Shown one piece after another: positions 1 to 64,000 of a stretch of DNA of 64,000 nt. A model generated the notes under the pieces. It had not been told where the DNA came from, did not search any database, and saw only the letters and a list, made by a program, of their open reading frames with translations. Numbering within the stretch: the stretch's first letter is position 1; each line of letters starts with the position of its first letter. The stretch is from positions 62,001-126,000 of the forward strand of contig JAKAGT010000001.1 in NCBI GenBank assembly GCA_021825585.1, in the 5' to 3' direction. This DNA is from Bacteroidota bacterium. GTDB lineage: Bacteria > Bacteroidota > Ignavibacteria > Kryptoniales > JAKASW01. The position numbers were made by a program, and so were the translations under genes.

Positions 1-563
1 CAGCCGGGGCTTTGCGATTGGTCGATAGACCCCGAGCCTTCGAATACAATCTTCGCATCCGCAATTTGTGATGAAAGGATAGAATTGTCTGGTTGGATAT
101 CCGAGGGGCGAATGATACCGCTGAGTTTAAGCGTCTGGGATTGCCCGTTTATCGATATCAACCTGCTTCCCTCGATTTCCAGATTTCCGTATTGGTCAAC
201 TTTTATGACGCGCGCGCTGATAGTAGTCTGGACACTGCCGGTCTCACTTGTTGAACCGGCGCCCTTGAATTCGTTGTCAGTTCCGATCTGCCCGCTGCCC
301 GAAGGGAGATTCGCGGTGCCATAAGTTGCCGACCCGTTGAGGCCGATGGTGCTCTGCCTGCTTGTGTTGGTCGAGGCATCTTTCGATGCAGACGTCTGTT
401 CCATGACGACAACCGTGACGGCATCTCCGACCTTCGATGCCTTGTAATCGGAGAAAAGCGAGTTGGCGGGATCCCTCATTACCTGACCGTGCGCCGCCCC
501 GGCCACCAGAACCCCGGCTGCCAGGGAGGCAAACAAAATCATTATGCTATGCCTTTTCATCAT
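1..563 (-). CDS. flgH: FlgH, flagellar L-ring protein (truncated by window edge)
   Basis: FlgH forms the L ring that lets the rod pass the outer membrane. The reading frame opens at a double ATG (563 and 560) and leaves the window after about 187 codons; complete family members are usually about 220-250 residues. GGAG lies 7 bases before the second ATG, so 560 may be the true start. A hydrophobic signal peptide covers about residues 1-26. The block SLFSDYKASKVGD near residue 37 is the usual FlgH opening, followed by the Ser/Thr-rich stretch typical of the family. Odd point: no lipobox cysteine is visible, although FlgH is classically a lipoprotein. It lies 48 bases after flgA and is the last visible gene of the flagellar run. 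Confidence 0.9.
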   Translation of the reverse strand, partial: MMKRHSIMILFASLAAGVLVAGAAHGQVMRDPANSLFSDYKASKVGDAVTVVVMEQTSASKDASTNTSRQSTIGLNGSATYGTANLPSGSGQIGTDNEFKGAGSTSETGSVQTTISARVIKVDQYGNLEIEGSRLISINGQSQTLKLSGIIRPSDIQPDNSILSSQIADAKIVFEGSGSIDQSQSPG

Positions 564-611
564 TTAACTCCATTCCTAAAGTCTTTTTCCTTTTGTATAG
601 TAAGTCGTTTT

Positions 612-1322
612 TCAGTTCACCAGGAGAACTTCGTCTTTGCCTATGACTTTGCCGCGAAGATTATCCCGGTATCCATTGGTGACTCGTATAACCTGGTCGA
701 GCGTCCCGTTTTGGAGCGAAGTCCCCTGGTCGCTGACGACAATGTTGTTCGACCTTACTACGATTGTCACGTTGTCGCCGTACTTGACAAGAGGAACCGG
801 TTCGAACATGTCGAATGTCAATGCCTTCCCGCTTTGTATCCATCTCGATGTCCATTTACCTCTCAGCTGGCTGAGTCTTGACACAGGGTTCATCAGATCG
901 GTCGTCTCAGTTCGCACCGTGTTGATTTCATCGGCTCCAATTTCGGCGTGAGGCTGGATCGTCCGGGTGGACACGAGTATATCCTGGAAAGTCCTGACCT
1001 TCACGGTTACCGGAATTATCTGCGTAAAACCGCTCTCTCTATGTGCCGGAAGAGCCTTCACCAGGATAGTGACCAGTCCTTTCATGACGACTGAATTGGA
1101 AGAAGTAACGACAAGCTTCACTTCCTTGTACCCGACCTGATAGCTCGGCTTCAGGTCTTCAAACTGGATCGCAGTCTCAACGGAATCAGCCGTCGACCTC
1201 TTGATGTAATCTGCTACGGCGTTCTTCACCAATGTGCCGCTTACCGACTGGGCTTCAGCAGCAGCTGAGGCCAGAGCCAGGACACATATGACAGCCATTG
1301 TTAGAAAACCAACGCTTCTCAT
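612..1322 (-). CDS. flgA: FlgA, P-ring assembly chaperone
   Basis: FlgA is the periplasmic chaperone that helps FlgI assemble into the P ring. The 236-residue product has a signal peptide ending near residue 24 (ALASAAAEA). The C-terminal half, from about residue 110, carries the SAF-type fold of the family, with the segment RTIQPHAEIGADEI (the 'r.I..G..I...dl' pattern), then LRGKWTSRWIQSGKAL and the late VRVTNGYRDN-like stretch seen as IRVTNGYRDNLRGKVIG. Length and order match FlgA/ChpA-SAF proteins. It sits between flgG (18 bases upstream) and flgH, a common arrangement. flgI is not seen and probably lies beyond the left edge. Confidence 0.93.
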   Translation of the reverse strand: MRSVGFLTMAVICVLALASAAAEAQSVSGTLVKNAVADYIKRSTADSVETAIQFEDLKPSYQVGYKEVKLVVTSSNSVVMKGLVTILVKALPAHRESGFTQIIPVTVKVRTFQDILVSTRTIQPHAEIGADEINTVRTETTDLMNPVSRLSQLRGKWTSRWIQSGKALTFDMFEPVPLVKYGDNVTIVVRSNNIVVSDQGTSLQNGTLDQVIRVTNGYRDNLRGKVIGKDEVLLVN

Positions 1323-1340
1323 TTCAACACCTCTGAATGG

Positions 1341-2132
1341 CTATGACGTCTTAAGGTTGTCGGCTAGCTGCATCATCGTGTTTGCAGTCTGTACCGCTTT
1401 GGAATTCAACTCGTATGCGCGCTCAGCCTCGATCATCTTCACCATTTCATCGACTATGGAGACATTCGAGGACTCGAGATACCCCTGCTGAATCCGGCCG
1501 AAACCGGTTGTATTTCCGTTGCCCAGGATTGGGGTGCCGGAGGCAACTGTTTCCTGGTACAGGTTGTTCCCGATGCCGTGCAGACCCGCAGGGTTCACAA
1601 ATTTTGTAAGCTGGAGTTGACCGAGCGTGACCGGGTTCGTCTGACCGGAAACCGTCGCCTGCACTGTTCCGTCGGCTGCCACCGCAATGGAAGTCGTGTC
1701 CTGCGGAATTGTAAACCCCGGCTCAACCAGGTATCCATCGGACGTCACCAGGTTCCCGTCTCCGGAGACCTTGAACGATCCGTCGCGCGTATAGGCCTCA
1801 GTCCCGTCCGGCATCCTCACGGTGAAGAAGCCGTCGCCCTGAATGGCAAAATCGAGCTGGTTCTGTGTGGGCGTGAGTTCCCCCTGGCTGAAATTCCGCG
1901 TCGTCGAGGACGGAATTGTTCCATCGCCGACTTCGAGCGGTGCAGGCGGCTCACTCCCCGGTTGACTCGAGACTCCCGTTGCTCTGATCGTCTGGTACAT
2001 CAAATCCTGGAATTCAACCCTGGTCTCTTTGAATGAAGTCGTGTTGACGTTGGCCAGATTGTTTGCAATTGCGTCGACGTTTAGCTGCTGTGCGTACATG
2101 CCTGTTGCAGCCGTCCTCAGCGCTCTGTCCAT
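1341..2132 (-). CDS. flgG: FlgG, distal rod protein
   Basis: FlgG builds the distal rod that crosses the periplasm. At 263 residues it is close to the usual 260. The N-terminal rod motif IANNLANVNTTSFK (about residues 22-35) and the C-terminal DEMVKMIEAERAYELNSK, which pair as a coiled coil in rod and hook proteins, are both present. The middle has the GEL-box-like FSQGELTPTQNQLDFAIQG and GFFTV segments characteristic of FlgG and FlgF. A good ribosome site (AGGAGGG) precedes the ATG. It is separated from flgF by 156 bases, one of the wider spaces in the operon, so an internal promoter cannot be excluded. Confidence 0.96.
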   Translation of the reverse strand: MDRALRTAATGMYAQQLNVDAIANNLANVNTTSFKETRVEFQDLMYQTIRATGVSSQPGSEPPAPLEVGDGTIPSSTTRNFSQGELTPTQNQLDFAIQGDGFFTVRMPDGTEAYTRDGSFKVSGDGNLVTSDGYLVEPGFTIPQDTTSIAVAADGTVQATVSGQTNPVTLGQLQLTKFVNPAGLHGIGNNLYQETVASGTPILGNGNTTGFGRIQQGYLESSNVSIVDEMVKMIEAERAYELNSKAVQTANTMMQLADNLKTS

Positions 2133-2288
2133 CTTTCCCTCCTGTTAAAGATTCTCATGTAAATTCTTCTGTTCATTCGGTCGTTCATTATTTTCATGAC
2201 ACTTCTGTCAATAGCCTTGCCTTTGCGGGGCCATGGCCGTGCGACGAATTGGACGCCCCGCCGGTGCAAGGGCCCGCAGAAACAGGGA

Positions 2289-3038
2289 TCATACCTGACC
2301 CACCTGGTTCGCATCGTTGAGAGATGTATCCTGTGTTTGAATCGCCTTCTGTCCGGCTTGAAAATTCGATTGCAGCTGAATCATGGCAACCATCTCGTCA
2401 ATGGGATTGACATTCGAGCCCTCCAGATAGCCCTGCCTCACGTTCGTAGACGCGGGATCGACCACCTCCAGAGTCCCGCCCTGATTCAATTCGTAGAGAT
2501 TGGAACCGGCCTTGGAAAGCTGGCTGAGATTTGCAGGGGTGACGATTCTCAGCTGGCCGTATATTTGGTTGCCCGCCTTGACGGTTCCATCGGGACCGAT
2601 AACCAGTTGACTTGTCTGCATTTTCTGAACATCCGATATCCTGATCGGCCCGTTCATGCCCATTACGGGATCTCCGTTCCGTGTTACAAGCGTGCCGTCA
2701 ATCGAGAGCGAGAAAGATCCATCGCGTGTCAGCATTGCTCCATTCGGCGTCTGCACCTCGAAAAATCCCTGACCGCTCAAGGCGACATCCAGCGGGTTGC
2801 TCGTCTGCTCGAGCGGTCCCTGAGAGAAGTCGGTATAGGTTTGTTCCTTCAGATCGCTTGCGCTGGGGTCAACCGATCCGTTCTTAAAGAGGCTGTCGGC
2901 CGATATAAGCTCGTTCGTGAAAGCATCGTCTCTCTTGAATCCCGTCGTGTTGACGTTGGCGAGATTGTTGGCGATGACTTCGAGCCTTTTTTGGAGAGGT
3001 ATCAGCCCGAGAGCACTAGTATAAATTCCTTTGATCAT
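2289..3038 (-). CDS. flgF: FlgF, proximal rod protein
   Basis: This is a 249-residue rod protein next to flgG and is best called FlgF. The N-terminal motif IANNLANVNTTGFK, the middle FSQGPLEQTSNPLDVALSG with GFFEV, and the C-terminal NPIDEMVAMIQLQSNFQ are all typical of the FlgF/FlgG family. Within that family FlgF is usually the shorter and more divergent of the pair, as here. Its ATG overlaps the stop codon of the preceding membrane protein gene by 4 bases (3035-3038), so the rod genes are probably translated from the same message as the fliA regulatory group. A flgG paralogue without fixed rod position is the only alternative. Confidence 0.92.
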   Translation of the reverse strand: MIKGIYTSALGLIPLQKRLEVIANNLANVNTTGFKRDDAFTNELISADSLFKNGSVDPSASDLKEQTYTDFSQGPLEQTSNPLDVALSGQGFFEVQTPNGAMLTRDGSFSLSIDGTLVTRNGDPVMGMNGPIRISDVQKMQTSQLVIGPDGTVKAGNQIYGQLRIVTPANLSQLSKAGSNLYELNQGGTLEVVDPASTNVRQGYLEGSNVNPIDEMVAMIQLQSNFQAGQKAIQTQDTSLNDANQVGQV

Positions 3039-3745
3039 CGGCTTTTCCTTTCCTTAGGGTAAATCGTCCGACCAGATTCCTCCCCTCCGCCTCCGGAAGG
3101 AGTCTTCGAGTTGGCGATTTTACTCTTCTTAAGCGCCAGTATCAGTTCAAGTTCTCCTTTTCCCATATTCAGCCGGCGAGCCAGGACATTCAGGTCCGCG
3201 TCTTCGCTGACGAGCGAGAAGGCTTCCTTGAATTTCGTCCCGCTCTGCTTCGCGGCCTGCGAGGCATAAGAGATGGCAAAATTCAGCCGCTCGGATTCAA
3301 GTCTGTTCGCCCTTGCCATCTCGTGGATAGCAGCGCTGGAGTCGAGTTTACCTTCGTTGTCGACATAATAACTTCCCGGAGCGGCGTCGATGGCCTTTCC
3401 TTTCTCGACTGCTATCTGGTTGAGTATTCTCTCGATCTCGGTCTTGGAAATACTCGGGGGCCGTTTCACACCCATGCGCTGTTCGGACGCGAGCCTTCGC
3501 TTCTGCTCCCTTGCCATCCTCCGATACCTGAGGACGAGCATAGTGAAAAGCCCAGCCATCATGAGAATAAGGGCCAACTCCAGAATTAACACGTACTCGG
3601 AGACTCCGAACATCTTCTGTGTGATCCCTTCTCCGACGACAGGTGGATTGTGAAGAGCTGCCTTTTGAATGTCCTGCGAGACCAATGCTTTTATGTTGAC
3701 CGCAGTACTATCCGAGACCAATATCAATAACATCGCTATCATCAT
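3035..3745 (-). CDS. membrane-anchored protein of unknown function in flagellar operon
   Basis: I do not recognise this 236-residue protein with certainty. It has a hydrophobic N-terminus (about residues 1-17), a clear membrane helix at about residues 52-70, and a long basic, helical cytoplasmic part. The C-terminal segment DLNVLARRLNMGKGELELIL resembles the helix-turn-helix-like tail of the DUF6115/SwrB-type proteins found beside flagellar genes in Firmicutes; that resemblance is by eye only. A Gly-rich then basic tail closes the protein. It overlaps the histidine kinase gene by 4 bases and flgF by 4 bases, so it is tightly coupled to both. A role in coupling the regulatory group to the basal body is possible but unproven. 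Confidence 0.7.
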   Translation of the reverse strand: MMIAMLLILVSDSTAVNIKALVSQDIQKAALHNPPVVGEGITQKMFGVSEYVLILELALILMMAGLFTMLVLRYRRMAREQKRRLASEQRMGVKRPPSISKTEIERILNQIAVEKGKAIDAAPGSYYVDNEGKLDSSAAIHEMARANRLESERLNFAISYASQAAKQSGTKFKEAFSLVSEDADLNVLARRLNMGKGELELILALKKSKIANSKTPSGGGGEESGRTIYPKERKSR

Positions 3746-5145
3746 CTGCCTCCGTGTAGCACAGCGGCTTTCTTCTTGGCCGGGAGTACGAGAGAAAATG
3801 TCGTCCCACGTCCCTGAACGCTGTCCACTTTAATTTCTCCGCCGAATTTCCTGACAATTCCCCTTGTTATCGGGAGTCCCAAACCGGTGCCTTTCCCCGG
3901 CTCTTTTGTCGTGAAAAACGGTTCAAATATCTTCTTCAAGTCTTCGCTCTTGATTCCAACTCCGCTATCTGAGAACCGGACGATAATCTTGTCTTCCTGA
4001 AACTCCGTGGCGACGATCATCTTGCCGCCGTCCGGCATGGCATCCTTTGCATTGAGGAGAATGTTCAGAAAAGCCTGCTGCAGGTAGTTCTTGTTGGATT
4101 CCAGCGGGGGAATTTCTTCGGAGAACCTGACATCGAATTCGATGCCGCGGTTCCTGAACTCGTAATCCACCAGCGTGATGATTTCCTCCACTGCCCAGTT
4201 CACGTTTATCAGCTCGTGCTGGAGTTCTTCGGGCACGCTCCGGGAGAAGGACACAAGCTGGCGGGTTATCTGCGCGATCCTCTGCACCTGGTTCCTGATT
4301 ATCTCGATTCGATTCTGAATGTCCTTGCCCTGCGAGAGCAACGCGACGTGGCCGAGAAGAATCTGGAGCGGGTTGTTTATCTCGTGCGCTATTCCGCCGG
4401 CAAGTTCACCCAGAGAAGCGAGTTTTGCCGCGTGTAGCATCTGTGCCTGCGACCTTTTCAACTCTTCCGCGGCATCCCGAAGCTTGTCTATGTTCCGGAG
4501 GTTTTCAATCGCGACCGCAGCCTGGTTGGCGAGTATCGCCAGAAGCATCAGTTCATGGTCCGTAAGCGCCCTTTTGACCTTCTCCGTCCGTATGATGTAG
4601 ACGCCGATAGCCTCGTTTCTGAGCGTGAGCGGAACGACGACGAATGTCCTTTCGCCTGCTTCACCCAGTGAAGCATTCAGATCGGGGACGACTGTGGTCT
4701 TCTTCTGCTCTATTACCCAGTCGAGGATCCCCTCCTCAAGCAGGTGCTGGGAGCTCTTGAGCATATAGTTCGTGCAGGTAGGCAGAAACGGCTTCACTTC
4801 GGACTTTGAGCTTCCCACCTCGAAGATCATGCTCTCGTCTACGGGGATCACCTGGCGGGTCAGGTCGAGAAGCGAGTCTATCACCGAAGCGGAGTCGGTC
4901 GCGACGGAAATCGTGTTTCCCAGCCTCTGCATGGCGAGCAGCTCGTCGAGAGACTGCTTTATGTTGGTCTCGGTCTTTTCATGGAAATCTATTTTGTTCT
5001 TCAATGCCTGGACGGTACTCTCGAGAGCATGTATGTAACTCTCCCGGGTTTCCATGAAACGCTCTATAGTCGCAGCGGCGTTTCGGGCCCCCGATTGGTT
5101 CGTTTCTTTCTTCTCGTCCTCTTCAGTCATCTCAAGTTTCCTCAT
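3742..5145 (-). CDS. GAF-domain sensor histidine kinase
   Basis: A 467-residue soluble histidine kinase. After an N-terminal coiled-coil region (about 25-75) comes a GAF-like sensor domain (about 80-215), then the HisKA dimerisation domain with the phospho-accepting H-box GGIAHEINNPLQILLG, and an ATPase domain with the N box NAKDAMPDGG, the G1 box DSGVGI, the F box FEPFFTTK and the G2 box GTGLGLPI. No membrane segment or secretion signal is visible, so it senses an internal cue. No response regulator is adjacent. By family analogy with FlrB-type kinases it could phosphorylate an NtrC-type flagellar activator encoded elsewhere; this is inference. It lies between an HDOD gene and a membrane protein gene inside the flagellar run. 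Confidence 0.9.
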   Translation of the reverse strand: MRKLEMTEEDEKKETNQSGARNAAATIERFMETRESYIHALESTVQALKNKIDFHEKTETNIKQSLDELLAMQRLGNTISVATDSASVIDSLLDLTRQVIPVDESMIFEVGSSKSEVKPFLPTCTNYMLKSSQHLLEEGILDWVIEQKKTTVVPDLNASLGEAGERTFVVVPLTLRNEAIGVYIIRTEKVKRALTDHELMLLAILANQAAVAIENLRNIDKLRDAAEELKRSQAQMLHAAKLASLGELAGGIAHEINNPLQILLGHVALLSQGKDIQNRIEIIRNQVQRIAQITRQLVSFSRSVPEELQHELINVNWAVEEIITLVDYEFRNRGIEFDVRFSEEIPPLESNKNYLQQAFLNILLNAKDAMPDGGKMIVATEFQEDKIIVRFSDSGVGIKSEDLKKIFEPFFTTKEPGKGTGLGLPITRGIVRKFGGEIKVDSVQGRGTTFSLVLPAKKKAAVLHGGR

Positions 5146-5165
5146 CTCTCTCTCCAGGATACTGT

Positions 5166-6026
5166 TTAGATAATACTCACAAACGTGCGTTCAAGATCTT
5201 CCCGCAATTTCGAGCCGAATGAGTCATAGAAGGCCTGTGTAATCTCAGCCTCCGACAAGTTCAGTATTTCGAGGGCGACAGGATTGTAGCCGTCGACTTT
5301 TTCGTAGTTGAAATCTCCCACATTGAGCTTGTGGCAAAGGTAATCGACGAAGTGGATCAGGGCAGTCAGCTGCTGATTTTTCTCCGCCAATTCCGGCTTG
5401 TGATGAAACTTGATCGCTTCGATAAGCTGCTCGGGAAGGTTCCACCGTTCTGCCAGCCATCCGCCTATTTCACCGTGGGTCGCGAACAACACGACCTGCT
5501 CCATGTCCTGAAAAGTCGACTTGCCGTCTGCCATCGCCCCGACAATCTTCTTGTATTCCTCGTGGAAATACTGGTGCGTTACTAAAATTCCTATGTCATG
5601 CAACAGCCCTGCCACGAACGACTCCCCGCTGATCCTGTATCCGAGTTGTCTGGCCAGCGTGCGGGCGGCAATCCCTGCGGCCAGGGCATGCTGCCAGAAG
5701 TCCTTCGAATTGAAAAACTTATCCTGCTTCTTCTTGAAGGCGCTGATGAGGGAGATACTGATCAGGATCTCCTTCAGCGAATCGAACCCGAGGACCATGA
5801 TCGCAAAATCCAGCGTCGAGATCTTTCTCTGGAAACCGTAGAAAGGGGAGTTCGCGATCTTCAGCACCTTTGCCGTCAGCACCTGGTCCGCCGAAATTAC
5901 TTCCGTCAGCTTCGACACGCTCGTCTGCGGGTTGTCTATCAAAGAGGCAACTTCCACCGCGATCGTGGGAAGTGCAGGCAGCTGAATTATGTTCTGTACT
6001 TTTTCCTTTAATACTTCATTTTCCAT
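5166..6026 (-). CDS. HDOD-domain signalling protein
   Basis: A 286-residue protein that consists almost entirely of one HDOD domain (about residues 10-215), a family related to HD phosphohydrolases and often linked to two-component and cyclic-dinucleotide signalling. Visible hallmarks are LPALPTIAVEVASLI, KVLKIANSPFYGF, ISTLDFAIMVLG, GLLHDIGILV and AIKFHHKPE. It is clearly a paralogue of the next gene upstream (6008-7174), which shares ANSPFYGF, RKIST and LLHDIGILV at the same places, but it lacks that protein's sigma-like tail. Its start overlaps the end of that gene by 19 bases. A catalytic role is not implied, since HDOD proteins generally lack complete metal sites. Confidence 0.92.
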   Translation of the reverse strand: MENEVLKEKVQNIIQLPALPTIAVEVASLIDNPQTSVSKLTEVISADQVLTAKVLKIANSPFYGFQRKISTLDFAIMVLGFDSLKEILISISLISAFKKKQDKFFNSKDFWQHALAAGIAARTLARQLGYRISGESFVAGLLHDIGILVTHQYFHEEYKKIVGAMADGKSTFQDMEQVVLFATHGEIGGWLAERWNLPEQLIEAIKFHHKPELAEKNQQLTALIHFVDYLCHKLNVGDFNYEKVDGYNPVALEILNLSEAEITQAFYDSFGSKLREDLERTFVSII

Positions 6027-7174
6027 TGCTCTAACCTGTTTGTCAAGATTGCGCGTTCCGCCATTTGCTGCAGAGCAGATATGGCGCCCTTATAATATTC
6101 GGCGACTCTAGGCTCTTCGTATCCCAGCACACTTGCGACCTGCCTCAATTCCAGCCCCTCATAAAGCTTCAAAGTAATGACCAGTCTTTCCATCGCCGGC
6201 AGGAGTTTGATCGCATCTTTGAAAAACCGCTTTAGAGTTTCGTCATCCAATTCCTTTTCGTCAGTTTCCTTTTCGGTTTCAGGAGACTCCAGTGCATCTT
6301 CCTGCATCACGTAATCGACTATCGGAATTTTCACCTTTACCGTTGAGGACAAATCGTCGTTCACGTATCTATCGGCAAGGGTTTTGAAGGAGGCGCCCAG
6401 TTTGTCGACGCCTATCAGCTGCAGAGCGCCGACGTCGAACTTGATCGGCAAATCGGAGCAGGAATACCCAGTCGCTGATGCGATTTGATTCGCAACGTGA
6501 ATGATCGCCGTCAGCTGTGCATTTATTTCCGCGAGCGCCGGGGTATGGTGATATCTTATGGCCTCCACGAAATATTTAGGGAAATTCCATTTATCGGCCA
6601 GCCACGCACCCACGTCCGCATGATTGCTGCCGATTACAATTGCTTCGGCCTGCGACTGCGGGAGGTTCTGTTCGTCTATCAACGTCTGTATTTCTTCGAA
6701 ATCGTCGGGGAAATAGCGATAGAGCACGAGTATGCCGATGTCGTGCAGCAAGCCCACTGCATACGCCTCACCCGGCCGCCTGTATTTAACTTCCCTTGCA
6801 AGAGACCTTGCAGCAGAGGCAGTGTCCATAGAATGCTTCCAGAACTTTCTGGGATCAAAATGCTTCGCCGATCCACCCTTGAAGAGGTCTATGAGGGTAA
6901 GCGACAGAACCGTGTCCCGAAGCGTTTCGAATCCGAGAGCGACGATGGCCCACTCGACCGTCGAGATCTTCCTGGCAAAGCCGTAGAAAGGCGAATTTGC
7001 GACTCTCAATATTCGTGACGACAAAGAAGGATCTTTGGAAATAATCTGCGCCAACTCTGCCGCGCTGCTGTCGGTGTCGCTCGCCAGTCGCATTACCTCC
7101 AATGCGGTGGTCGGGAAAGTCGGCAGCTCTCTTATCGATGATAATCTGTCTGTCAATTGTCCTACCTCTATCAT
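6008..7174 (-). CDS. HDOD-domain protein with C-terminal sigma-region-4-like domain
   Basis: A 388-residue two-part protein. Residues about 10-240 form an HDOD domain (LPTFPTTALEVMRLA, RVANSPFYGFARKIST, GLLHDIGILV, AIRYHHTPA). A variable, acidic linker (about 290-320) leads to a C-terminal domain at about 320-388 that aligns without gaps to region 4 of the neighbouring FliA: LLPAMERLVITLKLYEGLEL here against QLPERERMVVTLYYYEELTF there, with 19 identities over 53 positions counted by eye. Region 4 normally contacts the -35 element and the RNA polymerase flap. It overlaps fliA by 4 bases. A role in tuning sigma-28 activity is an attractive inference. The HDOD call is firm; the function of the tail is not known. 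Confidence 0.9.
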   Translation of the reverse strand: MIEVGQLTDRLSSIRELPTFPTTALEVMRLASDTDSSAAELAQIISKDPSLSSRILRVANSPFYGFARKISTVEWAIVALGFETLRDTVLSLTLIDLFKGGSAKHFDPRKFWKHSMDTASAARSLAREVKYRRPGEAYAVGLLHDIGILVLYRYFPDDFEEIQTLIDEQNLPQSQAEAIVIGSNHADVGAWLADKWNFPKYFVEAIRYHHTPALAEINAQLTAIIHVANQIASATGYSCSDLPIKFDVGALQLIGVDKLGASFKTLADRYVNDDLSSTVKVKIPIVDYVMQEDALESPETEKETDEKELDDETLKRFFKDAIKLLPAMERLVITLKLYEGLELRQVASVLGYEEPRVAEYYKGAISALQQMAERAILTNRLEQWKMKY

Positions 7175-7899
7175 AGTTCAACTTCCTTCTTAAAGAGCGC
7201 CTTCAGCTTCGCAATGACCTCCGAATGTATCTGGGAGACTCTCGATTCGCTTATCCCGAGCGTCTTTCCGATTTCTTTGAAGGTCAGTTCTTCATAGTAG
7301 TACAGGGTGACCACCATCCGTTCCCTTTCAGGGAGCTGCTTCAGCGCGATGACGAGCTGTTCCTTCATCTCGGCATCCTCGTACATTTCGATCACTTCGC
7401 TGTCGCCGCTGATCACGTCTTCCAGGGTCATGTCCTCGCCGATTGACCTCGTCAATGAAACGGCATCGGCGTTTGCCAGGTAGCCCTTGATCTGCTCAAA
7501 CTCGCTCACGCTCATGTTGATCGCTTTTGCGTACTTCTCGCCGTTCACCGTGTCCATGTTGAGTTCGCTGAGCGACTTGGATGCCTTCTTATACTTGTCC
7601 CTGACGGACCTCGGCAGCCAGTCGACCTTTCTTATCTCATCAAGCATGATTCCGCGGATCCTCTGGGAGGCGAAGGTCTCGAACTTCACTCCACGGGCCG
7701 GATCGAATCTCTCTATCGCTTCGTTAAGGCCGATGATACCGATGCTCATCAGGTCCTCGTTGTTGAACACGCAGCGGGAAGGGAGATTGATCGCCCTCGC
7801 GGCGAATTTCACGAGATTCAGATACGCGAGCACGAGTTCTTTCTTTGTTGCCGCGGATCTCCGCCTCGAATACTTTTTCCATAGTTCCTGAGTAGTCAT
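7171..7899 (-). CDS. fliA: FliA, flagellar sigma-28 factor
   Basis: The alternative sigma factor for late flagellar and chemotaxis genes. The 242-residue product has no region 1.1 and shows region 2 (GLNEAIERFDPARGVKFE, FASQRIRGIMLDEIRKVDW), the region 3 opening LPRSVRDKYKK, and region 4 (LPERERMVVTLYYYEELTF with the helix-turn-helix GKTLGISESRVSQIHS). This order and length match FliA/SigD/WhiG proteins. The gene follows flhF-flhG and a small membrane protein gene (4-base overlap at 7896-7899) and overlaps the HDOD-sigma4 gene downstream by 4 bases. No gene of the FlgM anti-sigma factor is visible in the window. Confidence 0.96.
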   Translation of the reverse strand: MTTQELWKKYSRRRSAATKKELVLAYLNLVKFAARAINLPSRCVFNNEDLMSIGIIGLNEAIERFDPARGVKFETFASQRIRGIMLDEIRKVDWLPRSVRDKYKKASKSLSELNMDTVNGEKYAKAINMSVSEFEQIKGYLANADAVSLTRSIGEDMTLEDVISGDSEVIEMYEDAEMKEQLVIALKQLPERERMVVTLYYYEELTFKEIGKTLGISESRVSQIHSEVIAKLKALFKKEVEL

Positions 7900-8144
7900 A
7901 CCTGTACCTCAACTTTCTTCCCTTCTCTTTCCCGAGAGGGAGCTTGCAAGTCATCTGATCTGTTTTTCTGGAGTGTCAGGAAGAACATCAAAACGAGCGT
8001 TAGCATGAGAATAATGAGCGCCACTCCAAAGGCGAGCATGAACGACCTTATCACTGCGTCGGTCGCATCAAAGCCAATCGACATGTAGTAAACGATTGCC
8101 AGGAAGAAGATTAATAACGGTATTCTTAATGCCAGCTTTTCCAT
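7896..8144 (-). CDS. small two-helix membrane protein between flhG and fliA
   Basis: An 82-residue protein with two strong hydrophobic segments (about residues 8-26 and 33-58) and a charged, basic C-terminal tail rich in Arg, Glu and Lys. I cannot assign a family. The gene starts on the last base of the flhG stop codon (1-base overlap at 8144) and overlaps the fliA start by 4 bases, which argues that it is a real gene translated in sequence with both. Its position between the MinD-like regulator FlhG and FliA suggests a link to membrane placement or regulation of flagella, but the sequence itself does not show this. Confidence 0.7.
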   Translation of the reverse strand: MEKLALRIPLLIFFLAIVYYMSIGFDATDAVIRSFMLAFGVALIILMLTLVLMFFLTLQKNRSDDLQAPSREREGKKVEVQV

Positions 8145-8950
8145 TACTTTTTCTTCGCGATTCTTTCGGCTATGGTTTTTATTGCAATTGACGAGGGTGA
8201 ATCGGGAAACTCTTCCATCAAAGGTGTCTGTACGCTGACCGCCTGTTCCATCGACGTATCGGACGGTATAAAACCGGCATAGTCAATCTTCATATTCAGG
8301 AAATGGTCGCTTACCAGGTCGAATTTCATCCTGACTTCCTCCGCTTCCGCCTCATTCTTGGCGTTGTTTATGAGGAGCTTGAGGCTGGCACTGGAGTTAA
8401 TCCTTTTTATTGCCTTCACCAGGACGTAAGCATCCATTACCGCGGTGGGCTCAGGGGTAGAAACGACGAGCACTTCGTCGGAAAGAAGCGCCAGCGAAAT
8501 CGATTCCTGAACGATCCCGCCTGCAGTATCAATGACCGCATAATTGAACGTCGGCTCCATCGACCCGACCTCCCTGAACAGGACCGCTGCATCGCTGGAT
8601 CCGAGTCTCTTGAGTTTCCCGTCCGACGAACCGGCAAGCAGAAAAACGTTTGGCGAAATCTCCTGGATTGCCTCCTTAAGCCGCGACGTGCCTTCGATAA
8701 CATCAAAGAGGCGATTCGCGGGAGAAACGCCTGAAAGGATGTCGAGATTCGACAGATTCACGTTTCCGTCAATCAGCAGGACGCGAGCTCCGTCCCGGGC
8801 GAGCGCTATGCCCAAATTCAAGGCGATGATGCTCTTGCCGACCCCTCCCTTGCCGCTGACAACGCTTATCTTATGCGGCAGCTTGCCCATCGGCACCACC
8901 TTTGTCTGTGCCTCTACCACTTCCCTTAGTTTTACCGCCTGATCAAGCAT
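8144..8950 (-). CDS. flhG: FlhG (FleN/YlxH), MinD-like flagellar number ATPase
   Basis: A 268-residue MinD/ParA-family ATPase that in other bacteria limits the number of flagella and acts with FlhF. The deviant Walker A motif SGKGGVGKS lies at residues 32-40. Other family marks are LLIDGNVNLSNLDILSG and YAVIDTAGG. The N-terminal segment before the P loop (residues 1-30, with DQAVKLREVV) is where FlhG proteins carry the element that stimulates the FlhF GTPase. It overlaps flhF by 8 bases, the classic flhF-flhG-fliA order. Confidence 0.94.
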   Translation of the reverse strand: MLDQAVKLREVVEAQTKVVPMGKLPHKISVVSGKGGVGKSIIALNLGIALARDGARVLLIDGNVNLSNLDILSGVSPANRLFDVIEGTSRLKEAIQEISPNVFLLAGSSDGKLKRLGSSDAAVLFREVGSMEPTFNYAVIDTAGGIVQESISLALLSDEVLVVSTPEPTAVMDAYVLVKAIKRINSSASLKLLINNAKNEAEAEEVRMKFDLVSDHFLNMKIDYAGFIPSDTSMEQAVSVQTPLMEEFPDSPSSIAIKTIAERIAKKK

Positions 8951-10178
8951 TCGTCTCGACTCCGGTTTTGTAGATCATGTTTGCGAGATTCGCACCGGAT
9001 GCAGGCTCGATATCATCCGGCACACTCTGCCCGTTTGTCAGGAACGAAAAAGGAAGTCTCGACTCGCGGGCCAGGCTGAGAACCATGCCGAGGGACACGG
9101 CCTCATCTGTCTTTGTAATGAGCAATCGGTTGGGCTTCAGGCTTCTGAACTTCTTGTATATGTCACGGACCGTGCTCAGCGAGAAGTTCGCACTCATGAC
9201 GAGGTGGACCTCATTGGGATCGGCAGCATCGATGAACCTTCCCAGTTCGACAATCCTGTCCGCACTTCTCTGGCTGCGACCGACGGTGTCTATGTAAATC
9301 GTGTCGAAGCTGGAATACTTTCTTATTGCCGCTATCATTTCGTCCGGTGTGTAGACAACCGACATCGGGATCGAAGCAATGTCTGCGAAGGCCTTAAGCT
9401 GATCTATCGCACCTATGCGATAGGTATCTGCCGTAATCAGGGCGACGCTTTCACCCTTGACGAGTTTACTTATCGAGGCAAGCTTTGCGATCGTGGTCGT
9501 CTTCCCGACGCCGGTAGGGCCGACGACCGCAATCACGTACCCTTTCCTTCCGCCGCGGCGAACAGGGGCCTCTTGTATCCGCTGTGCTATTGAGTTGGTG
9601 ACAAATTTGTCGACGGCCAATTGATTCTCGATCTCGGCGCCGCTCAGTTTGTGATTGCAGACCTGCACTATCTCCAGGGCTATTTCTTCCTCGACTTCGC
9701 TGTCGATGAGAGAGGAGTAGACGCTCTTCAGGCTCTCGGAAAGGACGGGCATCTTCGAACGCTTGATATGCTGCGCGATCTCTCCGAGGGCGCTCTTGAC
9801 ATCCGAAAGTTCCTGCTTGAGTATTTCGTTATCGTAATTCAGATGGGGCTGGGCATTCTGCGGAACCGGCTGCCGGTGAGGCTGGTCGTTCTTCCTCTTA
9901 TCTTCGAAGCTTGAAGCGAGTTGTCGCAGGCTGCCGAGCACGTCGTCGTCCGCCCTGACTGCCGCCGGCCTGGTACCTGCAGGCAGCTGAGGCGGAGCTT
10001 TCACCGGGGCTTCATCATAAGCAGCGGTTACCTCGAAATACTCTCCGCCCCCGATTCCGAGCAGGCCGCCCTTCGCGACCCGGCGAGTGTTCAGAATAAC
10101 GGCATCTTCGCCGAATTCCGCCCTCATCTTGTCTGCGGCTTCCTTAGCAGTAGCCCCGATAAACTTCTTGATTCTCAT
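8943..10178 (-). CDS. flhF: FlhF, SRP-like GTPase for flagellar placement
   Basis: A 411-residue SRP-family GTPase that helps place the flagellum and recruit early basal-body parts. It has the FlhF N-terminal element MRIKKFIGATAKEAADKMR, a variable Pro/Gln-rich basic linker around residues 85-120, an N domain, and the NG GTPase core with the G1 loop GPTGVGKTTTIAKLAS, the following TADTYRIGAIDQL, the DTVGRSQR element and the base-binding TKTDEA. Length agrees with the family. It overlaps flhA by 4 bases and flhG by 8, so the three genes are likely translated together. Confidence 0.95.
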   Translation of the reverse strand: MRIKKFIGATAKEAADKMRAEFGEDAVILNTRRVAKGGLLGIGGGEYFEVTAAYDEAPVKAPPQLPAGTRPAAVRADDDVLGSLRQLASSFEDKRKNDQPHRQPVPQNAQPHLNYDNEILKQELSDVKSALGEIAQHIKRSKMPVLSESLKSVYSSLIDSEVEEEIALEIVQVCNHKLSGAEIENQLAVDKFVTNSIAQRIQEAPVRRGGRKGYVIAVVGPTGVGKTTTIAKLASISKLVKGESVALITADTYRIGAIDQLKAFADIASIPMSVVYTPDEMIAAIRKYSSFDTIYIDTVGRSQRSADRIVELGRFIDAADPNEVHLVMSANFSLSTVRDIYKKFRSLKPNRLLITKTDEAVSLGMVLSLARESRLPFSFLTNGQSVPDDIEPASGANLANMIYKTGVETNA

Positions 10179-12250
10179 TGTGCTGCGATCCTTCCGATAA
10201 TGTCTATCTCAGTTCGCGACGGCAATTCCGTGTATGATGTCACCGCCACATGCGCGAAGTTCATGTGAATTAACCTGTAGAAATACAGTCGGACCGTCGC
10301 GGAGCAGATCACGATCGGGTCGTACCCGAAGGTCTGCGCATGTTCCACATTCTTTGCAACGCTGTTGTTGATTGACTTGGTTACGTCCGGCGAAAGCCCG
10401 AGCGTATTGGTTATTTCTTTCTGTGTCTGAAGAGATGCCGCAAGCATCTGTTCCACGACGGGATCGAGCGCGATGGCGTGAATTACTCCCGAGGGATCTG
10501 CAAAGAGAGCCGCGATCGTCTCTGAAAGCGCGTGCCTCACATATTCGGTCAACACTTCCGGGTTCTTGGTCACCTTCGAATAATCGAGAAGCGATTCGAT
10601 GATCGTTACGAGGTCGCGGATGGGGACGCGTTCTTTCAGCAGGTTCTGAAGCACCTTCTGGAGAGTCCCCATCGGAAGCACTTCCGGGGTGATCTCGTCG
10701 ACGAGTGCCTGATATTCTTTCTTCAGGTTATCTATGAGCGTTTTAACTTCCTGCCTGCTCAATATCCGGTCGGCGTTTCTTTTCAGGGTCTCGGTAAGGT
10801 GAGTCGACAGGACCGCCGCGGCCTCTATGACGGTGAACCCGAGGACTTCAGCGTTGTCGCGCTGTGCCTTTTCAATCCAGACCGCCGGGAGTCCGAATGT
10901 CGGGTCTGTCACGAATAACCCGGGCAGGTCGCCCTCCTTCATGCTCGGGCTCATCGCAAGGTAGCGGTCCACAAAAATCTCTCCTCCGGCCACCTGCACG
11001 CCTCTTATCTTAACCACGTACTGGCTCGGTTGCAGCTGCAGGTTGTCGCGCACTCTTATCGGCGGAACGATTATGCCCATCTCCAGCGCTATCTGTTTCC
11101 GCAGAGTCGTTATTCGCTGGAAGAGATCGCCCCCGGCTTCCTCATCCACCATTGAAATCAGGCCGTAGCCGATTTCAACCTCTATAGGATCGACCTGCAG
11201 GTACGATTCAATTTTATCGTCTTTCTTCTCGGCGGCTTCCCCGGCTCCTTCGGCTACCTGCGGCTTCTCTGAAATTTGACTGCGCATATATCCGGCAGCA
11301 GCCATAATGGAACCGAGTGCCAGGAACGGGACAGTCGGCAGGCCGGGGATTATGGCGAAAAAGCCGAGCGTTCCGCCTGCAATGTAAAGTGCCTTCGGAC
11401 GCGAGAAGAGCTGGTTCTTCAGTTCGACGTCAAGCTGATTTCCTGCCGCGCTTCTCGTAACCACCATACCTGCCGCCGTCGAGATTACCAGCGCCGGGAT
11501 CTGAGTAACCAGACCGTCACCGATAGTCAGCAGCGTGAAGTGAGCGAGAGATTCCTGCAGATCCATGCCCTGCTGGACCATGCCGATGATGAAACCGCCG
11601 ACAATATTGACGACGATTATGATGATTCCCGCGATTGCGTCTCCCTTGACAAACTTGCTGGCGCCGTCCATTGCGCCGAAGAAATCGGCCTCTTTCTGGA
11701 GCCGCAGGCGGCGATCACGAGCCTCATGTTCGTTTATCAGCCCGGAATTCAGGTCGGCGTCTATGCTCATCTGCTTTCCCGGCATGGCGTCCAACGTAAA
11801 TCTCGCCGTGACCTCCGCAATTCTTCCCGAACCTTTGACTATTACCACAAACTGGATCGTAGCCAGGATGATGAATATGATCACACCGACAACGTAGTTA
11901 CCCTGGACAACGAATGACCCGAAGGCATGAATAACCTCACCGGCATAACCGGTGCTGAGGATCAGTCTCGCCGAGGCAACGTTAAGCGAGAGTCTGAATA
12001 GTGTAAGAATGAGCAGGAGACCCGGGAAGGCTGATAGCTCGAGAGGGCTCGTTATATACATTGCAACCATCAGAAGAACTATGGAGAAGGTGATATTTGC
12101 CGATATCAGCACATCCAGCATGAACGGCGGCAGCGGAACGATCATCATCGCGAGGATCAGTATTACCAGGCCGGCAAGCGCAAGATCCGAATTGGATCCG
12201 AGGAACTTGTACGTTCTGCTGTTTGAAATTCTTTCTACTGTCGTTGCCAT
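10175..12250 (-). CDS. flhA: FlhA, flagellar export apparatus gate protein
   Basis: FlhA is the large inner-membrane component of the type III flagellar export gate; its cytoplasmic domain docks chaperone-substrate complexes. The 691-residue product has about eight membrane helices in the first 320 residues, the family signature RFTLDAMPGKQMSIDADLN in the cytoplasmic loop, a charged linker (about 325-345, EKKDDKIESYLQ) and a C-terminal cytoplasmic domain with PPIRVRDNLQLQPSQYVV and the late TELPSRTEIDIIGRI. The length is standard. It begins 1 base after the flhB stop and overlaps flhF by 4 bases. Confidence 0.97.
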   Translation of the reverse strand: MATTVERISNSRTYKFLGSNSDLALAGLVILILAMMIVPLPPFMLDVLISANITFSIVLLMVAMYITSPLELSAFPGLLLILTLFRLSLNVASARLILSTGYAGEVIHAFGSFVVQGNYVVGVIIFIILATIQFVVIVKGSGRIAEVTARFTLDAMPGKQMSIDADLNSGLINEHEARDRRLRLQKEADFFGAMDGASKFVKGDAIAGIIIIVVNIVGGFIIGMVQQGMDLQESLAHFTLLTIGDGLVTQIPALVISTAAGMVVTRSAAGNQLDVELKNQLFSRPKALYIAGGTLGFFAIIPGLPTVPFLALGSIMAAAGYMRSQISEKPQVAEGAGEAAEKKDDKIESYLQVDPIEVEIGYGLISMVDEEAGGDLFQRITTLRKQIALEMGIIVPPIRVRDNLQLQPSQYVVKIRGVQVAGGEIFVDRYLAMSPSMKEGDLPGLFVTDPTFGLPAVWIEKAQRDNAEVLGFTVIEAAAVLSTHLTETLKRNADRILSRQEVKTLIDNLKKEYQALVDEITPEVLPMGTLQKVLQNLLKERVPIRDLVTIIESLLDYSKVTKNPEVLTEYVRHALSETIAALFADPSGVIHAIALDPVVEQMLAASLQTQKEITNTLGLSPDVTKSINNSVAKNVEHAQTFGYDPIVICSATVRLYFYRLIHMNFAHVAVTSYTELPSRTEIDIIGRIAAQ

Positions 12251-12251
12251 A

Positions 12252-13337
12252 TCAGTTTCTTCCGAATCCCGGCTTTATTTTTTTCATGCGGTAAATGTAG
12301 GCGAGTATCTGCGCGACCGCCTTGAACAACTCCGGCGGTATCTGCTCATCAATCTCTACGGTCCGGTACAGAAGCTGCGCCAGCGGCTTATCCTCTACTA
12401 TGGGCACATTATTTTCGGCCGCAACTTTCTTGATTCTCTGGGCTACCAGGTCTTTTCCTTTTGCAACCACTTTCGGTGCAGACATTACCTGCGAGTCGTA
12501 CTTGATTGCGACCGCATAGTGCGTCGGGTTCGTCACCACCACGTCCGCCTTCGGAACGGCGTGCATCATTCTCAGGCGATGGCGCTTCACCATTTCCCGT
12601 CTCTGTCTTCCCTTGATGTGCGGGTCACCCTCTTCCTGCTTATGTTCTTCCTTTACTTCCTGTTTTGTCATTCTCGAGTCGCGGTCGAATTTTCTCTTCT
12701 GTACGAAGAAATCAATGGCTGCAAGGACCAGGAAGGCGGCAGAAATCTTCACTGTGACCGCAAAGGCGCTATGCCCCATAAACGCAAATATCACCGCCGG
12801 AGAGCTGTCGACCAGCTTGACAGAGTTCATGATCAGGTCTTTAACCGTCACGTATCCCAGTATCCCGACGAGCGCCACCTTCAGAATGCTCTTGCTGAGC
12901 TGGATCATCGATTGCGAGGAAAAACCGAGCTTCTTTATCCCGTTAAGCGGATTGAGGGCGGAAGCCTTCGGCCTGAGCGGCTTGAATGTGAACACAAATC
13001 CGAACTGTGCCACGTTGGAAGCGACGCCGACGAGCATTATGGTAAGGATAACGGGAGCCACTATGATCGCAAACCTGAGAAGGGCCGTATTGAAAATTGA
13101 AACCGCGCTGGCTTGGGTGAGATCGCTGCCGTACGAGAGAGAGAGGTAACTCTTCATGACGTTCCCGATCTGGTCGACAAACGAGCCGCCGACTATATAT
13201 ATGGCGAGAACCCCTGCCATGAGCACGGCCGCCGAGGGGATCTCCATACTCTTGGGGACTTTTCCTTCGCGTCTGATTTCACTGCGCCGTTTAGGCGTAG
13301 CTTGTTCTGTCTTGTCCTGAAAACTCTGCTCTGGCAC
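12252..13337 (-). CDS. flhB: FlhB, export switch protein
   Basis: FlhB sets the export specificity switch from hook to filament substrates. The 361-residue product shows the N-terminal FQDKTEQATPKRRSEIRREG element, four membrane helices between about residues 30 and 215, and a C-terminal cytoplasmic domain with the self-cleaving NPTH motif in VVTNPTHYAVAIKY. The downstream GKDLVAQRIKKVAAENNVP and KPLAQLLYRTVEI segments are also canonical. It follows fliR by a single base and precedes flhA, which is the usual order in many phyla. Confidence 0.97.
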   Translation of the reverse strand: MPEQSFQDKTEQATPKRRSEIRREGKVPKSMEIPSAAVLMAGVLAIYIVGGSFVDQIGNVMKSYLSLSYGSDLTQASAVSIFNTALLRFAIIVAPVILTIMLVGVASNVAQFGFVFTFKPLRPKASALNPLNGIKKLGFSSQSMIQLSKSILKVALVGILGYVTVKDLIMNSVKLVDSSPAVIFAFMGHSAFAVTVKISAAFLVLAAIDFFVQKRKFDRDSRMTKQEVKEEHKQEEGDPHIKGRQRREMVKRHRLRMMHAVPKADVVVTNPTHYAVAIKYDSQVMSAPKVVAKGKDLVAQRIKKVAAENNVPIVEDKPLAQLLYRTVEIDEQIPPELFKAVAQILAYIYRMKKIKPGFGRN

Positions 13338-13338
13338 T

Positions 13339-14106
13339 TTACATCAACCTGACTAATTGAACGACATCACCTTCGAACGACTCCAGAAGCCTGCTGAAAA
13401 CGAACACGAAAAACGGCAGGGATGCCATGAGCGTAAAGAGTCCGACTCCTATCGCTATCGGCATTCCGACGAAGAATACATTGATCTGGGGAACCATTCT
13501 CGAGACTATTCCCAACAGGACGTCGGTAAGGAACAGCGAGACGATCACGGGCGCGCCGATCTTTATAGCGGCGACGAAAACCATTCCGGTCATATGAACG
13601 AACAGGTCAACCGCGGAACCGGTAATCTTTAGGCCCGAAACCGGGACAGCGCTGTAGCTGCTTGCCAACGCCTCGAGCAGGAACAGATGCCCGTTCAGGA
13701 TAAGGAAAATGAATATCGCGACGATATACTCGAACTGGCCGATTACCGGAACGTCGAATCCGTTCTGCGGGTCTATCAGGCTCGAAAGCGAGAAGCCCAT
13801 CACGATTCCGAACAATTCGCCCGCATATACGACGGCATGGAAGATTATTCCCAGTGAGAATCCTATCGCAGACCCCACTATAATTTCCTGCAATGCGAGA
13901 ATAATCAAGGAGCCCAGGTCGAGTGAGACCGTCGGGCTCTGGGCTGCAATGACAGGAAGAATTGCAAACGAAATGAATGCGGCAGCCCATACTTTCAGTT
14001 GCGCGGGGATAGCCTGATTACCATACAGGGGCGCTGTCGTAAACATGGATAGCGTCCTGATGAATATCAGCAGGAAGATTACGAACTTTTCCGCGTAGAA
14101 AGTCAT
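13339..14106 (-). CDS. fliR: FliR, export gate membrane protein
   Basis: A 255-residue integral membrane protein of the export gate core, which assembles as FliP5-FliQ4-FliR1. Hydrophobic helices occupy almost the whole length. Recognisable family stretches include FIRTLSMFTTAPLYGNQAIP near the N-terminus, QEIIVGSAIGFSLGIIFHAV in the middle, and LFLTDVLLGIVSRMVPQINV towards the end. It lies 2 bases after fliQ and 1 base before flhB, completing the fliOPQR-flhBA block. Confidence 0.95.
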   Translation of the reverse strand: MTFYAEKFVIFLLIFIRTLSMFTTAPLYGNQAIPAQLKVWAAAFISFAILPVIAAQSPTVSLDLGSLIILALQEIIVGSAIGFSLGIIFHAVVYAGELFGIVMGFSLSSLIDPQNGFDVPVIGQFEYIVAIFIFLILNGHLFLLEALASSYSAVPVSGLKITGSAVDLFVHMTGMVFVAAIKIGAPVIVSLFLTDVLLGIVSRMVPQINVFFVGMPIAIGVGLFTLMASLPFFVFVFSRLLESFEGDVVQLVRLM

Positions 14107-14108
14107 TC

Positions 14109-14375
14109 CTATCTCAGAGTTGGAATTATGTTAAAGATGTACTGGGCAAAGGAGATGAACTTCTGCATCATGAAAGGGAGCATCAGTATCAGCACCACTC
14201 CGATCGCTATAATCTTCGGGACAAACGTGAGCGTCATCTCGTTTATGGAAGTCGCCGCCTGGAAGATCGATATTATGAGTCCAACCACAATCGAGACGAC
14301 GAGTACCGGGGCGGACACAAGAAGTATCGTGTAAAAGGCGTTCCTGGCTATTCCAATCACAAATTCCTGAGTCAT
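14109..14375 (-). CDS. fliQ: FliQ, export gate membrane protein
   Basis: An 88-residue protein with two membrane helices (about 17-38 and 52-72) and the standard FliQ core: VVGLIISIFQAATSINEMTL followed by FVPKI. I start it at 14375 (MTQEFV) because an AGGTGAGAGG ribosome site lies just upstream and because 88-90 residues is the universal FliQ length. An in-frame ATG further upstream at 14441 would extend into fliP and add 22 unrelated residues. It is encoded between fliP and fliR, with 7 bases to the fliP stop. Confidence 0.95.
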   Translation of the reverse strand: MTQEFVIGIARNAFYTILLVSAPVLVVSIVVGLIISIFQAATSINEMTLTFVPKIIAIGVVLILMLPFMMQKFISFAQYIFNIIPTLR

Positions 14376-14382
14376 TTCCCTC

Positions 14383-15138
14383 TCACCTGAAACTTTGAAC
14401 GAGTGAACCGACAAGCAGATACCAGCCGTCGACAAGTACAAACAGCAGAATCTTCATCGGAAGTGAAATCATCATCGGCGGCACCATCATCATGCCCATC
14501 GACATGAGCACGCTCGCCACTATCATGTCTATCATCATGAACGGGATGAAAATCAGAAAACCTATCTCGAACCCGATGCGCATCTCGCTTATGGCGAACG
14601 CCGGGATGACAACGTAGGTAGGTATATCATCCGGGGTATTCGGCCGCTTAAGATGAGCGAGGTGCACCATCATGGCGAGATCCTTCTCGCGTGTCTGGCG
14701 CAGCATGAAGTCGCGGATCGGCTTCACTCCGACTGCGTAGGCCGAATCGAGCGTAATCTTGTTCTTCAGGTACGGCTGGAGCGCCGTGTCGTTCACCTTG
14801 CTCCACGTCGGTGCCATCACAAAAAAAGTCAGGAAGAGCGCCAGGCCGATCAAGAGCTGTGACGGAGGCATCGTCTGTGTGCCGAGCGCCTGCTTCAAGA
14901 AATAGAGCGCGATTATTATCCTTGGAAAGGCCGTCGTCATTATCAATATCGCCGGCGCCAGTGTCAGGATCGTCATGAAGAAGAGGATCTGGAGCGTGAC
15001 GGCGACATCCTGGGGCTTGGTTGCCGAATCGATGCCGAACGTTACCTTCGGAATCGGGATCGTCGTCTGCGCGTGCAATGACGGGACAATCGAGAACAGA
15101 CAGAAAAATATCACACCGAAAATCAATAGCCTTTTCAT
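14383..15138 (-). CDS. fliP: FliP, export gate membrane protein
   Basis: FliP forms the pentameric channel of the flagellar export gate. The 251-residue product starts with a cleavable signal peptide (residues 1-24, ending in LHAQ), as FliP proteins of many bacteria do. Family signatures are visible: MTAFPRIIIALYFLKQALGTQ-type sequence in helix 2 with TQTMPPSQLLIGLALFLTFF, then LRQTREKDLAMMV, and the closing MMMVPPMMISLPMKILLFV. It overlaps fliO by 4 bases at its start. Confidence 0.96.
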   Translation of the reverse strand: MKRLLIFGVIFFCLFSIVPSLHAQTTIPIPKVTFGIDSATKPQDVAVTLQILFFMTILTLAPAILIMTTAFPRIIIALYFLKQALGTQTMPPSQLLIGLALFLTFFVMAPTWSKVNDTALQPYLKNKITLDSAYAVGVKPIRDFMLRQTREKDLAMMVHLAHLKRPNTPDDIPTYVVIPAFAISEMRIGFEIGFLIFIPFMMIDMIVASVLMSMGMMMVPPMMISLPMKILLFVLVDGWYLLVGSLVQSFR

Positions 15139-15470
15139 CTCTGCGAAAAACCTTTCAAAATCTCCGCAAACCCTTTAGCCTTGTGCGCCTCTCCTGCCGC
15201 CTCGATCTTCATGAGAACCTCCGAATCTGTTATCTCTCCGAGGGAGGCTATCGTATTGTCGCCGACGCCGACCAGCATGACTTTTCCGAAGACGTTTACC
15301 AGGTAAATTGACTTCTTCGGCTGCAGGTTCATGGTCATCAGTACTTTCATATTCTCATTCATCAACCGGGGCTTTGCATAGAAATATTTCTTTACTACCA
15401 AGAGGAGCACGATCATCAGCCCGACGATGAATGCCATCGTGAAGAACGTCTTCAAAATCAGCCAATCCAT
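15135..15470 (-). CDS. fliO: FliO, export apparatus assembly factor
   Basis: A 111-residue FliO-type protein, which assists assembly of the FliP ring. It has one membrane helix (about residues 8-27), followed by a small soluble domain with the loose FliO pattern MNLQPKKSIYLVNVFGKVML and VGVGDNTIASLGEI. FliO is poorly conserved, so position (between fliN and fliP) carries much of the weight. It overlaps fliN by 1 base and fliP by 4 bases. Confidence 0.9.
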   Translation of the reverse strand: MDWLILKTFFTMAFIVGLMIVLLLVVKKYFYAKPRLMNENMKVLMTMNLQPKKSIYLVNVFGKVMLVGVGDNTIASLGEITDSEVLMKIEAAGEAHKAKGFAEILKGFSQR

Positions 15471-15844
15471 TACTTCTTGAGTCCTTTCAGGCGCAGCGAA
15501 GCATCCACCAGGCTTGTGACCCTGATTCCAAAGTGCTTGTCGACTATTACCACTTCTCCCTCTGCCATCTTGCGGCCGTTTACAAGGATGTCGACCGGCT
15601 CGCTGACGAGCTTGTCGAATTCGATGATCGAGCCTCTGCCCAACGCAAGAATATCCTTTATCATCATCGTGGTCTTGCCGAGCTCCACTGTAACCGCGAG
15701 GTTCAGATCCAGAAGAAGCTCTATCCTGTTTTCGTCGCCGCCCGCGGCCTGGCTCGTTCCTACCAAATCCTCGAATCCCGGATCCTGAACTTCGTTCGGC
15801 TGCGCTTCTTCGTTCTTTGTGTTCTGAGTAATATCCTCTGCCAT
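15470..15844 (-). CDS. fliN: FliN, flagellar C-ring switch protein
   Basis: A 124-residue switch-complex protein of the C ring. Residues 1-40 are an acidic, low-complexity lead (Glu, Asp, Gln rich) and about 45-120 form one SpoA domain with the canonical VTVELGKTTMMIKDILALG, DKLVSEPVDILVNGR and AEGEVVIVDKHFGIRVTSL. Length matches short proteobacterial-type FliN rather than the long FliY with an N-terminal CheC-like domain. It lies 2 bases after fliM. Confidence 0.96.
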   Translation of the reverse strand: MAEDITQNTKNEEAQPNEVQDPGFEDLVGTSQAAGGDENRIELLLDLNLAVTVELGKTTMMIKDILALGRGSIIEFDKLVSEPVDILVNGRKMAEGEVVIVDKHFGIRVTSLVDASLRLKGLKK

Positions 15845-15846
15845 CT

Positions 15847-16854
15847 TTATTCTCCGCTTTGTTCCTCTTCGGTGGAACCTCTTATGATTTTTACTGCTTT
15901 ATGCCCTTCGTGTATGCCTGGCTTGGAAAAAAACTTGGTCCTTGCCCCGATCTTAACCGGCAGCAAACTGTCTTTCCTGTTGTCGAGTACGACTATGTCT
16001 CCAACTTGAAGCTCCACAAGATCCCGGATGGTGATGGTTGCCTGGCCGAGTATGACGCTGACCGGGAGAGTCGTGGTGGAAATATTTCTCACTATCGTCT
16101 CGGATTTCGACTTTTGCACACCGGGGTTTGTGCTGGCGGGAGCTCCGCGCTTCAAGTTCATCTGCTGTATGACTTCCTCCAGCGAGAACGTGGGGAAGCA
16201 CAGGTTCATGAGATAATTGCCGTTGGCGATCTGGACGTCGAAAGATACCACAAGCACGATCTCGCTTGCGGGTGCGATCTGCAGGAAATCTGCTTCACTT
16301 TCGAACCTATCGAGAGAATATCTCAAATCACTTACCGACTTCCAGGCACTCTGCAGGTCCTGCAGGCATTTCTCAACCGTTCCCTTGACAAGGGTCTTCT
16401 CAATTTCTGTGACTGCCCGGAGCTTTCTCGCCGGGTCTCCGCCTCCGCCGCCCAGCAACCGCTCGACGATTGCAAAAACCAGCGTAGGAGAGAATTCCAG
16501 TACTCCTCTTCCTTCCGTGTTTTCTATGTTGAACACGTAAAGGCACGTAGGACTGCCGATAGAGAGCTGGTACTCGGAGTAAAAAAGTTGGTCGACCGAG
16601 CTGACGGAAATAGAAACCTGCGTCTGGAGCCTTGAGGCGAGATAGAAACCGAACAACTCGGCAAACGTCTCGTGGACAGTCTGGAATATCCTGAGCTGGT
16701 TCTTGGAAACGCGGTTGGGCCTCCTGAAGTCGAAGCTCTGAATATCGCGCTCAGACTTCTCGGCTTCCTTGGCCTCAACTGCTCCCGGAGCCGGCTCCTT
16801 GCCGATACCGGCCAGCAGATTATCTATTTCCGATTGAGAAAGTACTTCCGGCAT
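15847..16854 (-). CDS. fliM: FliM, flagellar motor switch protein
   Basis: FliM binds phosphorylated CheY and sets the direction of rotation. The 335-residue product keeps the N-terminal CheY-binding helix LSQSEIDNLLAG (residues 5-16), then a short linker, the CheC-like middle domain (about 45-235, beginning FRRPNRVSKNQLRIF) and the C-terminal SpoA domain (about 255-325, with LGQATITIRDLVELQVGDIV). The motif SQxEID recurs at the C-terminus of the CheZ-like protein encoded at 42581-43411, which is noted as a finding. It starts 7 bases after fliL. Confidence 0.97.
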   Translation of the reverse strand: MPEVLSQSEIDNLLAGIGKEPAPGAVEAKEAEKSERDIQSFDFRRPNRVSKNQLRIFQTVHETFAELFGFYLASRLQTQVSISVSSVDQLFYSEYQLSIGSPTCLYVFNIENTEGRGVLEFSPTLVFAIVERLLGGGGGDPARKLRAVTEIEKTLVKGTVEKCLQDLQSAWKSVSDLRYSLDRFESEADFLQIAPASEIVLVVSFDVQIANGNYLMNLCFPTFSLEEVIQQMNLKRGAPASTNPGVQKSKSETIVRNISTTTLPVSVILGQATITIRDLVELQVGDIVVLDNRKDSLLPVKIGARTKFFSKPGIHEGHKAVKIIRGSTEEEQSGE

Positions 16855-16861
16855 TTCTATC

Positions 16862-17380
16862 TCATTGAATTATGAATTTGCTGAAATAGACATTGAGCAC
16901 GCTCCCCGTTGTCAAATCCTTATTCAGCTTCTGTTTGATTTCGACCTTCAGGCTGTCCCTTGAATTAATGTCGTCAAGCTCAGGGAGCGTTTTGCTCGTC
17001 AGAATGTTTATTATCGCATCATGAATCTGCACCGTGCGTTTCTGCAGCTCCTGCATGGTTGCCTCAGAGGTCACTTCCAGGCCTATGGTCGTTAGAAGGA
17101 ACCTCAAACCGTTTGTGCCCGCCGGATTGACGATCATGTCCTTCACGACAAAGACATGGTCGAAATTTGGATCTGTCCTCCCGTCAGCCGTCTGTGCAGT
17201 TTTCGCCGGAGCGGCAGCCGTCGCCGGAGCTGCCTGAGGGTCGGCGCCGCGTTTCAGAACAAACCCGACCAGGAAGTAAGCGACGACGAGTTGGGCTAAT
17301 ACCACAATTCCAATTGTCATCAGCTTCTTTGATTTCTTAGTTTTCTTCCCTTCAGCCGGTTGTTGATTTTCTTCAGCCAT
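16862..17380 (-). CDS. fliL: FliL, stator-associated membrane protein
   Basis: A 172-residue single-pass membrane protein that surrounds the MotAB stator in other bacteria. A basic cytoplasmic N-terminus (EGKKTKKSKK) precedes a membrane helix at about residues 21-43, an Ala/Pro-rich linker, and the FliL periplasmic domain with FVVKDMIVNPAGTNGLRFLL and the family's late stretch TGSVLNVYFSKFIIQ. GAGG upstream serves as ribosome site. No motA or motB gene lies in the 272 bases between flbD and fliL, where they often occur. Confidence 0.94.
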   Translation of the reverse strand: MAEENQQPAEGKKTKKSKKLMTIGIVVLAQLVVAYFLVGFVLKRGADPQAAPATAAAPAKTAQTADGRTDPNFDHVFVVKDMIVNPAGTNGLRFLLTTIGLEVTSEATMQELQKRTVQIHDAIINILTSKTLPELDDINSRDSLKVEIKQKLNKDLTTGSVLNVYFSKFIIQ

Positions 17381-17383
17381 TTT

Positions 17384-17524
17384 CTAATCAAGCCTCTTCT
17401 TGATGTTTATTAAGATCCACGAGACTCTAAACTCAAGCACTATGCCGACCTTTGGCGTCGAATACAGAGCGTTTTTTGCGGTTTTGAGGAAGCGGATTGG
17501 ATTACCTGCCCAATATTGAGCAAG
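17384..17524 (-). other. open reading stretch without a start codon in the flbD-fliL gap
   Basis: The 272 bases between flbD and fliL (17381-17652) contain no convincing gene. One frame is open for 46 codons before a TAG at 17386-17384 and gives a protein-like string ending WILINIKKRLD, but no ATG begins it and an in-frame stop lies just upstream. A 7-base inverted repeat (CAATATT at 17511-17517 with AATATTG at 17530-17536) lies at its beginning. It may be a gene remnant or chance; I cannot assign a family. Confidence 0.2.
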
Positions 17525-17652
17525 TGGTTAATATTGTAAGAGGTCCTTAGGCAGGGAATCGTCTTCCAGAATCCCGAAGGAAAGAACGGCCTTCTTGATG
17601 AAGATTCGGCCCTGAAATGTCAAGAGAGAAGAACTGCGAAGGATGTGAAAGC

Positions 17653-17862
17653 TCAAGCCTTGAGCCGGTCTTCAAGACTGGACCCACTTATTCGCTTCCG
17701 GTACTCGACTACTTTCTCAATTATTTCGTCAAGTCCCTCTTTGACCCGGATTTTACGGGTCGTTGTAAGCGTAAGTATCGTATCGTGGGCCTGCTCGATC
17801 GTCTCAATCAGCTCTGCATTGATGACGATTTCCTCTCCATTTATCTGAGTCAATCTCACCAT
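17653..17862 (-). CDS. flbD: FlbD-family flagellar protein
   Basis: A 69-residue protein of the FlbD/YlzI family, small cytoplasmic proteins encoded in flagellar operons downstream of flgE. The family pattern is complete: MVRLTQINGEEIVINAELIE, then the DTILTLTTTRKIRVKEGLDE block and a charged C-terminus. Its biochemical role is not established. This FlbD is unrelated to the Caulobacter sigma-54 activator of the same name. A strong ribosome site (AAAGGAGGAAG) precedes the ATG, and a strong hairpin (17892-17921) lies between it and flgE. Confidence 0.93.
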   Translation of the reverse strand: MVRLTQINGEEIVINAELIETIEQAHDTILTLTTTRKIRVKEGLDEIIEKVVEYRKRISGSSLEDRLKA

Positions 17863-17891
17863 ATCTTCCTCCTTTGTTGAGGTCCGGCGGT

Positions 17892-17921
17892 TTAAGGGCG
17901 CAGACCTGGCTGCGCCCTTAA
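17892..17921 (-). repeat. perfect 12-base-pair hairpin between flgE and flbD
   Basis: TTAAGGGCGCAG at 17892-17903 is the exact reverse complement of CTGCGCCCTTAA at 17910-17921, with a 6-base loop. It lies 17 bases past the flgE stop codon. No run of T follows on the minus strand, so it is not a classic intrinsic terminator. It is better explained as an mRNA-protecting or partial-attenuation structure that lowers expression of flbD and later genes relative to the hook protein gene. That role is inferred. Confidence 0.8.
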
Positions 17922-17938
17922 CTCAACGCCTTCTGACT

Positions 17939-20059
17939 CTACTGGATACTGTTGACCAGTGTGTTCAATAGTGTGTCGCTGGTCGTGATGACCTTAGCAT
18001 TTGCCTGGAATCCACGTTCAGCTACAATCATGTTCGAGAGTTCAGTCGCCAGGTTGACATTGGACTGTTCCAGAGATCCGCTTACTACTTGTGTCGGGAT
18101 CGCGCTTCCGGCTTCGCCGATTATCGGATCTCCGGTACTGGCGGAAGTCCCATACAGATTATTCCCTTTATTAATTAAGCCGCCCGGGTTGTCGAAGGTG
18201 GCGAGCATGACCTGACCGAGTGTGCGAGTCGTTCCGTTCGAGAATTCACCGATTATGTTCCCGTTCTGGTCGATGGATTCACTGTTCAGCACGCCTAGTC
18301 CATAACCGTCCTGCTGTCCGGATACAGTCGTCGAAGCGCCGCTCATCTGGGTCAATCCTGCAAAATTGCCTGCTCCTCCGACGTTGAGTTGGATGCTCAT
18401 CAGATCAGCGCTAAGATTTGCAGAATTGCCCGCCGCACGCGGATTAATCTGCAGTGTAGTGGAACCGTCGTTGAAAGTAAACGTATTCAGTGAGCCGTCG
18501 TTGTTAAAAACGGCTGTTCCCGATCCGCCGCCGGTTATCACAGCCGGGCTGCTTGCGGTTGCCTTCCAGGTCCAGGTATTTGGGCGGGTCACGTCGCGCG
18601 TGAATGCAAGCGTCACGTTGTATTGATTTCCCAACGAATCATAAATGGTGGTCGAGATATTCTGTTGAACGTCGGTAGCCGCCTGCATCTGGCTCCAGTC
18701 GCCCGGATTTGCACTGAACACACCGTTGAACTTGGCAGTCGTCGTAGTACCGTCTGTGATATCGATATTGGAAACCGAGTGTGCGGTTCCGCCGTCGGCG
18801 TTAATCGTCAATGCTCCGGTCTGAGGATCTATCGTCGTACCTGTCGCGTTCGAGATTCCAAAAGCGGATGTTACGCTGTTGGCGAGGTCTCCGTACGTCG
18901 TTTGCGCGGCGTTCACCTGGAGGACACCCTGAGTTATCGGGGTACCGCCGACATCTCCGTTAATGTCTAAATTATCGTTGTTCACTAGCCCAAGGCCGGC
19001 TCCTGTAGCGTTCCTCAGGTTTACGAGGAGGTCTGCTGAAGTCGCTATATGCGAGAATTGCTGCGTCGTCAGCGTCCCGGTAGTAGCGGCCAATGTGTTA
19101 GGAGTGGCAGTGTTCAATGCCGTCTGGAGGACGGGGTTAGTGCTGGTTATCTGCAGCGTGTGGGAGGTGGCTCCGGTATTAGCAAAAGTTATGGAGCCGT
19201 CGGTCCCCATCGTTGCTGAAATTGGGGAGCTCCCGCCGAACTGCTGATTCAGGCTGTAGTTGACTTCGTTCAGGAGATCCTGTAATGTGTGGAAGTCTCC
19301 TTTTCCGGTTCCAGAATCGCTCGTGACGTAAGTATACGTATACGCCGTCCCGTCCACTGTCATTGTGAGGGTCGTTGAGTCTGGTACCATGCCGGTGATA
19401 ATGTGGTTTCCTCCACCGCCGTTGTTTGCCGCGAGAAGGTTGTTGACATCCGTAAGCCCGTTGTCTACGGCATAAACCGAGTTGGACTCCATGATTGTTC
19501 CGAGCGGGGTCTGAGAAGAATCCAGGTTCCCCGTCAGTTTAATGTAGGAAGTCGCCTTCGCCGGTGATTTCTGTCCGAATGGAATGACGATATCAGAGAC
19601 AGCGGAGCCGACCGGCAGATTCCCCTGAGCATCGGCGGTCTTTCCCTGGACGATAGCGCCAGTGCCGGGATCGATCAGTCGTCCCTGGGCGTCAAACTGG
19701 AACGAACCAGCGCGCGTGTAGTATTGATTACCGTCGAGGTTCACAATGAAGAAACCCTGTCCCTGCAGAGCCAGGTCTGTGGTCTGTCCGGTCGTTTCAA
19801 GATTCCCCTGTGTCATTTCGCTGGATATCGATTGAACCGACACGCCGAGTCCTATCTGGATCGGATTTGTGCCCCCGCTCAGGGCGCTCGGACCGGTTGC
19901 ATTTTGCAGGATTTGGTCGAAAGCCTGGCCAAGGTTGGCACGGCTGGCCTTGAACCCGATGGTGTCTACGTTGGCAATGTTGTTTGCGATTGTGTCCATC
20001 ACAGTCTGGTGGCTTGTCAGACCGGATATAGCTGAAGTAAGAGAAGCGCTAAATGGCAT
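17939..20059 (-). CDS. flgE: FlgE, flagellar hook protein (long form)
   Basis: The hook subunit. The N-terminal block ISGLTSHQTVMDTIANNIAN with VDTIGFKASRANL and the C-terminal SGSLEQSNVNLATELSNMIV then ERGFQANAKVITTSD are hallmark hook sequences, and GNLETTGQTTDLALQGQGFF marks the conserved domain D0-D1 boundary. At 706 residues it is much longer than the roughly 400 of Salmonella FlgE. The extra length is a central Thr/Gly/Asn/Ala-rich region (about residues 170-470), presumably additional surface domains. It is bracketed by inverted repeats on both sides (20084-20111 and 17892-17921), suggesting separate control of message level. AGGAGGG lies before the ATG. Confidence 0.96.
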   Translation of the reverse strand: MPFSASLTSAISGLTSHQTVMDTIANNIANVDTIGFKASRANLGQAFDQILQNATGPSALSGGTNPIQIGLGVSVQSISSEMTQGNLETTGQTTDLALQGQGFFIVNLDGNQYYTRAGSFQFDAQGRLIDPGTGAIVQGKTADAQGNLPVGSAVSDIVIPFGQKSPAKATSYIKLTGNLDSSQTPLGTIMESNSVYAVDNGLTDVNNLLAANNGGGGNHIITGMVPDSTTLTMTVDGTAYTYTYVTSDSGTGKGDFHTLQDLLNEVNYSLNQQFGGSSPISATMGTDGSITFANTGATSHTLQITSTNPVLQTALNTATPNTLAATTGTLTTQQFSHIATSADLLVNLRNATGAGLGLVNNDNLDINGDVGGTPITQGVLQVNAAQTTYGDLANSVTSAFGISNATGTTIDPQTGALTINADGGTAHSVSNIDITDGTTTTAKFNGVFSANPGDWSQMQAATDVQQNISTTIYDSLGNQYNVTLAFTRDVTRPNTWTWKATASSPAVITGGGSGTAVFNNDGSLNTFTFNDGSTTLQINPRAAGNSANLSADLMSIQLNVGGAGNFAGLTQMSGASTTVSGQQDGYGLGVLNSESIDQNGNIIGEFSNGTTRTLGQVMLATFDNPGGLINKGNNLYGTSASTGDPIIGEAGSAIPTQVVSGSLEQSNVNLATELSNMIVAERGFQANAKVITTSDTLLNTLVNSIQ

Positions 20060-20083
20060 TTTAACCCTCCTAGAGTTTTTAGT

Positions 20084-20111
20084 TTAAGCGCGTCAGTCAG
20101 TCGGCGCTTAA
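20084..20111 (-). repeat. 8-base inverted repeat upstream of flgE
   Basis: TTAAGCGC at 20084-20091 pairs exactly with GCGCTTAA at 20104-20111 across a 12-base spacer. It lies 25 bases before the flgE start codon, within the 101-base space after the flagellar-operon protein gene. A GC-rich stretch at 20113-20155 next to it could also fold (GGGG-CTT-CCCC). It could be a leader hairpin of flgE or the 3' end structure of the upstream message. No T-run is present. Confidence 0.6.
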
Positions 20112-20160
20112 GAGGGGCTTCCCCGCACCTTTTAGCTCAGATGCCGGGGGCCGGCCCTGT

Positions 20161-20550
20161 TTATTTGTTTATTAAAACTGCACTGTCGATGTTTGTAAAT
20201 ACGTTATCATTCAGGTTATCACCGTCAACCGCAGTTACGACAGTGCGATTCTTTACGTTGACGATGAACGCAACATTCTTCATTAATACCAAGGAGTCCT
20301 GAGAACCCTTCTGGCCTGCGCGGTCAACCGCGTCTGCCAGCTGCTTCAGATCGGAGTCTGAGAGCGTTATGTTCCGCGATTCGAGACGCGTCTGCGCATG
20401 ATGAGAAAACTTCACACGGTCAAGTTCACCGCGAAGGACCTCGTCGAAAGATTTCCCCTGTGGCTCGTTGATCTGCGGCGTGGACTTCAGTCCGTCCACT
20501 CCGCCTATCGGCACAAAGGGTACTTTTATTCCTTCAACTTCCGGCGCCAT
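20161..20550 (-). CDS. flagellar-operon protein (TIGR02530-like)
   Basis: A 129-residue soluble protein of the small family encoded between flgD and flgE in many flagellar operons. The family core is visible: FSHHAQTRLESRNITLSDSD, then LVLMKNVAFIVNVKNRTVVT. The N-terminal 40 residues are variable. The role is not established; proximity to FlgD and FlgE suggests a function in hook assembly. The frame is well bounded, with flgD ending 19 bases upstream of its start and no overlap. Confidence 0.88.
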   Translation of the reverse strand: MAPEVEGIKVPFVPIGGVDGLKSTPQINEPQGKSFDEVLRGELDRVKFSHHAQTRLESRNITLSDSDLKQLADAVDRAGQKGSQDSLVLMKNVAFIVNVKNRTVVTAVDGDNLNDNVFTNIDSAVLINK

Positions 20551-20568
20551 GCTATTGTCTCTCTTCGC

Positions 20569-21294
20569 TCAATTGCCGAAAATTTCCTGGACGTCCGAGA
20601 ACGGCACTTCGGAGCCGTTCACAAGAAGACTCGGTCCGTTTGAATCGAACTTAACGCCCTGCACCGTGCCAAGCAGATAAGAAGAAGAGGTAACAGGATT
20701 TCCCTGGGCATCTGTCGCAGTGACGGAGAAGGTGTAATTACCAGCAGGAACGCTCGCCCCGGTATCGTCCTTTCCGTCCCACACAACGCTGCCGTCTCCC
20801 GATGACTTGGCGCCTAAATCGATCGTTCGGACAGTGCCGCCGTTCGAGTTCAGTATCTTGACCTGCACGTCCGCGGCCGCTCCAGTGAGGTTAAAACCGA
20901 GCGTCGGCTGGGTAGAACCATCGTAACCTATGTTCGGCGAGTTGACCTGCACCTGCTTCCCGATCAGGGTTGCCGCCATGGTGTTGCTTATGGATTGCGT
21001 CATCACCAGGTTTGCACTCGTCGAGCTTTGAACGCTCTGGTTCAGCGTCTGAAGTTCGCTCACAGAGCTGAACTGGGCAAGCTGCGCCGCCAGGTCGGTA
21101 CTCTGAAGAGGATTTGTGGGATCCTGATTCTGGAGCTCCGTGACCAGCATCTGGAGAAAATCGCTTTCGTTCAGCGTGTTGTTGGTCGTACTGGCCGCAG
21201 CCTGGCTGCTGGATGCGGAAGACCCGGACGTCGATTGCGTGCTCGTCGTCGGTGTTGGCACCGTCGCCGCCGATGTTATGTCGTTGAGTTGCAT
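20569..21294 (-). CDS. flgD: FlgD, hook assembly scaffold
   Basis: FlgD caps the growing hook during polymerisation. The 241-residue product has a Thr/Ser/Ala-rich secretion-type N-terminus (residues 1-35), then the family core SDFLQMLVTELQNQDPTNPL with STDLAAQLAQFSSVSELQ, and C-terminal Ig-like/tudor-type domains with the pattern WDGKDDTGASVPAGNYTFSV. This arrangement is diagnostic. It lies 8 bases after fliK, which is the usual order fliK-flgD-flgE. Confidence 0.96.
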   Translation of the reverse strand: MQLNDITSAATVPTPTTSTQSTSGSSASSSQAAASTTNNTLNESDFLQMLVTELQNQDPTNPLQSTDLAAQLAQFSSVSELQTLNQSVQSSTSANLVMTQSISNTMAATLIGKQVQVNSPNIGYDGSTQPTLGFNLTGAAADVQVKILNSNGGTVRTIDLGAKSSGDGSVVWDGKDDTGASVPAGNYTFSVTATDAQGNPVTSSSYLLGTVQGVKFDSNGPSLLVNGSEVPFSDVQEIFGN

Positions 21295-21302
21295 GTCGTC
21301 TC

Positions 21303-23180
21303 CTATACTTTCATTTCCATTGTGTTGTACCCGAAAGTCCGCAAACCCTCTTCGGAATCTCCATGTACTGCAGCGTAGTATCTCGACTGCTGTTTCCTTG
21401 ATTGCTGCTGCGGATGATTGGAGCGGGCATCTCCTCCCGAAAGACCAACGGAAAGATGCGTGAGTGAAATGCCGTTGGATTGCAGCATCTGTTTCATCTG
21501 CGGTATGGAGGCCTCCAGGAATGCCCTTGCGTCAGGGGTCTTGACATCAAATTGGGCGCTGATTTTTCCGCTCTCGCTTGAGACTTGTAACGAAACCGAC
21601 CCGAGAGACTCCGGTTCCAGCTTCAGCGTGACAACCGTCTTCTTTCCTTCGTTCAGCATGTTCGCGCCGCGAAGGATCGTCTGGGCCACCTGGGACGCAT
21701 TCGGCTTCGCCTCTGCAGCGCCGCTTTTGTCCAGCGATGTTGCCGACAGCGTCTCTTTGAACGATGTTCCAGCGTTAGCTCCGACCGAGGCGTTGCGAGC
21801 AAGCTCTGTCGTGCTGCTATTCGCCAGGTCCGGCAGCTTCCCTTCCGACTTTGACGAATCTTGCTTGCCTTGGGTCAGGGAAGCAGCGGCCTTCTGTGAT
21901 TCAATACCGGCAACAGGAGATCCGGTCTTGCCCGTCACAGCGGCGGTTGAATTGTTCCCCGCCTTCGCTGCAATCGGCGACGAGGCCGCTTCAATGTCGG
22001 ATAGAATTTGAGGGGAGCCCGCGCTCGCGGCATTTCTGACCGTACCGGGTGCAGCGCGGAGGCTCCCAGTCGTCCCGGGGAGGACCTGTGTCTGTGTAGA
22101 CTTTGCGTAAACGCCTTGAACTGCACTCCTAAATCCTGATATCTCAGGATCCGATCCTGCATCATGGACCTGCAGTATTTGTTGCACGGTCTTGTTCGAA
22201 CTTGCGGCGACGCTCTGCGATTCAGCCGCAACTCTCTCCGTAGATACGGATACACTCTTGTCCGCGGGAATCCCGGATAGGGTGCTCAGAAGCTTTTTCA
22301 GTTCCCCCGAAGTGGAAGTTGCAGAGGAACCTGGAATCGCGGAGTGATTGTCTGCCGCTCCTTGTACGCCAAGCCGACTATCGGCAGGCTGGAGAATACT
22401 GGTTGGAGACGTTGCCTTTCCGCCTGTACTGCCGCTGCTCTGCAGGCTCTTGGAAATCAAATCCGCAAGTTGACTCAACGACATGCCTTGCACATCGTCG
22501 ATAGCCCAGGCTGAGTTTCCGGCACTCCCGTTAGAATCGGTTTCAGAGTTCGCTCCGGCCTCTTGAGCGCGTAACAGAAGCTGCTGCAAAAAGGCGGGAT
22601 TTGTGCTCTGGGCGGAATCAGCCGATAAGGCACTTAACAGTTCCTGCACATCAGATTGGATTGCCGGGTTGGACAATATTCTGCCAAGCGTCGCGCTGTT
22701 GTACTGCGCGTCCGCAGCGCCGGTTCCCTTTCCCGACGTCAAACCGTCGGACCATGTCGATGGGATCGCTGATGCCGGCGGAAGCCCGCCGCCCAGCAGC
22801 GCTGAAATTTCCTTTTCGATTTTCGCTAATAGCCCGGAAGCAGACGTGCCGGTCGAAACTGAGGTTCCGGAATCCGAATTAGCCGCCTCTCCGCGACCTT
22901 TGGACATGCCAAGGAACGCAGAAAGGAGACCGCCATAGTAATTCGTGATTTCCGCGGAAGATGTCTTGTCCTGAGTATCCGAGCCCGTCTTCGAATCCGG
23001 CGTAGATGCTGAGGAGGAACTTATAACTTGTTTGGCTGACAGAGATTGCATTATCTCCGAGAACGGTTGCTGACCCGTGGAGTTGCCACTAGCGGCCGAA
23101 TGGAACGACCCGAATTGCGAAATCCCGCCGGATGAACTCTGCGGTAGTATTTCGATGGGCAACTGGAAGGCGGCGCTCAT
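21303..23180 (-). CDS. fliK: FliK, hook-length control protein
   Basis: FliK measures hook length and triggers the export switch through FlhB. The 625-residue product is mostly low-complexity Ser/Gly/Ala/Thr/Gln-rich sequence, as expected for the extended ruler part. The conserved C-terminal domain (about 500-595) contains LKLEPESLGSVSLQVSSESG, AQFDVKTPDARAFLE and the late ISLTHLSVGL. Total length is above the about 400 of Salmonella FliK; a longer ruler would fit the long hook protein next to it only loosely, because ruler length and subunit size are separate. It overlaps the MotE-like gene by 4 bases. Confidence 0.93.
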   Translation of the reverse strand: MSAAFQLPIEILPQSSSGGISQFGSFHSAASGNSTGQQPFSEIMQSLSAKQVISSSSASTPDSKTGSDTQDKTSSAEITNYYGGLLSAFLGMSKGRGEAANSDSGTSVSTGTSASGLLAKIEKEISALLGGGLPPASAIPSTWSDGLTSGKGTGAADAQYNSATLGRILSNPAIQSDVQELLSALSADSAQSTNPAFLQQLLLRAQEAGANSETDSNGSAGNSAWAIDDVQGMSLSQLADLISKSLQSSGSTGGKATSPTSILQPADSRLGVQGAADNHSAIPGSSATSTSGELKKLLSTLSGIPADKSVSVSTERVAAESQSVAASSNKTVQQILQVHDAGSDPEISGFRSAVQGVYAKSTQTQVLPGTTGSLRAAPGTVRNAASAGSPQILSDIEAASSPIAAKAGNNSTAAVTGKTGSPVAGIESQKAAASLTQGKQDSSKSEGKLPDLANSSTTELARNASVGANAGTSFKETLSATSLDKSGAAEAKPNASQVAQTILRGANMLNEGKKTVVTLKLEPESLGSVSLQVSSESGKISAQFDVKTPDARAFLEASIPQMKQMLQSNGISLTHLSVGLSGGDARSNHPQQQSRKQQSRYYAAVHGDSEEGLRTFGYNTMEMKV

Positions 23181-23764
23181 TTGCCGTGCCCCAAGTTTGT
23201 CATAAGTTTGGCAGCCCTGACCGGATCAAGCTGGCCGAGGATCTGAGCGGCCTGCTTTTTTTGTATGCTGGATAGGATGAATATTATGTCTCTGTCGTCG
23301 AGATTTTTCATAATCTTTGCGGCTGCACCCGGATCCATATCGTTATAAGCAGCGGCAATGTCTTTCCTCCGCTGATTGTTCCATGAATCGACTTGATTTT
23401 GCAGTTGTGCAATCACGCTATTAGCATCGGAATTTTGTCTGTGAAGTTGAGTGACCGTCGAGTCCAGATGTTGAATGGCCTCGTTCTTTGCGGAAATCGA
23501 ATCATTTTTTGCGGCCAGCATTTCCTTCAGAGTCCGCAGGACTTCATCTTCACCGCGGGCAGAGTCGCCCGGTGAGTATGTCGCTGCATCGCCCGGAAGA
23601 CCCGATGGCAGGGAGACAGTCGCCTTGAGCTGCCTGTCGTTCTTGTCGTGAGCCTGAGTCGTCCCGAACATCCAGGGATAGTCTTTTGAAAGCACATACA
23701 TGCCGCCGGCTATGACGGTAAACGTCACACTGAATCCGAGGATATATGCAATTACGGTCTTCAT
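23177..23764 (-). CDS. MotE-like (MgtE-N-domain) flagellar protein
   Basis: A 195-residue membrane-anchored protein of the MotE/YlxF type that is encoded beside fliJ in many flagellar operons. A membrane helix occupies residues 5-25, a periplasmic coiled-coil follows at about 75-135, and the C-terminal MgtE-N-like helical repeat contains YNDMDPGAAAKIMKNLDDRD and ILGQLDPVRAAKLMTNL. In alphaproteobacteria MotE chaperones the stator protein MotC; the exact role here is unknown. It overlaps both fliJ and fliK by 4 bases. Confidence 0.88.
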   Translation of the reverse strand: MKTVIAYILGFSVTFTVIAGGMYVLSKDYPWMFGTTQAHDKNDRQLKATVSLPSGLPGDAATYSPGDSARGEDEVLRTLKEMLAAKNDSISAKNEAIQHLDSTVTQLHRQNSDANSVIAQLQNQVDSWNNQRRKDIAAAYNDMDPGAAAKIMKNLDDRDIIFILSSIQKKQAAQILGQLDPVRAAKLMTNLGHGK

Positions 23765-24195
23765 TCCTGACTGCTCATTCTCTGGGCGACAGCGTCGAGC
23801 AGTATTTGCTCCTTGTGATCCAAATCATGTTTAAATTCTTCCAGCCGCTTCTCTCTTAAATGCTCTATCGCCTCCTTGTCTTTTTTGGCATCGAGCACTT
23901 CGTCAATTTTCTTATTCTCGGAACGCGAGAGATTCTCAAGCCTCACACTCTCGAAACGGATCTCATCGGAGATCTTGCGGATATAATCCTGGTGGACAAC
24001 GATGTCGGCGGCTCTTATCCTCCCTTCAAGAGGGGACGAGGAGACAAGCTTCTCGTGTTCGCCCTGGAGGTCTTCCAGGCGAGCTTGTCCTTGAAGTATG
24101 CGTTTCTTGATCGCAGCCAATTCCCGCTCGACTTTCTTCTCCTGTATTTCTTTTATCTTAACGACTGATTGCAGTCTAAACTTGAACTTCGCCAT
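23761..24195 (-). CDS. fliJ: FliJ, export ATPase-associated coiled-coil protein
   Basis: A 144-residue, almost wholly helical and highly charged protein. FliJ inserts into the FliI hexamer and links it to FlhA. The N-terminus FKFRLQSVVKIKEIQEKKVE is the conserved 'F.l...l......E......l' start of FliJ, and the rest is coiled coil with no other recognisable domain. Sequence conservation in this family is low, so the call rests on length, coiled-coil character and the position directly after fliI. Confidence 0.92.
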   Translation of the reverse strand: MAKFKFRLQSVVKIKEIQEKKVERELAAIKKRILQGQARLEDLQGEHEKLVSSSPLEGRIRAADIVVHQDYIRKISDEIRFESVRLENLSRSENKKIDEVLDAKKDKEAIEHLREKRLEEFKHDLDHKEQILLDAVAQRMSSQE

Positions 24196-24206
24196 TGCCA
24201 GCTCGA

Positions 24207-25529
24207 TTAAATTGTGGTCAGTTCCTTTAATTTTGCGATAGCATCACTCAGTACCGATACTTCATCGATTCCCTGTTTGAGAAAAGCCCTTATTCTGTCT
24301 ATCATCGCAACTGCCTTGTCGATCTTCTGACTGCTTCCCTTGACATACGCACCGATGTTTATCAGATCTTCGGCCTCACGATACGTGGCGAGCAAATCCA
24401 GCAAATACCCGGATGCCTTGCGATGTTCAGATGTCGTCACGTCCGGCATCACGCGGGACACACTTTCCAGCACATCCACAGCCGGATAATGACCGGCGGA
24501 GGCGAGCTTTCTGGATAAGACAACATGCCCGTCGAGGATCGATCGGGCCGCATCTGCTATCGGCTCATTCATGTCGTCTCCCTCAACGAGCACCGTATAC
24601 ATCCCGGTTATGCTGCCGCGCTTCGCGTTTCCTGCCCGCTCAAGCAGACGCGGAAGGAGCGCGAATACACTCGGAGTGTAACCCTTCGTTGTCGGCGGCT
24701 CGCCGATCGCGAGCCCGACTTCCCTTTGCGCCATCGCAACCCGGGTTACGGAATCCATCATCAGCAGCACATCGAGTCCCTCATCACGGAAATATTCCGC
24801 AATAGTAGTGGCTATCAGAGATGCCTTCACGCGGATGAGCGACGCCTGATCGCTTGTCGCGACGACCAAGACGCTCTTTTTCAGCCCTTCTTCACCGAGT
24901 TCCTTCTCTATGAAATCCCTGACTTCACGACCACGTTCGCCCACGAGCGCAATTACGTTCACGTCCGCGCTCGAATTTCTTGCTATCATACCCAGCGTCA
25001 CGCTCTTGCCGACCCCGCTCCCCGCGAAAATGCCGATCCTCTGGCCTTTTCCAATTGTCAGTAGAGAATCGATAGAACGTATTCCGCTCGAGATAGGCTG
25101 CGATATTCTCTTCCTTTCCAGTGGATTCGGGGGAGAACTGTAAATCGATCGCACTTCTTCAAACTCAATCTGTCCAAGCCCGTCCATCGGCCTTCCCAGT
25201 CCGTCCAGCACTCTTCCCAGCAAATCCATTCCGACGCCGACCGAGAAAGTCTTTCCGCTCGCGACGATCTCACTTCCCGGACTTATGCTCGAAGCACTTC
25301 CAAGTACCATCGAGAGAACCCTGTTGCTCCGGAAACCCACGACCTCAGACAGGCAAAGCTCTTCGCCGTCCCTCGACCTGATGCTGCAGACCTCACCCAG
25401 CGAAGAAGTCGGGCCGACAGACTCGATTACGAGCCCGATCACCTCCGACACTCTCCCGTTTACTTTCACCAGGTCGAGCCTGTCAAGATGATCGATATAT
25501 TTGTCGATGACTTCCAAGACTGCACTCAT
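24207..25529 (-). CDS. fliI: FliI, flagellar export ATPase
   Basis: The cytoplasmic ATPase that energises unfolding and export of flagellar substrates. The 440-residue product has the F1-beta-like fold with Walker A GIFAGSGVGKS, then IALVGERGREVRDFIE, the Walker B region VLLMMDSVTRVAMAQREVGL, and the closing signature GEPPTTKGYTPSVFALLPRL (the T3SS ATPase variant of the ATP synthase motif). Length is standard. It starts 4 bases inside the end of fliH and ends 11 bases before fliJ. Confidence 0.97.
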   Translation of the reverse strand: MSAVLEVIDKYIDHLDRLDLVKVNGRVSEVIGLVIESVGPTSSLGEVCSIRSRDGEELCLSEVVGFRSNRVLSMVLGSASSISPGSEIVASGKTFSVGVGMDLLGRVLDGLGRPMDGLGQIEFEEVRSIYSSPPNPLERKRISQPISSGIRSIDSLLTIGKGQRIGIFAGSGVGKSVTLGMIARNSSADVNVIALVGERGREVRDFIEKELGEEGLKKSVLVVATSDQASLIRVKASLIATTIAEYFRDEGLDVLLMMDSVTRVAMAQREVGLAIGEPPTTKGYTPSVFALLPRLLERAGNAKRGSITGMYTVLVEGDDMNEPIADAARSILDGHVVLSRKLASAGHYPAVDVLESVSRVMPDVTTSEHRKASGYLLDLLATYREAEDLINIGAYVKGSSQKIDKAVAMIDRIRAFLKQGIDEVSVLSDAIAKLKELTTI

Positions 25530-26269
25530 CTCTTGATTAGACCAATCAAAGCTTCTTCGACAAGCTCAAACTGTGTGGAAACCCGTGCGTCGATGTTGCC
25601 AAGCTCACTTTCTATGATGCATCCTCCTCGCTCAACTTTCTCATCAGGCTCGATCGCAATCTCTCGGACCGAATCCGCATACGTGCCCAGATTGTTTCTG
25701 TGCTGCCTTATATACTCTTCATCGGCAGGACTTACGTGAATCTTTACTTTCTCCACGCCGATTATCTTCTTGAGGGCTTCACGCAATCTTGTCAGAACAG
25801 CGCCTTCGATGTCTATATCTCGAGCCACAATCCTTCGCGCTATCGCGATGGCGAGGGTGACGACGGCATTGTCGAAATCCTGGTCGTATCTCTTGACTTC
25901 TTCTGAAAATCCCTGGACCAGCGCATCGAAACCCTTGATGGTCTCCTGCAGTTTCCTGTCAAACTCCGCCTGCAGCACCTTTGCCGAATCCATTTTCCCC
26001 GCTTCAAACCCCTTTTCAAACGCAATAGTCAGCGCAGACTTCTCGTCCTCGCCTCCGCGATCCTCCGCCATTCGCGGAACCCCGGCTCCATTTCCAACCG
26101 CCGGTGCATGCACCGGCTCCGGAACCCGGATTTCGCCTTCCACCGCGTATTCATTCGTAATCTCTTCGAGGAACCGCCTGTAATCCACTACCTCGAGCCT
26201 TCTCGTCGGCGAATTCAACTTGATGACACTCCGACCAGCGCTTTTACTAAATTCTCTAGACAAAGACAT
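25526..26269 (-). CDS. fliH: FliH, negative regulator of the export ATPase
   Basis: A 247-residue FliH-type protein, the peripheral-stalk-like partner of FliI. The middle is a Glu/Lys-rich helical stretch (about 90-140), and the C-terminal half matches the V-ATPase-E/FliH fold: LAIAIARRIVARDIDIEG, LREALKKIIGVEKVKIHVSP and ERGGCIIESELGNIDARVST. The last of these is the most recognisable part. It starts 14 bases within the end of fliG. Confidence 0.94.
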   Translation of the reverse strand: MSLSREFSKSAGRSVIKLNSPTRRLEVVDYRRFLEEITNEYAVEGEIRVPEPVHAPAVGNGAGVPRMAEDRGGEDEKSALTIAFEKGFEAGKMDSAKVLQAEFDRKLQETIKGFDALVQGFSEEVKRYDQDFDNAVVTLAIAIARRIVARDIDIEGAVLTRLREALKKIIGVEKVKIHVSPADEEYIRQHRNNLGTYADSVREIAIEPDEKVERGGCIIESELGNIDARVSTQFELVEEALIGLIKR

Positions 26270-27293
26270 CTTCCGGGCTTCCCCTTCCGCCGACTACGAT
26301 TTCCTGGTTCTCTTCCAGCTGTCGAATTACTTCGATTATCCTCGTTTGCGCCGCCTCCACGTCGCGTAGCCTGACGGGTCCCATGAATTGCAGCTCCTCC
26401 TTTATCATGTCGGACGCGCGCTCGGACATATTCACAAATATCTTCTGTTTCATCTTCTCGTCTGAAATCTTGAGCGCAAGAGTCAGATCCTTCTTATCCA
26501 CTTCGCGCAGAATGCGTTGCACACTTCGATCATCGATGTAAAGTATATCCTCGAACATGAACATGAGTCTCTTTACTTCAGATGCGACCTGCGGGTCCCG
26601 CTGCTCGATAGCATTCATAAGGAACTTCGCCTGGACGACACCGACCTTGTTCAGGATCGCCGCCATTGCTTTTGCGCCCCCTGTCAGGGTGCTGTTTTCA
26701 TTTATGACTTCCTCTGCAACCTCGTCTACTACTGTCTCGATCTCGCCGACAAGTGTTGGCGCTACCCTGCCAAGCGTCGTGATTCTGAATGCAACATCCG
26801 AGCGGAGCTCTTCCGGAAACTCTTCGAGTACCTCGGCAGCAAGCTCAGACGCGAGGTGACTCATTATAAGCGCGATCGTCTGGGGGTGTTCCTTCTGCAG
26901 GAAATTCGCCAGCTGTTTCGGCTCGGCCTTCTTCAGGATGGAGAAGCCCTTCACCATCGTGAGCTCTTTTACCTTCTCAATGACTTCGCCCGCCTTCAAC
27001 GCCCCGAGAGCCTTCTCGAGAACCGAATGTGCGTACTCCAGGCCGCCCTTGACTATATACTCTTGCGCGAGACTGAGCTGCTGGAACTCCTCCATCACAC
27101 GGTTGATAACACCGGAATGGACCCCCTGCATATTAGTGATCTCTACGGTGAGCTTCTCGACTTCGGACTGGTCGAGATGCTTGAAAATATGTGCGGCGCT
27201 CTCCACATCAAGGGCGATCATGAGCACCGCAGCCTTCTGCCTGCCGGTCAGCTGCTCGAACGTAATCGAGGACCTTGAGACTTCCTTACCCAT
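26256..27293 (-). CDS. fliG: FliG, motor switch and torque-generation protein
   Basis: FliG links the MS ring to the C ring and interacts with the stator. The 345-residue product shows the N-terminal domain opening LTGRQKAAVLMIALD, the middle EHPQTIALIMSHLASELAAE motif (EHPQ is diagnostic), and the C-terminal torque domain with MFMFEDILYIDDRSVQRILR and the charged helix DMIKEELQFMGPVRLRDVE that normally contacts MotA. All expected charged ridge residues appear present by eye. It begins on the last base of fliF (1-base overlap). Confidence 0.97.
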   Translation of the reverse strand: MGKEVSRSSITFEQLTGRQKAAVLMIALDVESAAHIFKHLDQSEVEKLTVEITNMQGVHSGVINRVMEEFQQLSLAQEYIVKGGLEYAHSVLEKALGALKAGEVIEKVKELTMVKGFSILKKAEPKQLANFLQKEHPQTIALIMSHLASELAAEVLEEFPEELRSDVAFRITTLGRVAPTLVGEIETVVDEVAEEVINENSTLTGGAKAMAAILNKVGVVQAKFLMNAIEQRDPQVASEVKRLMFMFEDILYIDDRSVQRILREVDKKDLTLALKISDEKMKQKIFVNMSERASDMIKEELQFMGPVRLRDVEAAQTRIIEVIRQLEENQEIVVGGRGSPEDVFV

Positions 27294-28846
27294 CAGTCGC
27301 TTCCCTCGGTAAGCCAGACCTTCAGAAGCTTGGCGGCGTCCAGCGGTTTTGTTTGGATGTAGCTGCTCACGTCTTCTTTTATCCTGCCTGCCCTCAGTAT
27401 TTCTTCGTTATACTCGATCGCCTGAATTCCTTCCAAACGCTCTCCGGGATGTTCCGCTGCGACAGCACCGGATGTTTTGGTCTGCGTCAGTATTGCCACC
27501 GGCGCAGCAGGGGTGATTTCCTTCTTCTTTAGCCTCTTGAAAATCGACAGGAAGACGATGATAGCGCCAATCATCGCCGCCAGAATTATAAGCTTGTCGG
27601 AATAGTCCTGGATCCGGAATCCCGGCTTCTGCTTGAGCAGAAATTCCTGATCGCTGTTTTCAAATGGAACGTTGACAAGGGAAATATCGTCGCCTCGCGT
27701 TGCATCGAATCCGATCGCGCTCTTCACAATATTGGTCAGCTGTGTGAGCTCCTGCTGGTTTCGTGGAGTGTACTCGACAGTCCTTTCCTTGCCCTTGTCG
27801 ATGGCCGTGTATTTCCCGTTAACGAGAACTGCCACGGAGAGTCTCTTGATGCCACCGGTGCTGCCGACCATCCGCTCCACTGTCTTGCCGACGTCGTAAT
27901 TGGTAACCGAATTAGTCTGCGAGGATCCGGTTGAAGATGTATCCCCGGGAACCGACGCGTGGTTCTGCATGGTCTGCTGGCTCAGAACAACGCTGTTAGG
28001 GTCGTACTGCTCTGTTGTCTTGTCCATTTGATTGAAATCCAGATCGGCCGTCACGCGCACTATCGCATTGCCGGGCCCCAGGACGGCGTCGAGCATTGTC
28101 TGAGCCTTGCTTGCGAGATAGTTGTCGACCTTATCCTGCGTGTCGTATTGTGCCGACGTCAGCGCGTCGATCCCGTCGCTCTTTCTCGACAGCATGTTCC
28201 CGCGGGCGTCGACAATCGTAACATTGTTCGCGTCCAGCCCTTCGACACTCGCCGCGACGAGGTGCTGCACACCGCTGATCTCTCCGGCAGTCAGATGTGC
28301 CCCGTCCCTCAGCTTCAGAAAAACGGATGCGGTTGTTTTCTGCTGCTGACTTTCGAAGAGAGCTTTCTCAGGTATGACAATATGAACGCTCGCGCCCTGC
28401 ACTTCATCGAGCTGGAGGATCGTCCTCTCCAATTCTCCCTCGAGTGCTCTCTTGTAATCAACCTTCTCGGTGAAATCCGTCATCCCAAAGGTGGGTTTGT
28501 CGAAGATCTCGTAACCGACGGTGCTGGACTGGGGAAGCCCTGCGCCTGCCATCTGCAGGCGCAGTTCGTACACCTTGTCTTTTGGAACGAGTATCGCCTT
28601 GCCCCCTTCGCCTATCTCGTACGGGACGGCCTGCTGCTTCAGCTTGTCCATAATTTTTGAGGCGTCCTTGGCCTCGAGGTTGGAAAAGAGGACTCCGTAA
28701 GTCGGCTGATTTGCCCACCTTACCAGCAAAACCAGCGCAATTATCGATACTATTACGGAAAGCCCTATTCCGACTTTCTGCTTGATCGTCAACTTCTTCA
28801 GAACGGAGCTGAACTGCGAAGAAACACCTGAAATGGAATTTGCCAT
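27293..28846 (-). CDS. fliF: FliF, MS-ring protein
   Basis: FliF forms the inner-membrane MS ring on which the motor is built. The 517-residue product has two membrane helices, one near residues 29-46 and one near 426-446, enclosing the periplasmic ring-building domains: VLFSNLEAKDASKIMDKLKQ, then YELRLQMAGAGLPQSSTVGY and RALEGELERTILQLDEVQGA. The cytoplasmic tail that binds FliG has the family's hydrophobic-acidic end (AAKLLKVWLTEGSD). It follows fliE by 11 bases. Confidence 0.97.
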   Translation of the reverse strand: MANSISGVSSQFSSVLKKLTIKQKVGIGLSVIVSIIALVLLVRWANQPTYGVLFSNLEAKDASKIMDKLKQQAVPYEIGEGGKAILVPKDKVYELRLQMAGAGLPQSSTVGYEIFDKPTFGMTDFTEKVDYKRALEGELERTILQLDEVQGASVHIVIPEKALFESQQQKTTASVFLKLRDGAHLTAGEISGVQHLVAASVEGLDANNVTIVDARGNMLSRKSDGIDALTSAQYDTQDKVDNYLASKAQTMLDAVLGPGNAIVRVTADLDFNQMDKTTEQYDPNSVVLSQQTMQNHASVPGDTSSTGSSQTNSVTNYDVGKTVERMVGSTGGIKRLSVAVLVNGKYTAIDKGKERTVEYTPRNQQELTQLTNIVKSAIGFDATRGDDISLVNVPFENSDQEFLLKQKPGFRIQDYSDKLIILAAMIGAIIVFLSIFKRLKKKEITPAAPVAILTQTKTSGAVAAEHPGERLEGIQAIEYNEEILRAGRIKEDVSSYIQTKPLDAAKLLKVWLTEGSD

Positions 28847-28857
28847 GTTCTACTGAT

Positions 28858-29157
28858 TCACACCTGCATCTGCATTATCTGCTTATAGGCATCGAGCATT
28901 TTGTTCCTGACCTGCAACAAGAGGTCGAAGCTGATTTTTGCCTTCTCCATTGCGATCATGACTTCATGAACGTCAGCTGCCTGCCCCGACGCCATTTTGT
29001 CCATGGCATCATTGGCCTTGTTCTGAAGATCGTTGACGTTGTTAACGAACCCGTCAAGAGTCTGCTCGAAACTGCCTGTGACATCCTGCGCGCTCTTGTT
29101 TGCCGAGATGTCCGGTGAAATCTGGCTTAGCATCGATTGAACATCACCTACTCGCAT
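28858..29157 (-). CDS. fliE: FliE, MS-ring/rod junction protein
   Basis: A 99-residue protein that joins the MS ring to the rod. The second half carries the family signature ANDAMDKMASGQAADVHEVM followed by AMEKAKISFDLLLQVRNKML and DAYKQIMQMQV, which matches FliE very closely. The first half is the usual variable, polar lead. It is encoded between a small unknown gene and fliF. The start codon is 1 base after the stop of that small gene. Confidence 0.96.
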   Translation of the reverse strand: MRVGDVQSMLSQISPDISANKSAQDVTGSFEQTLDGFVNNVNDLQNKANDAMDKMASGQAADVHEVMIAMEKAKISFDLLLQVRNKMLDAYKQIMQMQV

Positions 29158-29158
29158 C

Positions 29159-29437
29159 TTACGCCTTTCGATTTATTATCTGCCCCGGTTCGATGGAGGC
29201 CTTGATACCGTTCGGGGAGTATGTCTTGTGTGAACTTATCTGAGAGATGGAATCGGGGAAAAGCCTGGCAAAAAAAGCCCTCTCGGCACTCGTAAGCCCG
29301 GTATGAGAAGAAATGCCCGTGCTTTGTCCCTGTGACTTCTGGGGCGCCGCGATCTCCTTCGCGCCTGCTGCAGATCCCTTCGCGGATACGCCCGCCGTAT
29401 AAGACATGCCGCTGGATATTGAACCAACTTTCATCAT
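29159..29437 (-). CDS. 92-residue unknown protein between flgC and fliE
   Basis: I do not recognise this protein. It has no membrane helix and no Cys. Residues 1-45 are Ser/Ala/Gly-rich and flexible, like the lead of exported axial proteins; residues about 46-92 form a compact, more conserved-looking part with LTSAERAFFARLFPDS, YSPNG and PGQIINRKA. It is translated from an ATG pair with GAGG overlapping the flgC stop region, and it ends 1 base before fliE starts, so it looks like a genuine operon member. A small rod- or MS-ring-associated export substrate is possible. Confidence 0.7.
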   Translation of the reverse strand: MMKVGSISSGMSYTAGVSAKGSAAGAKEIAAPQKSQGQSTGISSHTGLTSAERAFFARLFPDSISQISSHKTYSPNGIKASIEPGQIINRKA

Positions 29438-29442
29438 TCACC

Positions 29443-29937
29443 TCAAATGTCGATTGAATCTTTAATGATATTCTTGGAAGCATTGATGGCCGTGACATTG
29501 GCCTCGTAAGATCTGCTGGTCGTAATCATATCCACCATTTCAGTCACCACGTTTATCTTGGGCTCATTGACATACCCGTTGGCGTCCGCATTGGGGTTGG
29601 TGGGATCGTAAACCGTCTTCGTCGCGGTAGGATCCTGGACGACCCTCCCGGTCACTTCCCTTACGGTGTAGTCTGGTACGGCAAATGTCGGATCTACAAG
29701 CTGCATGTGGCCGGGATTCGACGTCTCGAGGGGAATGAGTTGGCTGCTAAGCTGGTCGCCAAACGAGATGGCTTGCCCGGGCAGAGCCTGGACGACCTGT
29801 TTCTGGTACGGCTGTCCGTTCGACCCGACCGTGTCGGCGTTTGCGAGATTGCTTGCGATCGCATCCATTCTCTTCCGTTGTAACGCAAGACCGGAAGCGC
29901 TGATATCGATCGCCGAAAACATGTCTCCTATTTTCAT
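29443..29937 (-). CDS. flgC: FlgC, proximal rod protein
   Basis: A 164-residue proximal rod protein. The N-terminal rod motif appears as DAIASNLANADTVGSNGQPY (FlgC typically has 'NlAN..T....g.pY'), and the C-terminal block NVVTEMVDMITTSRSYEANV with TAINASKNIIKDSI is the standard pairing helix. Length and order next to flgB agree with FlgC. GQPYQKQVV is also part of the family's usual pattern. The gene is 2 bases after flgB. Confidence 0.96.
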   Translation of the reverse strand: MKIGDMFSAIDISASGLALQRKRMDAIASNLANADTVGSNGQPYQKQVVQALPGQAISFGDQLSSQLIPLETSNPGHMQLVDPTFAVPDYTVREVTGRVVQDPTATKTVYDPTNPNADANGYVNEPKINVVTEMVDMITTSRSYEANVTAINASKNIIKDSIDI

Positions 29938-29939
29938 CG

Positions 29940-30329
29940 CTACTGCCCATTTATGCTTTTGTCAATGAGGTTCAGTGTATCTGACATAAGCCGCGCTGCC
30001 AGCTTGAACTTCAGCTGGTTCTTGGCAAGATCGGCCATTTCCTGCTCGATGCTGACGTTGTTGGCGCCGCTCGCCAGAAAACCGTTCGGGTCCAACTTCA
30101 GCTCGGGTTGAACCTGCTCAACATTCTGGCTGAGAGAGACGTCGTTGTTCGAGTCTGCGATTGCGTTTGAGAGTTCGTTCTGGAAACTGACGTAGACACG
30201 CCTGTAGCTAGGAGTCCCGATGTTGGCTATGTTGCTGGCGATTGCCTTATTCTCGATTGAAAAGGCATCCATCTCTTTCTCGAGTAAGGGAACCCTGCTT
30301 CTGTCAAATAGACTTATCTTCATGCTCAT
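29940..30329 (-). CDS. flgB: FlgB, proximal rod protein
   Basis: A 129-residue proximal rod protein, the first classical flagellar gene of the run. The N-terminal pattern IENKAIASNIANIGTPSYRR and the C-terminal NVSIEQEMADLAKNQLKFKL with ARLMSDTLNLIDKSI are diagnostic for FlgB. The ATG (MSMKISLF) lies inside the stop codon of the preceding 45-residue reading frame in an ATGA overlap, so flgB translation is likely coupled to that frame. A second ATG 6 bases downstream is also possible. Confidence 0.96.
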   Translation of the reverse strand: MSMKISLFDRSRVPLLEKEMDAFSIENKAIASNIANIGTPSYRRVYVSFQNELSNAIADSNNDVSLSQNVEQVQPELKLDPNGFLASGANNVSIEQEMADLAKNQLKFKLAARLMSDTLNLIDKSINGQ

Positions 30330-30463
30330 ACTCCCAGATAATTTGTTAACGAATCATCATCTGCGCCTTCAACAATAGTATCGGCTTCATCATTACCCGC
30401 CATAAGAACTGCCACAGCAGATGCGGCGGCGATCATGGCTAATAGAACCAAGACATTTTTCAT
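30326..30463 (-). CDS. 45-residue membrane/secreted micro-protein heading the flagellar operon
   Basis: A short gene with a strong ribosome site (AAAGGAGTG, 6 bases before the ATG) encodes 45 residues: a hydrophobic N-terminus (VLVLLAMIAAASAVAVLMAG, residues 4-23) with one basic residue before it, then an acidic tail with three consecutive Asp. It reads as a single-pass or secreted peptide. The stop codon overlaps the flgB start as ATGA. A sigma-54-like element lies 31-45 bases upstream of the start codon. I know no family for it. It could act in coupled translation, as a membrane-associated assembly peptide, or both. Codon use and the ribosome site favour a real gene over chance. Confidence 0.65.
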   Translation of the reverse strand: MKNVLVLLAMIAAASAVAVLMAGNDEADTIVEGADDDSLTNYLGV

Positions 30464-30493
30464 TCCAACACTCCTTTACTCCACGCACTATCT

Positions 30494-30508
30494 TCAACGT
30501 TTGTGCCA
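30494..30508 (-). promoter_or_regulatory. sigma-54-like (-24/-12) promoter for the flagellar operon
   Basis: On the minus strand the sequence reads TGGCAC-N5-TTGA (30508 down to 30494). GG and the -12 element have the required 10-base spacing. The consensus is TGGCAC-N5-TTGC, so the last base is not ideal. Transcription would begin about 30482, giving a leader of about 19 bases that contains the strong ribosome site of the 45-residue gene. Two NtrC-type activators are encoded in the same window. Confidence 0.55.
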
Positions 30509-30629
30509 ATGACAAAACGGACAATCCAACCGAATTAGAGGCTATACATCGTATGCTTGATTAATATTCTCCATCACTGCCCACTATTCACCAAACCACT
30601 CGTACCCCGGCCTGACTTGCACCGCAGGC

Positions 30630-30699
30630 GGACAAATATCCTGGACTCGAAGTGAGTGGGAGGTACCGTCTCCCTTGAGATACACTCCCAAATATGTCC
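30630..30699. promoter_or_regulatory. candidate enhancer dyad between the two sigma-54-like elements
   Basis: GGACA at 30630-30634 is matched by its reverse complement TGTCC at 30695-30699, both next to A/T-rich ATAT steps. Inside lie GGGAG (30658-30662) and CTCCC (30670-30674) in inverted order, and a further CTCCC near 30685. The centre at about 30665 lies roughly 160 bases from each sigma-54-like element, a typical distance for an NtrC-type activator site. It is a pattern-based guess. Confidence 0.3.
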
Positions 30700-30815
30700 G
30701 AAGAACGGTCCAGCCGCGGGCTACTATTATTCAAACTCCAGGCTAATATTCCGCATAACGGAAGCTGTCGCGGGTTGAAACTTCAGAAAACACAAGAAAT
30801 TCCGAGGAAATGGTG

Positions 30816-30830
30816 TGGCACACTAATTGT
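30816..30830 (+). promoter_or_regulatory. sigma-54-like (-24/-12) promoter for the chemotaxis operon
   Basis: The plus strand reads TGGCAC-N5-TTGT at 30816-30830, with GG and GT spaced by 10 bases as required for the -24/-12 class. Only the final C of the usual TTGC is missing. Transcription would start near 30842, only a few bases ahead of the first start codon at 30846, which would leave almost no leader; this is the main weakness of the call. A mirror element lies at 30494-30508. Confidence 0.55.
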
Positions 30831-30845
30831 TTTTAAAGAAAGTGA

Positions 30846-31232
30846 ATGCTTATGAAAACTATACTGATCCATGAAAAAGATACCGAACTCCTCTCAGCGT
30901 GGGCGAGCTACCTTTCGCAGGACGATCTGGCCGTATTCACTTCGGCCGATGCTCTCGAAGCGGCAGAGATTGTATCCACGGTGAATGTGGACTCGGTGGT
31001 AATTTCTTCTAACGACCCAGCTGCCTTTCTTCTCATCGCAGGAGTCCTGAAGAGCAGAAAAATGCCGGTTGACGTTGTAGCGATTTCCCGGATGCAGACG
31101 GCCGTGCTGCGACTCCTCCTCGGGAGTGAGAATTTTGTCAGGCTGGAATCCCCGTTCACTTTTGGCACACTCGAAGACATAGTCAGGGTTGCCAACCTAA
31201 AACCGAAGGCGATGCAGAATGCTCTTGTTTAA
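30846..31232 (+). CDS. degenerate receiver-like (pseudo-receiver) protein
   Basis: A 128-residue protein with the length and alternating pattern of a CheY-type receiver: strand 1 KTILIHEKD, strand 3 VDSVVISSNDP, and the end FVRLESPFTFGTLEDIVR. The acidic pair, the phospho-accepting Asp after strand 3 and the conserved Lys before the Pro-Phe (KPF in true receivers, SPF here) are all absent, so it is unlikely to be phosphorylated. Pseudo-receivers usually act by protein contact. The start is 30846 or 30852 (second Met); no strong ribosome site decides it. It overlaps the next gene by 14 bases and is first in the chemotaxis operon. Confidence 0.65.
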   Translation: MLMKTILIHEKDTELLSAWASYLSQDDLAVFTSADALEAAEIVSTVNVDSVVISSNDPAAFLLIAGVLKSRKMPVDVVAISRMQTAVLRLLLGSENFVRLESPFTFGTLEDIVRVANLKPKAMQNALV

Positions 31233-31788
31233 GAAGGTTTCTGTTTCAACTGTGGTCACAATCGTGGCCTTTATGGCGATGCTCGGGACGCCGCGCGCGG
31301 CGGGAACGAGTGCCACCCCGCTGCAATCCATATATATGATGAAGCAGATAGTTCCCAAGGTGACCACAGTAGGAATCATGTGGAACAAATCGACAATTAA
31401 CGTCTCCGACCTGCTGCCCCAGATAAACCGCGCTTCGCTGTCGGTTGGTGTTAAGGTCGTTATCGAGGATGTGGAACAGATCCAGGACGTATCGGCCAAG
31501 TTCAGAGATCTCGTTGAGAACTATCATATTCAGGTCCTCTGGATATTGCAGAACGACGACCTTTACGGAAGTTCTATTGTAAAGGGATATCTCATAAAGA
31601 ATTCAACCCTGAGCGGCGTCGCGCTTTTTGCACCGGGATCCGATTGGGTCTCTGCCGGTGCGTGTGCGGCGCTAATGTCAGAAGGCGGCAATGCAAAGCT
31701 CTTCGTCAATCAGAAAACCTTAACCGCGCTTGGGCTGACAGTTCCTCAGCAGTTCGCGCAGACGACTCAATTCCTCGCCACGAATTAA
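31219..31788 (+). CDS. periplasmic substrate-binding-like protein (ABC_sub_bind type)
   Basis: A 189-residue exported protein with a signal peptide (about residues 1-28). The mature part resembles the PF04392-type substrate-binding family: IVPKVTTVGIMWNKST, a middle VLWILQNDDLYGSS, GVALFAPGSDWVSAGACAAL and a closing TLTALGLTVP. At this length it lacks much of the usual N-terminal lobe and could be a shortened binding module. No ABC permease or ATPase is nearby; instead it precedes an MCP by 9 bases. That context suggests it presents a ligand to the chemoreceptor, as indirect-binding chemotaxis proteins do. The ligand is unknown. Confidence 0.7.
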   Translation: MLLFKKVSVSTVVTIVAFMAMLGTPRAAGTSATPLQSIYMMKQIVPKVTTVGIMWNKSTINVSDLLPQINRASLSVGVKVVIEDVEQIQDVSAKFRDLVENYHIQVLWILQNDDLYGSSIVKGYLIKNSTLSGVALFAPGSDWVSAGACAALMSEGGNAKLFVNQKTLTALGLTVPQQFAQTTQFLATN

Positions 31789-31797
31789 GGAATACCG

Positions 31798-33696
31798 ATG
31801 AACACGAATCAATTTTTGTCCAACGCAAAGCTGCGCAGAAAATTTTCCGTACTCCTTGCCGGGATTATGCTCTTCGCGTGGATCCTCCTGTTTGCATACT
31901 CGAGATACTCACTGAATGTCACGGAACAGCAGTTCAATCAAAGAGCCATTCTCCTGGCCGAGACCATGGGCGCGCAGTCCCAGTACGGATTGATGATGGG
32001 GGATGCTACCGGACTGTCGGAGTCGCTGAACAATGTGATATCAGCGGGAGATGCGATTGCCGGCGCTTTTTACGACCAGAACGGCAAGTTGTTGGCCCAG
32101 GTGGACTTCAGTTCCGTCGAGTGGACGCCACCTCAATTCGCTTCCCTGACGAAATCGATACAGTATTCGAAAACAAACGCCGGGGTTCCTGTAATTATCG
32201 CGGCGGAGAAAATTGTCAATAAGTCGACTGGTCAGACATTGGGATACGTTGCGGTTGCGACATCTTCTCAGGCGCTGGAGGCCGAGAAGAACAGCGGGTT
32301 GGTGGTGTCCGTGGTTACATTCGCGATTTTCGCGTTGTTCGGCTGGTTTGCCCTGCTCCTTCTGGGCAAGGCAATTACAAACCCCGTCAATGTCCTGAAA
32401 CAATCCGCCCAGAAGGTTGCATCCGGTGATTTCCAGGTCAGGGTCGATCTGAATCAGCGCGACGAGATCGGCGAGCTCGCGGCTGCTTTTAACATAATGA
32501 TTGAGAACAGTAAGAAGTCCATGGATGAGATAAACCAGAAGACTCAGCAAGCGGAAGAGGCGAAAACATTCGCCGAAAAGATGCAGAAGGATTCCGAGGA
32601 GCAGCAGGAGTATCTCAAGAAGCAATTCGGGAAAATATCGACGGTGATCGAGGCTGTCACCAAAGGCGACCTCACAAGAGAGCTGACAGTAGAAAGAGAC
32701 GACGAAGTCGCGGCGCTGATGCTAAAAATCAACCAGATGATACGCGACCTTAATTCGCTCATCGGAGAAGTACATACTGCGGGCAATTCACTGGCACAGG
32801 CTTCGACACAGATCTCCTCGGCAGCCGAGGAAATGTCCACTGGTGCAGGTGAACAGGCCACCCAGACTCACGAAGTTGCCACTGCCGTCGAAGAGATGTC
32901 AAAGACAGTAATCGAGTCATCCAAGAGCGCCAACGAAGCAGCGGAAATGGCAAAGAGAGCTTCCGAGCTCGCAAACGTCGGAGAGAAGGTGTTTCAAGAG
33001 ACCATCAGCGGGATGGCGAGAATCGCGCAGCTCGTGAAAAAGTCGGCGGAAATCGTGGATACCCTCGGCAAATCGAGCGCTCAGATCGGGGAGATTATCC
33101 AGGTCATTGATGACATAGCGGACCAGACAAATCTTCTCGCGCTCAACGCTGCTATCGAAGCTGCAAGGGCGGGAGAGCAGGGACGCGGGTTCGCAGTAGT
33201 CGCCGACGAGGTCCGCAAACTCGCCGAGCGAACGACCTCGGCCACAAAAGAAATTGCCGGTATGATCAAGAGAATCCAGCAGGAGACCACGCAGGTCGTC
33301 CTCGCAATGACAGAAGGCAACACGGAGGCGGAAAACGGGACAAAACTCGCCGATAAGGCAGCCAGTTCCCTCTCCCAGATAATCGCCTCGGTAAACGGCG
33401 TCGTAGGAATGATAAACCAAATTGCGGCGGTCAGCGAAGAACAGTCTTCCACGAGCGAACAAATTTCACATAACGTCGAAGGCATATCCTCAGTGGCCGG
33501 TCATGTATCTGCTGCGACAGTCGATCTTGCGCGCACGGCGGAGAACCTCAACACTCTCACCGAACACTTGAGAGAACTGATCGAACGCTTTCACCTTGAC
33601 GTAAAGACGGAACAGAGAAGTTCTTATGCCGTCAGGGAGAACGGCAAGATTGTGCCGATGCACAACGGCCATTCCAACGGTACAAAAAGGAGCTAA
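31798..33696 (+). CDS. methyl-accepting chemotaxis protein with CHASE8-like sensor
   Basis: A 632-residue transmembrane chemoreceptor. Helix 1 lies at about 16-35, a periplasmic sensor at 36-165, helix 2 at 167-189, and HAMP at 190-243, with a second HAMP-like helical stretch before the signalling hairpin. The hairpin tip carries [20 protein letters not shown] and the following [20 protein letters not shown], identical in type to the other two MCPs here. The sensor, with [19 protein letters not shown] and [14 protein letters not shown], resembles CHASE8-type domains known from diguanylate cyclases. No C-terminal NWETF-like tether is present. It lies between the binding-like protein and cheW. 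Confidence 0.93.
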
Positions 33697-33699
33697 GAA

Positions 33700-34191
33700 G
33701 TGACTGCAAACAACCAATCGAACGAGACCATTTATCAGCTTGTAAGTTTCGTCGTTGAGGACGAAGAATTCGGCGTGGACATCCTGAAGGTGCAGGAAAT
33801 CATCAGGACAGTCGACATAACCCGCGTTCCAAAATCGCCGGAGTTCGTCGAGGGTGTGATCAATCTCCGTGGAAAAATAGTCCCGGTGATCGACCTGAGG
33901 ATACGATTCGGTATTGCAAAACGCGAGCGTGACAACGAGACAAGAATAATCGTGGTTGAACTTTCCGACAGGGTCGTCGGATTCCTCGTCGACAAGGTGA
34001 AGGAAGTCATCCGGGTTGAAAAGAACATCATCGAACCGCCGCCGGAGTTAACCACCAGCATCAGTTCGAATTACATTACCGGCGTTGCGAAACTTCAGGA
34101 CAGGCTCCTGATTCTTCTCGACCTGGATAAGGTATTATCCGGAGAGGAACAGGAACACCTCTCAGAAGTTGAGACAGGCGCAAATCTGTAA
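33700..34191 (+). CDS. cheW: CheW, chemotaxis coupling protein
   Basis: CheW couples receptors to CheA. The 163-residue product consists of one CheW domain: LVSFVVEDEEFGVDILKVQE, TRVPKSPEFVEGVINLRGKI, VPVIDLRIRFG and the closing LLILLDLDKVLS. The start is GTG at 33700, supported by GGAG 7 bases upstream; no suitable ATG exists. The gene begins 3 bases after the stop of the CHASE8-like MCP. It is the only cheW in the window. Confidence 0.96.
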   Translation: MTANNQSNETIYQLVSFVVEDEEFGVDILKVQEIIRTVDITRVPKSPEFVEGVINLRGKIVPVIDLRIRFGIAKRERDNETRIIVVELSDRVVGFLVDKVKEVIRVEKNIIEPPPELTTSISSNYITGVAKLQDRLLILLDLDKVLSGEEQEHLSEVETGANL

Positions 34192-34254
34192 TCGCGCCGG
34201 ATATACCTCTTAGATCTTTTTCCCGACAAAACTGTAAACGAGGTGGGCAAACCT

Positions 34255-36423
34255 ATGCAGTGGATTAACAACATCCGACTTTCGACACGCACCATTATCT
34301 CTTTCGGGACGGCTGCTCTAATACTGGTTCTCTGTTCCTTTCTCCTTAGCAGCACGATTGAAAGAAACATGACGACCGGGAACAGGGCCATCGCGGGATA
34401 TTTAGGCGGGCTGCGGGCTTACGAAGAAATGTACGCTTATTCATTAAAGGCCGAATCTGCAGAGAAGGACGTTTTGCAGGAAGGGGTTTTAGCCAGTGCA
34501 AAATACCAGAGTGCTGCCGATGGATTCACGCAGGAAATCAACGCATTGTTGAATGACCGAAATACACCGGGCAATAACACACTGCAGGAAATATCGCAGA
34601 TTTGGAGCGCCATTCAGGAGAGACAGGCACAGTTGAAGACCGCTGCTTCACAGAGATACAACAGGTCCGGGGCCATTCTACCGGCCGATTTGAGCGAACA
34701 GTACTCGAGTCTCAGGGCAAAGATTGCTTCGGTGTCCAGAACCATATCCGGACAGATTTCGCTCGCGCGGTTGAAGGAATCGGAAGGTGCTTCTCATCTT
34801 GCACAGACGATGTGGTTTGTGACGGCTCTTCTTCTCCTTGCAATTATCGGGGCGGCGGTGGCTTGTTACAGATCGCTCGTCGGTCCGCTGCGGCTTTTCA
34901 AGGAAGTGATGCGGAAAATATCAGCCGGCAAATTCGGTACCCTTGTAGAACTGAAGACAAAGGACGAGTTCGGAGAGCTTGCCGATTCGTTCAACGGGAT
35001 GTCGATGGACATAGCGAAGCTCGCCTCCTATTTGAACGCAGTAGGAAATTCTGTTTATGCGGTCGACAAGCAGTTCACAGTCCAGTTCGCCAACTCTGCA
35101 GCCCTCCGGTTTGCAGGAAAGGGTTACGACGAAGTGGTCGAGAAAAAGAAGTGTTATGATGTTTTCAAACTCCCGATTTGCAGGACGGCCAGCTGCCCGG
35201 TTTCGAGGGCATGGGAAGAGAGAAAAATGATTTCCGGCGAATCGAATTCGAGCCAGAACGAAAAGGAAATCCCGGTCCTTTACCGAGCTTCGTCGGTATT
35301 TGATCTGGAAGGAAACGCGATAAGGGGAGTCGAAGTACTAACCGACATCACGGAAATGAAGACGTTTGCGAACAAGCTCGAAACCCAGCGGCAGTATCTC
35401 TCTGACAACGTGAACAGTCTTCTCAGGGAGATGAGCCGGTTGGCGGAAGGCGACTTAACGGTCGCCATGGAAGTGAGAGACAACGACGAAACAGGAAAGC
35501 TTTTTGACGGTTTCAACAGAGCCGTTTCGAATTTCAGAACAATAATGGAACAGGTAATAAGATCCGTCCGGGAAACCGCGGGTGCTTCTTCAGAGATCAG
35601 CAATTCGGCGGAAATACTCTCATCCGGGGCCCACGAGCAATCGACGCAGGCCGGCGAGGTAGCGGCGGCGGTCGAAGAGATGACGAGGACCGTGATTGAC
35701 AATGCGAGAAACGCATCCAGCGCGGTCCAGGCTGTCACGGAAAACGGGAGGGTCGCTCAGGACGGCGGCGAAGTTGTGCAGAGAGCGGTACTCAAGATAA
35801 AGGAGATCGCAGAGGTCGTCAAGAAGTCGACAGATACCGTCAACCAGTTGGGCAAGCTCAGCGGAGAAATCGGCGAGATCGTCTCCGTAATCGACGACAT
35901 TGCCGACCAGACGAACCTTCTTGCGTTGAATGCCGCAATTGAAGCGGCCCGCGCCGGTGAAGAAGGAAGAGGATTCGCGGTCGTCGCGGACGAAGTCAGA
36001 AAGCTGGCCGAGCGTACGTCCCAGGCAACGAAACAGATTTCGGCCATGATAAAGAATATCCAGGCCGGGACAACAGAGGCTGTGGAGACGATGCGCCGCG
36101 GAAACGACCAGGTGACAGAGGGCATCATGCTGGCTGATCAGGCTGACGAGTCATTGAAGAATGTCGTCAGCAATGCGCGGAACATCATTGACATGATTAA
36201 TCAGATCGCTGCTGCCAGCGAGGAACAATCATCGGCAAGCGAGCAAATATCCAGAAACGTCGAGACCATTTCTTCCGTATCCTCCGATTCAGCGAAAGGA
36301 ATCTCTCAGATCGCAAAGGCCGCGGACGGCCTCAGTAAACTGACCGTTGACCTGGAAAAGCTCACGGACAAGCTCATAGTTGAACCAGACAGGGCGCTTA
36401 ACTTCAGCGCTTCCAGACAATGA
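34255..36423 (+). CDS. methyl-accepting chemotaxis protein with PAS domain
   Basis: A 722-residue chemoreceptor read from ATG 34255, which has AGGTGG 8 bases upstream; a GTG at 34243 would add four residues. Helix 1 is at about 14-33, the periplasmic helical sensor (4HB-like) extends to about 183, helix 2 to about 204, then HAMP (205-258). A PAS domain follows at about 262-375, with Cys 300, 309 and 314 grouped in [15 protein letters not shown]; such clusters sometimes bind iron or sense redox, which is only a possibility here. A second HAMP-like stretch and the standard signalling hairpin ([20 protein letters not shown]) complete the protein. Confidence 0.93.
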
Positions 36424-36456
36424 ACGTTTTGAAAATAAATATGGCGAAGAACATCG

Positions 36457-38208
36457 ATGGAAACACTTTCACGCGTTAAGATCACCACTAAAATCATATG
36501 GGCGGTATTACTATCGACGGCAATTTCACTCGCAGCAGCCTCCGAGGGGAATTATTTCCTCATGTCGGGTGCGGCATTGCTTTCTCTCGCGAATGCGTTA
36601 CTGGCGGCTGCGGCCATCAGAAAAGAACTCAACAAATTGAGAGAGAATGCGGACGTCGTTTCCGACGGGAAATACGACGTGACGTTCGACCAATCCTCAA
36701 CCACGGAGATCGGCAGGCTGTCTGCATCGATGAGCCGGATGGTCAATCGCTTCAAGGACGAATTCGCCGTGTCACACAGCATCCAGGCAAGCATAGAGAG
36801 CCCCCTTTTCACTGCCGACAAGGAGACCGTCATAACTTTTCTGAATAAATCCGCATGTGAGCTGATGGATGTGGTTCCGGAGGAAGTGATTGGCAAGAAG
36901 ACGACCAAGGATCTCTTCGGCTCAGACAAGGCCACGCGGAGCGCGCTGGCAGGTCATCCGATGCCCGCATACGAAGTCAAAATAAAAACCCCCAATGGCG
37001 TATCAATTCCGGTGATAGCCAGCTCCGGCCCCATCAGGAAATCCAACGGAGAAATAATCGGCTCGTTTCTGACTTTCATCGATCTACGAGAGAGCCTCAC
37101 CAGGCAGCGGGAGTACTTACAGCAACAGGTGAAACCTATTGCGGAGGCAGTTGCCCAAGTCGCAGGAGGAAATCTCACGGCATCAGTACACATCAATGAA
37201 GACAATGAGGTTTACGAACTCGGCAGGCAGGTGCAGGAGATGATTGCCGGTCTTAGCTCTACACTCGGACAGGTATCCGAAGCCTCGAATTCCGTCAGCA
37301 ACGCCGCCTCTCAAATCAGCAGCTCGACTGAGGAACTCGCGGCGGGTTCGCAGGAACAGTCGGCCCACGGGAGCGACGTGGCGGCGGCCGTAGAAGAGAT
37401 GACGAAAACAGTGATCGAAAATTCGAAGAATGCGGCAAACGCAGCCGAAGTTGCCAGAATCAGCGGCAGCGCGGCCAAAGAAGGAGGCGTTGTTGTCGAG
37501 CAGACGGTGAAGAAGATACGAGAAATCGCAGATGTGATACAAAGATCAGCATCGACGGTCGAGCAGCTCGGCATATCCACCGACCAGATCGGGGAAATCG
37601 TATCCGTCATCGATGATATCGCAAATCAAACGAACCTCCTCGCGTTGAACGCGGCGATCGAAGCGGCTCGCGCGGGAGAGGAAGGGAGAGGTTTCGCCGT
37701 GGTAGCCGATGAGGTGAGAAACCTTGCGGAGAGGACCACCCAGGCAACAAAACAGATAGCCGCTATGATCAGGAGTCTCCAGACCGAGGCCACCGAAGCC
37801 GTGAAATCCATGCGACTCGGCAACGAAGTGGTAACGGAAGGAATAAAACTCGCCGACAAAGCCGGCGATTCGCTGAAAGCCATAGTCGAAAATACCGAAC
37901 GCTCTGTTGACATGATCACCCAGATCGCAGCCGCAAGCGAAGAACAATCCTCAACAAGCGAGGAGATTTCCAAGAACGTGGAGTCTATCTCAACCGTATC
38001 AATTCAATCAGCTGCAGGCATATCTCAAATCGCAAAGGCGGCCGATGATCTCAGTGGGCTTACGGAGAGCCTTCGGATTCTCGTTCACCGCTTCAAGTTC
38101 GACAGTGAATCGACATTTCAGACCGTTCCCTTCGGCTCCTACGCCCGAGCATCAGGTGACCATGCAGGTTTACGGCATGAAATGGTCCGAGAAAACAGGA
38201 GGCTTTAA
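36457..38208 (+). CDS. methyl-accepting chemotaxis protein with PAS domain and almost no periplasmic part
   Basis: A 583-residue chemoreceptor whose two membrane helices (about 11-29 and 33-54) are separated by only a few residues, so it cannot sense periplasmic ligands in the usual way. HAMP (about 55-105) and a cytoplasmic PAS domain (about 108-215, with [20 protein letters not shown] and [14 protein letters not shown]) follow, then the signalling hairpin with [20 protein letters not shown]. The design suggests internal or redox sensing. It ends in a TAATG overlap with the DUF342 gene. Confidence 0.93.
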
Positions 38209-39548
38209 TGACGGACGTAATCGCAAAGGGCATAAAAGTCGAAATATCGCAAGACTCCTATGAGGCCTACATAGTCGTTGACGAATCAGACCTTCAGGTA
38301 TCGGATATCCAGGCGGCTCTCGAAACAAGCGGGGTCGTTTATGGGCTTGAAAGCAACGCAGCATTCGAAGCGATGAACAATTTGGGGAAACAGGTTCTCG
38401 TGGCAACTGGTACCCGGCACACAGACGGGACGGATGGTTGGTTCGAACGAATAAAGAGGCGCGAAGAGACAGAGGGTGAATCCAAATTCGGCATATCAAA
38501 TGTCTATGCCGGAGAGACTTTCGGGATTATTCATAAGCCTACACCCGGCAGCGTCGGGGTAGACGTATACGGCAAGAAGGTTCAGCCAAAGCCGGGCAAG
38601 AGCATAAACATCTTCACCGGCCCTAACATAAAACGAGTCGAATCAGATGATGCAATCGGCCTCGAAGCGACGATAGACGGCAACCTCAAGATGGGAAACG
38701 CGAGCGCCGAGATCATCGCGGAATACGTCATTAGAGGAGATATCGACTATTCTGACGGCGAGATTGAATTCGCAGGCTCCCTGAAGGTTCTCGGAGACGT
38801 CAAAGGAGCCGGCAGCCTGAAAATCAAACACAATGTCTACATCCAGGGCTCGGTCGAGGATGCGCGGATAATCTCCGGTGGCACAGTAAAGGTAAAAGGA
38901 AGTTTCGTCGGACGAGGGGATGGCTTGATACGGGCCGCAGGCGACGTCGAACTCAATGTAGTCCTCAATCAAATGATCGAAACCGGCGCCTCAATTACGA
39001 TAATCAAGGAATGCGTCAACGCTCACCTTATTGCAACCGAAGATATTATCGGACACAATGCGATAGTAATGGGAGGCGTAGTTACCGCGGGCAATAAAAT
39101 CGAGGTACGAACTCTCGGAGGCGAGCTGTATTCCACGACGAAAGTGAAACTGGGTACACTTGAATTGCTCACTGAGGATATCTTCGCCATCAACAAGGAG
39201 ATAGAGCTCCAGAAGAAAGCCTCCGAACAGCTGAAAAACGAGATATATCTGCTCGTCCGGGACAGGATAGACAACAACAACTTCACGAATGAGAAAGCGA
39301 ATCTCCTGAAGACTCTGCAGACGAGGCTGCAGGAACAGAACGACTCGATTAAGCAATTGACAGAAAGAAAACAGGATGCTTCAGCGGTCATCAGCAAGAA
39401 ACGGAATTGCGTGCTCACGGTCATCAGCCAGATCCATCAAAGCGTGGTCGTGGAAATAAACGGCGTGCGGTTTGCGCTGAAGCAGAGCTATAACAACGTC
39501 ACTTTCCAGGAAACCAAGGGCGAGATCATTCGCTCCAATAATCAGTGA
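38208..39548 (+). CDS. FapA/DUF342-family protein
   Basis: A 446-residue protein of the FapA (DUF342) family. The N-terminal part (about 1-115) is followed by the repetitive beta-helix stretch (about 130-260) with GDIDYSDGEIEFAGSLKVLG, DVKGAGSLKIKHNVYIQGSV and GRGDGLIRAAGDVELNVVLN, and then a coiled-coil (about 325-400). Family members occur beside flagellar and chemotaxis genes in several phyla, and the polymer-like fold suggests a scaffold, but the biochemical role is not established. The ATG overlaps the upstream MCP stop (TAATG), so the two are probably translated together. Confidence 0.88.
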   Translation: MTDVIAKGIKVEISQDSYEAYIVVDESDLQVSDIQAALETSGVVYGLESNAAFEAMNNLGKQVLVATGTRHTDGTDGWFERIKRREETEGESKFGISNVYAGETFGIIHKPTPGSVGVDVYGKKVQPKPGKSINIFTGPNIKRVESDDAIGLEATIDGNLKMGNASAEIIAEYVIRGDIDYSDGEIEFAGSLKVLGDVKGAGSLKIKHNVYIQGSVEDARIISGGTVKVKGSFVGRGDGLIRAAGDVELNVVLNQMIETGASITIIKECVNAHLIATEDIIGHNAIVMGGVVTAGNKIEVRTLGGELYSTTKVKLGTLELLTEDIFAINKEIELQKKASEQLKNEIYLLVRDRIDNNNFTNEKANLLKTLQTRLQEQNDSIKQLTERKQDASAVISKKRNCVLTVISQIHQSVVVEINGVRFALKQSYNNVTFQETKGEIIRSNNQ

Positions 39549-39554
39549 TGAGAA

Positions 39555-40925
39555 ATGACAGATAAAATAGTCGAACAGTTGCATGCTTCGGACCCGTCGG
39601 AAAAGAGAATCCTCCTGGAGACACTCTATGATAATTACAAGAGTGATGAGGTGCTGGCGGAAGCGGCTCAATTATTGGGAGATGATGATCGGGGAGTTCG
39701 CGAGGCTGCCTCTCGCGTACTTGTGCTCGATGCCAGCGAGAAAGCCGCTTCGCTCATGGCCCCCCACATCGCGAACGCGAACATCTCGGTGCGGAATCTT
39801 GCCGGCGATTCTCTCGTCCGGATGAACGGAGCAGCCGTCGGTCCGCTTCTTCCCTATGTCGACTCGGATGACAAAGACACACGGAAATTCGCGATCGATC
39901 TTCTGGCTCAGCTCCCTGCAACTCCGGAAGGGATAGAACGAATAGCGGATCGCCTGGACGATTCCGACACAAATGTTGTCTGTGCGGCCATAGATGCACT
40001 TGGCTCGCTCCGTGCAAGAAGGCACCTCGGACGAATACGGGATTTGTTCGACAGGGCAATTTATGCGAGGCCGAATATCGTAAATGCCGTGTCAAAACTG
40101 AGCGATAACCGGGAATTGAGCTTTTTCCTCCGGGCACTGGCGGATGAAGATCCCGTAGTGCAACTGGCTGCGGCGGAGGCTCTTGCCGCGCTCAGAGACC
40201 CTTCCGTTCTGGACGCATTGCTGAACCATCTGGATTCAGTATCAGAACTCGCCAGGCCGGTCGTCCTTCACTCGATCGTTATTCTGCTCGATTCCGGGGA
40301 ACGCAGCGGGAAATTGCCCGACCGGTTGAGAGATTATCTCATCGCGATGCTCGACGACCTCGACCCGGTTTATGTCCGGACCGCAGTCCGCGGGCTGGGA
40401 CACTTCATCGACGAGAAGGTCCTATGCGCTCTCATCGATCATGCAGGAAAAGCCGATTCGATCGACCGCGCAATCGTGGCGGTCGTGGAAGATCATTCCC
40501 GCGAGGCCGTCCCGCTGATTCTCCAGCACGCATCGAAGCAGCCGAACAAGATCCCGCTTCTGAAAATCCTCATTACGATGATCGACGGCATCATTGCCGG
40601 CGGCAATGCGGAAGCATTCCCGGACCTTCTCGAAAAGATCGCAGACCTGCTTTCCGGAGATTTCCAGGAACTGGACGTCGATACAAAGACGGCATCCATG
40701 AACACATTCAGCAACCTGGATATCCGTCTCTCAAAGAACATCATGAAGGCGGCCCTGGACGACCCCGAACCGTCGGTCAGGAATTATGCGATCGACCTGA
40801 CGATGAAACTCGGCCCTCAAAATTTCCTTGAACAACTCGAATGGCTCGCCGAAGATTCCGATCCGGAGACTAGCAATGCAGCTGCAGCGATCCTGGGGAT
40901 GCTGAAGCAGGGTTACAGGGGGTAG
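39555..40925 (+). CDS. HEAT-repeat protein in chemotaxis operon
   Basis: A 456-residue, wholly helical protein built of consecutive HEAT-like repeats of about 30-38 residues, each with the pattern 'D.d..VR..A...L': DDDRGVREAASRVLVLD, SDDKDTRKFAIDLLAQ, DSDTNVVCAAIDALGSL, DEDPVVQLAAAEALAAL and DPEPSVRNYAIDLTMKL are visible. No enzyme motif and no membrane helix appear. Such repeats act as protein-binding scaffolds. Its place between the DUF342 gene and cheR suggests a role in organising the receptor array or methylation, but this is inference. Confidence 0.85.
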   Translation: MTDKIVEQLHASDPSEKRILLETLYDNYKSDEVLAEAAQLLGDDDRGVREAASRVLVLDASEKAASLMAPHIANANISVRNLAGDSLVRMNGAAVGPLLPYVDSDDKDTRKFAIDLLAQLPATPEGIERIADRLDDSDTNVVCAAIDALGSLRARRHLGRIRDLFDRAIYARPNIVNAVSKLSDNRELSFFLRALADEDPVVQLAAAEALAALRDPSVLDALLNHLDSVSELARPVVLHSIVILLDSGERSGKLPDRLRDYLIAMLDDLDPVYVRTAVRGLGHFIDEKVLCALIDHAGKADSIDRAIVAVVEDHSREAVPLILQHASKQPNKIPLLKILITMIDGIIAGGNAEAFPDLLEKIADLLSGDFQELDVDTKTASMNTFSNLDIRLSKNIMKAALDDPEPSVRNYAIDLTMKLGPQNFLEQLEWLAEDSDPETSNAAAAILGMLKQGYRG

Positions 40926-40935
40926 GACAAACCAA

Positions 40936-41808
40936 ATGAGTTTTACACTACCACCGAACACCCTTTACCCGCAAGGCACCAAACTGTCTGACGAGACCTT
41001 TCAGCTTCTCAGAAAATACATTTATGAACGAACCGGAATCTTCTTCGCGGACAATAAGAAGTATCTGCTTGAGAGCAGAGTTGGGCGGCGGCTTTCGGCA
41101 TTAAGGCTGGAGAGCTTTCCCGAATATTACAGCGCACTGCTGAACGGCATCGGTGCGGGCGAGCTGCCCCACCTGATAAACTCAGTCACGATAAACGAGA
41201 CCTTCTTCTTCAGAAACGACCCGCAGTTTATCGCCCTGGAAACGCTCATTCTCCCCGAACTCATAAAGAAAAGGATCGAACAGGGCAATTACAACATAAA
41301 GATCTGGAGCGCGGCCAGCTCGACGGGCGAAGAGCCGTACACTATCGCCCTCCTCATCAGAGAGAAGTTTCAGGCAAGATATCCCGCCGTGAAATTCGAG
41401 ATAGTCGGGACAGACATAAACACACAGGTCCTCGAGGTGGCAAGAAGGGGCGCCTACAAAGAATATTCAATAAGAAATATTCCCAGGCTCTATATGGACA
41501 AGTATTTCGAGCCTCACGGGGACCAGTTCATTCTGAGGGACGAAATAAAGAAGATGGTCAGGTTCAACCAGATGAACCTCTTCGACAGGGGCATGATGAA
41601 AACCATGCAGAATTTCGATGTCGTGTTCGCCGCAAATGTTCTGATTTATTTCGACTTCAATTCAAAGCAGGTCGTAGTGTCGTCAATTTACGACAGTCTG
41701 AACAAAGGGGGATACTTCTTTGTGGGCTATTCGGAGACTCTCTACGGTTTGACGCAGGCATTCAAGCCCGTGCATTACGACAAAGCAATTGCGTACCGAA
41801 AGGAGTGA
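40936..41808 (+). CDS. cheR: CheR, receptor methyltransferase
   Basis: CheR methylates glutamates of MCPs with S-adenosylmethionine. The 290-residue product has the helical N-terminal domain (about 15-85, with LLRKYIYERTGIFFADNKKY), the conserved INETFFFRNDP linker, and the methyltransferase domain with IWSAASSTGEEPYTIALL as SAM motif I and VFAANVLIYFD later. It lacks the TPR extension of some CheR proteins. The start ATG is 10 bases after the HEAT-repeat gene, and the stop is 6 bases before the next gene. Confidence 0.96.
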   Translation: MSFTLPPNTLYPQGTKLSDETFQLLRKYIYERTGIFFADNKKYLLESRVGRRLSALRLESFPEYYSALLNGIGAGELPHLINSVTINETFFFRNDPQFIALETLILPELIKKRIEQGNYNIKIWSAASSTGEEPYTIALLIREKFQARYPAVKFEIVGTDINTQVLEVARRGAYKEYSIRNIPRLYMDKYFEPHGDQFILRDEIKKMVRFNQMNLFDRGMMKTMQNFDVVFAANVLIYFDFNSKQVVVSSIYDSLNKGGYFFVGYSETLYGLTQAFKPVHYDKAIAYRKE

Positions 41809-41814
41809 GGAACG

Positions 41815-42180
41815 TTGGCAAAAGCAGTAATGGTCGTTGACGACTCCGAATCCATCAGGAAATTTCTCGTGTTCGCGCTTCGCTCCCAGGGCATTTCCGT
41901 TGTTGCCGCACGAGACGGAATGGATGCACTGGAGAAACTTTCCTTGAACAGGGTCGATCTCATAATCACCGATCTGAATATGCCCAATATGGATGGTTAC
42001 GAGTTTCTGAAAGCACTTCGCGAGGACCGCGAGTATTCCGAGGTCCCGGTAATCATATTATCTTCACTCAGCGGAGATCAGGATATCGAGGCGGGGCTCA
42101 GGCTCGGAGCGAATTCATATTTGGTGAAGCCGTTCGATCAGAAACGGATTCAATACGAAGTAGCAAAGTATATAAACTGA
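41815..42180 (+). CDS. CheY-type response regulator
   Basis: A 121-residue single receiver domain. Residues Asp9-Asp10, Asp53, Ser83 or Ser84 and Lys105 form a complete phosphorylation site (VVDDSESIRK, ITDLNMPNMDGYEFLK, VKPFDQKR). The start is TTG at 41815, with GGAGTGAGG upstream; the next ATG would remove the first strand. Compared with the following CheY, it lacks the CheY-typical DWNMPNMNGLEF, so it may serve as a phosphate sink or an adaptor rather than the motor-binding regulator. It is encoded between cheR and cheY. Confidence 0.93.
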   Translation: MAKAVMVVDDSESIRKFLVFALRSQGISVVAARDGMDALEKLSLNRVDLIITDLNMPNMDGYEFLKALREDREYSEVPVIILSSLSGDQDIEAGLRLGANSYLVKPFDQKRIQYEVAKYIN

Positions 42181-42194
42181 GGAGTAACAGATAA

Positions 42195-42566
42195 ATGAAA
42201 TTTCTTGTGGTTGATGATTCGCAGACAATGCGCAGGATTGTCACCAATGCCCTCAAGGGCATCGGCTATGACGACATAATCGAAGCCGAGGACGGCAAGG
42301 ATGCGTACGCAAAACTCTATATCGAGAAGATCGATTTCATAATCACGGACTGGAATATGCCGAATATGAACGGGCTGGAATTCACGAAGGCGGTGCGCGG
42401 AGGAGAAGAACAATACAATAGCCTGCCCATACTCATGGTTACTACCCGCGGGATGAAGGAGGATGTAATGGAAGCGCTGCAGGCAAAGGTGAACAACTAT
42501 GTCGTGAAGCCATTCACTCCGCAGGTCCTGAAAGAGAAAATCGACCTAATACTGAAGACTTTATAA
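42195..42566 (+). CDS. cheY: CheY, motor-binding response regulator
   Basis: A 123-residue receiver that closely matches proteobacterial motor CheY: VVDDSQTMRRIV, Asp52 in IITDWNMPNMNGLEF, Thr83/Thr84 in MVTTRGMKED and Lys105 in VVKPFTPQ. Phosphorylated CheY binds the N-terminus of FliM, whose binding helix is intact at 15847-16854. The stop codon overlaps an ATG at 42566 (TAATG), but the following phosphatase gene more likely starts at 42581. It is the best candidate for the switch-controlling CheY. Confidence 0.96.
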   Translation: MKFLVVDDSQTMRRIVTNALKGIGYDDIIEAEDGKDAYAKLYIEKIDFIITDWNMPNMNGLEFTKAVRGGEEQYNSLPILMVTTRGMKEDVMEALQAKVNNYVVKPFTPQVLKEKIDLILKTL

Positions 42567-42580
42567 TGAAAGAGGGCAAA

Positions 42581-43411
42581 ATGGATTCAAAGAACCTCGG
42601 GGGAATTTTAGACAAAATAAACGAGCTGCGCGCTCTGTTCATATTCGGTCAGCGGGTAATCCCATTTCTCGAAGAGCTATTCTACTTTGTGCACGACATC
42701 GTACCAGTCCTTGAAGAAATCAACGCTTCTATCTACGAAAGCGCCAGCAAAATGCCGCGGGCTTCTTCCCAGCTGAGCAAAGTAACTCAAGCAACCGAAC
42801 TGGCGACGACGGAAATACTGGATAATCTGGACGGCGTCATTTCCAGATTAGACACGATCGATTCGCACTTCCAGACTGCAACCGCGGATCTTAACGCGAT
42901 CGACAAGCTGGACAAGGACATGCTCGAGGCAGTCAAGTCTTCACTGAACGGCAGCCATCAGGAAACGCTCCGCGCCGTATCGGCTCTGCAAGAGCAAAAG
43001 GGTTCTCACCTCAAAGCGGTCAAGCTGAACGCCTCCGGCCTGGAGAAGAGCCTGAAGGAAATACGCGAGAAATCCAACGACATAATGATTTCCCTGCAAG
43101 TCCAGGACATCACATCACAACAGATCGCATCGGTGAATCATCTGATCGGTTCAGTGCAGGATAGACTTTCGAATCTCATAGACAGATTCAAGATAAGCGG
43201 CGAGGAACTCATCAGCGAAATCGAGAGGACCGATCACCGCACATTCGATCCAAACGCATCTTACGATAGATCGGGAGAACGGCAGAAAGCCGCCGATGAG
43301 GTCGTGGGCGGGTCGGCTCCGACGAGAGATAATTCAGAAGAGGCTGAAAAAAAAACCGTCAATCCGACATCGCAGGAGGAGATAGACAAACTTTTCGGAA
43401 AGGGGGCGTAG
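42581..43411 (+). CDS. cheZ: CheZ-like CheY-P phosphatase
   Basis: A 276-residue helical protein read from ATG 42581, which has GAGGG 4 bases upstream; an ATG at 42566 would add five residues. Long hairpin-like helices and the CheZ catalytic pattern QVQDITSQQI place Asp176 and Gln180 at the spacing of the E. coli catalytic Asp143 and Gln147. The C-terminus, SQEEIDKLFGKG, corresponds to the CheY-binding tail of CheZ and closely resembles the CheY-binding helix of FliM. CheZ is unusual outside Proteobacteria, but the catalytic motif and position beside cheY favour this call over an unrelated coiled-coil protein. Confidence 0.8.
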   Translation: MDSKNLGGILDKINELRALFIFGQRVIPFLEELFYFVHDIVPVLEEINASIYESASKMPRASSQLSKVTQATELATTEILDNLDGVISRLDTIDSHFQTATADLNAIDKLDKDMLEAVKSSLNGSHQETLRAVSALQEQKGSHLKAVKLNASGLEKSLKEIREKSNDIMISLQVQDITSQQIASVNHLIGSVQDRLSNLIDRFKISGEELISEIERTDHRTFDPNASYDRSGERQKAADEVVGGSAPTRDNSEEAEKKTVNPTSQEEIDKLFGKGA

Positions 43412-43416
43412 AACGC

Positions 43417-45261
43417 ATGGCAGAACATCCGATGTTTTCGGAGGAGCTGAAAGAAATTGTCGAGAGCTTCATAGTTGAGACTAACGACATATTCGAGAAG
43501 CTCGATAACGAAATACTGGAACTCGAAAAGAGGCCGGAAGACAAGGAACTCATCAACTCTATTTTCCGGGCCGTTCATACAGTAAAAGGAACTTCGGGCT
43601 TTCTGAGTTTCGAACAGATGACCGTGATCGCACACAGGTTCGAAGATGTCTTGAACAAGCTTCGGCGCGACGAGCTGAAATTCCAACCGGCAATGCTCGA
43701 CGTCATGTTTGAAGCGTTCGACCAAATGAAAGCACTACTCCGACAGGTCGTTGAACACAATATTCATGACATAGATTTCTCGGGTACGATCAAGAGGCTC
43801 GAATCACTCTCCAAGGGTGTCCTTCCTGAGAAGGCTGAAAAGGGTCCGGCAGAACAACAGGCGGCGGCTCCGGCATCGGAGCCTGCGATTGCAAAGAGTG
43901 CCGAGCCGGTCGATGTCGTCCAACGCAACACCGACCAGGAACAGCTGCAGACGTCACAGGCAAGAGAATCGGCGCCACAGGACGCTTCGCAGAGCCATCC
44001 GCAGGCATCCCAGCCTCAGAAAGCCGACAAAATAACGGACACGACGATCCGGGTCGATGTCGGGAGGCTCGACCACCTTATGAACCTCGTGGGAGAACTC
44101 GTCCTCGGGAGAAACCGTCTTTCCCAGATCGTGACGTCGTCCAGAGAGGACGATGCGGGAGAAGATTTTTCGCACCAGCTTTCCGAAACGAGTGCCCAGA
44201 TCGACTTCATCACCACCGAGCTGCAGACCGCTGTGATGAAGACGAGGATGGTCCAGATCGGGAGAGTGTTTAACCGATTTCCCCGGCTTGTCCGCGACAT
44301 AGCAAGGGAATTCAACAAGGACATCGACCTCGTAATCGAGGGAGAAGAAACGGAACTCGACAAGTCCATCATAGAAGAAATAAGCGACCCGCTTGTTCAC
44401 CTGATCAGGAATGCGGCGGATCATGGAGTCGAAGAGCCAGAGCGGAGAGAGAAGGCCGGCAAGTCCAGGCGCGGCACAATCCGCCTTACGGCAGGTCACG
44501 AAGGAAACCACATTATCATAGAAATACAGGACGACGGCGCGGGAATGGATCCCGAAATATTGAAGCGCAAGGCAATCGAGAAGGGCGTCATCACGGCCGA
44601 AGAAGCACACGAGATGAAGACCGATGACGCCTACAACCTGATATTCATTCCGGGTTTCAGCACCGCACAGAAGGTAAGCAGCGTTTCGGGGAGAGGCGTC
44701 GGGATGGATGTGGTCAAGACCAATATCACGAAGCTTAACGGGATAATTGCCGTGGAATCCGGGGTCGGAAAGGGGACGAAATTCGTGTTGAAGCTCCCCC
44801 TCACGCTTGCCATCATCCAGGGTCTCCTCGTGGCAGTGGGAACCGAGACATTCGCAATTCCGCTCAACTCAGTCCTCGAAGTTGTACACACATTCAAGTC
44901 GGATGTCGCGACAGTCAACGGCCGCGAAGTGATAAGACTGCGCGAAACTGTGCTGCCCCTTGTGAGCATATCGGATATACTCGACGTCCCTTTGCAGAGC
45001 GAAGAGCTGCGGGGCTTTTACACAGTGGTAGTGGGAGTCGCGAATCACAAGTTCGGAATTGTAGTGAATCGGCTGATCGGCCAGAAAGAAATCGTTATCA
45101 AACCACTTGGAGCCTATCTGAAGAACATCCAGGGAATAGCCGGTTCAACGATTCTCGGCGACGGACGCGTTATAATGATACTGGATGCAGGAGAACTCCT
45201 GAGACTTGCGCAAAAAGGAACCCACTCAAAAGCCTCCGTAGCCAGCGAGGTTGACCAGTAG
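43417..45261 (+). CDS. cheA: CheA, chemotaxis histidine kinase
   Basis: A 614-residue CheA with the usual order: HPt domain (about 1-105) with phospho-accepting His54 in IFRAVHTVKGTSGFL, a Pro/Ala/Gln-rich linker (about 135-205) that contains no clear CheY-binding P2 domain, dimerisation domain (about 208-275, VDVGRLDHLMNLVGELVLGR), ATPase domain (about 278-460, with HLIRNAADHGVEEPE and GRGVGMDVVKTNI) and a CheW-like regulatory domain to the end (about 465-605). The absence of P2 is visible in the short linker. It starts 5 bases after the CheZ-like gene. Confidence 0.97.
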   Translation: MAEHPMFSEELKEIVESFIVETNDIFEKLDNEILELEKRPEDKELINSIFRAVHTVKGTSGFLSFEQMTVIAHRFEDVLNKLRRDELKFQPAMLDVMFEAFDQMKALLRQVVEHNIHDIDFSGTIKRLESLSKGVLPEKAEKGPAEQQAAAPASEPAIAKSAEPVDVVQRNTDQEQLQTSQARESAPQDASQSHPQASQPQKADKITDTTIRVDVGRLDHLMNLVGELVLGRNRLSQIVTSSREDDAGEDFSHQLSETSAQIDFITTELQTAVMKTRMVQIGRVFNRFPRLVRDIAREFNKDIDLVIEGEETELDKSIIEEISDPLVHLIRNAADHGVEEPERREKAGKSRRGTIRLTAGHEGNHIIIEIQDDGAGMDPEILKRKAIEKGVITAEEAHEMKTDDAYNLIFIPGFSTAQKVSSVSGRGVGMDVVKTNITKLNGIIAVESGVGKGTKFVLKLPLTLAIIQGLLVAVGTETFAIPLNSVLEVVHTFKSDVATVNGREVIRLRETVLPLVSISDILDVPLQSEELRGFYTVVVGVANHKFGIVVNRLIGQKEIVIKPLGAYLKNIQGIAGSTILGDGRVIMILDAGELLRLAQKGTHSKASVASEVDQ

Positions 45262-45262
45262 A

Positions 45263-46327
45263 ATGTCGATAAGAATATTGGTTGTAGACGACTCCGCTTT
45301 CATGCGAAAAGCGATCTCAATGATGCTAGAGAGCGATCCCGATATCGAGGTGATAAGCACCGCGAGGGACGGGATGGAAGCCACGGAGAAGGCGAGGGAC
45401 CTGAAGCCTGACCTGATGACGATGGACGTAGAGATGCCCAGGATGGACGGGATAACGGCAGTTAAGAAGATTATGAAGGAAAATCCCGTTCCAATCCTGA
45501 TGGTCAGCTCACTTACAGTTGAGGGGGCCCGTGCGACAATGGACGCACTGGCTGCCGGTGCAGTGGATTTTATCCCGAAACAATTGTCCTACGTCTCCCT
45601 GGACATTACAAAGATCAAGGGTGACCTGATTGCCAAGATAAAATCCATAGCTCGCGACCGCTCCAGGGCCTTCTCCAGATTAGTGTCTCCCAAGACGTTC
45701 GCTCCCAGAAAAGCATCTCCCTTGAAATTCCTGAGTGCGCAGATTGCAACGATCGGTATCTCCACAGGCGGTCCCTTTTCTCTCCAGAAGGTCATCCCGT
45801 TCCTTCCTGAGGACTTCCCTCTCCCAATTGCAATTGTCCAGCACATGCCGCCGCATTTCACCAAGTCCCTGGCAGAGAGGCTTGATTCGATCAGCCGTGT
45901 AGAAGTGTGCGAAGCAGAGGACGGAATGGAGCTTAAAAAGGGGACCGTATACATTGCCCCGGGAGGACTTCACCTGAAATTCAAGCGAATCGGAGTCAAA
46001 GTACTGATTAACATCTCGAAAGATCCTTCCGAAACCCTGCATCGTCCGTCAGTGGACGTCATGTTCAGTTCGGCGTTTGAAACATTTGGCGGGAGGGTTC
46101 TTGCTGCAGTCATGACAGGAATGGGAAAGGATGGATTAGAAGGGGCAAAGCTAATCAAATCTGCCGGAGGAAAGATAATAGCCCAGAACGAGGAGACTTG
46201 TGTAGTTTACGGGATGCCCAAAGCAATCGTCGACGCTGAGCTTGCAGACGCCGTTCTTCCGCTGGAGGAGATAGCCTCAGCAATATCCAATGCCGTTTCA
46301 ACCACGGCGGCTCCCGCGAATTCATAG
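45263..46327 (+). CDS. cheB: CheB, receptor methylesterase/deamidase
   Basis: CheB removes receptor methyl groups. I start it at ATG 45263 (MSIRIL), 1 base after the cheA stop, giving 354 residues; an upstream TTG at 45251 would lie in cheA. The receiver domain carries the acidic pair DD, Asp55 in MTMDVEMPRMDG and the usual end. The methylesterase domain (about 160-350) shows the catalytic triad in STGGPFSL (Ser), QHMPPHFT (His) and TGMGKDGLEG (Asp). It is the last gene of the chemotaxis operon. Confidence 0.97.
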   Translation: MSIRILVVDDSAFMRKAISMMLESDPDIEVISTARDGMEATEKARDLKPDLMTMDVEMPRMDGITAVKKIMKENPVPILMVSSLTVEGARATMDALAAGAVDFIPKQLSYVSLDITKIKGDLIAKIKSIARDRSRAFSRLVSPKTFAPRKASPLKFLSAQIATIGISTGGPFSLQKVIPFLPEDFPLPIAIVQHMPPHFTKSLAERLDSISRVEVCEAEDGMELKKGTVYIAPGGLHLKFKRIGVKVLINISKDPSETLHRPSVDVMFSSAFETFGGRVLAAVMTGMGKDGLEGAKLIKSAGGKIIAQNEETCVVYGMPKAIVDAELADAVLPLEEIASAISNAVSTTAAPANS

Positions 46328-46375
46328 CAACTTGCCCCGCCCCTGTTCAAGAGCGCGGGCTCCGGGTGGGAGTTG
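46328..46375. terminator. hairpin between convergent cheB and DksA-like genes
   Basis: The 49-base space between the two convergent stop codons folds on itself. CAACT at 46328-46332 pairs with AGTTG at 46371-46375, and the C-rich CCCGCCC run at 46336-46342 faces GGGTGGG at 46364-46370 with one wobble. The loop is about 21 bases. It fills the intergenic space and could stop transcripts from both sides, although clear T-runs are absent. Confidence 0.5.
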
Positions 46376-46376
46376 A

Positions 46377-46742
46377 TTACGGCGACCGGTCATCCTTCAA
46401 ATTCGAATGGAAAGACGGCGATAATGCTCTCTCGCATGCGTCACAGAATTTCGCGAGCGGATTCCTCCGGAGTTTTGAGAACTCTATCTCATTCCTACAG
46501 AACAAGCAGTATCCGTAGTTCCCGGTGAAGAGCCTCTGGAGAGCGTCGAACAGGTCGAGCAAATCCTCATCCGCTCTGAAGGACTCAAATCGTCTAATCT
46601 CGGTGACTACCGATTCTGATTGCAGTTCATTTTCGACCAGCGAAGCTGGGACGAATTCCCCGTACCTCTCGGATAAAATCGAGCGAACACGAGAAAATAT
46701 TTCGCTCTTCAACACCGCCAAATTCTTATCGTCCATCCTCAT
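46377..46742 (-). CDS. DksA/TraR-type zinc-finger protein
   Basis: A 121-residue protein (start MRMDD at 46742; an ATG at 46736 is also possible, and an upstream in-frame ATG at 46772 lies before the ribosome site GGAAGG). The N-terminal half is helical, and the C-terminal part carries a four-cysteine finger in GYCLFCRNEIEFSKLRRNP and KFCDACERAL, with the C-x2-C ... C-x2-C spacing of the DksA/TraR family. DksA-like proteins bind RNA polymerase through the secondary channel. The coiled-coil part is shorter than in DksA. It is convergent with cheB. Confidence 0.85.
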   Translation of the reverse strand: MRMDDKNLAVLKSEIFSRVRSILSERYGEFVPASLVENELQSESVVTEIRRFESFRADEDLLDLFDALQRLFTGNYGYCLFCRNEIEFSKLRRNPLAKFCDACERALSPSFHSNLKDDRSP

Positions 46743-47139
46743 GCCCTCCCTTCCTAAAATCCACACCCGCAACGTCCTTCACATCGGTATCAGAAGCTTC
46801 AACCCGCCGTTCAACTCGCTTAGCCCTCCGGGTGAGGACTCAGCCCAGGAAATTTCTTCCGGCTATTTCCTGACGCTGGAATCAGCGGGGTAACAATCTA
46901 AGGCAGTAAACTATCGACTCGTTATTCCGGCAACTACTCTTTGCTCTGAAATGTCGGGATTTTTGTGGTGAATGTCAATCACAGCAGATTTTTAGAATTT
47001 GTTTTTCTGTCCGAGTCTGATTAACGTAGAGCTACCGCTGAATCGGGTTCGGGCTTGCCGGCGCTCAAGGAATCGGAGCAGGAAGCATGTAATCGATTCA
47101 CCACATACCCTCAAAAACATACAGATCTGGGAGCAGAAG
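46743..47139. other. intergenic region between DksA-like and CoA-binding genes
   Basis: About 397 bases between two divergent genes with no supported coding region. It holds the ribosome site of the DksA-like gene at its left end and GGGAG before 47140 at its right end. A TAGAATTTG string near 46992 resembles the TAnnTTTG -7 element of Bacteroidota-type promoters, but I see no TTTG-like -33 box at the right distance. Nothing else is evident. Confidence 0.6.
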
Positions 47140-47580
47140 ATGGAACAGTCAATCAAAGACTTTGTTCAACTGAAACGCTTAGCCGTTGTCGGAGTGTCCC
47201 GCAACAAAAACAAGTTCGGTAACACTATCCATCGGGAACTTAAGAAGCGGGGCTACGAGGTCTTTGGAGTGAACCCAACGCTTTCAGAAATCGGTGACGA
47301 CAAATGTTTTCGCACTCTGACAGAGCTCAAAGACAAGGTGGAGGGCGCCATAGTATGTGTGACGCCAGATTCAGTCGACCAGATCTTGCGCGAGGCGGCA
47401 GGCACGGGAATCCGATACATTTGGCTGCAACAGGGCGCCGAACATCCGGGCGTCCGGGAACTGGCGGGTTCCTTGAACCTCACTCTGGTCACGGGGAAAT
47501 GTATCCTTATGTATGCCGAGCCCGTAGACTCCGTTCACAATATTCATCGCTTCCTTGTGAAGTTGTTCGGCAAGCTCTGA
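47140..47580 (+). CDS. CoA-binding-domain protein
   Basis: A 146-residue Rossmann-like CoA_binding_2 protein (YccU type). Visible marks are VVGVSRNKNKFGNTIHRELK, GYEVFGVNPT, GAIVCVTPDSVDQILREAA, GIRYIWLQQGAEH and GKCILMYAEPV, the last being the usual 'C.m'-containing end. The start is ATG 47140 with GGAG 7 bases upstream; an upstream in-frame start at 46999 would add 47 residues with no family likeness. These proteins bind CoA but a physiological role is generally not known. It stands alone, with a hairpin some 200 bases downstream. Confidence 0.9.
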   Translation: MEQSIKDFVQLKRLAVVGVSRNKNKFGNTIHRELKKRGYEVFGVNPTLSEIGDDKCFRTLTELKDKVEGAIVCVTPDSVDQILREAAGTGIRYIWLQQGAEHPGVRELAGSLNLTLVTGKCILMYAEPVDSVHNIHRFLVKLFGKL

Positions 47581-47784
47581 AACGCGAAGGGCTTTTGTCG
47601 GCATAGCCTGCAGCGGGCCAGCTCATCCACGCAGCATCTCCGTACCATGTTCCTTCCCATTCAACACGACCCCGGCAAAGGGAGACGCATCCAGAGATTA
47701 TGTTCAGTGTTTTATGAGGGTCACAGTCACGGTTGACATTGGCTTCTTCGATTAAGGGGACACCCTGAAACCTCGTAATGTAAC

Positions 47785-47825
47785 AGCCCACATCACAAAT
47801 GCAGATTGCCGCCAGGATGTGGGCT
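47785..47825 (+). terminator. 10-base-pair hairpin downstream of the CoA-binding gene
   Basis: AGCCCACATC at 47785-47794 pairs exactly with GATGTGGGCT at 47816-47825, with a 21-base loop, and a short TTT follows. It lies 205 bases past the CoA-binding gene and 31 bases before the convergent stop of the DUF72 gene, so it may end either transcript. The rest of 47581-47855 holds no gene I can support. Confidence 0.45.
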
Positions 47826-47855
47826 TTGCTGATTCACGATCGATGAGTCGCTCCG

Positions 47856-48872
47856 TCACTGAAACAGGTCACCCGCAGGACTTGCCTCGACCCTCAACGC
47901 GAACCTTTCAAGCTCTGGGAAATACTTTATCACAGTATCGGGCATCCTCACTTTCTCCCGGCTGCGGACTCTCTTTATGAGTTCCAACGCATTCGCTACG
48001 GCTTTTCCCATCGGATGGTTGTTCGCCACCACGTAAATCCTATCGCATCTTTCTTTCACCTTGAGAATTTCTCTCTCTATCTGGTCAAGTTCATCGCCAT
48101 TGTACAGATAGTCGTAACGCGCATTCCTGTCATGCTCATCACGCTTACCGCCTCCTGAGGCTTCTTCCCTTTTTCCGAGGAGTCTTCTGCTCTCCTGCCA
48201 CATATTCGCATTTCTTCCGTGGAGTCGAATATAACCGATCCGCCCGAGGATGCTTGTGTCCAGCCCGACCATTCCTCCAAGTCCCGGCTGGTCTATGGCA
48301 ATGACGTTTGCGTTCTTCTCTCTTATGAAGTGCCTAGCTTCATCGTCGTACCAGGATACGTGCCGCAGCTCGAAGAACAGGTTCGCATCCGAAAATTCTT
48401 CCAGCAGCATGGAAATCCGATCTCTGGATGTTTTTGTATCCTTGAAAAATTCCGAACACTGAACGAGGACCCCGCCGAGTTTCTCCCTCTCAAGGAACGG
48501 ACGCAGGAAGGACAGGACAATCTTCCTGTTCATCTCGAAGTCACTTCTGCTGTCCGCAGCGCCGTGCGTGAAATCGCGGAAGAGCTTGATCACGAAGACA
48601 AAGTTCGGGTTGCCATCGACCTCTGCCAGCCATTTTTCTCCGACATCGGCCGGGAAATGGCGATAGAACGTGCTGTTCACTTCGACACAGTCGAAAAAGC
48701 CCGCGTAGAATCCCAGCCGTGAAAACCCCTTCGGCGTCTTTTCCGGATAGAACGGCCCGACCCAGTCGGTGTAGCTCCATCCAGATGTCCCCACTAAGAA
48801 CTCCGGCTTCTCGCGCCGAATCACCTTGCCGCCCTCTTTCTGAATAACCTCGGCTCCAAATATATTTTTCAC
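47856..48872 (-). CDS. DUF72 (YecE-like) protein
   Basis: A 338-residue protein of the DUF72/YecE family, a TIM-barrel-like fold of unknown biochemical role. Recognisable blocks are VGTSGWSYTDWVGPFYPEK, FDCVEVNSTFYRHFPAD, FVFVIKLFRDFTHG, GGVLVQCSEFFKDTK, LFFELRHVSWYDDEARHFIR and GRIGYIRLHGRNANMW. Typical members are about 240-300 residues; the extra N-terminal 25 residues are not conserved-looking, so the true start may be further downstream. It is convergent with the CoA-binding gene. Confidence 0.9.
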   Translation of the reverse strand: MKNIFGAEVIQKEGGKVIRREKPEFLVGTSGWSYTDWVGPFYPEKTPKGFSRLGFYAGFFDCVEVNSTFYRHFPADVGEKWLAEVDGNPNFVFVIKLFRDFTHGAADSRSDFEMNRKIVLSFLRPFLEREKLGGVLVQCSEFFKDTKTSRDRISMLLEEFSDANLFFELRHVSWYDDEARHFIREKNANVIAIDQPGLGGMVGLDTSILGRIGYIRLHGRNANMWQESRRLLGKREEASGGGKRDEHDRNARYDYLYNGDELDQIEREILKVKERCDRIYVVANNHPMGKAVANALELIKRVRSREKVRMPDTVIKYFPELERFALRVEASPAGDLFQ

Positions 48873-49010
48873 ACCGGTATATTAACCAAGGACGGTTCCC
48901 TATGAAAGTCAGAGATCATCCGGCGTTCCCGGTCGGGATCCGTTTATCTTTTAGAATCATGGCGTCGATGCTAATCCGCCAGGCCCTGTTTCTTCCCGTT
49001 TCCTCCACCG

Positions 49011-50570
49011 TCAGAACGGAAATTCCTTGATGCCTTCTCCTGTCTTTGGCTTTGCGACTGCCGGCTTTTTTGCAGTCCCATGAACGGGTTTCGGGTTGAC
49101 GATGATCGCCTTCTTCGGCAGTACGGGGCAGGCGTTTTCACATGCGCCACACCCGATGCAAAGGCTGTCATCGACCTCCGGCAGAAGAAGCGTACCTTCG
49201 TACGGCACGGTATGAACCGCCTTCGTCGGACAGTGTTCAGAACACGCAGAGCAGTCTTTCTTCTTCGCTACGACGATACATTCGTCCTTGTTTAACCTGG
49301 CGTTTCCGATCTGTATCAGCTTCTTCGCCGCGGTATGCGTCTTCATAATTGCTCCGGTCGGACAAATGTCGCCGCACACTGTGCAATCGTAGTTGCAGAA
49401 TCCATACTCGTATTTCATCATCGGCTGAGACATCCCCGCCAGTCCGTACTCCAGGAAAGAAGGCTTCAGAACATTTGTGGGACATGAGGTCACACAAAGG
49501 TGGCACGCGGTGCACAGGCTCGTGAACCGCCCGACGCTCGTCGATCCCGGCGGGGATATCGGCTGCCGGCTGCTGGATACCACTATCCCGCTCTCCACAA
49601 CTCCCGGTGCGACAAGTAGTGCGGCCGCCGGGACTCCCACGTTTTTGAAGAATTCCCTCCTCCCCTGGTCGAATTCAGCCGGTTGAGTTCTGACCCCGCC
49701 TCCGAATCTCGCAGCATACTCTACCGCGTTTGTTGGACAGGCGCGAAGACAATCAAAACAACTGACGCACGCACTGAAGTCAATTCGTCTTGCTTCGCTG
49801 TCGATACATTCCGCCTTACAGACCCTGTCGCACGCGCCGCAGTCGTTGCATGCATCATCCCTTATGACGAGCCGGACTGCCGAGATGCGCGACATCAGGC
49901 TGAGAATTCCACCCGCGGGGCAGAACGAGTTGCAGAAGAGACGCCCCTCGGTTACACTCAGGTAAGCTACAACAGCCAGGAACAAAAAGGCGAAAAAGAG
50001 CATCCCGATCTCGTGGATGTGGACCGGTATATCGTAGAGCAGATAAATGCCAAAGTGGCCCAGGAAAGCAGCCAGGACATTATTAGCAAACAGGATTACG
50101 GGAAGCGCAAAGCCGGAAGTCAGTCGTCCATAATTGCTGAAAGGGTCGAGCAAATCGCCGATTATCATGCTCCCGCTGAACAGCACCGCTGCGGCACCGA
50201 ATACAAGGATTGAATATTGCAGCCACTGCGGTGATTTGTAATACTTGAACCGCTTCCGACGGTTTATTTTCCTGGAGAGCTTGCCGATGATGTCCTGCAA
50301 TGTTCCGATCGGACAGATTGTCGAACAGTAGACCCGCCCGAACAAGAGCGTCATCACCGCGACAAAAATCAGTCCGCCGGTCGCCACCGCCCCGCCGGTC
50401 ATGACTGACTTCAGAAGGACCGGTACTATCTGGAGAGACGTCAGGTATTTTACGAACTGCGGAGGCATCAGGTGCCACGGATCAAGGAATATCGCTGTCG
50501 TCAGGACAAGGAAGCTCAGTGAAACGGCGACGCGAATCTTCCTTGTGGTTTTCCATCGGGATTTTGTCAA
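49011..50570 (-). CDS. membrane polyferredoxin, NapH-NapG-like fusion
   Basis: A 519-residue iron-sulfur protein. The N-terminal half has about five hydrophobic membrane segments (near 14-30, 60-78, 118-137, 153-175 and 188-206) and the two CX3CP motifs of NapH-type quinol dehydrogenases (YCSTICPIG, Cys82/86; FCNSFCPAG, Cys213/217), then two ferredoxin motifs beginning at Cys241 and Cys268. A twin-arginine-like element, GRREFFKNVG at 303-312, precedes a hydrophobic stretch and four more cysteine clusters (Cys353, 392, 440 and 471), like NapG. This suggests a NapH and NapG fusion with an internal Tat-like element. The gene overlaps the DUF362 gene by 4 bases, so the two probably form one electron-transfer module. 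Confidence 0.85.
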   Translation of the reverse strand: MTKSRWKTTRKIRVAVSLSFLVLTTAIFLDPWHLMPPQFVKYLTSLQIVPVLLKSVMTGGAVATGGLIFVAVMTLLFGRVYCSTICPIGTLQDIIGKLSRKINRRKRFKYYKSPQWLQYSILVFGAAAVLFSGSMIIGDLLDPFSNYGRLTSGFALPVILFANNVLAAFLGHFGIYLLYDIPVHIHEIGMLFFAFLFLAVVAYLSVTEGRLFCNSFCPAGGILSLMSRISAVRLVIRDDACNDCGACDRVCKAECIDSEARRIDFSACVSCFDCLRACPTNAVEYAARFGGGVRTQPAEFDQGRREFFKNVGVPAAALLVAPGVVESGIVVSSSRQPISPPGSTSVGRFTSLCTACHLCVTSCPTNVLKPSFLEYGLAGMSQPMMKYEYGFCNYDCTVCGDICPTGAIMKTHTAAKKLIQIGNARLNKDECIVVAKKKDCSACSEHCPTKAVHTVPYEGTLLLPEVDDSLCIGCGACENACPVLPKKAIIVNPKPVHGTAKKPAVAKPKTGEGIKEFPF

Positions 50571-51478
50571 ACGGTTATCCGCTTTATTCTGAGGTTCTCC
50601 AGGTCCTCGCGTCCGATCTTCATTTCTGCCGCGATACGGATATGACGCACATCGTCTGGCTGTATACCGTAGAGTTTCGCACCGGCCGCGTCAAGCGCAA
50701 CTATGTCGGTGGAAATAAGCTGGGCCTTCATCGTCACCACATCATTAACCGACACTCCGCGCGGCCCGTTCTGTTTCATCACGTAGTACGCGTCGAGAAC
50801 ATTCAGTGTCGGCTTCCTGTAAGTAGCGAAATCCGCAATGCACTGATGAAGATCCGTGCGGTGCCAGTATTCACGGTCCCACACGTTTCCCATCATGTTC
50901 TTCAATCCCGCGGTCAACTTCGAGCCGCTGTGACATTTGAGGACAGGCACATTGATGAACACGTCCGACTCGAGAATCACCTCGTGTTCCTCAGTGGATT
51001 TGAGCGCTTTACCGTTATTGACGGAAACCTTGTTGTAATAGCTTGGGCTTCCGCCGGGGACCATCTTGCCGCCCGCGTCCTTGACCGCCTTTTCGATTCC
51101 GCTGTGAGTGTAACAGCGCTGCCATTCGTCGCATGGGTGATCGACGATGTTCACTTCCTTAGCTCCTGCCTCAAGGCAATGCCGAATAATTCTTGCGACC
51201 AGCTTTGGGTTTGTATTTCCGCCGCGCTCCGGAGAGACATCCCAGCCGATGTTCGGTTTGACGACGACCTTGTCCCCCTTCCTGACGAAGGACTTCATGC
51301 CGCCGAGCGCCCCGATTCCCTGATCAAACATCGAGTCCGCCTCACCGCCTTTAACCGCGACAAGGTCGTAAGGCAACTCAGCGCCGCCAAGCGCTCCAAA
51401 CAGACTACCGGCCTTCATGAATGTGCCGAACGCGATTGATGCGCCAAGGCTCCGTTTCACAAATGTGCGTCGATCCAT
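50567..51478 (-). CDS. Tat-exported DUF362 protein
   Basis: A 303-residue DUF362 family protein. The N-terminus MDRRTFVKRSLGASIAFG carries a twin-arginine signal (RRTFVK) followed by a hydrophobic stretch, so export in folded, cofactor-loaded form is likely. Family blocks are VVVKPNIGWD, VNIVDHPCDEW, FINVPVLKCHSGSKLTAGLK and NMMGNVWDREYWH. DUF362 proteins often accompany ferredoxin-like proteins; here the next gene encodes a polyferredoxin, with a 4-base overlap. The substrate is unknown. Confidence 0.9.
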   Translation of the reverse strand: MDRRTFVKRSLGASIAFGTFMKAGSLFGALGGAELPYDLVAVKGGEADSMFDQGIGALGGMKSFVRKGDKVVVKPNIGWDVSPERGGNTNPKLVARIIRHCLEAGAKEVNIVDHPCDEWQRCYTHSGIEKAVKDAGGKMVPGGSPSYYNKVSVNNGKALKSTEEHEVILESDVFINVPVLKCHSGSKLTAGLKNMMGNVWDREYWHRTDLHQCIADFATYRKPTLNVLDAYYVMKQNGPRGVSVNDVVTMKAQLISTDIVALDAAGAKLYGIQPDDVRHIRIAAEMKIGREDLENLRIKRITV

Positions 51479-51659
51479 AAACAGCTCCCTTAGTTCGTTT
51501 TAGATCAGCACTAGAAATTATTTGAAGGTTATGCGTTAATCAAGCATTACGATGGTGGTGCGGTGGGTTGGCGCCTCCCCGACTAATATCGGTGCCCCGG
51601 AGGTTGATAAGTACTCCGAGTTGCCGCAGCGAACCGGCCTATACCGACAGGTCCCGGAA

Positions 51660-53024
51660 TTACCCCTGGATTAAGTTGTACTCCTTGATCTTCCTGTAGA
51701 GAGTCTTCCGGTCTATGCCGAGTATCTGTGCTGCCTTCGATTGATGCCAGTTGGTTCGCTGAAGTATCTTGACGATGTACCGTTTCTCGACTTCTGAGAG
51801 AGGCATGTTGTCGGCGGCGAGGTCGTCGATCAGGTCGCTAGACTTCATCTGGAAGAGATGATCGGGAAGATCCTTGCAGTCTATGACGTCGCTTCCGGAG
51901 AGCGCGATGCTGCGCTCGATGACGTTCTCCAGCTCGCGGACGTTGCCCGGCCACGTATAGCGCATAAGACAGGCTGAGGCCTCGTGTGTCATCTGAATAT
52001 TCGGCTTCCCGAATTGCTCCCCGTATTTCTTCATGAAATGTTCCGTCAGGATCTGGATGTCCTCCGTCCTTTCTTTCAGGTCAGGCACCTGTATTGAAAT
52101 GACATTAAGCCTGTAGAAGAGGTCTTCCCTGAACTGGTCGTGTTTTATGAGCTCCTTAAGGTCTCGGTGAGTCGCGGCGATGACTCTGACGTCGACTTTC
52201 TTGACCTCATCGCTTCCGACCGGTCGTACTTCACCGGTCTCCACGACTCTCAGAAGTTTCGCCTGCGAACCGAGAGGCATGTCTCCGATCTCGTCCAGGA
52301 AGAGTGTTCCGCCGTTGGCCGTCTCAAATAGTCCCCGCCTGGAAGTAACCGCGCCGGTAAATGCTCCCTTCTCGTGACCGAACAGTTCGCTCTCGAGCAG
52401 CGATTCGGGTATCGCGCTGCAGTTCACCGTGACGAGCGGCATCGCCTTCCTGTCACTGTTGTAGTGAATCGCCTTTGCGATGAGTTCCTTGCCGGTGCCG
52501 CTTCTGCCGATCACGAGCACATTGCTGCGTGCATGAGATATCCGCTGTATGAGCGAGAAAATATCCTGCATCGCCTTGCTCTTGCCGATGATGTTGGAAA
52601 AGGAATACTTCCGTTCCACTTCCTGGCGCAGGAATTCAACTTCCCTCTGAAGCCTGCGCTGCTGTGTCGCGCGTTCAAGCAGCGAGAGGATCTCGTCAAT
52701 GTTGAAAGGCTTGCTGACGTAGTCGTAAGCTCCGGCCTTCATCGCGTTGACGGCGGAATCCACAGATCCAAAAGCGGTTATCATGATGACCATCGTATCC
52801 TTTTCCAGGTCCTTTATCCTCTTGAGTATGTCCATGCCCGAAGCGCGAGGCATCTGGATATCCGTTATCACTATATCGTAGTTCTTATCGTCGACAAGCG
52901 ACAGCGCTCTGGTACTGTCGGATGTTGACTCCACTGTGTAGCCGGCCCGCTTGAGAAACTTCTCCAGCATTGCCAGCATGTTGACGTCGTCGTCGACCGC
53001 CAGGATTGAAATATCTGCTCTCAT
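51660..53024 (-). CDS. NtrC-family sigma-54-dependent response regulator
   Basis: A 454-residue response regulator of the AtoC/ZraR type. The receiver (about 1-120) has Asp55 in IVITDIQMPRASG. The AAA+ domain (about 145-380) carries Walker A GRSGTGKELIAKAIHY, the sigma-54-contacting GAFTGAVTSRRGLFETA loop (GAFTGA intact) and GTLFLDEIGDMPL. The C-terminal Fis-type HTH (about 410-454) ends LQRTNWHQSKAAQILGIDRK. It lies 2 bases after the histidine kinase gene, and the pair is almost certainly one two-component system. It is also a candidate activator of the sigma-54-like promoters at 30494-30830. Confidence 0.95.
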   Translation of the reverse strand: MRADISILAVDDDVNMLAMLEKFLKRAGYTVESTSDSTRALSLVDDKNYDIVITDIQMPRASGMDILKRIKDLEKDTMVIMITAFGSVDSAVNAMKAGAYDYVSKPFNIDEILSLLERATQQRRLQREVEFLRQEVERKYSFSNIIGKSKAMQDIFSLIQRISHARSNVLVIGRSGTGKELIAKAIHYNSDRKAMPLVTVNCSAIPESLLESELFGHEKGAFTGAVTSRRGLFETANGGTLFLDEIGDMPLGSQAKLLRVVETGEVRPVGSDEVKKVDVRVIAATHRDLKELIKHDQFREDLFYRLNVISIQVPDLKERTEDIQILTEHFMKKYGEQFGKPNIQMTHEASACLMRYTWPGNVRELENVIERSIALSGSDVIDCKDLPDHLFQMKSSDLIDDLAADNMPLSEVEKRYIVKILQRTNWHQSKAAQILGIDRKTLYRKIKEYNLIQG

Positions 53025-53026
53025 AC

Positions 53027-55060
53027 CTATTTCCGAATGAATCCTTCCGAAACCGTGTTGTTATAAACCGGGAAACTCAATTTGAACGTAGTCCCCTTGT
53101 CAATAGAGCTCTCGACAGAGATGCTCCCTTTATGATCCTGCACAATTCTCTGGGTAATTGCAAGTCCGAGCCCGGTTCCCTTTCCCACCTCTTTAGTAGT
53201 AAAGAACGGGTTGAATATTTTTTCCAGGTTCTCCTCCGGAATTCCGCATCCCGTGTCGGAAATAAGGACCTCGACGGAATCCTCATCCCGTCCGCTCTGC
53301 ATGCCGGAGGAGATTGTCAGCCTCCCGCCATTTTCCATGGAGTGCACTGCGTTCACTATTAAATTTACGAAAACTTCCTGAAGTTGAGCAGCATCCCCGA
53401 AAACATACGGGAGATCTTCCACAAGCCGCAGTTCGAGCCCGATGGAAGACTTGTCGAGCTGGTTCTTCAGCAGCTGGAGGACGCTCTCGATTTCCGTGTT
53501 AAGCAGCACCGGTTTCGAGCGCAGTCTCTTCGGTCTCGCAAAATCCAGCAGCTGCTGAATAAGTTTCGCGATCCTGTTCGTCTCGCCCACGATCGCTTTA
53601 AGCTCGTCGTAGTTTCTTTCTCCGGATTTCATGTCCATCATCAAATACTCGGCATTGCCGAGGATGATGTTCAGAGGCGTGCCTATCTCGTGTGCGATGC
53701 CCGCGGATATCTGTCCGATGAACGAAAGCTTCTCGGTCTGGCGAAGCTCCATCTCGTACTGCTTGAGCTGGGTCACGTCGCGCATGATGAGAGCAGTGCC
53801 TATAAAAGTTCCTTCCTCGTCTTTGATGACGCTCCCTGTCAGGCTGATGATAACCCTCCGGCCCGACTTCGTCACACAGTCAAGCTCATAGTTCTTGACT
53901 ACTCCTTCGTTGCGGATTCTGTCAAGGATCACTTCATCGTCGCCTATCAGCCTCTTCTCAGGCGGAAGGAGTATCGAGAAGGGCTCGCCGTTTGCCTCGT
54001 CAGGCTGGAACTCGAAGAGGAGGGCCGCGCCCTTGTTCCACGACACGATCATCCTGTGCGCGTCCAGCCCCACGATCGCATCGGCGGAATTGTCCGTCAG
54101 GATGGAAATGTAATGTTCCTTCGAGGTCACTTCTTCTTCGAGAAGGAACCGCTTCAGACCGTAGCCGAGCTGGTCGGCCATCGCGAGGAAGATATTAAGA
54201 TTTTCATCCTGAAGTTCCGGTATTGTACTTTCGCGCATCGGGGCCGATGTATAGGCGAGCAAGAGCAGGCCGATCAGCGAGTCGCCTGCCGAGACGGGGA
54301 GCATCAGGAGAATTCTGCGATGCCCGAACACCTCCTGCGTTATGGCATAGCTCCTCCGGGCACTTGATTCTCCGGCAAATTGATCCGCCAGCCCGTCGAT
54401 GAAGCTCATATCCCGGTCGCGATTAATCGGGGCAGGACTCGGCGCGCCCTCGGGGACAGCCGATTCATAGACCAGCCGTTGAACGCTCTCATCGAACGCG
54501 AAGAATTCGACCGAGTTCGCATGCGATTCTTCCTTTATTATTACAATCGCAGCCCTGAGCGCTTCGCTGTACGTACTGGCCGAGCCGATTGCATCCGTGA
54601 ACCGGAGGAGCGTTTCGCGCTGTCGCTCTATGACGCGGCGTCTCGAAATATTCACTTCGCTCTGGTGTGCCTGATAAGCGTTTGCATACTGATAAATGAT
54701 TTCATGGAAACAGCCGTCTACTCTTCTTGAATAGCTGAAGATGTCGTGCTCATTCTGCATTTTACGCCGCACGACTGAAACGATGGCGTCTTCCCCCAGG
54801 AGAAAAGTCTCGTGCACCGAAGTGAGAGTCAGGAGTCCGTTGTAAGGCGGCTTTGCAATCCGTTCCGTAAATTTCGTCAAACGCGAGCTGCCGAGATTGT
54901 TCAGCAGATCGAGAATGCAATGAAGGAGCTCGGTTATCTGGCTTTTGTAGAAAGGTATCTGCGTACTGCCGGAATACTTCGGGATAGAGTTTATCGAAGA
55001 GACCCATCTCTCGGTTATTGCATCGAAATTATTCGTTATTATCTGTACTAGCTCGTCCAT
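53027..55060 (-). CDS. PAS-domain sensor histidine kinase partner
   Basis: A 677-residue kinase. The N-terminal region (about 1-115) resembles RsbR-type helical domains, then comes a GAF-like domain (about 155-305), a PAS domain (about 318-445, with [20 protein letters not shown] and [17 protein letters not shown]), and the HisKA-ATPase core with [20 protein letters not shown], the N box [29 protein letters not shown] and GTGLGLAI. No membrane helix is visible, so the signal is internal. It precedes its cognate regulator by 2 bases. The family shapes of the two N-terminal domains are by-eye judgements. Confidence 0.92.
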
Positions 55061-55144
55061 GCCATTCTATTCTGTCTCAAGGTGCCGAATTCCGCAATTT
55101 CGCATTCCGGCCATTCAGCGGTATCATAAACAAGACTCAATGAA

Positions 55145-55930
55145 TTAACTCTTGACTCCGAAATAAGCCGTCGCTATTCCGTAAGTCAGCGGTATCGACC
55201 TCACATCCTTGAAATGCGCATTCCTCATGACATTCTCGAAGTCGCGTCCGTCCGGGAAGGCCGATACCGAATTCGGGAGGTAGGAGTATGCCGCAGGATC
55301 CTTTGAGATTATCCTCCCGAGCAGCGGCAATATCCTCTTGAAATAGAAGAAGTATATCTGCTTCACGGGAAAAACCTTCGGCTTTGAAAATTCAAGGACC
55401 ACGAGCTTCCCGCCGGACTTAAGAACTCTCTGCATTTCGGCAATTCCCCTCTCGAGACTCCCGAAGTTTCTCACTCCGAAGGCCACGGCAGTGACGTCGA
55501 AGGTGTTGTCCGGGAAAGGGAGCAGTTCGGCATCTGCCTGTACGATCTCAACTTTGCCGTCCAGCCGCATCCTGCTCTTCTTAGCGTCGAAAGTCCGAAT
55601 CATGTTTTCCGCAAAATCTACGGAGACTATCCTGGACGGGTTGAACTTAGCAGCCTCAATCGAAAGATCGCCGGTCCCGCATGCGATATCGAGAAACGAA
55701 TTCGCCGGCAGAAGGCCTGAGATCCTTATCGCGCGCTTGCGCCAGTAACGGTCTATGCCGGCACTGAGGAAATGGTTGAGGAAATCGTAATGGCCGGAGA
55801 TGCCGTTAAACATCCGGCGCACATATGTGCTTTTCACCGACGGATCCAGGGAATAGCCGGTCATTCCATCCCCTTCCCGGTCCCTCTCGTACATCTCAGC
55901 GTTGTTCATCCGCTCTAGACTTGAGCTCAT
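55145..55930 (-). CDS. ubiE: UbiE/MenG-type quinone methyltransferase
   Basis: A 261-residue class I methyltransferase of the UbiE/MenG family, which methylates demethylmenaquinone or ubiquinone precursors. The SAM motif I DIACGTGDLSIEAA, DAELLPFPDNTFDVTAVAFG and VRNFGSLERGIAEMQRVLK are diagnostic, as is ISGHYDFLNHFLSAGIDRYW in the N-terminal part. The first ATG at 55930 overlaps the TPR gene by 35 bases; a later ATG, about 22 codons in, just before GYSLDPSV, could also serve. Menaquinone rather than ubiquinone is likely in this lineage. Confidence 0.95.
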   Translation of the reverse strand: MSSSLERMNNAEMYERDREGDGMTGYSLDPSVKSTYVRRMFNGISGHYDFLNHFLSAGIDRYWRKRAIRISGLLPANSFLDIACGTGDLSIEAAKFNPSRIVSVDFAENMIRTFDAKKSRMRLDGKVEIVQADAELLPFPDNTFDVTAVAFGVRNFGSLERGIAEMQRVLKSGGKLVVLEFSKPKVFPVKQIYFFYFKRILPLLGRIISKDPAAYSYLPNSVSAFPDGRDFENVMRNAHFKDVRSIPLTYGIATAYFGVKS

Positions 55931-56891
55931 CGATCCTCTTTCGATAGAGGTCCTCTTTCTGCGGCTTTTTCTTCATGAGAATCGTGTATGCTTCGATGGC
56001 TGTGTCTATTTGTCCCTGCTGTTCAAATATAACTGCAAGAGTTTCAGTTACGATTTCCGGAGTCAGCTCGATCCCGCCGTCTTCTTCACGGTTTGCGGGA
56101 CGACTCTCGGCAGGTTTGATCGGGGATGCAGACTCCAGCTTCCTGGCAAGAATCTCGACATCGAATTTAAATTCCTCACCTTCGGATTTAGAAGGCTCCT
56201 CCTGATCGGGCGTCTTCTTATTCCTGGAAGACTCATCAGAGAATTCTCGTGCAACCCTGTCGATTATTTCCCGCGCAGTGCCGGCGCTCTTTTCCTCGTC
56301 AGGGCGCTCCTTGTCGCGGTCCCTGACCGGCTCTTTCACATCACCTGCCGCTGCCGGCGGCCTGACCAGGCTTGCCTGGAGAGGAGAGAGTTCCTCCCCG
56401 ATAATCGAATCAAGACCGGGTATCAGGAAATCTTCCTGTGATGCGGGCTCGGGGTTTGCCTTCAGGGTCTGTTCGACGGTCTTCATAATATCGCTGCCGG
56501 AAGCCGCACTCTTTCGGTACTGCTCTGCCAGCTTTCTCCCGATCGAGTCCGCCTGCTCCTGGCTCTCCAGCTCTACCTTCAACTTCTCTATCATCCGCGA
56601 TCCCGGATGGAGTTGGTCCGCTTTCTGAAGCTCCTTCCGCGCATCGATGTAGAGTCCTGCGCGCATCATAGCCATTGAAAGAACCGCATGTCCGGTCGAA
56701 TAATTCGGGTGGGCTATCACCCCGCGTTGAGCCACAGACAGCGCTTCACCGACCCTATCGATCTCAAGGTAGAAATAGGATAGCATCGCGAAGAAAGACG
56801 ACGCGGGATTCTTCCGAACTCTCTCCTCGAGAAACTGAAGAAGCTGCACATCCTTGCCACCAAATTGATAATTCATATCAGCTATTTGCAA
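55896..56891 (-). CDS. TPR-repeat protein
   Basis: A 331-residue protein with TPR-like repeats at the N-terminus (about 20-115: SSFFAMLSYFYLEIDRVGEA, AHPNYSTGHAVLSMAMMRAG, EARKEL-type turns) and one at the C-terminus (about 275-320: TLAVIFEQQGQIDTAIEAYT). The centre (about 120-270) is a charged, Glu/Lys/Pro-rich disordered linker. No signal peptide or enzyme motif is visible. It is encoded in the run from miaB to ubiE, which mainly serves the envelope and quinones. The exact role is not known. Confidence 0.85.
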   Translation of the reverse strand: MQIADMNYQFGGKDVQLLQFLEERVRKNPASSFFAMLSYFYLEIDRVGEALSVAQRGVIAHPNYSTGHAVLSMAMMRAGLYIDARKELQKADQLHPGSRMIEKLKVELESQEQADSIGRKLAEQYRKSAASGSDIMKTVEQTLKANPEPASQEDFLIPGLDSIIGEELSPLQASLVRPPAAAGDVKEPVRDRDKERPDEEKSAGTAREIIDRVAREFSDESSRNKKTPDQEEPSKSEGEEFKFDVEILARKLESASPIKPAESRPANREEDGGIELTPEIVTETLAVIFEQQGQIDTAIEAYTILMKKKPQKEDLYRKRIDELKSRADEQR

Positions 56892-56947
56892 AAGCGTGAC
56901 GACAGCGCGTTCGATTCATGACATTCACATACGACAAAAATCGCCGT

Positions 56948-58468
56948 CTATTCAGCGACCTGCTCCGCAGCCGGCTGAGCTTTCGGAACAGTTCTGACCG
57001 CCGCCTTCCTTGCCATAACCGCCTGCTTTATTGAGAGATACGAAATCGTGCTGAAGCCGACAAAATAAAGCGTCTGGAACGGAACCGCAGCAATCTCAAG
57101 ATCGACTATGGACATTACAATGCCCGCAAGGCAATAGACCGCCAAAACTACTTCGGCAATTGAGACCCAGTTGATCTTCCTTTGCGTGTATTTCTTGTCT
57201 GCCCACGATCCCTGTTTTCCTGTCACTCCGTACTTCGGGGTTCTGACAAACTCCGTCTTCTTGTTCATGAGGCCTTCGATTACAGCCTTCGTGTTGTTGA
57301 CGGACAGCCCCATGCTCCCTGCCATAAAAACAGGGAAGAGATAAATTCGTCTTCTCCAGTCGCTGTACACGTCCTTCTGGCTGTAGAGGTAGAAAACGAA
57401 CGACCCGAAGAAAGCAAACACAAAGCCGCTCATCAGCATGAATGTCGCATCGAATTGCCCGGAGTGTTTGATGAAGACAATCGGAACCTGCAGGATTCCG
57501 ATGAGAAGGACGAACGGGTAAACCATACTCGCCGAGAGATGAATCGTGGAATGGATTTTCACCCGTAGCGGTAATTTCGATTTCCAAACCCGCGGAAGTA
57601 ATTTCTTGGACGCCTCAATTGATCCCTTGGTCCACCTGAACTGCTGCGAACGAAGTCCGTTCACATCGGCCGGGAGTTCGGCCGGAGAAGTATACTCCTT
57701 CATGAAAACGAACTGCCAGCCTCTAAGCTGCGCCCGATAACTCAGGTCCAGGTCCTCTGCCAGTGTATCGGCCTCCCAGTTGCCCGAATCCTCGATGCAT
57801 CGCCGGCGCCAAATACCCGCAGTCCCGTTGAAGTTTATGAAAAATCCCGCCTTGTTCCTCACCTGCTGCTCGATGACAAAATGTCCGTCGAGCGCGATTG
57901 CCTGTGCTCGGGTAAGTATCGAGTAATCACTGTTTATGTGCTCCCATCTCGTCTGGACTAACCCCACATTGTCATTGGCGAAATAAGGAAGAGTTCTCTT
58001 GAGAAAATCTGCCCGCGGTATGAAGTCCGCATCGAATATGGCGACATATTCGCCTCTTGCTTCGGGGAGAGCACTTTTGAGGGCTCCCGCCTTGTAACCC
58101 TGACGGTTGCTCCGCCTCACGTGCTTAATATCAAATCCTTCGGCGCTCTTCTCGATAATCTTCCGGCCGATGATTGCGGTAGTCTCGTCGGTCGAGTCGT
58201 CCAGGACCTGAATTTCAATTTTGTCTTTCGGATAATCCAGCGAACAGATTGCATCGATCGCGCGGTTCACGACATACAGTTCGTTGTAAACAGGGAGTTG
58301 CACGGTGACCACAGGAAAATCTTTCAGATCCCCCGCCTTTGCTACCTGCCTGTTCCGATATCTAAAGTAGTAGAATATCATTAAGAAGCCGTTCGAGCCG
58401 AAAATAAAAGGAAAGCTCAGAACGACTATATACATTACCAACAACGCGTGTTCAACGCCCGTTGACAT
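56948..58468 (-). CDS. cellulose-synthase-like family 2 glycosyltransferase
   Basis: A 506-residue membrane glycosyltransferase. After a first membrane helix (about 8-30), the GT-2 domain (about 45-275) shows the processive-type residues: VQLPVYNELYVVNRAIDAIC, EIQVLDDSTDETT, IFDADFIPRADFL, ADTLAEDLDLSYRAQLRGW and the QQFRW of the QxxRW motif. Four or more membrane helices follow (about 310-330, 345-365, 385-410 and 430-470). It could build a surface polysaccharide or glycolipid; the donor is unknown. It lies between lptE and the TPR gene. Confidence 0.92.
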   Translation of the reverse strand: MSTGVEHALLVMYIVVLSFPFIFGSNGFLMIFYYFRYRNRQVAKAGDLKDFPVVTVQLPVYNELYVVNRAIDAICSLDYPKDKIEIQVLDDSTDETTAIIGRKIIEKSAEGFDIKHVRRSNRQGYKAGALKSALPEARGEYVAIFDADFIPRADFLKRTLPYFANDNVGLVQTRWEHINSDYSILTRAQAIALDGHFVIEQQVRNKAGFFINFNGTAGIWRRRCIEDSGNWEADTLAEDLDLSYRAQLRGWQFVFMKEYTSPAELPADVNGLRSQQFRWTKGSIEASKKLLPRVWKSKLPLRVKIHSTIHLSASMVYPFVLLIGILQVPIVFIKHSGQFDATFMLMSGFVFAFFGSFVFYLYSQKDVYSDWRRRIYLFPVFMAGSMGLSVNNTKAVIEGLMNKKTEFVRTPKYGVTGKQGSWADKKYTQRKINWVSIAEVVLAVYCLAGIVMSIVDLEIAAVPFQTLYFVGFSTISYLSIKQAVMARKAAVRTVPKAQPAAEQVAE

Positions 58469-58489
58469 TTCGAATAACTCCTTCAGTAT

Positions 58490-58984
58490 TTACCAGTTTG
58501 TTACCAGGGCCAGGAGAATATCATCAGTTAATTTGTCCTCGGCCTGTGTTAATCCAGCATCTCTGTTTGACGGACCCTGACTGGGATCGTACTCGCCCCA
58601 GTCGGAAAAGTCTTTTGTCCAAATAATCTTCTGCGTCTTCAAGTTCTGAAACTTGACCGATACGTTTATGGTGATTCGCCATTTGCCAACCTGCTGGTTC
58701 CCCGTAACTGAGGTGGGTTGCGTTGTAACGCTGTTTACCACGCCGATCACGGCAGCATCTGCATTCGACATATTCGTAACCTGATAAGTGTTGTCCGCAA
58801 CGAGTTTCTGTGTCAACATGTTTGTCAGATTGGTCCTGAGGTTAGGATCGCCATAGCCGCTTCTGTCGTCGAAAACCTGCACGGCAACGGAATGGACACC
58901 CGGCGGGAGCGCAGCTCCGCGGAAGGAATAAGTACAGCCGAAAAACGTCACCGCAAGTGCCAGAATCGCGCAGTATTTCATCAA
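58490..58984 (-). CDS. lptE: LptE, LPS-assembly lipoprotein
   Basis: A 164-residue outer-membrane lipoprotein that with LptD inserts LPS. The signal peptide ends in a lipobox-like FFGC (Cys17), then the mature part has the LptE pattern YSFRGAALPPGVHSVAVQVF, DDRSGYGDPNLRTNLTN and the late KIIWTKDFSDWGEYDPSQG. The same first-block signature is common in FCB-lineage LptE. It starts inside the stop of the upstream regulator gene (ATGA overlap) and is followed by a glycosyltransferase, so the operon context is envelope biogenesis. Confidence 0.88.
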   Translation of the reverse strand: MMKYCAILALAVTFFGCTYSFRGAALPPGVHSVAVQVFDDRSGYGDPNLRTNLTNMLTQKLVADNTYQVTNMSNADAAVIGVVNSVTTQPTSVTGNQQVGKWRITINVSVKFQNLKTQKIIWTKDFSDWGEYDPSQGPSNRDAGLTQAEDKLTDDILLALVTNW

Positions 58985-60150
58985 ACATCCTTTAATTTAT
59001 ATTGTTGGAGCTTGCGATACAAAGAACGCATGCTTATGCCCAGTGCTTGCGCAGCCATTCGTTTGTTCCCGTGAAATTTCTTTATCGCGCTCTGAATGAG
59101 GTATTTTTCCATCTCCTCAAGGTTAAGCTCCTTGCCGTCGGAAGAGTCTTCTGCCTCTTCATGCGGCCCCGGTACATATTGCGGAACAGGAAGCGCGAGT
59201 TTCCTTTCCGGCCTGTCGGCCTGGAAAAAGGACTTCAAATCGACTATGTCGTTCTTGATTTCCCAGAGGGCCCTCAGAATAAGCTCGCGTTCGGATTCTT
59301 CGGGCGTTTTGTCGACCCGAACAGGGAGAAACCTGCTGGTCGGCTCGCCGGAATAAAATGCCCCCGATTTGGGCAGATATTTCTCTATGGCAGCCGCATC
59401 CACATGGTTGCCGCGTTCAAGGACTATCACGCTCTCCACCAAGTTCCTCAGCTCACGGACATTCCCCGGCCACTCAAGGCCGCTCAAAATCTCGATTGAC
59501 TCGCGAGAAAAACCGCCAAACACTATTTTGTTGCGCTCGCAGAACTCATGCGAGAACTTTTCGATGAAAATCGGGATATCCTCCCTTCGCTCCCTGAGCG
59601 GAGGGATGTACAAGTTCACCGACCTCAGGCGGAAGTAGAGGTCCTGCCGGAAGAATCCTTTTGCTACTTCGTCTTCCAGAGACTTATTCGACGCGGCAAT
59701 GACCCTGACGTCGGAAGTCTGCGTCGCCGACGAGCCGACGCGCATATACTCTCCGGTCTCTATCACGCGGAGGAGCTTCACCTGAAGCGGAAGCGGCATG
59801 TCCCCGATCTCGTCGAGAAAGAGCGTACCGCCGTCCGCGATTTCAAAATAACCCTTCCTCGTCTCTACGGCACCGGTGAACGCCCCGCGTTGATGACCGA
59901 ACAACTCAGACTCGAGTATTCCCTCAGGGATGGCACCGCAGTTTACTGCAACTACAGACCTGGCGGACCGTGCACTCGCACCGTGAATGGCCCGCGCTAC
60001 GATTTCCTTCCCTACCCCGCTCTCGCCGTTTATGAGAACGGTAACGTCGGTCGGTGCGACTTTCATTATGGTCGCAATGACCTCTTTCATCGCGGGCGAG
60101 GTACCGACGATTCCAAATTTTTCCTGAAATTCTTCCGCTGTCATTTCCAT
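58981..60150 (-). CDS. sigma-54-interacting AAA+ regulator without a receiver domain
   Basis: A 389-residue Fis-family regulator. It has only a 12-residue lead before the AAA+ domain: Walker A GESGVGKEIVARAIHG, GAFTGAVETRKGYFEIA (GAFTGA intact) and DGGTLFLDEIGDMPL. A charged linker (about 300-340) leads to the C-terminal Fis HTH (KKFHGNKRMAAQALGISMRS). Without a receiver or sensor domain it may be constitutively competent or controlled by protein contact. It overlaps lptE by 4 bases, an arrangement known in the FCB lineage. It may control envelope genes, or act at the sigma-54-like promoters at 30494-30830. Confidence 0.93.
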   Translation of the reverse strand: MEMTAEEFQEKFGIVGTSPAMKEVIATIMKVAPTDVTVLINGESGVGKEIVARAIHGASARSARSVVAVNCGAIPEGILESELFGHQRGAFTGAVETRKGYFEIADGGTLFLDEIGDMPLPLQVKLLRVIETGEYMRVGSSATQTSDVRVIAASNKSLEDEVAKGFFRQDLYFRLRSVNLYIPPLRERREDIPIFIEKFSHEFCERNKIVFGGFSRESIEILSGLEWPGNVRELRNLVESVIVLERGNHVDAAAIEKYLPKSGAFYSGEPTSRFLPVRVDKTPEESERELILRALWEIKNDIVDLKSFFQADRPERKLALPVPQYVPGPHEEAEDSSDGKELNLEEMEKYLIQSAIKKFHGNKRMAAQALGISMRSLYRKLQQYKLKDV

Positions 60151-60151
60151 T

Positions 60152-60910
60152 TCATATTGTCAGGACTTGTCCGTCCTGAACCAGGTTCAACTTTTCAATT
60201 CCGAATTTCGAGCCGAGCTTCTCTCTCCATTCGCCGCCGCTCTCAAGCTCCATCGGAATGTGTGTAAAATAGAGAAAACTGTTTTGTCCTTCCGCAAGAG
60301 CGGCGATCTCGCCGAGCGAAGGATGGGTCGCCTCAATAAGCGACACGGAACCGCGAATATATTCCCTGGCCTCGTCGAGCGAATCCAAATCACTGCTGAA
60401 GAAGAACTTCCTGCTTCCCTCACGGACGACGACCGAAAAGCTGACAGGATCTATGCCCGCCGCCTCGGCTAAATCCGAGTACTTAACAAGGTGGTTGGTC
60501 CTGATGAATTCCAGTTTCACACTCTCCGAAAGCTTAATCTCTCCGGCCGTCAGCGGCAGCAAAGAAAATTTGAACGACATCCTCCCGGGGAATATGAAGA
60601 AGTTGTCCAGCCAGAGCCTAACGAAATTCAGCTGCGTAAAGGGAATGTGGACCTCGATCGGTTCCCTTCTTCCGGAGACGTGCATTGCGGTCAACACTGC
60701 CGGAAGGCCCCCGCAATGGTCCGCATGCATGTGCGTTATGAAAATCTTCTGTACGGAAGAGAGGCCCACACCTGACTTCTGCAGCCCACGCAGCGCGTCC
60801 GAGCCGCAGTCGATCAGGAACCGCTCATCGGAGGCTTCGACAAAATAGCAGCTGTTGAAGCGCCGTGAATCCGAATAGGCAGAACCGGATCCGAGTATAG
60901 TTACCTTCAT
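60152..60910 (-). CDS. metallo-beta-lactamase-fold hydrolase (RNase Z-like)
   Basis: A 252-residue MBL-fold protein. The N-terminus MKVTILGSGSAYSD resembles RNase Z-type hydrolases, and the metal motif appears as FITHMHADHCGGLPAVL, with later FSSDLDSLDEAREYI, EATHPSLGE and YFTHIPMELESG supplying the remaining His/Asp ligands. The product lacks the flexible exosite arm of full-length RNase Z, so tRNA 3' processing is not certain. It may act on another phosphodiester. It lies 1 base after the sigma-54 regulator start and overlaps the SPOR gene by 4 bases. Confidence 0.9.
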   Translation of the reverse strand: MKVTILGSGSAYSDSRRFNSCYFVEASDERFLIDCGSDALRGLQKSGVGLSSVQKIFITHMHADHCGGLPAVLTAMHVSGRREPIEVHIPFTQLNFVRLWLDNFFIFPGRMSFKFSLLPLTAGEIKLSESVKLEFIRTNHLVKYSDLAEAAGIDPVSFSVVVREGSRKFFFSSDLDSLDEAREYIRGSVSLIEATHPSLGEIAALAEGQNSFLYFTHIPMELESGGEWREKLGSKFGIEKLNLVQDGQVLTI

Positions 60911-61674
60911 TTTTGCACCACAATGCAGGATATCGAACGACCTTTCAGCTCATGCGCATAGGCTTCCGCATCTGACCGGGTGGAAAAGCTCCCGGTACTG
61001 ACCGCATACAGAGTTCTGCTGCCATCGGCCTTCGTGAAAACAGCGGCTTGAATGCCCTGCTCCTTCAGAGTCGCGATGAATCTCCGCGCATTCTCCGGGG
61101 TTGAGAACGCGCCGAGTTGAACCGTAAACATGGCCGAAGGCGGAGCCGGGCTGCTTGGCTGAGGCTGTTCGCTCGAAACCGGGAGCGCCGTCGATGGCTG
61201 CGGCAGGCGAAGGGTATCTTCAAACCCTAAAGGATCGACAAGCTGGGTCATCATAGGCGTGTACTTGCGGAGTTCCAGATAATCAGTGTGTGCGTTGCCG
61301 TAATCCCCGGCGGCAAAATGGTATTTGTAGAGTTGAAGCAGCGCTTGCTGGGCAATCGGCTTCCCCGGATACTCGGCGATAATCTCTTTGTAAGTATCCA
61401 CGGCCTCCACCGCGTCCGGCGTCAGTGCAGCGCGGACGAAAATGGCGAATGGATCGGAAGGGTCGGACTCGGTGAGATACCTTCGCGCATCGTTTAGATC
61501 ACCCGCCTTGAGAGACAGATAAGCTTGCTGGGCATTCCGATCTCCTGATGCGACCATCCCATCGGCTTTCTGTGATTTGTCCTCGCTGGTAAATCGCTGT
61601 GCGCGCACAGTCCCGGGGAGGAGGACAAACGCCAGGGCAAGACCGATTGTCAGGAGCGATATTACGCGATTCAT
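60907..61674 (-). CDS. SPOR-domain periplasmic protein
   Basis: A 255-residue exported protein. I start it at ATG 61674 (MNRVISL), 1 base after the miaB stop; an upstream in-frame start at 61731 would lie inside miaB and spoil the signal peptide. The signal peptide covers about residues 1-26, a TPR-like helical region is at about 35-140, then a Pro/Ser-rich linker (about 155-175) and a C-terminal SPOR domain (about 178-255, FTVQLGAFSTPENARRFIAT, TKADGSRTLYAVSTGSF, RSDAEAYAHEL). SPOR domains bind denuded peptidoglycan at the septum. Confidence 0.92.
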   Translation of the reverse strand: MNRVISLLTIGLALAFVLLPGTVRAQRFTSEDKSQKADGMVASGDRNAQQAYLSLKAGDLNDARRYLTESDPSDPFAIFVRAALTPDAVEAVDTYKEIIAEYPGKPIAQQALLQLYKYHFAAGDYGNAHTDYLELRKYTPMMTQLVDPLGFEDTLRLPQPSTALPVSSEQPQPSSPAPPSAMFTVQLGAFSTPENARRFIATLKEQGIQAAVFTKADGSRTLYAVSTGSFSTRSDAEAYAHELKGRSISCIVVQK

Positions 61675-61675
61675 T

Positions 61676-63019
61676 TCAGTTGTGGATGCAGACCACTTCT
61701 CCGAACAACGTTGCCATTGAAACTCTGTCAATCTTCACTTTGACGACATCGCCGGGCTTCTGTGTCCCTCTTGGGAACACTACCGTCTTGTTAGTATCAG
61801 TTCTGCCGCTGAGCTGTTCGTCAGATTTCCTGCTCGTGCCGTCTACCATCACTTCGAAGGTTCTGCCGACTAAAGACTCGTTTATCTCATAAGAAATCTT
61901 CTGTTGAAGAGATATGACCTCGCTCAACCTCTTCGTTTTGACGTCCTCGGGGACGTCATCGCCCATCTTGTAAGCCGGGGTCCCCTCACGAGGAGAATAC
62001 TTGAACATGTATGCACCGTCGTACCGGACCTCTTCCATCAGGCTGAGAGTCTCCCTATGTTCGTCGTCCGTTTCGGTCGGGAAGCCCGCGATTATATCGG
62101 TAGAAAGCGCTACTCCAGGAACCCGCGCACGGATTCTTTTCGCCAACTCCATGTAGTGGTCCCTTGTGTACGTTCTGTTCATTGCCTCAAGCACGCGGGT
62201 CGACCCGGACTGGACAGGGAGATGTATATACTTGCACAGATTGTCATGAGCGGCAATCGTATCTATGAGCTTGTCCGATAGATCCTGCGGATGAGAGGTC
62301 GTGAATCTTATTCTGACGGACGGTTCCACATTCGCCACCGCGGCCAGAAGGTCGGCAAAATCCTTCTCGCCATCGCGGTACGAGTTAACATTCTGACCGA
62401 GGAGTGTTACCTCGCGGATACCCTGTCTCACAAGCTGTTCCACCTCGTTCACAACACCGGCCAAGGTCCGGCTTCGCTCGCGTCCCCTGGTGAACGGGAC
62501 GATGCAAAAAGTACAAAACTTGTCACAGCCGCGCATCACTGAAATCCATGCTGAGATCCCCTCGGCCCTGAACGGTATGATATCATCGTATGTCTCGGTG
62601 CGCGACAGCCTGACGCCCAGCCCCTGATTACCGGCCAGCGCGCCCTCGAGAAGCTGAGGGAGCCTGCGGTATTCATCCGGACCGACCACGACGTCGACTT
62701 TCCTTCCGTCCAGGAGATTGGAGCGCAGCCGCTCAGCCATGCAGCCCAGGACCCCGACGACCAGGTTCGGCTTATCGGGTTTCTGACTTCTTATTGTACT
62801 GAGCCTCTGCCTTATCTTCTCCTCCGCGTGTTCCCGAACGCTGCACGTGTTCAGAAGAACCACATCCGCATCATTCATGGTGTCTGTGGGCGAGTAGCCA
62901 GATTTGCTCATTATGCCGAGGACAATCTCGGTGTCCGCGAGGTTCATCTGGCATCCATACGTCTCTATGTAAACCTTCAATCTGTTGTCAGAATTCATAT
63001 GCGCCAATTTGTCACTCAT
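61676..63019 (-). CDS. miaB: MiaB, tRNA methylthiotransferase
   Basis: A radical-SAM enzyme that adds a methylthio group to isopentenyl-adenosine 37 of tRNA. The 447-residue product has the N-terminal UPF0004 domain (KVYIETYGCQMNLADTEIVL, with three Cys across the domain for the second cluster), the radical-SAM motif MRGCDKFCTFCIVPFTRG (C-x3-C-x2-C), REVTLLGQNVNSYRDG, and a C-terminal TRAM domain (about 380-447). Length is standard. It opens the run of envelope genes and is probably transcribed from a promoter just upstream (63038-63066). Confidence 0.97.
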   Translation of the reverse strand: MSDKLAHMNSDNRLKVYIETYGCQMNLADTEIVLGIMSKSGYSPTDTMNDADVVLLNTCSVREHAEEKIRQRLSTIRSQKPDKPNLVVGVLGCMAERLRSNLLDGRKVDVVVGPDEYRRLPQLLEGALAGNQGLGVRLSRTETYDDIIPFRAEGISAWISVMRGCDKFCTFCIVPFTRGRERSRTLAGVVNEVEQLVRQGIREVTLLGQNVNSYRDGEKDFADLLAAVANVEPSVRIRFTTSHPQDLSDKLIDTIAAHDNLCKYIHLPVQSGSTRVLEAMNRTYTRDHYMELAKRIRARVPGVALSTDIIAGFPTETDDEHRETLSLMEEVRYDGAYMFKYSPREGTPAYKMGDDVPEDVKTKRLSEVISLQQKISYEINESLVGRTFEVMVDGTSRKSDEQLSGRTDTNKTVVFPRGTQKPGDVVKVKIDRVSMATLFGEVVCIHN

Positions 63020-63037
63020 ATGTAAAATTTCGTCAAC

Positions 63038-63066
63038 AATTTAATTCTGCATAGAGGAATAAACAA
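63038..63066 (-). promoter_or_regulatory. candidate sigma-70-type promoter for the miaB operon
   Basis: On the minus strand TTGTTT (63066-63061) and TAAATT (63043-63038) are separated by 17 bases, an acceptable spacing for a -35/-10 pair, and lie just before miaB. The implied transcription start is near 63030. The -10 match is partial and FCB-lineage promoters often use a different -7/-33 pattern, so confidence is low. Confidence 0.3.
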
Positions 63067-63917
63067 ACCATCTGAAAATCGCCCGGCGGGATGCCCCAAT
63101 ATGCCTCAAAACGAACGAGTTGCATCTATATCCTGGCCGAAATCCGCACAGAAAAGCCCGGACGGCATGCGAGACGCTGTTGTCCCATCTGCTTGAGAAA
63201 TCCTCCAACACTATCGGCGGCGCGGTCGCCCGGTTCCGGATCAACCGCAATGGCTGTGCAGGGTCGCCAATTCTTTTCTTTAATGGATGTTGAAGCGTAA
63301 ACCGGCATTCAGTCCTCTGCATTTTTCTCCTTCATACTACCTACTTCATACTCACCGCCATTGTTTCTCAACTTTTACCTCAACCTTTTCCCCATTCATT
63401 GAAGATGACCTCTCTTACTGCATGCTTGCAATGCGTATCGGCGGTGCGACTTGACAAATTCCTGACGACCCGCTATACTTCCGCTACGACTACTTTCCGG
63501 GCTTCTGACGTTCGAGGGGAAATTGAAAAGATCCGGGAAGAAATGAGGAGGATTACCATTCGCCGGTCGTAGCGTAAACAGCGCACAGATGAACCGGAAT
63601 TGGAGACTGAGGAGAACGAACTGATCGTGACCTTAATCAGGGATGGTACTGCGGAAAAAGCGGAGTGGAGTATCTTCCACCGTGCTTTGCGGTGGTTTAC
63701 AGTTCGCAATCGTCAGAGAAGTTCTCGTAATTCAAAATTCTTGACGTATTGTGATCGGGGTTTCCCAGCAAATCTAAATTGCGAAAGCATTGTAGAAACC
63801 CACCTAACTCGCGGTGGTGTCGCCGCTTTCTCATGGATGACATGAAAACACATTCTTAGTTTTTATTGCGGGAGGAGAGAAGGTGAATTTTGTAAGGATA
63901 AATCTATGTAGGCGACA
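63067..63917. other. mostly non-coding region before the window edge
   Basis: About 850 bases with no convincing gene. One plus-strand frame is open in two consecutive segments, 63405-63572 (55 codons from an ATG with a poor ribosome site) and 63573-63845, divided by a single TAG. The second segment reads protein-like near DEPELETEENELIVTLI but I recognise no family. A hairpin CCACCG/CGGTGG lies at about 63677-63695. A broken or very young gene is possible. The minus strand shows only chance-like frames. Confidence 0.5.
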
Positions 63918-64000
63918 ATGAAGAAGCATTTGAATTCACAAGGGATTTGGCTTGCGGTGTTCTTATTTACGAACCTGTTCACTTCCTGCAACAAGGACAG
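63918..64000 (+). CDS. N-terminus of a lipoprotein (truncated by window edge)
   Basis: A reading frame opening with ATG 63918 runs off the right edge after 27 codons. The start has two Lys, then a hydrophobic stretch (about residues 9-22, with WLAVFLFTNLF) and a lipobox-like FTSC just before the end, which marks a signal-peptidase-II lipoprotein. AGG lies 5 bases before the ATG. Nothing can be said about the mature protein. Confidence 0.6.
   Translation, partial: MKKHLNSQGIWLAVFLFTNLFTSCNKD

Follow-up and report, generated by a model that had tools for sequence, protein, structure and literature searches.

A conserved divergent region with predicted sigma-54 promoters and mirrored candidate enhancers between flagellar and chemotaxis genes of an uncultured Bacteroidota-related lineage

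The gap that separates divergently oriented flagellar and chemotaxis gene clusters in the window (the whole stretch of 64,000 nucleotides analysed here, taken from contig C26 in a draft assembly of 4.97 Mb) is, from its sequence, very probably a divergent sigma-54 control region, in which one activator acting at two mirrored enhancers would serve both clusters and the C of the -12 element would be dispensable in this clade. The sigma-54 promoter assignment made in the initial annotation is supported by the presence of rpoN, many sigma-54 activators, a site pair kept throughout the genus, and a mirrored, locus-unique motif at enhancer distance.

The minus-strand flagellar cluster (Table 1) also includes fliH and fliI after fliG, and flgF and flgG before flgA. 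Its FlgC has 'MAG: Ignavibacteriae bacterium isolate fen_1255' as closest named match (45% identity), which probably places the uncultured host in the Bacteroidota/Ignavibacteria neighbourhood. The 45-residue ORF ahead of flgB has a hydrophobic N-terminus, an acidic tail and a C-terminal YLGV, and among 13 genus genomes is intact in 12 and cut short in one (G007); comparable small ORFs are present upstream of flgB in families f2 (L033) and f13 (L034). Within the flagellar cluster, at 3742-5145 on the minus strand, is a gene for a GAF-domain histidine kinase that has no response regulator next to it and could be the kinase of the putative activator of the control region. On the plus strand, from 30852 to 46327, genes for a receiver-like protein and an ABC-substrate-binding-like protein are followed by the MCP and che genes. 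The receiver-like protein has no match in Pfam or NCBIfam, and in other genus members other small ORFs take its place.

Table 1. Coordinates of the divergent region, its predicted elements and the neighbouring genes (positions in the window).
Feature	Coordinates	Strand	Remarks
Divergent gap, 388 bp	30464-30851		Between flagellar (minus) and chemotaxis (plus) clusters
Sigma-54-type -24/-12 element, flagellar operon, TGGCACAAACGTTGA	30494-30508	minus	Predicted start ~30482
B2, candidate enhancer of flagellar promoter, GGTGAATAGTGGGCAGTGATGGAGAATATT	30563-30592	minus	~-81 to -110
B1, candidate enhancer of chemotaxis promoter, mirror copy ending GGCTAATATTC	30718-30751	plus	~-91 to -124
Sigma-54-type -24/-12 element, chemotaxis operon, TGGCACACTAATTGT	30816-30830	plus	Predicted start ~30842
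Small ORF, 45 aa	30326-30463	minus	First cistron 3' of flagellar promoter; conserved
flgB	29940-30329	minus	TIGR01396; start possibly 30323; first identified flagellar gene of cluster
fliA (sigma-28)	7171-7899	minus	TIGR02479; within flagellar cluster
Flagellar gene cluster	612-30329	minus	flgB-flgC-fliE-fliF-fliG ... flhA-flhF-flhG-fliA ... flgA, all minus-strand
Receiver-like small protein	30852-31232	plus	First chemotaxis-side cistron; ~10 nt 3' of predicted start
Chemotaxis cluster	31798-46327	plus	Three MCPs, cheW, fapA-like, HEAT protein, cheR, two cheY, cheZ, cheA, cheB
NtrC-family sigma-54 activator	51660-53024	minus	Histidine kinase adjoining at 53027-55060

Two TGGCAC-N5-TTG sites had been called in the initial annotation, and their positions, strands, -24/-12 spacing and missing last C were all confirmed, with TTGA at the minus site and TTGT at the plus site. 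An approximate scoring matrix served solely to locate sites. The two are the only exact matches to TGGCACNNNNNTTG in the window, where 0.27 are expected, and two matches were reached in 4 of 100 shuffles of the window. Across the whole source genome, which was covered by pattern searches and retrieved stretches, TGGCAC-N5-TTG matches 19 times compared with 26 for the reversed control. The bare pattern is uninformative genome-wide, but two matches within one 388-bp gap are informative, the chance of such a pair being roughly 1e-6 by arithmetic from the window rate. As counting of the bare pattern does not rise above the reversed control, we used conservation instead.

The genus set comprises 13 genomes: 11 flagellated ones found via FlgC, including the source genome, and two that contain neither flgC nor flagellin. 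The divergent pair, which the initial annotation suggested seeking before flgB in relatives, is present at that position in all 11 genomes with flgC, and is also kept in the two without it. In an alignment of the 13, the flagellar site reads YGGCAC-N5-TTGA in every genome and the chemotaxis site YGGCAC-N5-TTGT in 12, with TTGA in the other. GGCAC at -24 is invariant on both sides, as are the spacing and TTG at -12, and A or T replaces C at both sites in all 13 genomes. Column conservation averages 0.91 and 0.87 over the sites and 0.89 and 0.86 over two intervening blocks, compared with 0.52 outside these four elements; 57 of their 95 columns are invariant, versus 11 of the other 276 in the gap. 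This conservation settles that the site pair is real. Family f2, of the same order, has a canonical TGGCAY-N5-TTGC upstream of flgB.

The two blocks, B1 and B2, are oppositely oriented copies of one motif, GGYGANTANT...CA...GG..AATATT, each facing its own promoter. Their distances, computed from the predicted starts, can be set beside the ~70-150 bp at which enhancers of sigma-54 promoters usually lie (PMC3844500). The motif pattern is found at 21 places in the 13 genomes and at none for the reversed control; 20 of these adjoin the promoter pair and one lies beside the surviving chemotaxis promoter of G007, with no match outside the control region in this search of the 13 genomes. Because these same alignments supplied the pattern, its fit at the locus is partly by construction, but its absence elsewhere is not. 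B1 and B2 resemble enhancers at which a single sigma-54 activator would serve both promoters, and since they are copies of a single locus-unique motif, one DNA-binding protein probably acts on both sides. We take the shared motif to be the best sequence evidence for one activator serving both operons.

Two genomes document natural losses of flagella. In G008 (L295, G008:C141) the promoters and both blocks are intact, and a remnant of flgB is followed directly by a remnant of flhF, a junction that could be an assembly fault given how fragmented the draft is; ~20 kb of flagellar genes appear to be deleted, and fliA, flhG and the chemotaxis genes remain. In G007 (L293/L294, G007:C15), which has also lost its flagella, an intact chemotaxis promoter and block remain and the flagellar -12 region has drifted (CGGCACAAGCATTGA); fapA and cheZ are reduced to fragments and the chemotaxis cluster is partly eroded. 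The control region outlives the flagellar genes in both.

The initial annotation had made the sigma-54 reading depend on an rpoN gene, and one is present in the source genome (PF04552, E=1.7e-54, in a 489-aa frame) as well as in every one of the 20 genomes tested, all 13 genus genomes among them. The source genome also has 19 strong PF00158 matches to sigma-54 activators, two of them in the window. The NtrC-family activator in Table 1 was considered as the regulator of the control region and is possible but not preferred; it is 89-93% identical even in flagella-less genomes, and looks like a general regulator. A weak lead comes from presence and absence in five genomes: L051 (contig C57, NtrC-type) is the sole one of the 19 that is kept at 84-86% in G010, G005 and G008 and is absent from flagella-less G007. 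It adjoins its own PAS histidine kinase gene and a glutamyl-tRNA-synthetase-like gene.

With 19 activators encoded, both sites could be sigma-54 promoters that answer to different activators, or to extra regulators at each mirrored enhancer, such that the clusters are not switched by one protein. The state of G007, with its chemotaxis promoter and enhancer retained while the flagellar -12 region drifted, would fit such an arrangement, but B1 and B2 being copies of one motif absent elsewhere in the 13 genomes argues for a common activator, and we regard separate control as unlikely.

Leader lengths were derived presuming that transcription starts 12 nt from the -12 element. The initial annotation held that the minus-strand leader fits the first gene well, and a predicted 19-nt leader and ribosome-binding site do fit, although the first cistron is the 45-aa ORF and not flgB. 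It also expected the plus copy to leave only a few bases, which agrees with the predicted leader of ~10 nt; this spacing is itself conserved. A distance of 20-22 nt between -12 and the start codon is seen repeatedly, and G009 and G012 also have a good ribosome-binding site there. An Rfam scan of the gap returned nothing beyond chance. The very short leader, together with a first chemotaxis gene that varies among species, raises the alternative that the flagellar promoter alone is active and that the plus site is vestigial or binds RpoN silently, the chemotaxis operon using another promoter. We consider this quite improbable, given that the site is kept in all 13 genomes with its own enhancer-like block, is intact in G007 despite the loss of flagellar genes there, and has a recurrent spacing and, in two genomes, the ribosome-binding site noted above. 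Least probable of all is that the sites arose by chance or belong to a different sigma factor. In favour of this are the missing -12 C, the lack of genome-wide enrichment of the bare pattern and a sigma-70-like 9-of-12 match at 30515-30487 found in a scan of the gap, but this match is at chance level (0.9 expected), and the 13-genome conservation, the exact -24/-12 geometry, the presence of rpoN and the canonical TTGC at the equivalent position in family f2 all weigh against it.

In the sigma-54 control region that we favour, RpoN holoenzyme would occupy the two outward-facing -24/-12 promoters, and one NtrC-type activator, bound at two mirror-oriented enhancer copies each ~80-125 bp upstream of its own promoter, would open both; TTGA and TTGT at -12 would be explained if C is not required there in this clade. 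Sigma-54 would set off the structural and chemotaxis genes, and the late genes would follow via FliA, an order suggested by the position of fliA within the flagellar cluster and by a separate sigma-28-type promoter for flagellin (TAAAGTT...CCGATA, upstream of flagellin genes in 7-8 of 11 genomes), both of which are consistent with it. We infer the sigma-54 dependence, the single activator and the extents of the transcripts. One transcript per cluster is an assumption of the model, and internal promoters could lie in a 559-bp gap at 17381-17938, which holds a 69-aa ORF, or in other gaps of the 30-kb and 15-kb clusters. Counted against the model are the lack of the -12 C at both sites, a bare pattern not above its control, and the ~10-nt chemotaxis leader.

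Descriptions of sigma-54 promoters usually include the C at -12 in the essential TGC. Its absence here is not accidental, and the proposal that this shared deviation reflects a lineage-specific form stands in altered form: other conserved promoters of the genus, and promoters in related families, also carry A or T at -12, but canonical TTGC is used too, examples being the f2 flgB promoter and several sites within the genus that a simple codon model trained on the window genes assigned as intergenic. In the genus the C appears to be optional and not replaced. An element 52-71 nt upstream of the hsp20 start is present in all 13 genomes (L005, L400-L412), reading YGGCAY-N5-TTGA in 12 and TTGT in one, which suggests that this heat-shock gene is under sigma-54 control. 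The pattern TGGCACNNNNNTTGAWC occurs 35 times in the 13 genomes versus five for its reversed form, a few of the 35 being the flgB sites themselves. Among noncoding TGGCAC sites, seven downstream-gene families recur in at least two genomes, with A at -12 in six (including hsp20) and C in one. Outside the genus, flgB sites have a base other than C in 11 of 15 Bacteroidota, Ignavibacteria and Calditrichota lineages versus 3 of 14 others (Fisher p = 0.009, with a grouping chosen after the data were seen and lineages that are not fully independent).

The HTH of the genus RpoN ends in VVSAKY, against VVNSKY or AVNQKY in relatives, and the RpoN box of the genus protein reads ARRTVTKYRE in place of ARRTVAKYR. 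HTH residues E378 and R383 have been crosslinked to promoter DNA (PMC5505868), and the position of R383 is conserved in the genus. A single RpoN residue was rejected as the cause of the -12 change: family f2 has TTGC at flgB, yet the two f2 genomes that gave an hsp20 match show TTGA or TTGG there, so there is no simple RpoN switch. The chances seem evenly balanced that sigma-54 of this clade has a shifted or relaxed -12 preference, with TGGCAC-N5-TTGA (often TTGAWC) as a main form beside TTGC and possibly tied to changes in the RpoN DNA-binding domain.

Among the closest known systems is Caulobacter flaN/flbG, where Mullin and Newton (1993, cited in PMC3096577) reportedly described divergent sigma-54 promoters together with ftr elements and FlbD. 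The likeness lies in divergent flagellar units, sigma-54 promoters and enhancer-type elements for one NtrC-family activator, here a candidate from sequence; in contrast, one side here is a chemotaxis operon, the candidate enhancers are upstream and mirrored rather than downstream, and the -12 element is without C. Flagellar hierarchies in which a sigma-28 tier follows sigma-54 are known in Vibrio (FlrC) and in Campylobacter and Helicobacter (FlgR), and share with this system a sigma-54 role, predicted here, at hook-basal-body genes and a sigma-28-type flagellin promoter, whereas here chemotaxis genes share the control region and one gap would control both clusters. In Flavobacterium psychrophilum, of a Bacteroidota-related lineage, the sigma-54 regulon has a motif (SM4) with -24/-12 elements and includes control of chaperones (PMC9723704). 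Its use of sigma-54 at chaperone and stress genes matches the hsp20 promoters here, but that regulon comprises chaperone and gliding genes and not flagella (PMC9723704). The present system is of a known kind, with a lineage-typical, relaxed -12 element.

If the relaxed -12 preference is correct, standard sigma-54 promoter searches would miss much of this clade's regulon; the textbook TGC requirement would be lineage-dependent, and a conserved non-C -12 would alter sigma-54 regulon prediction in Bacteroidota-related phyla. A single small control region would tie the swimming machinery to chemotaxis in an uncultured lineage, with both clusters switched on together, and the mirrored motif is a candidate master-regulator motif with one target locus per whole genome.
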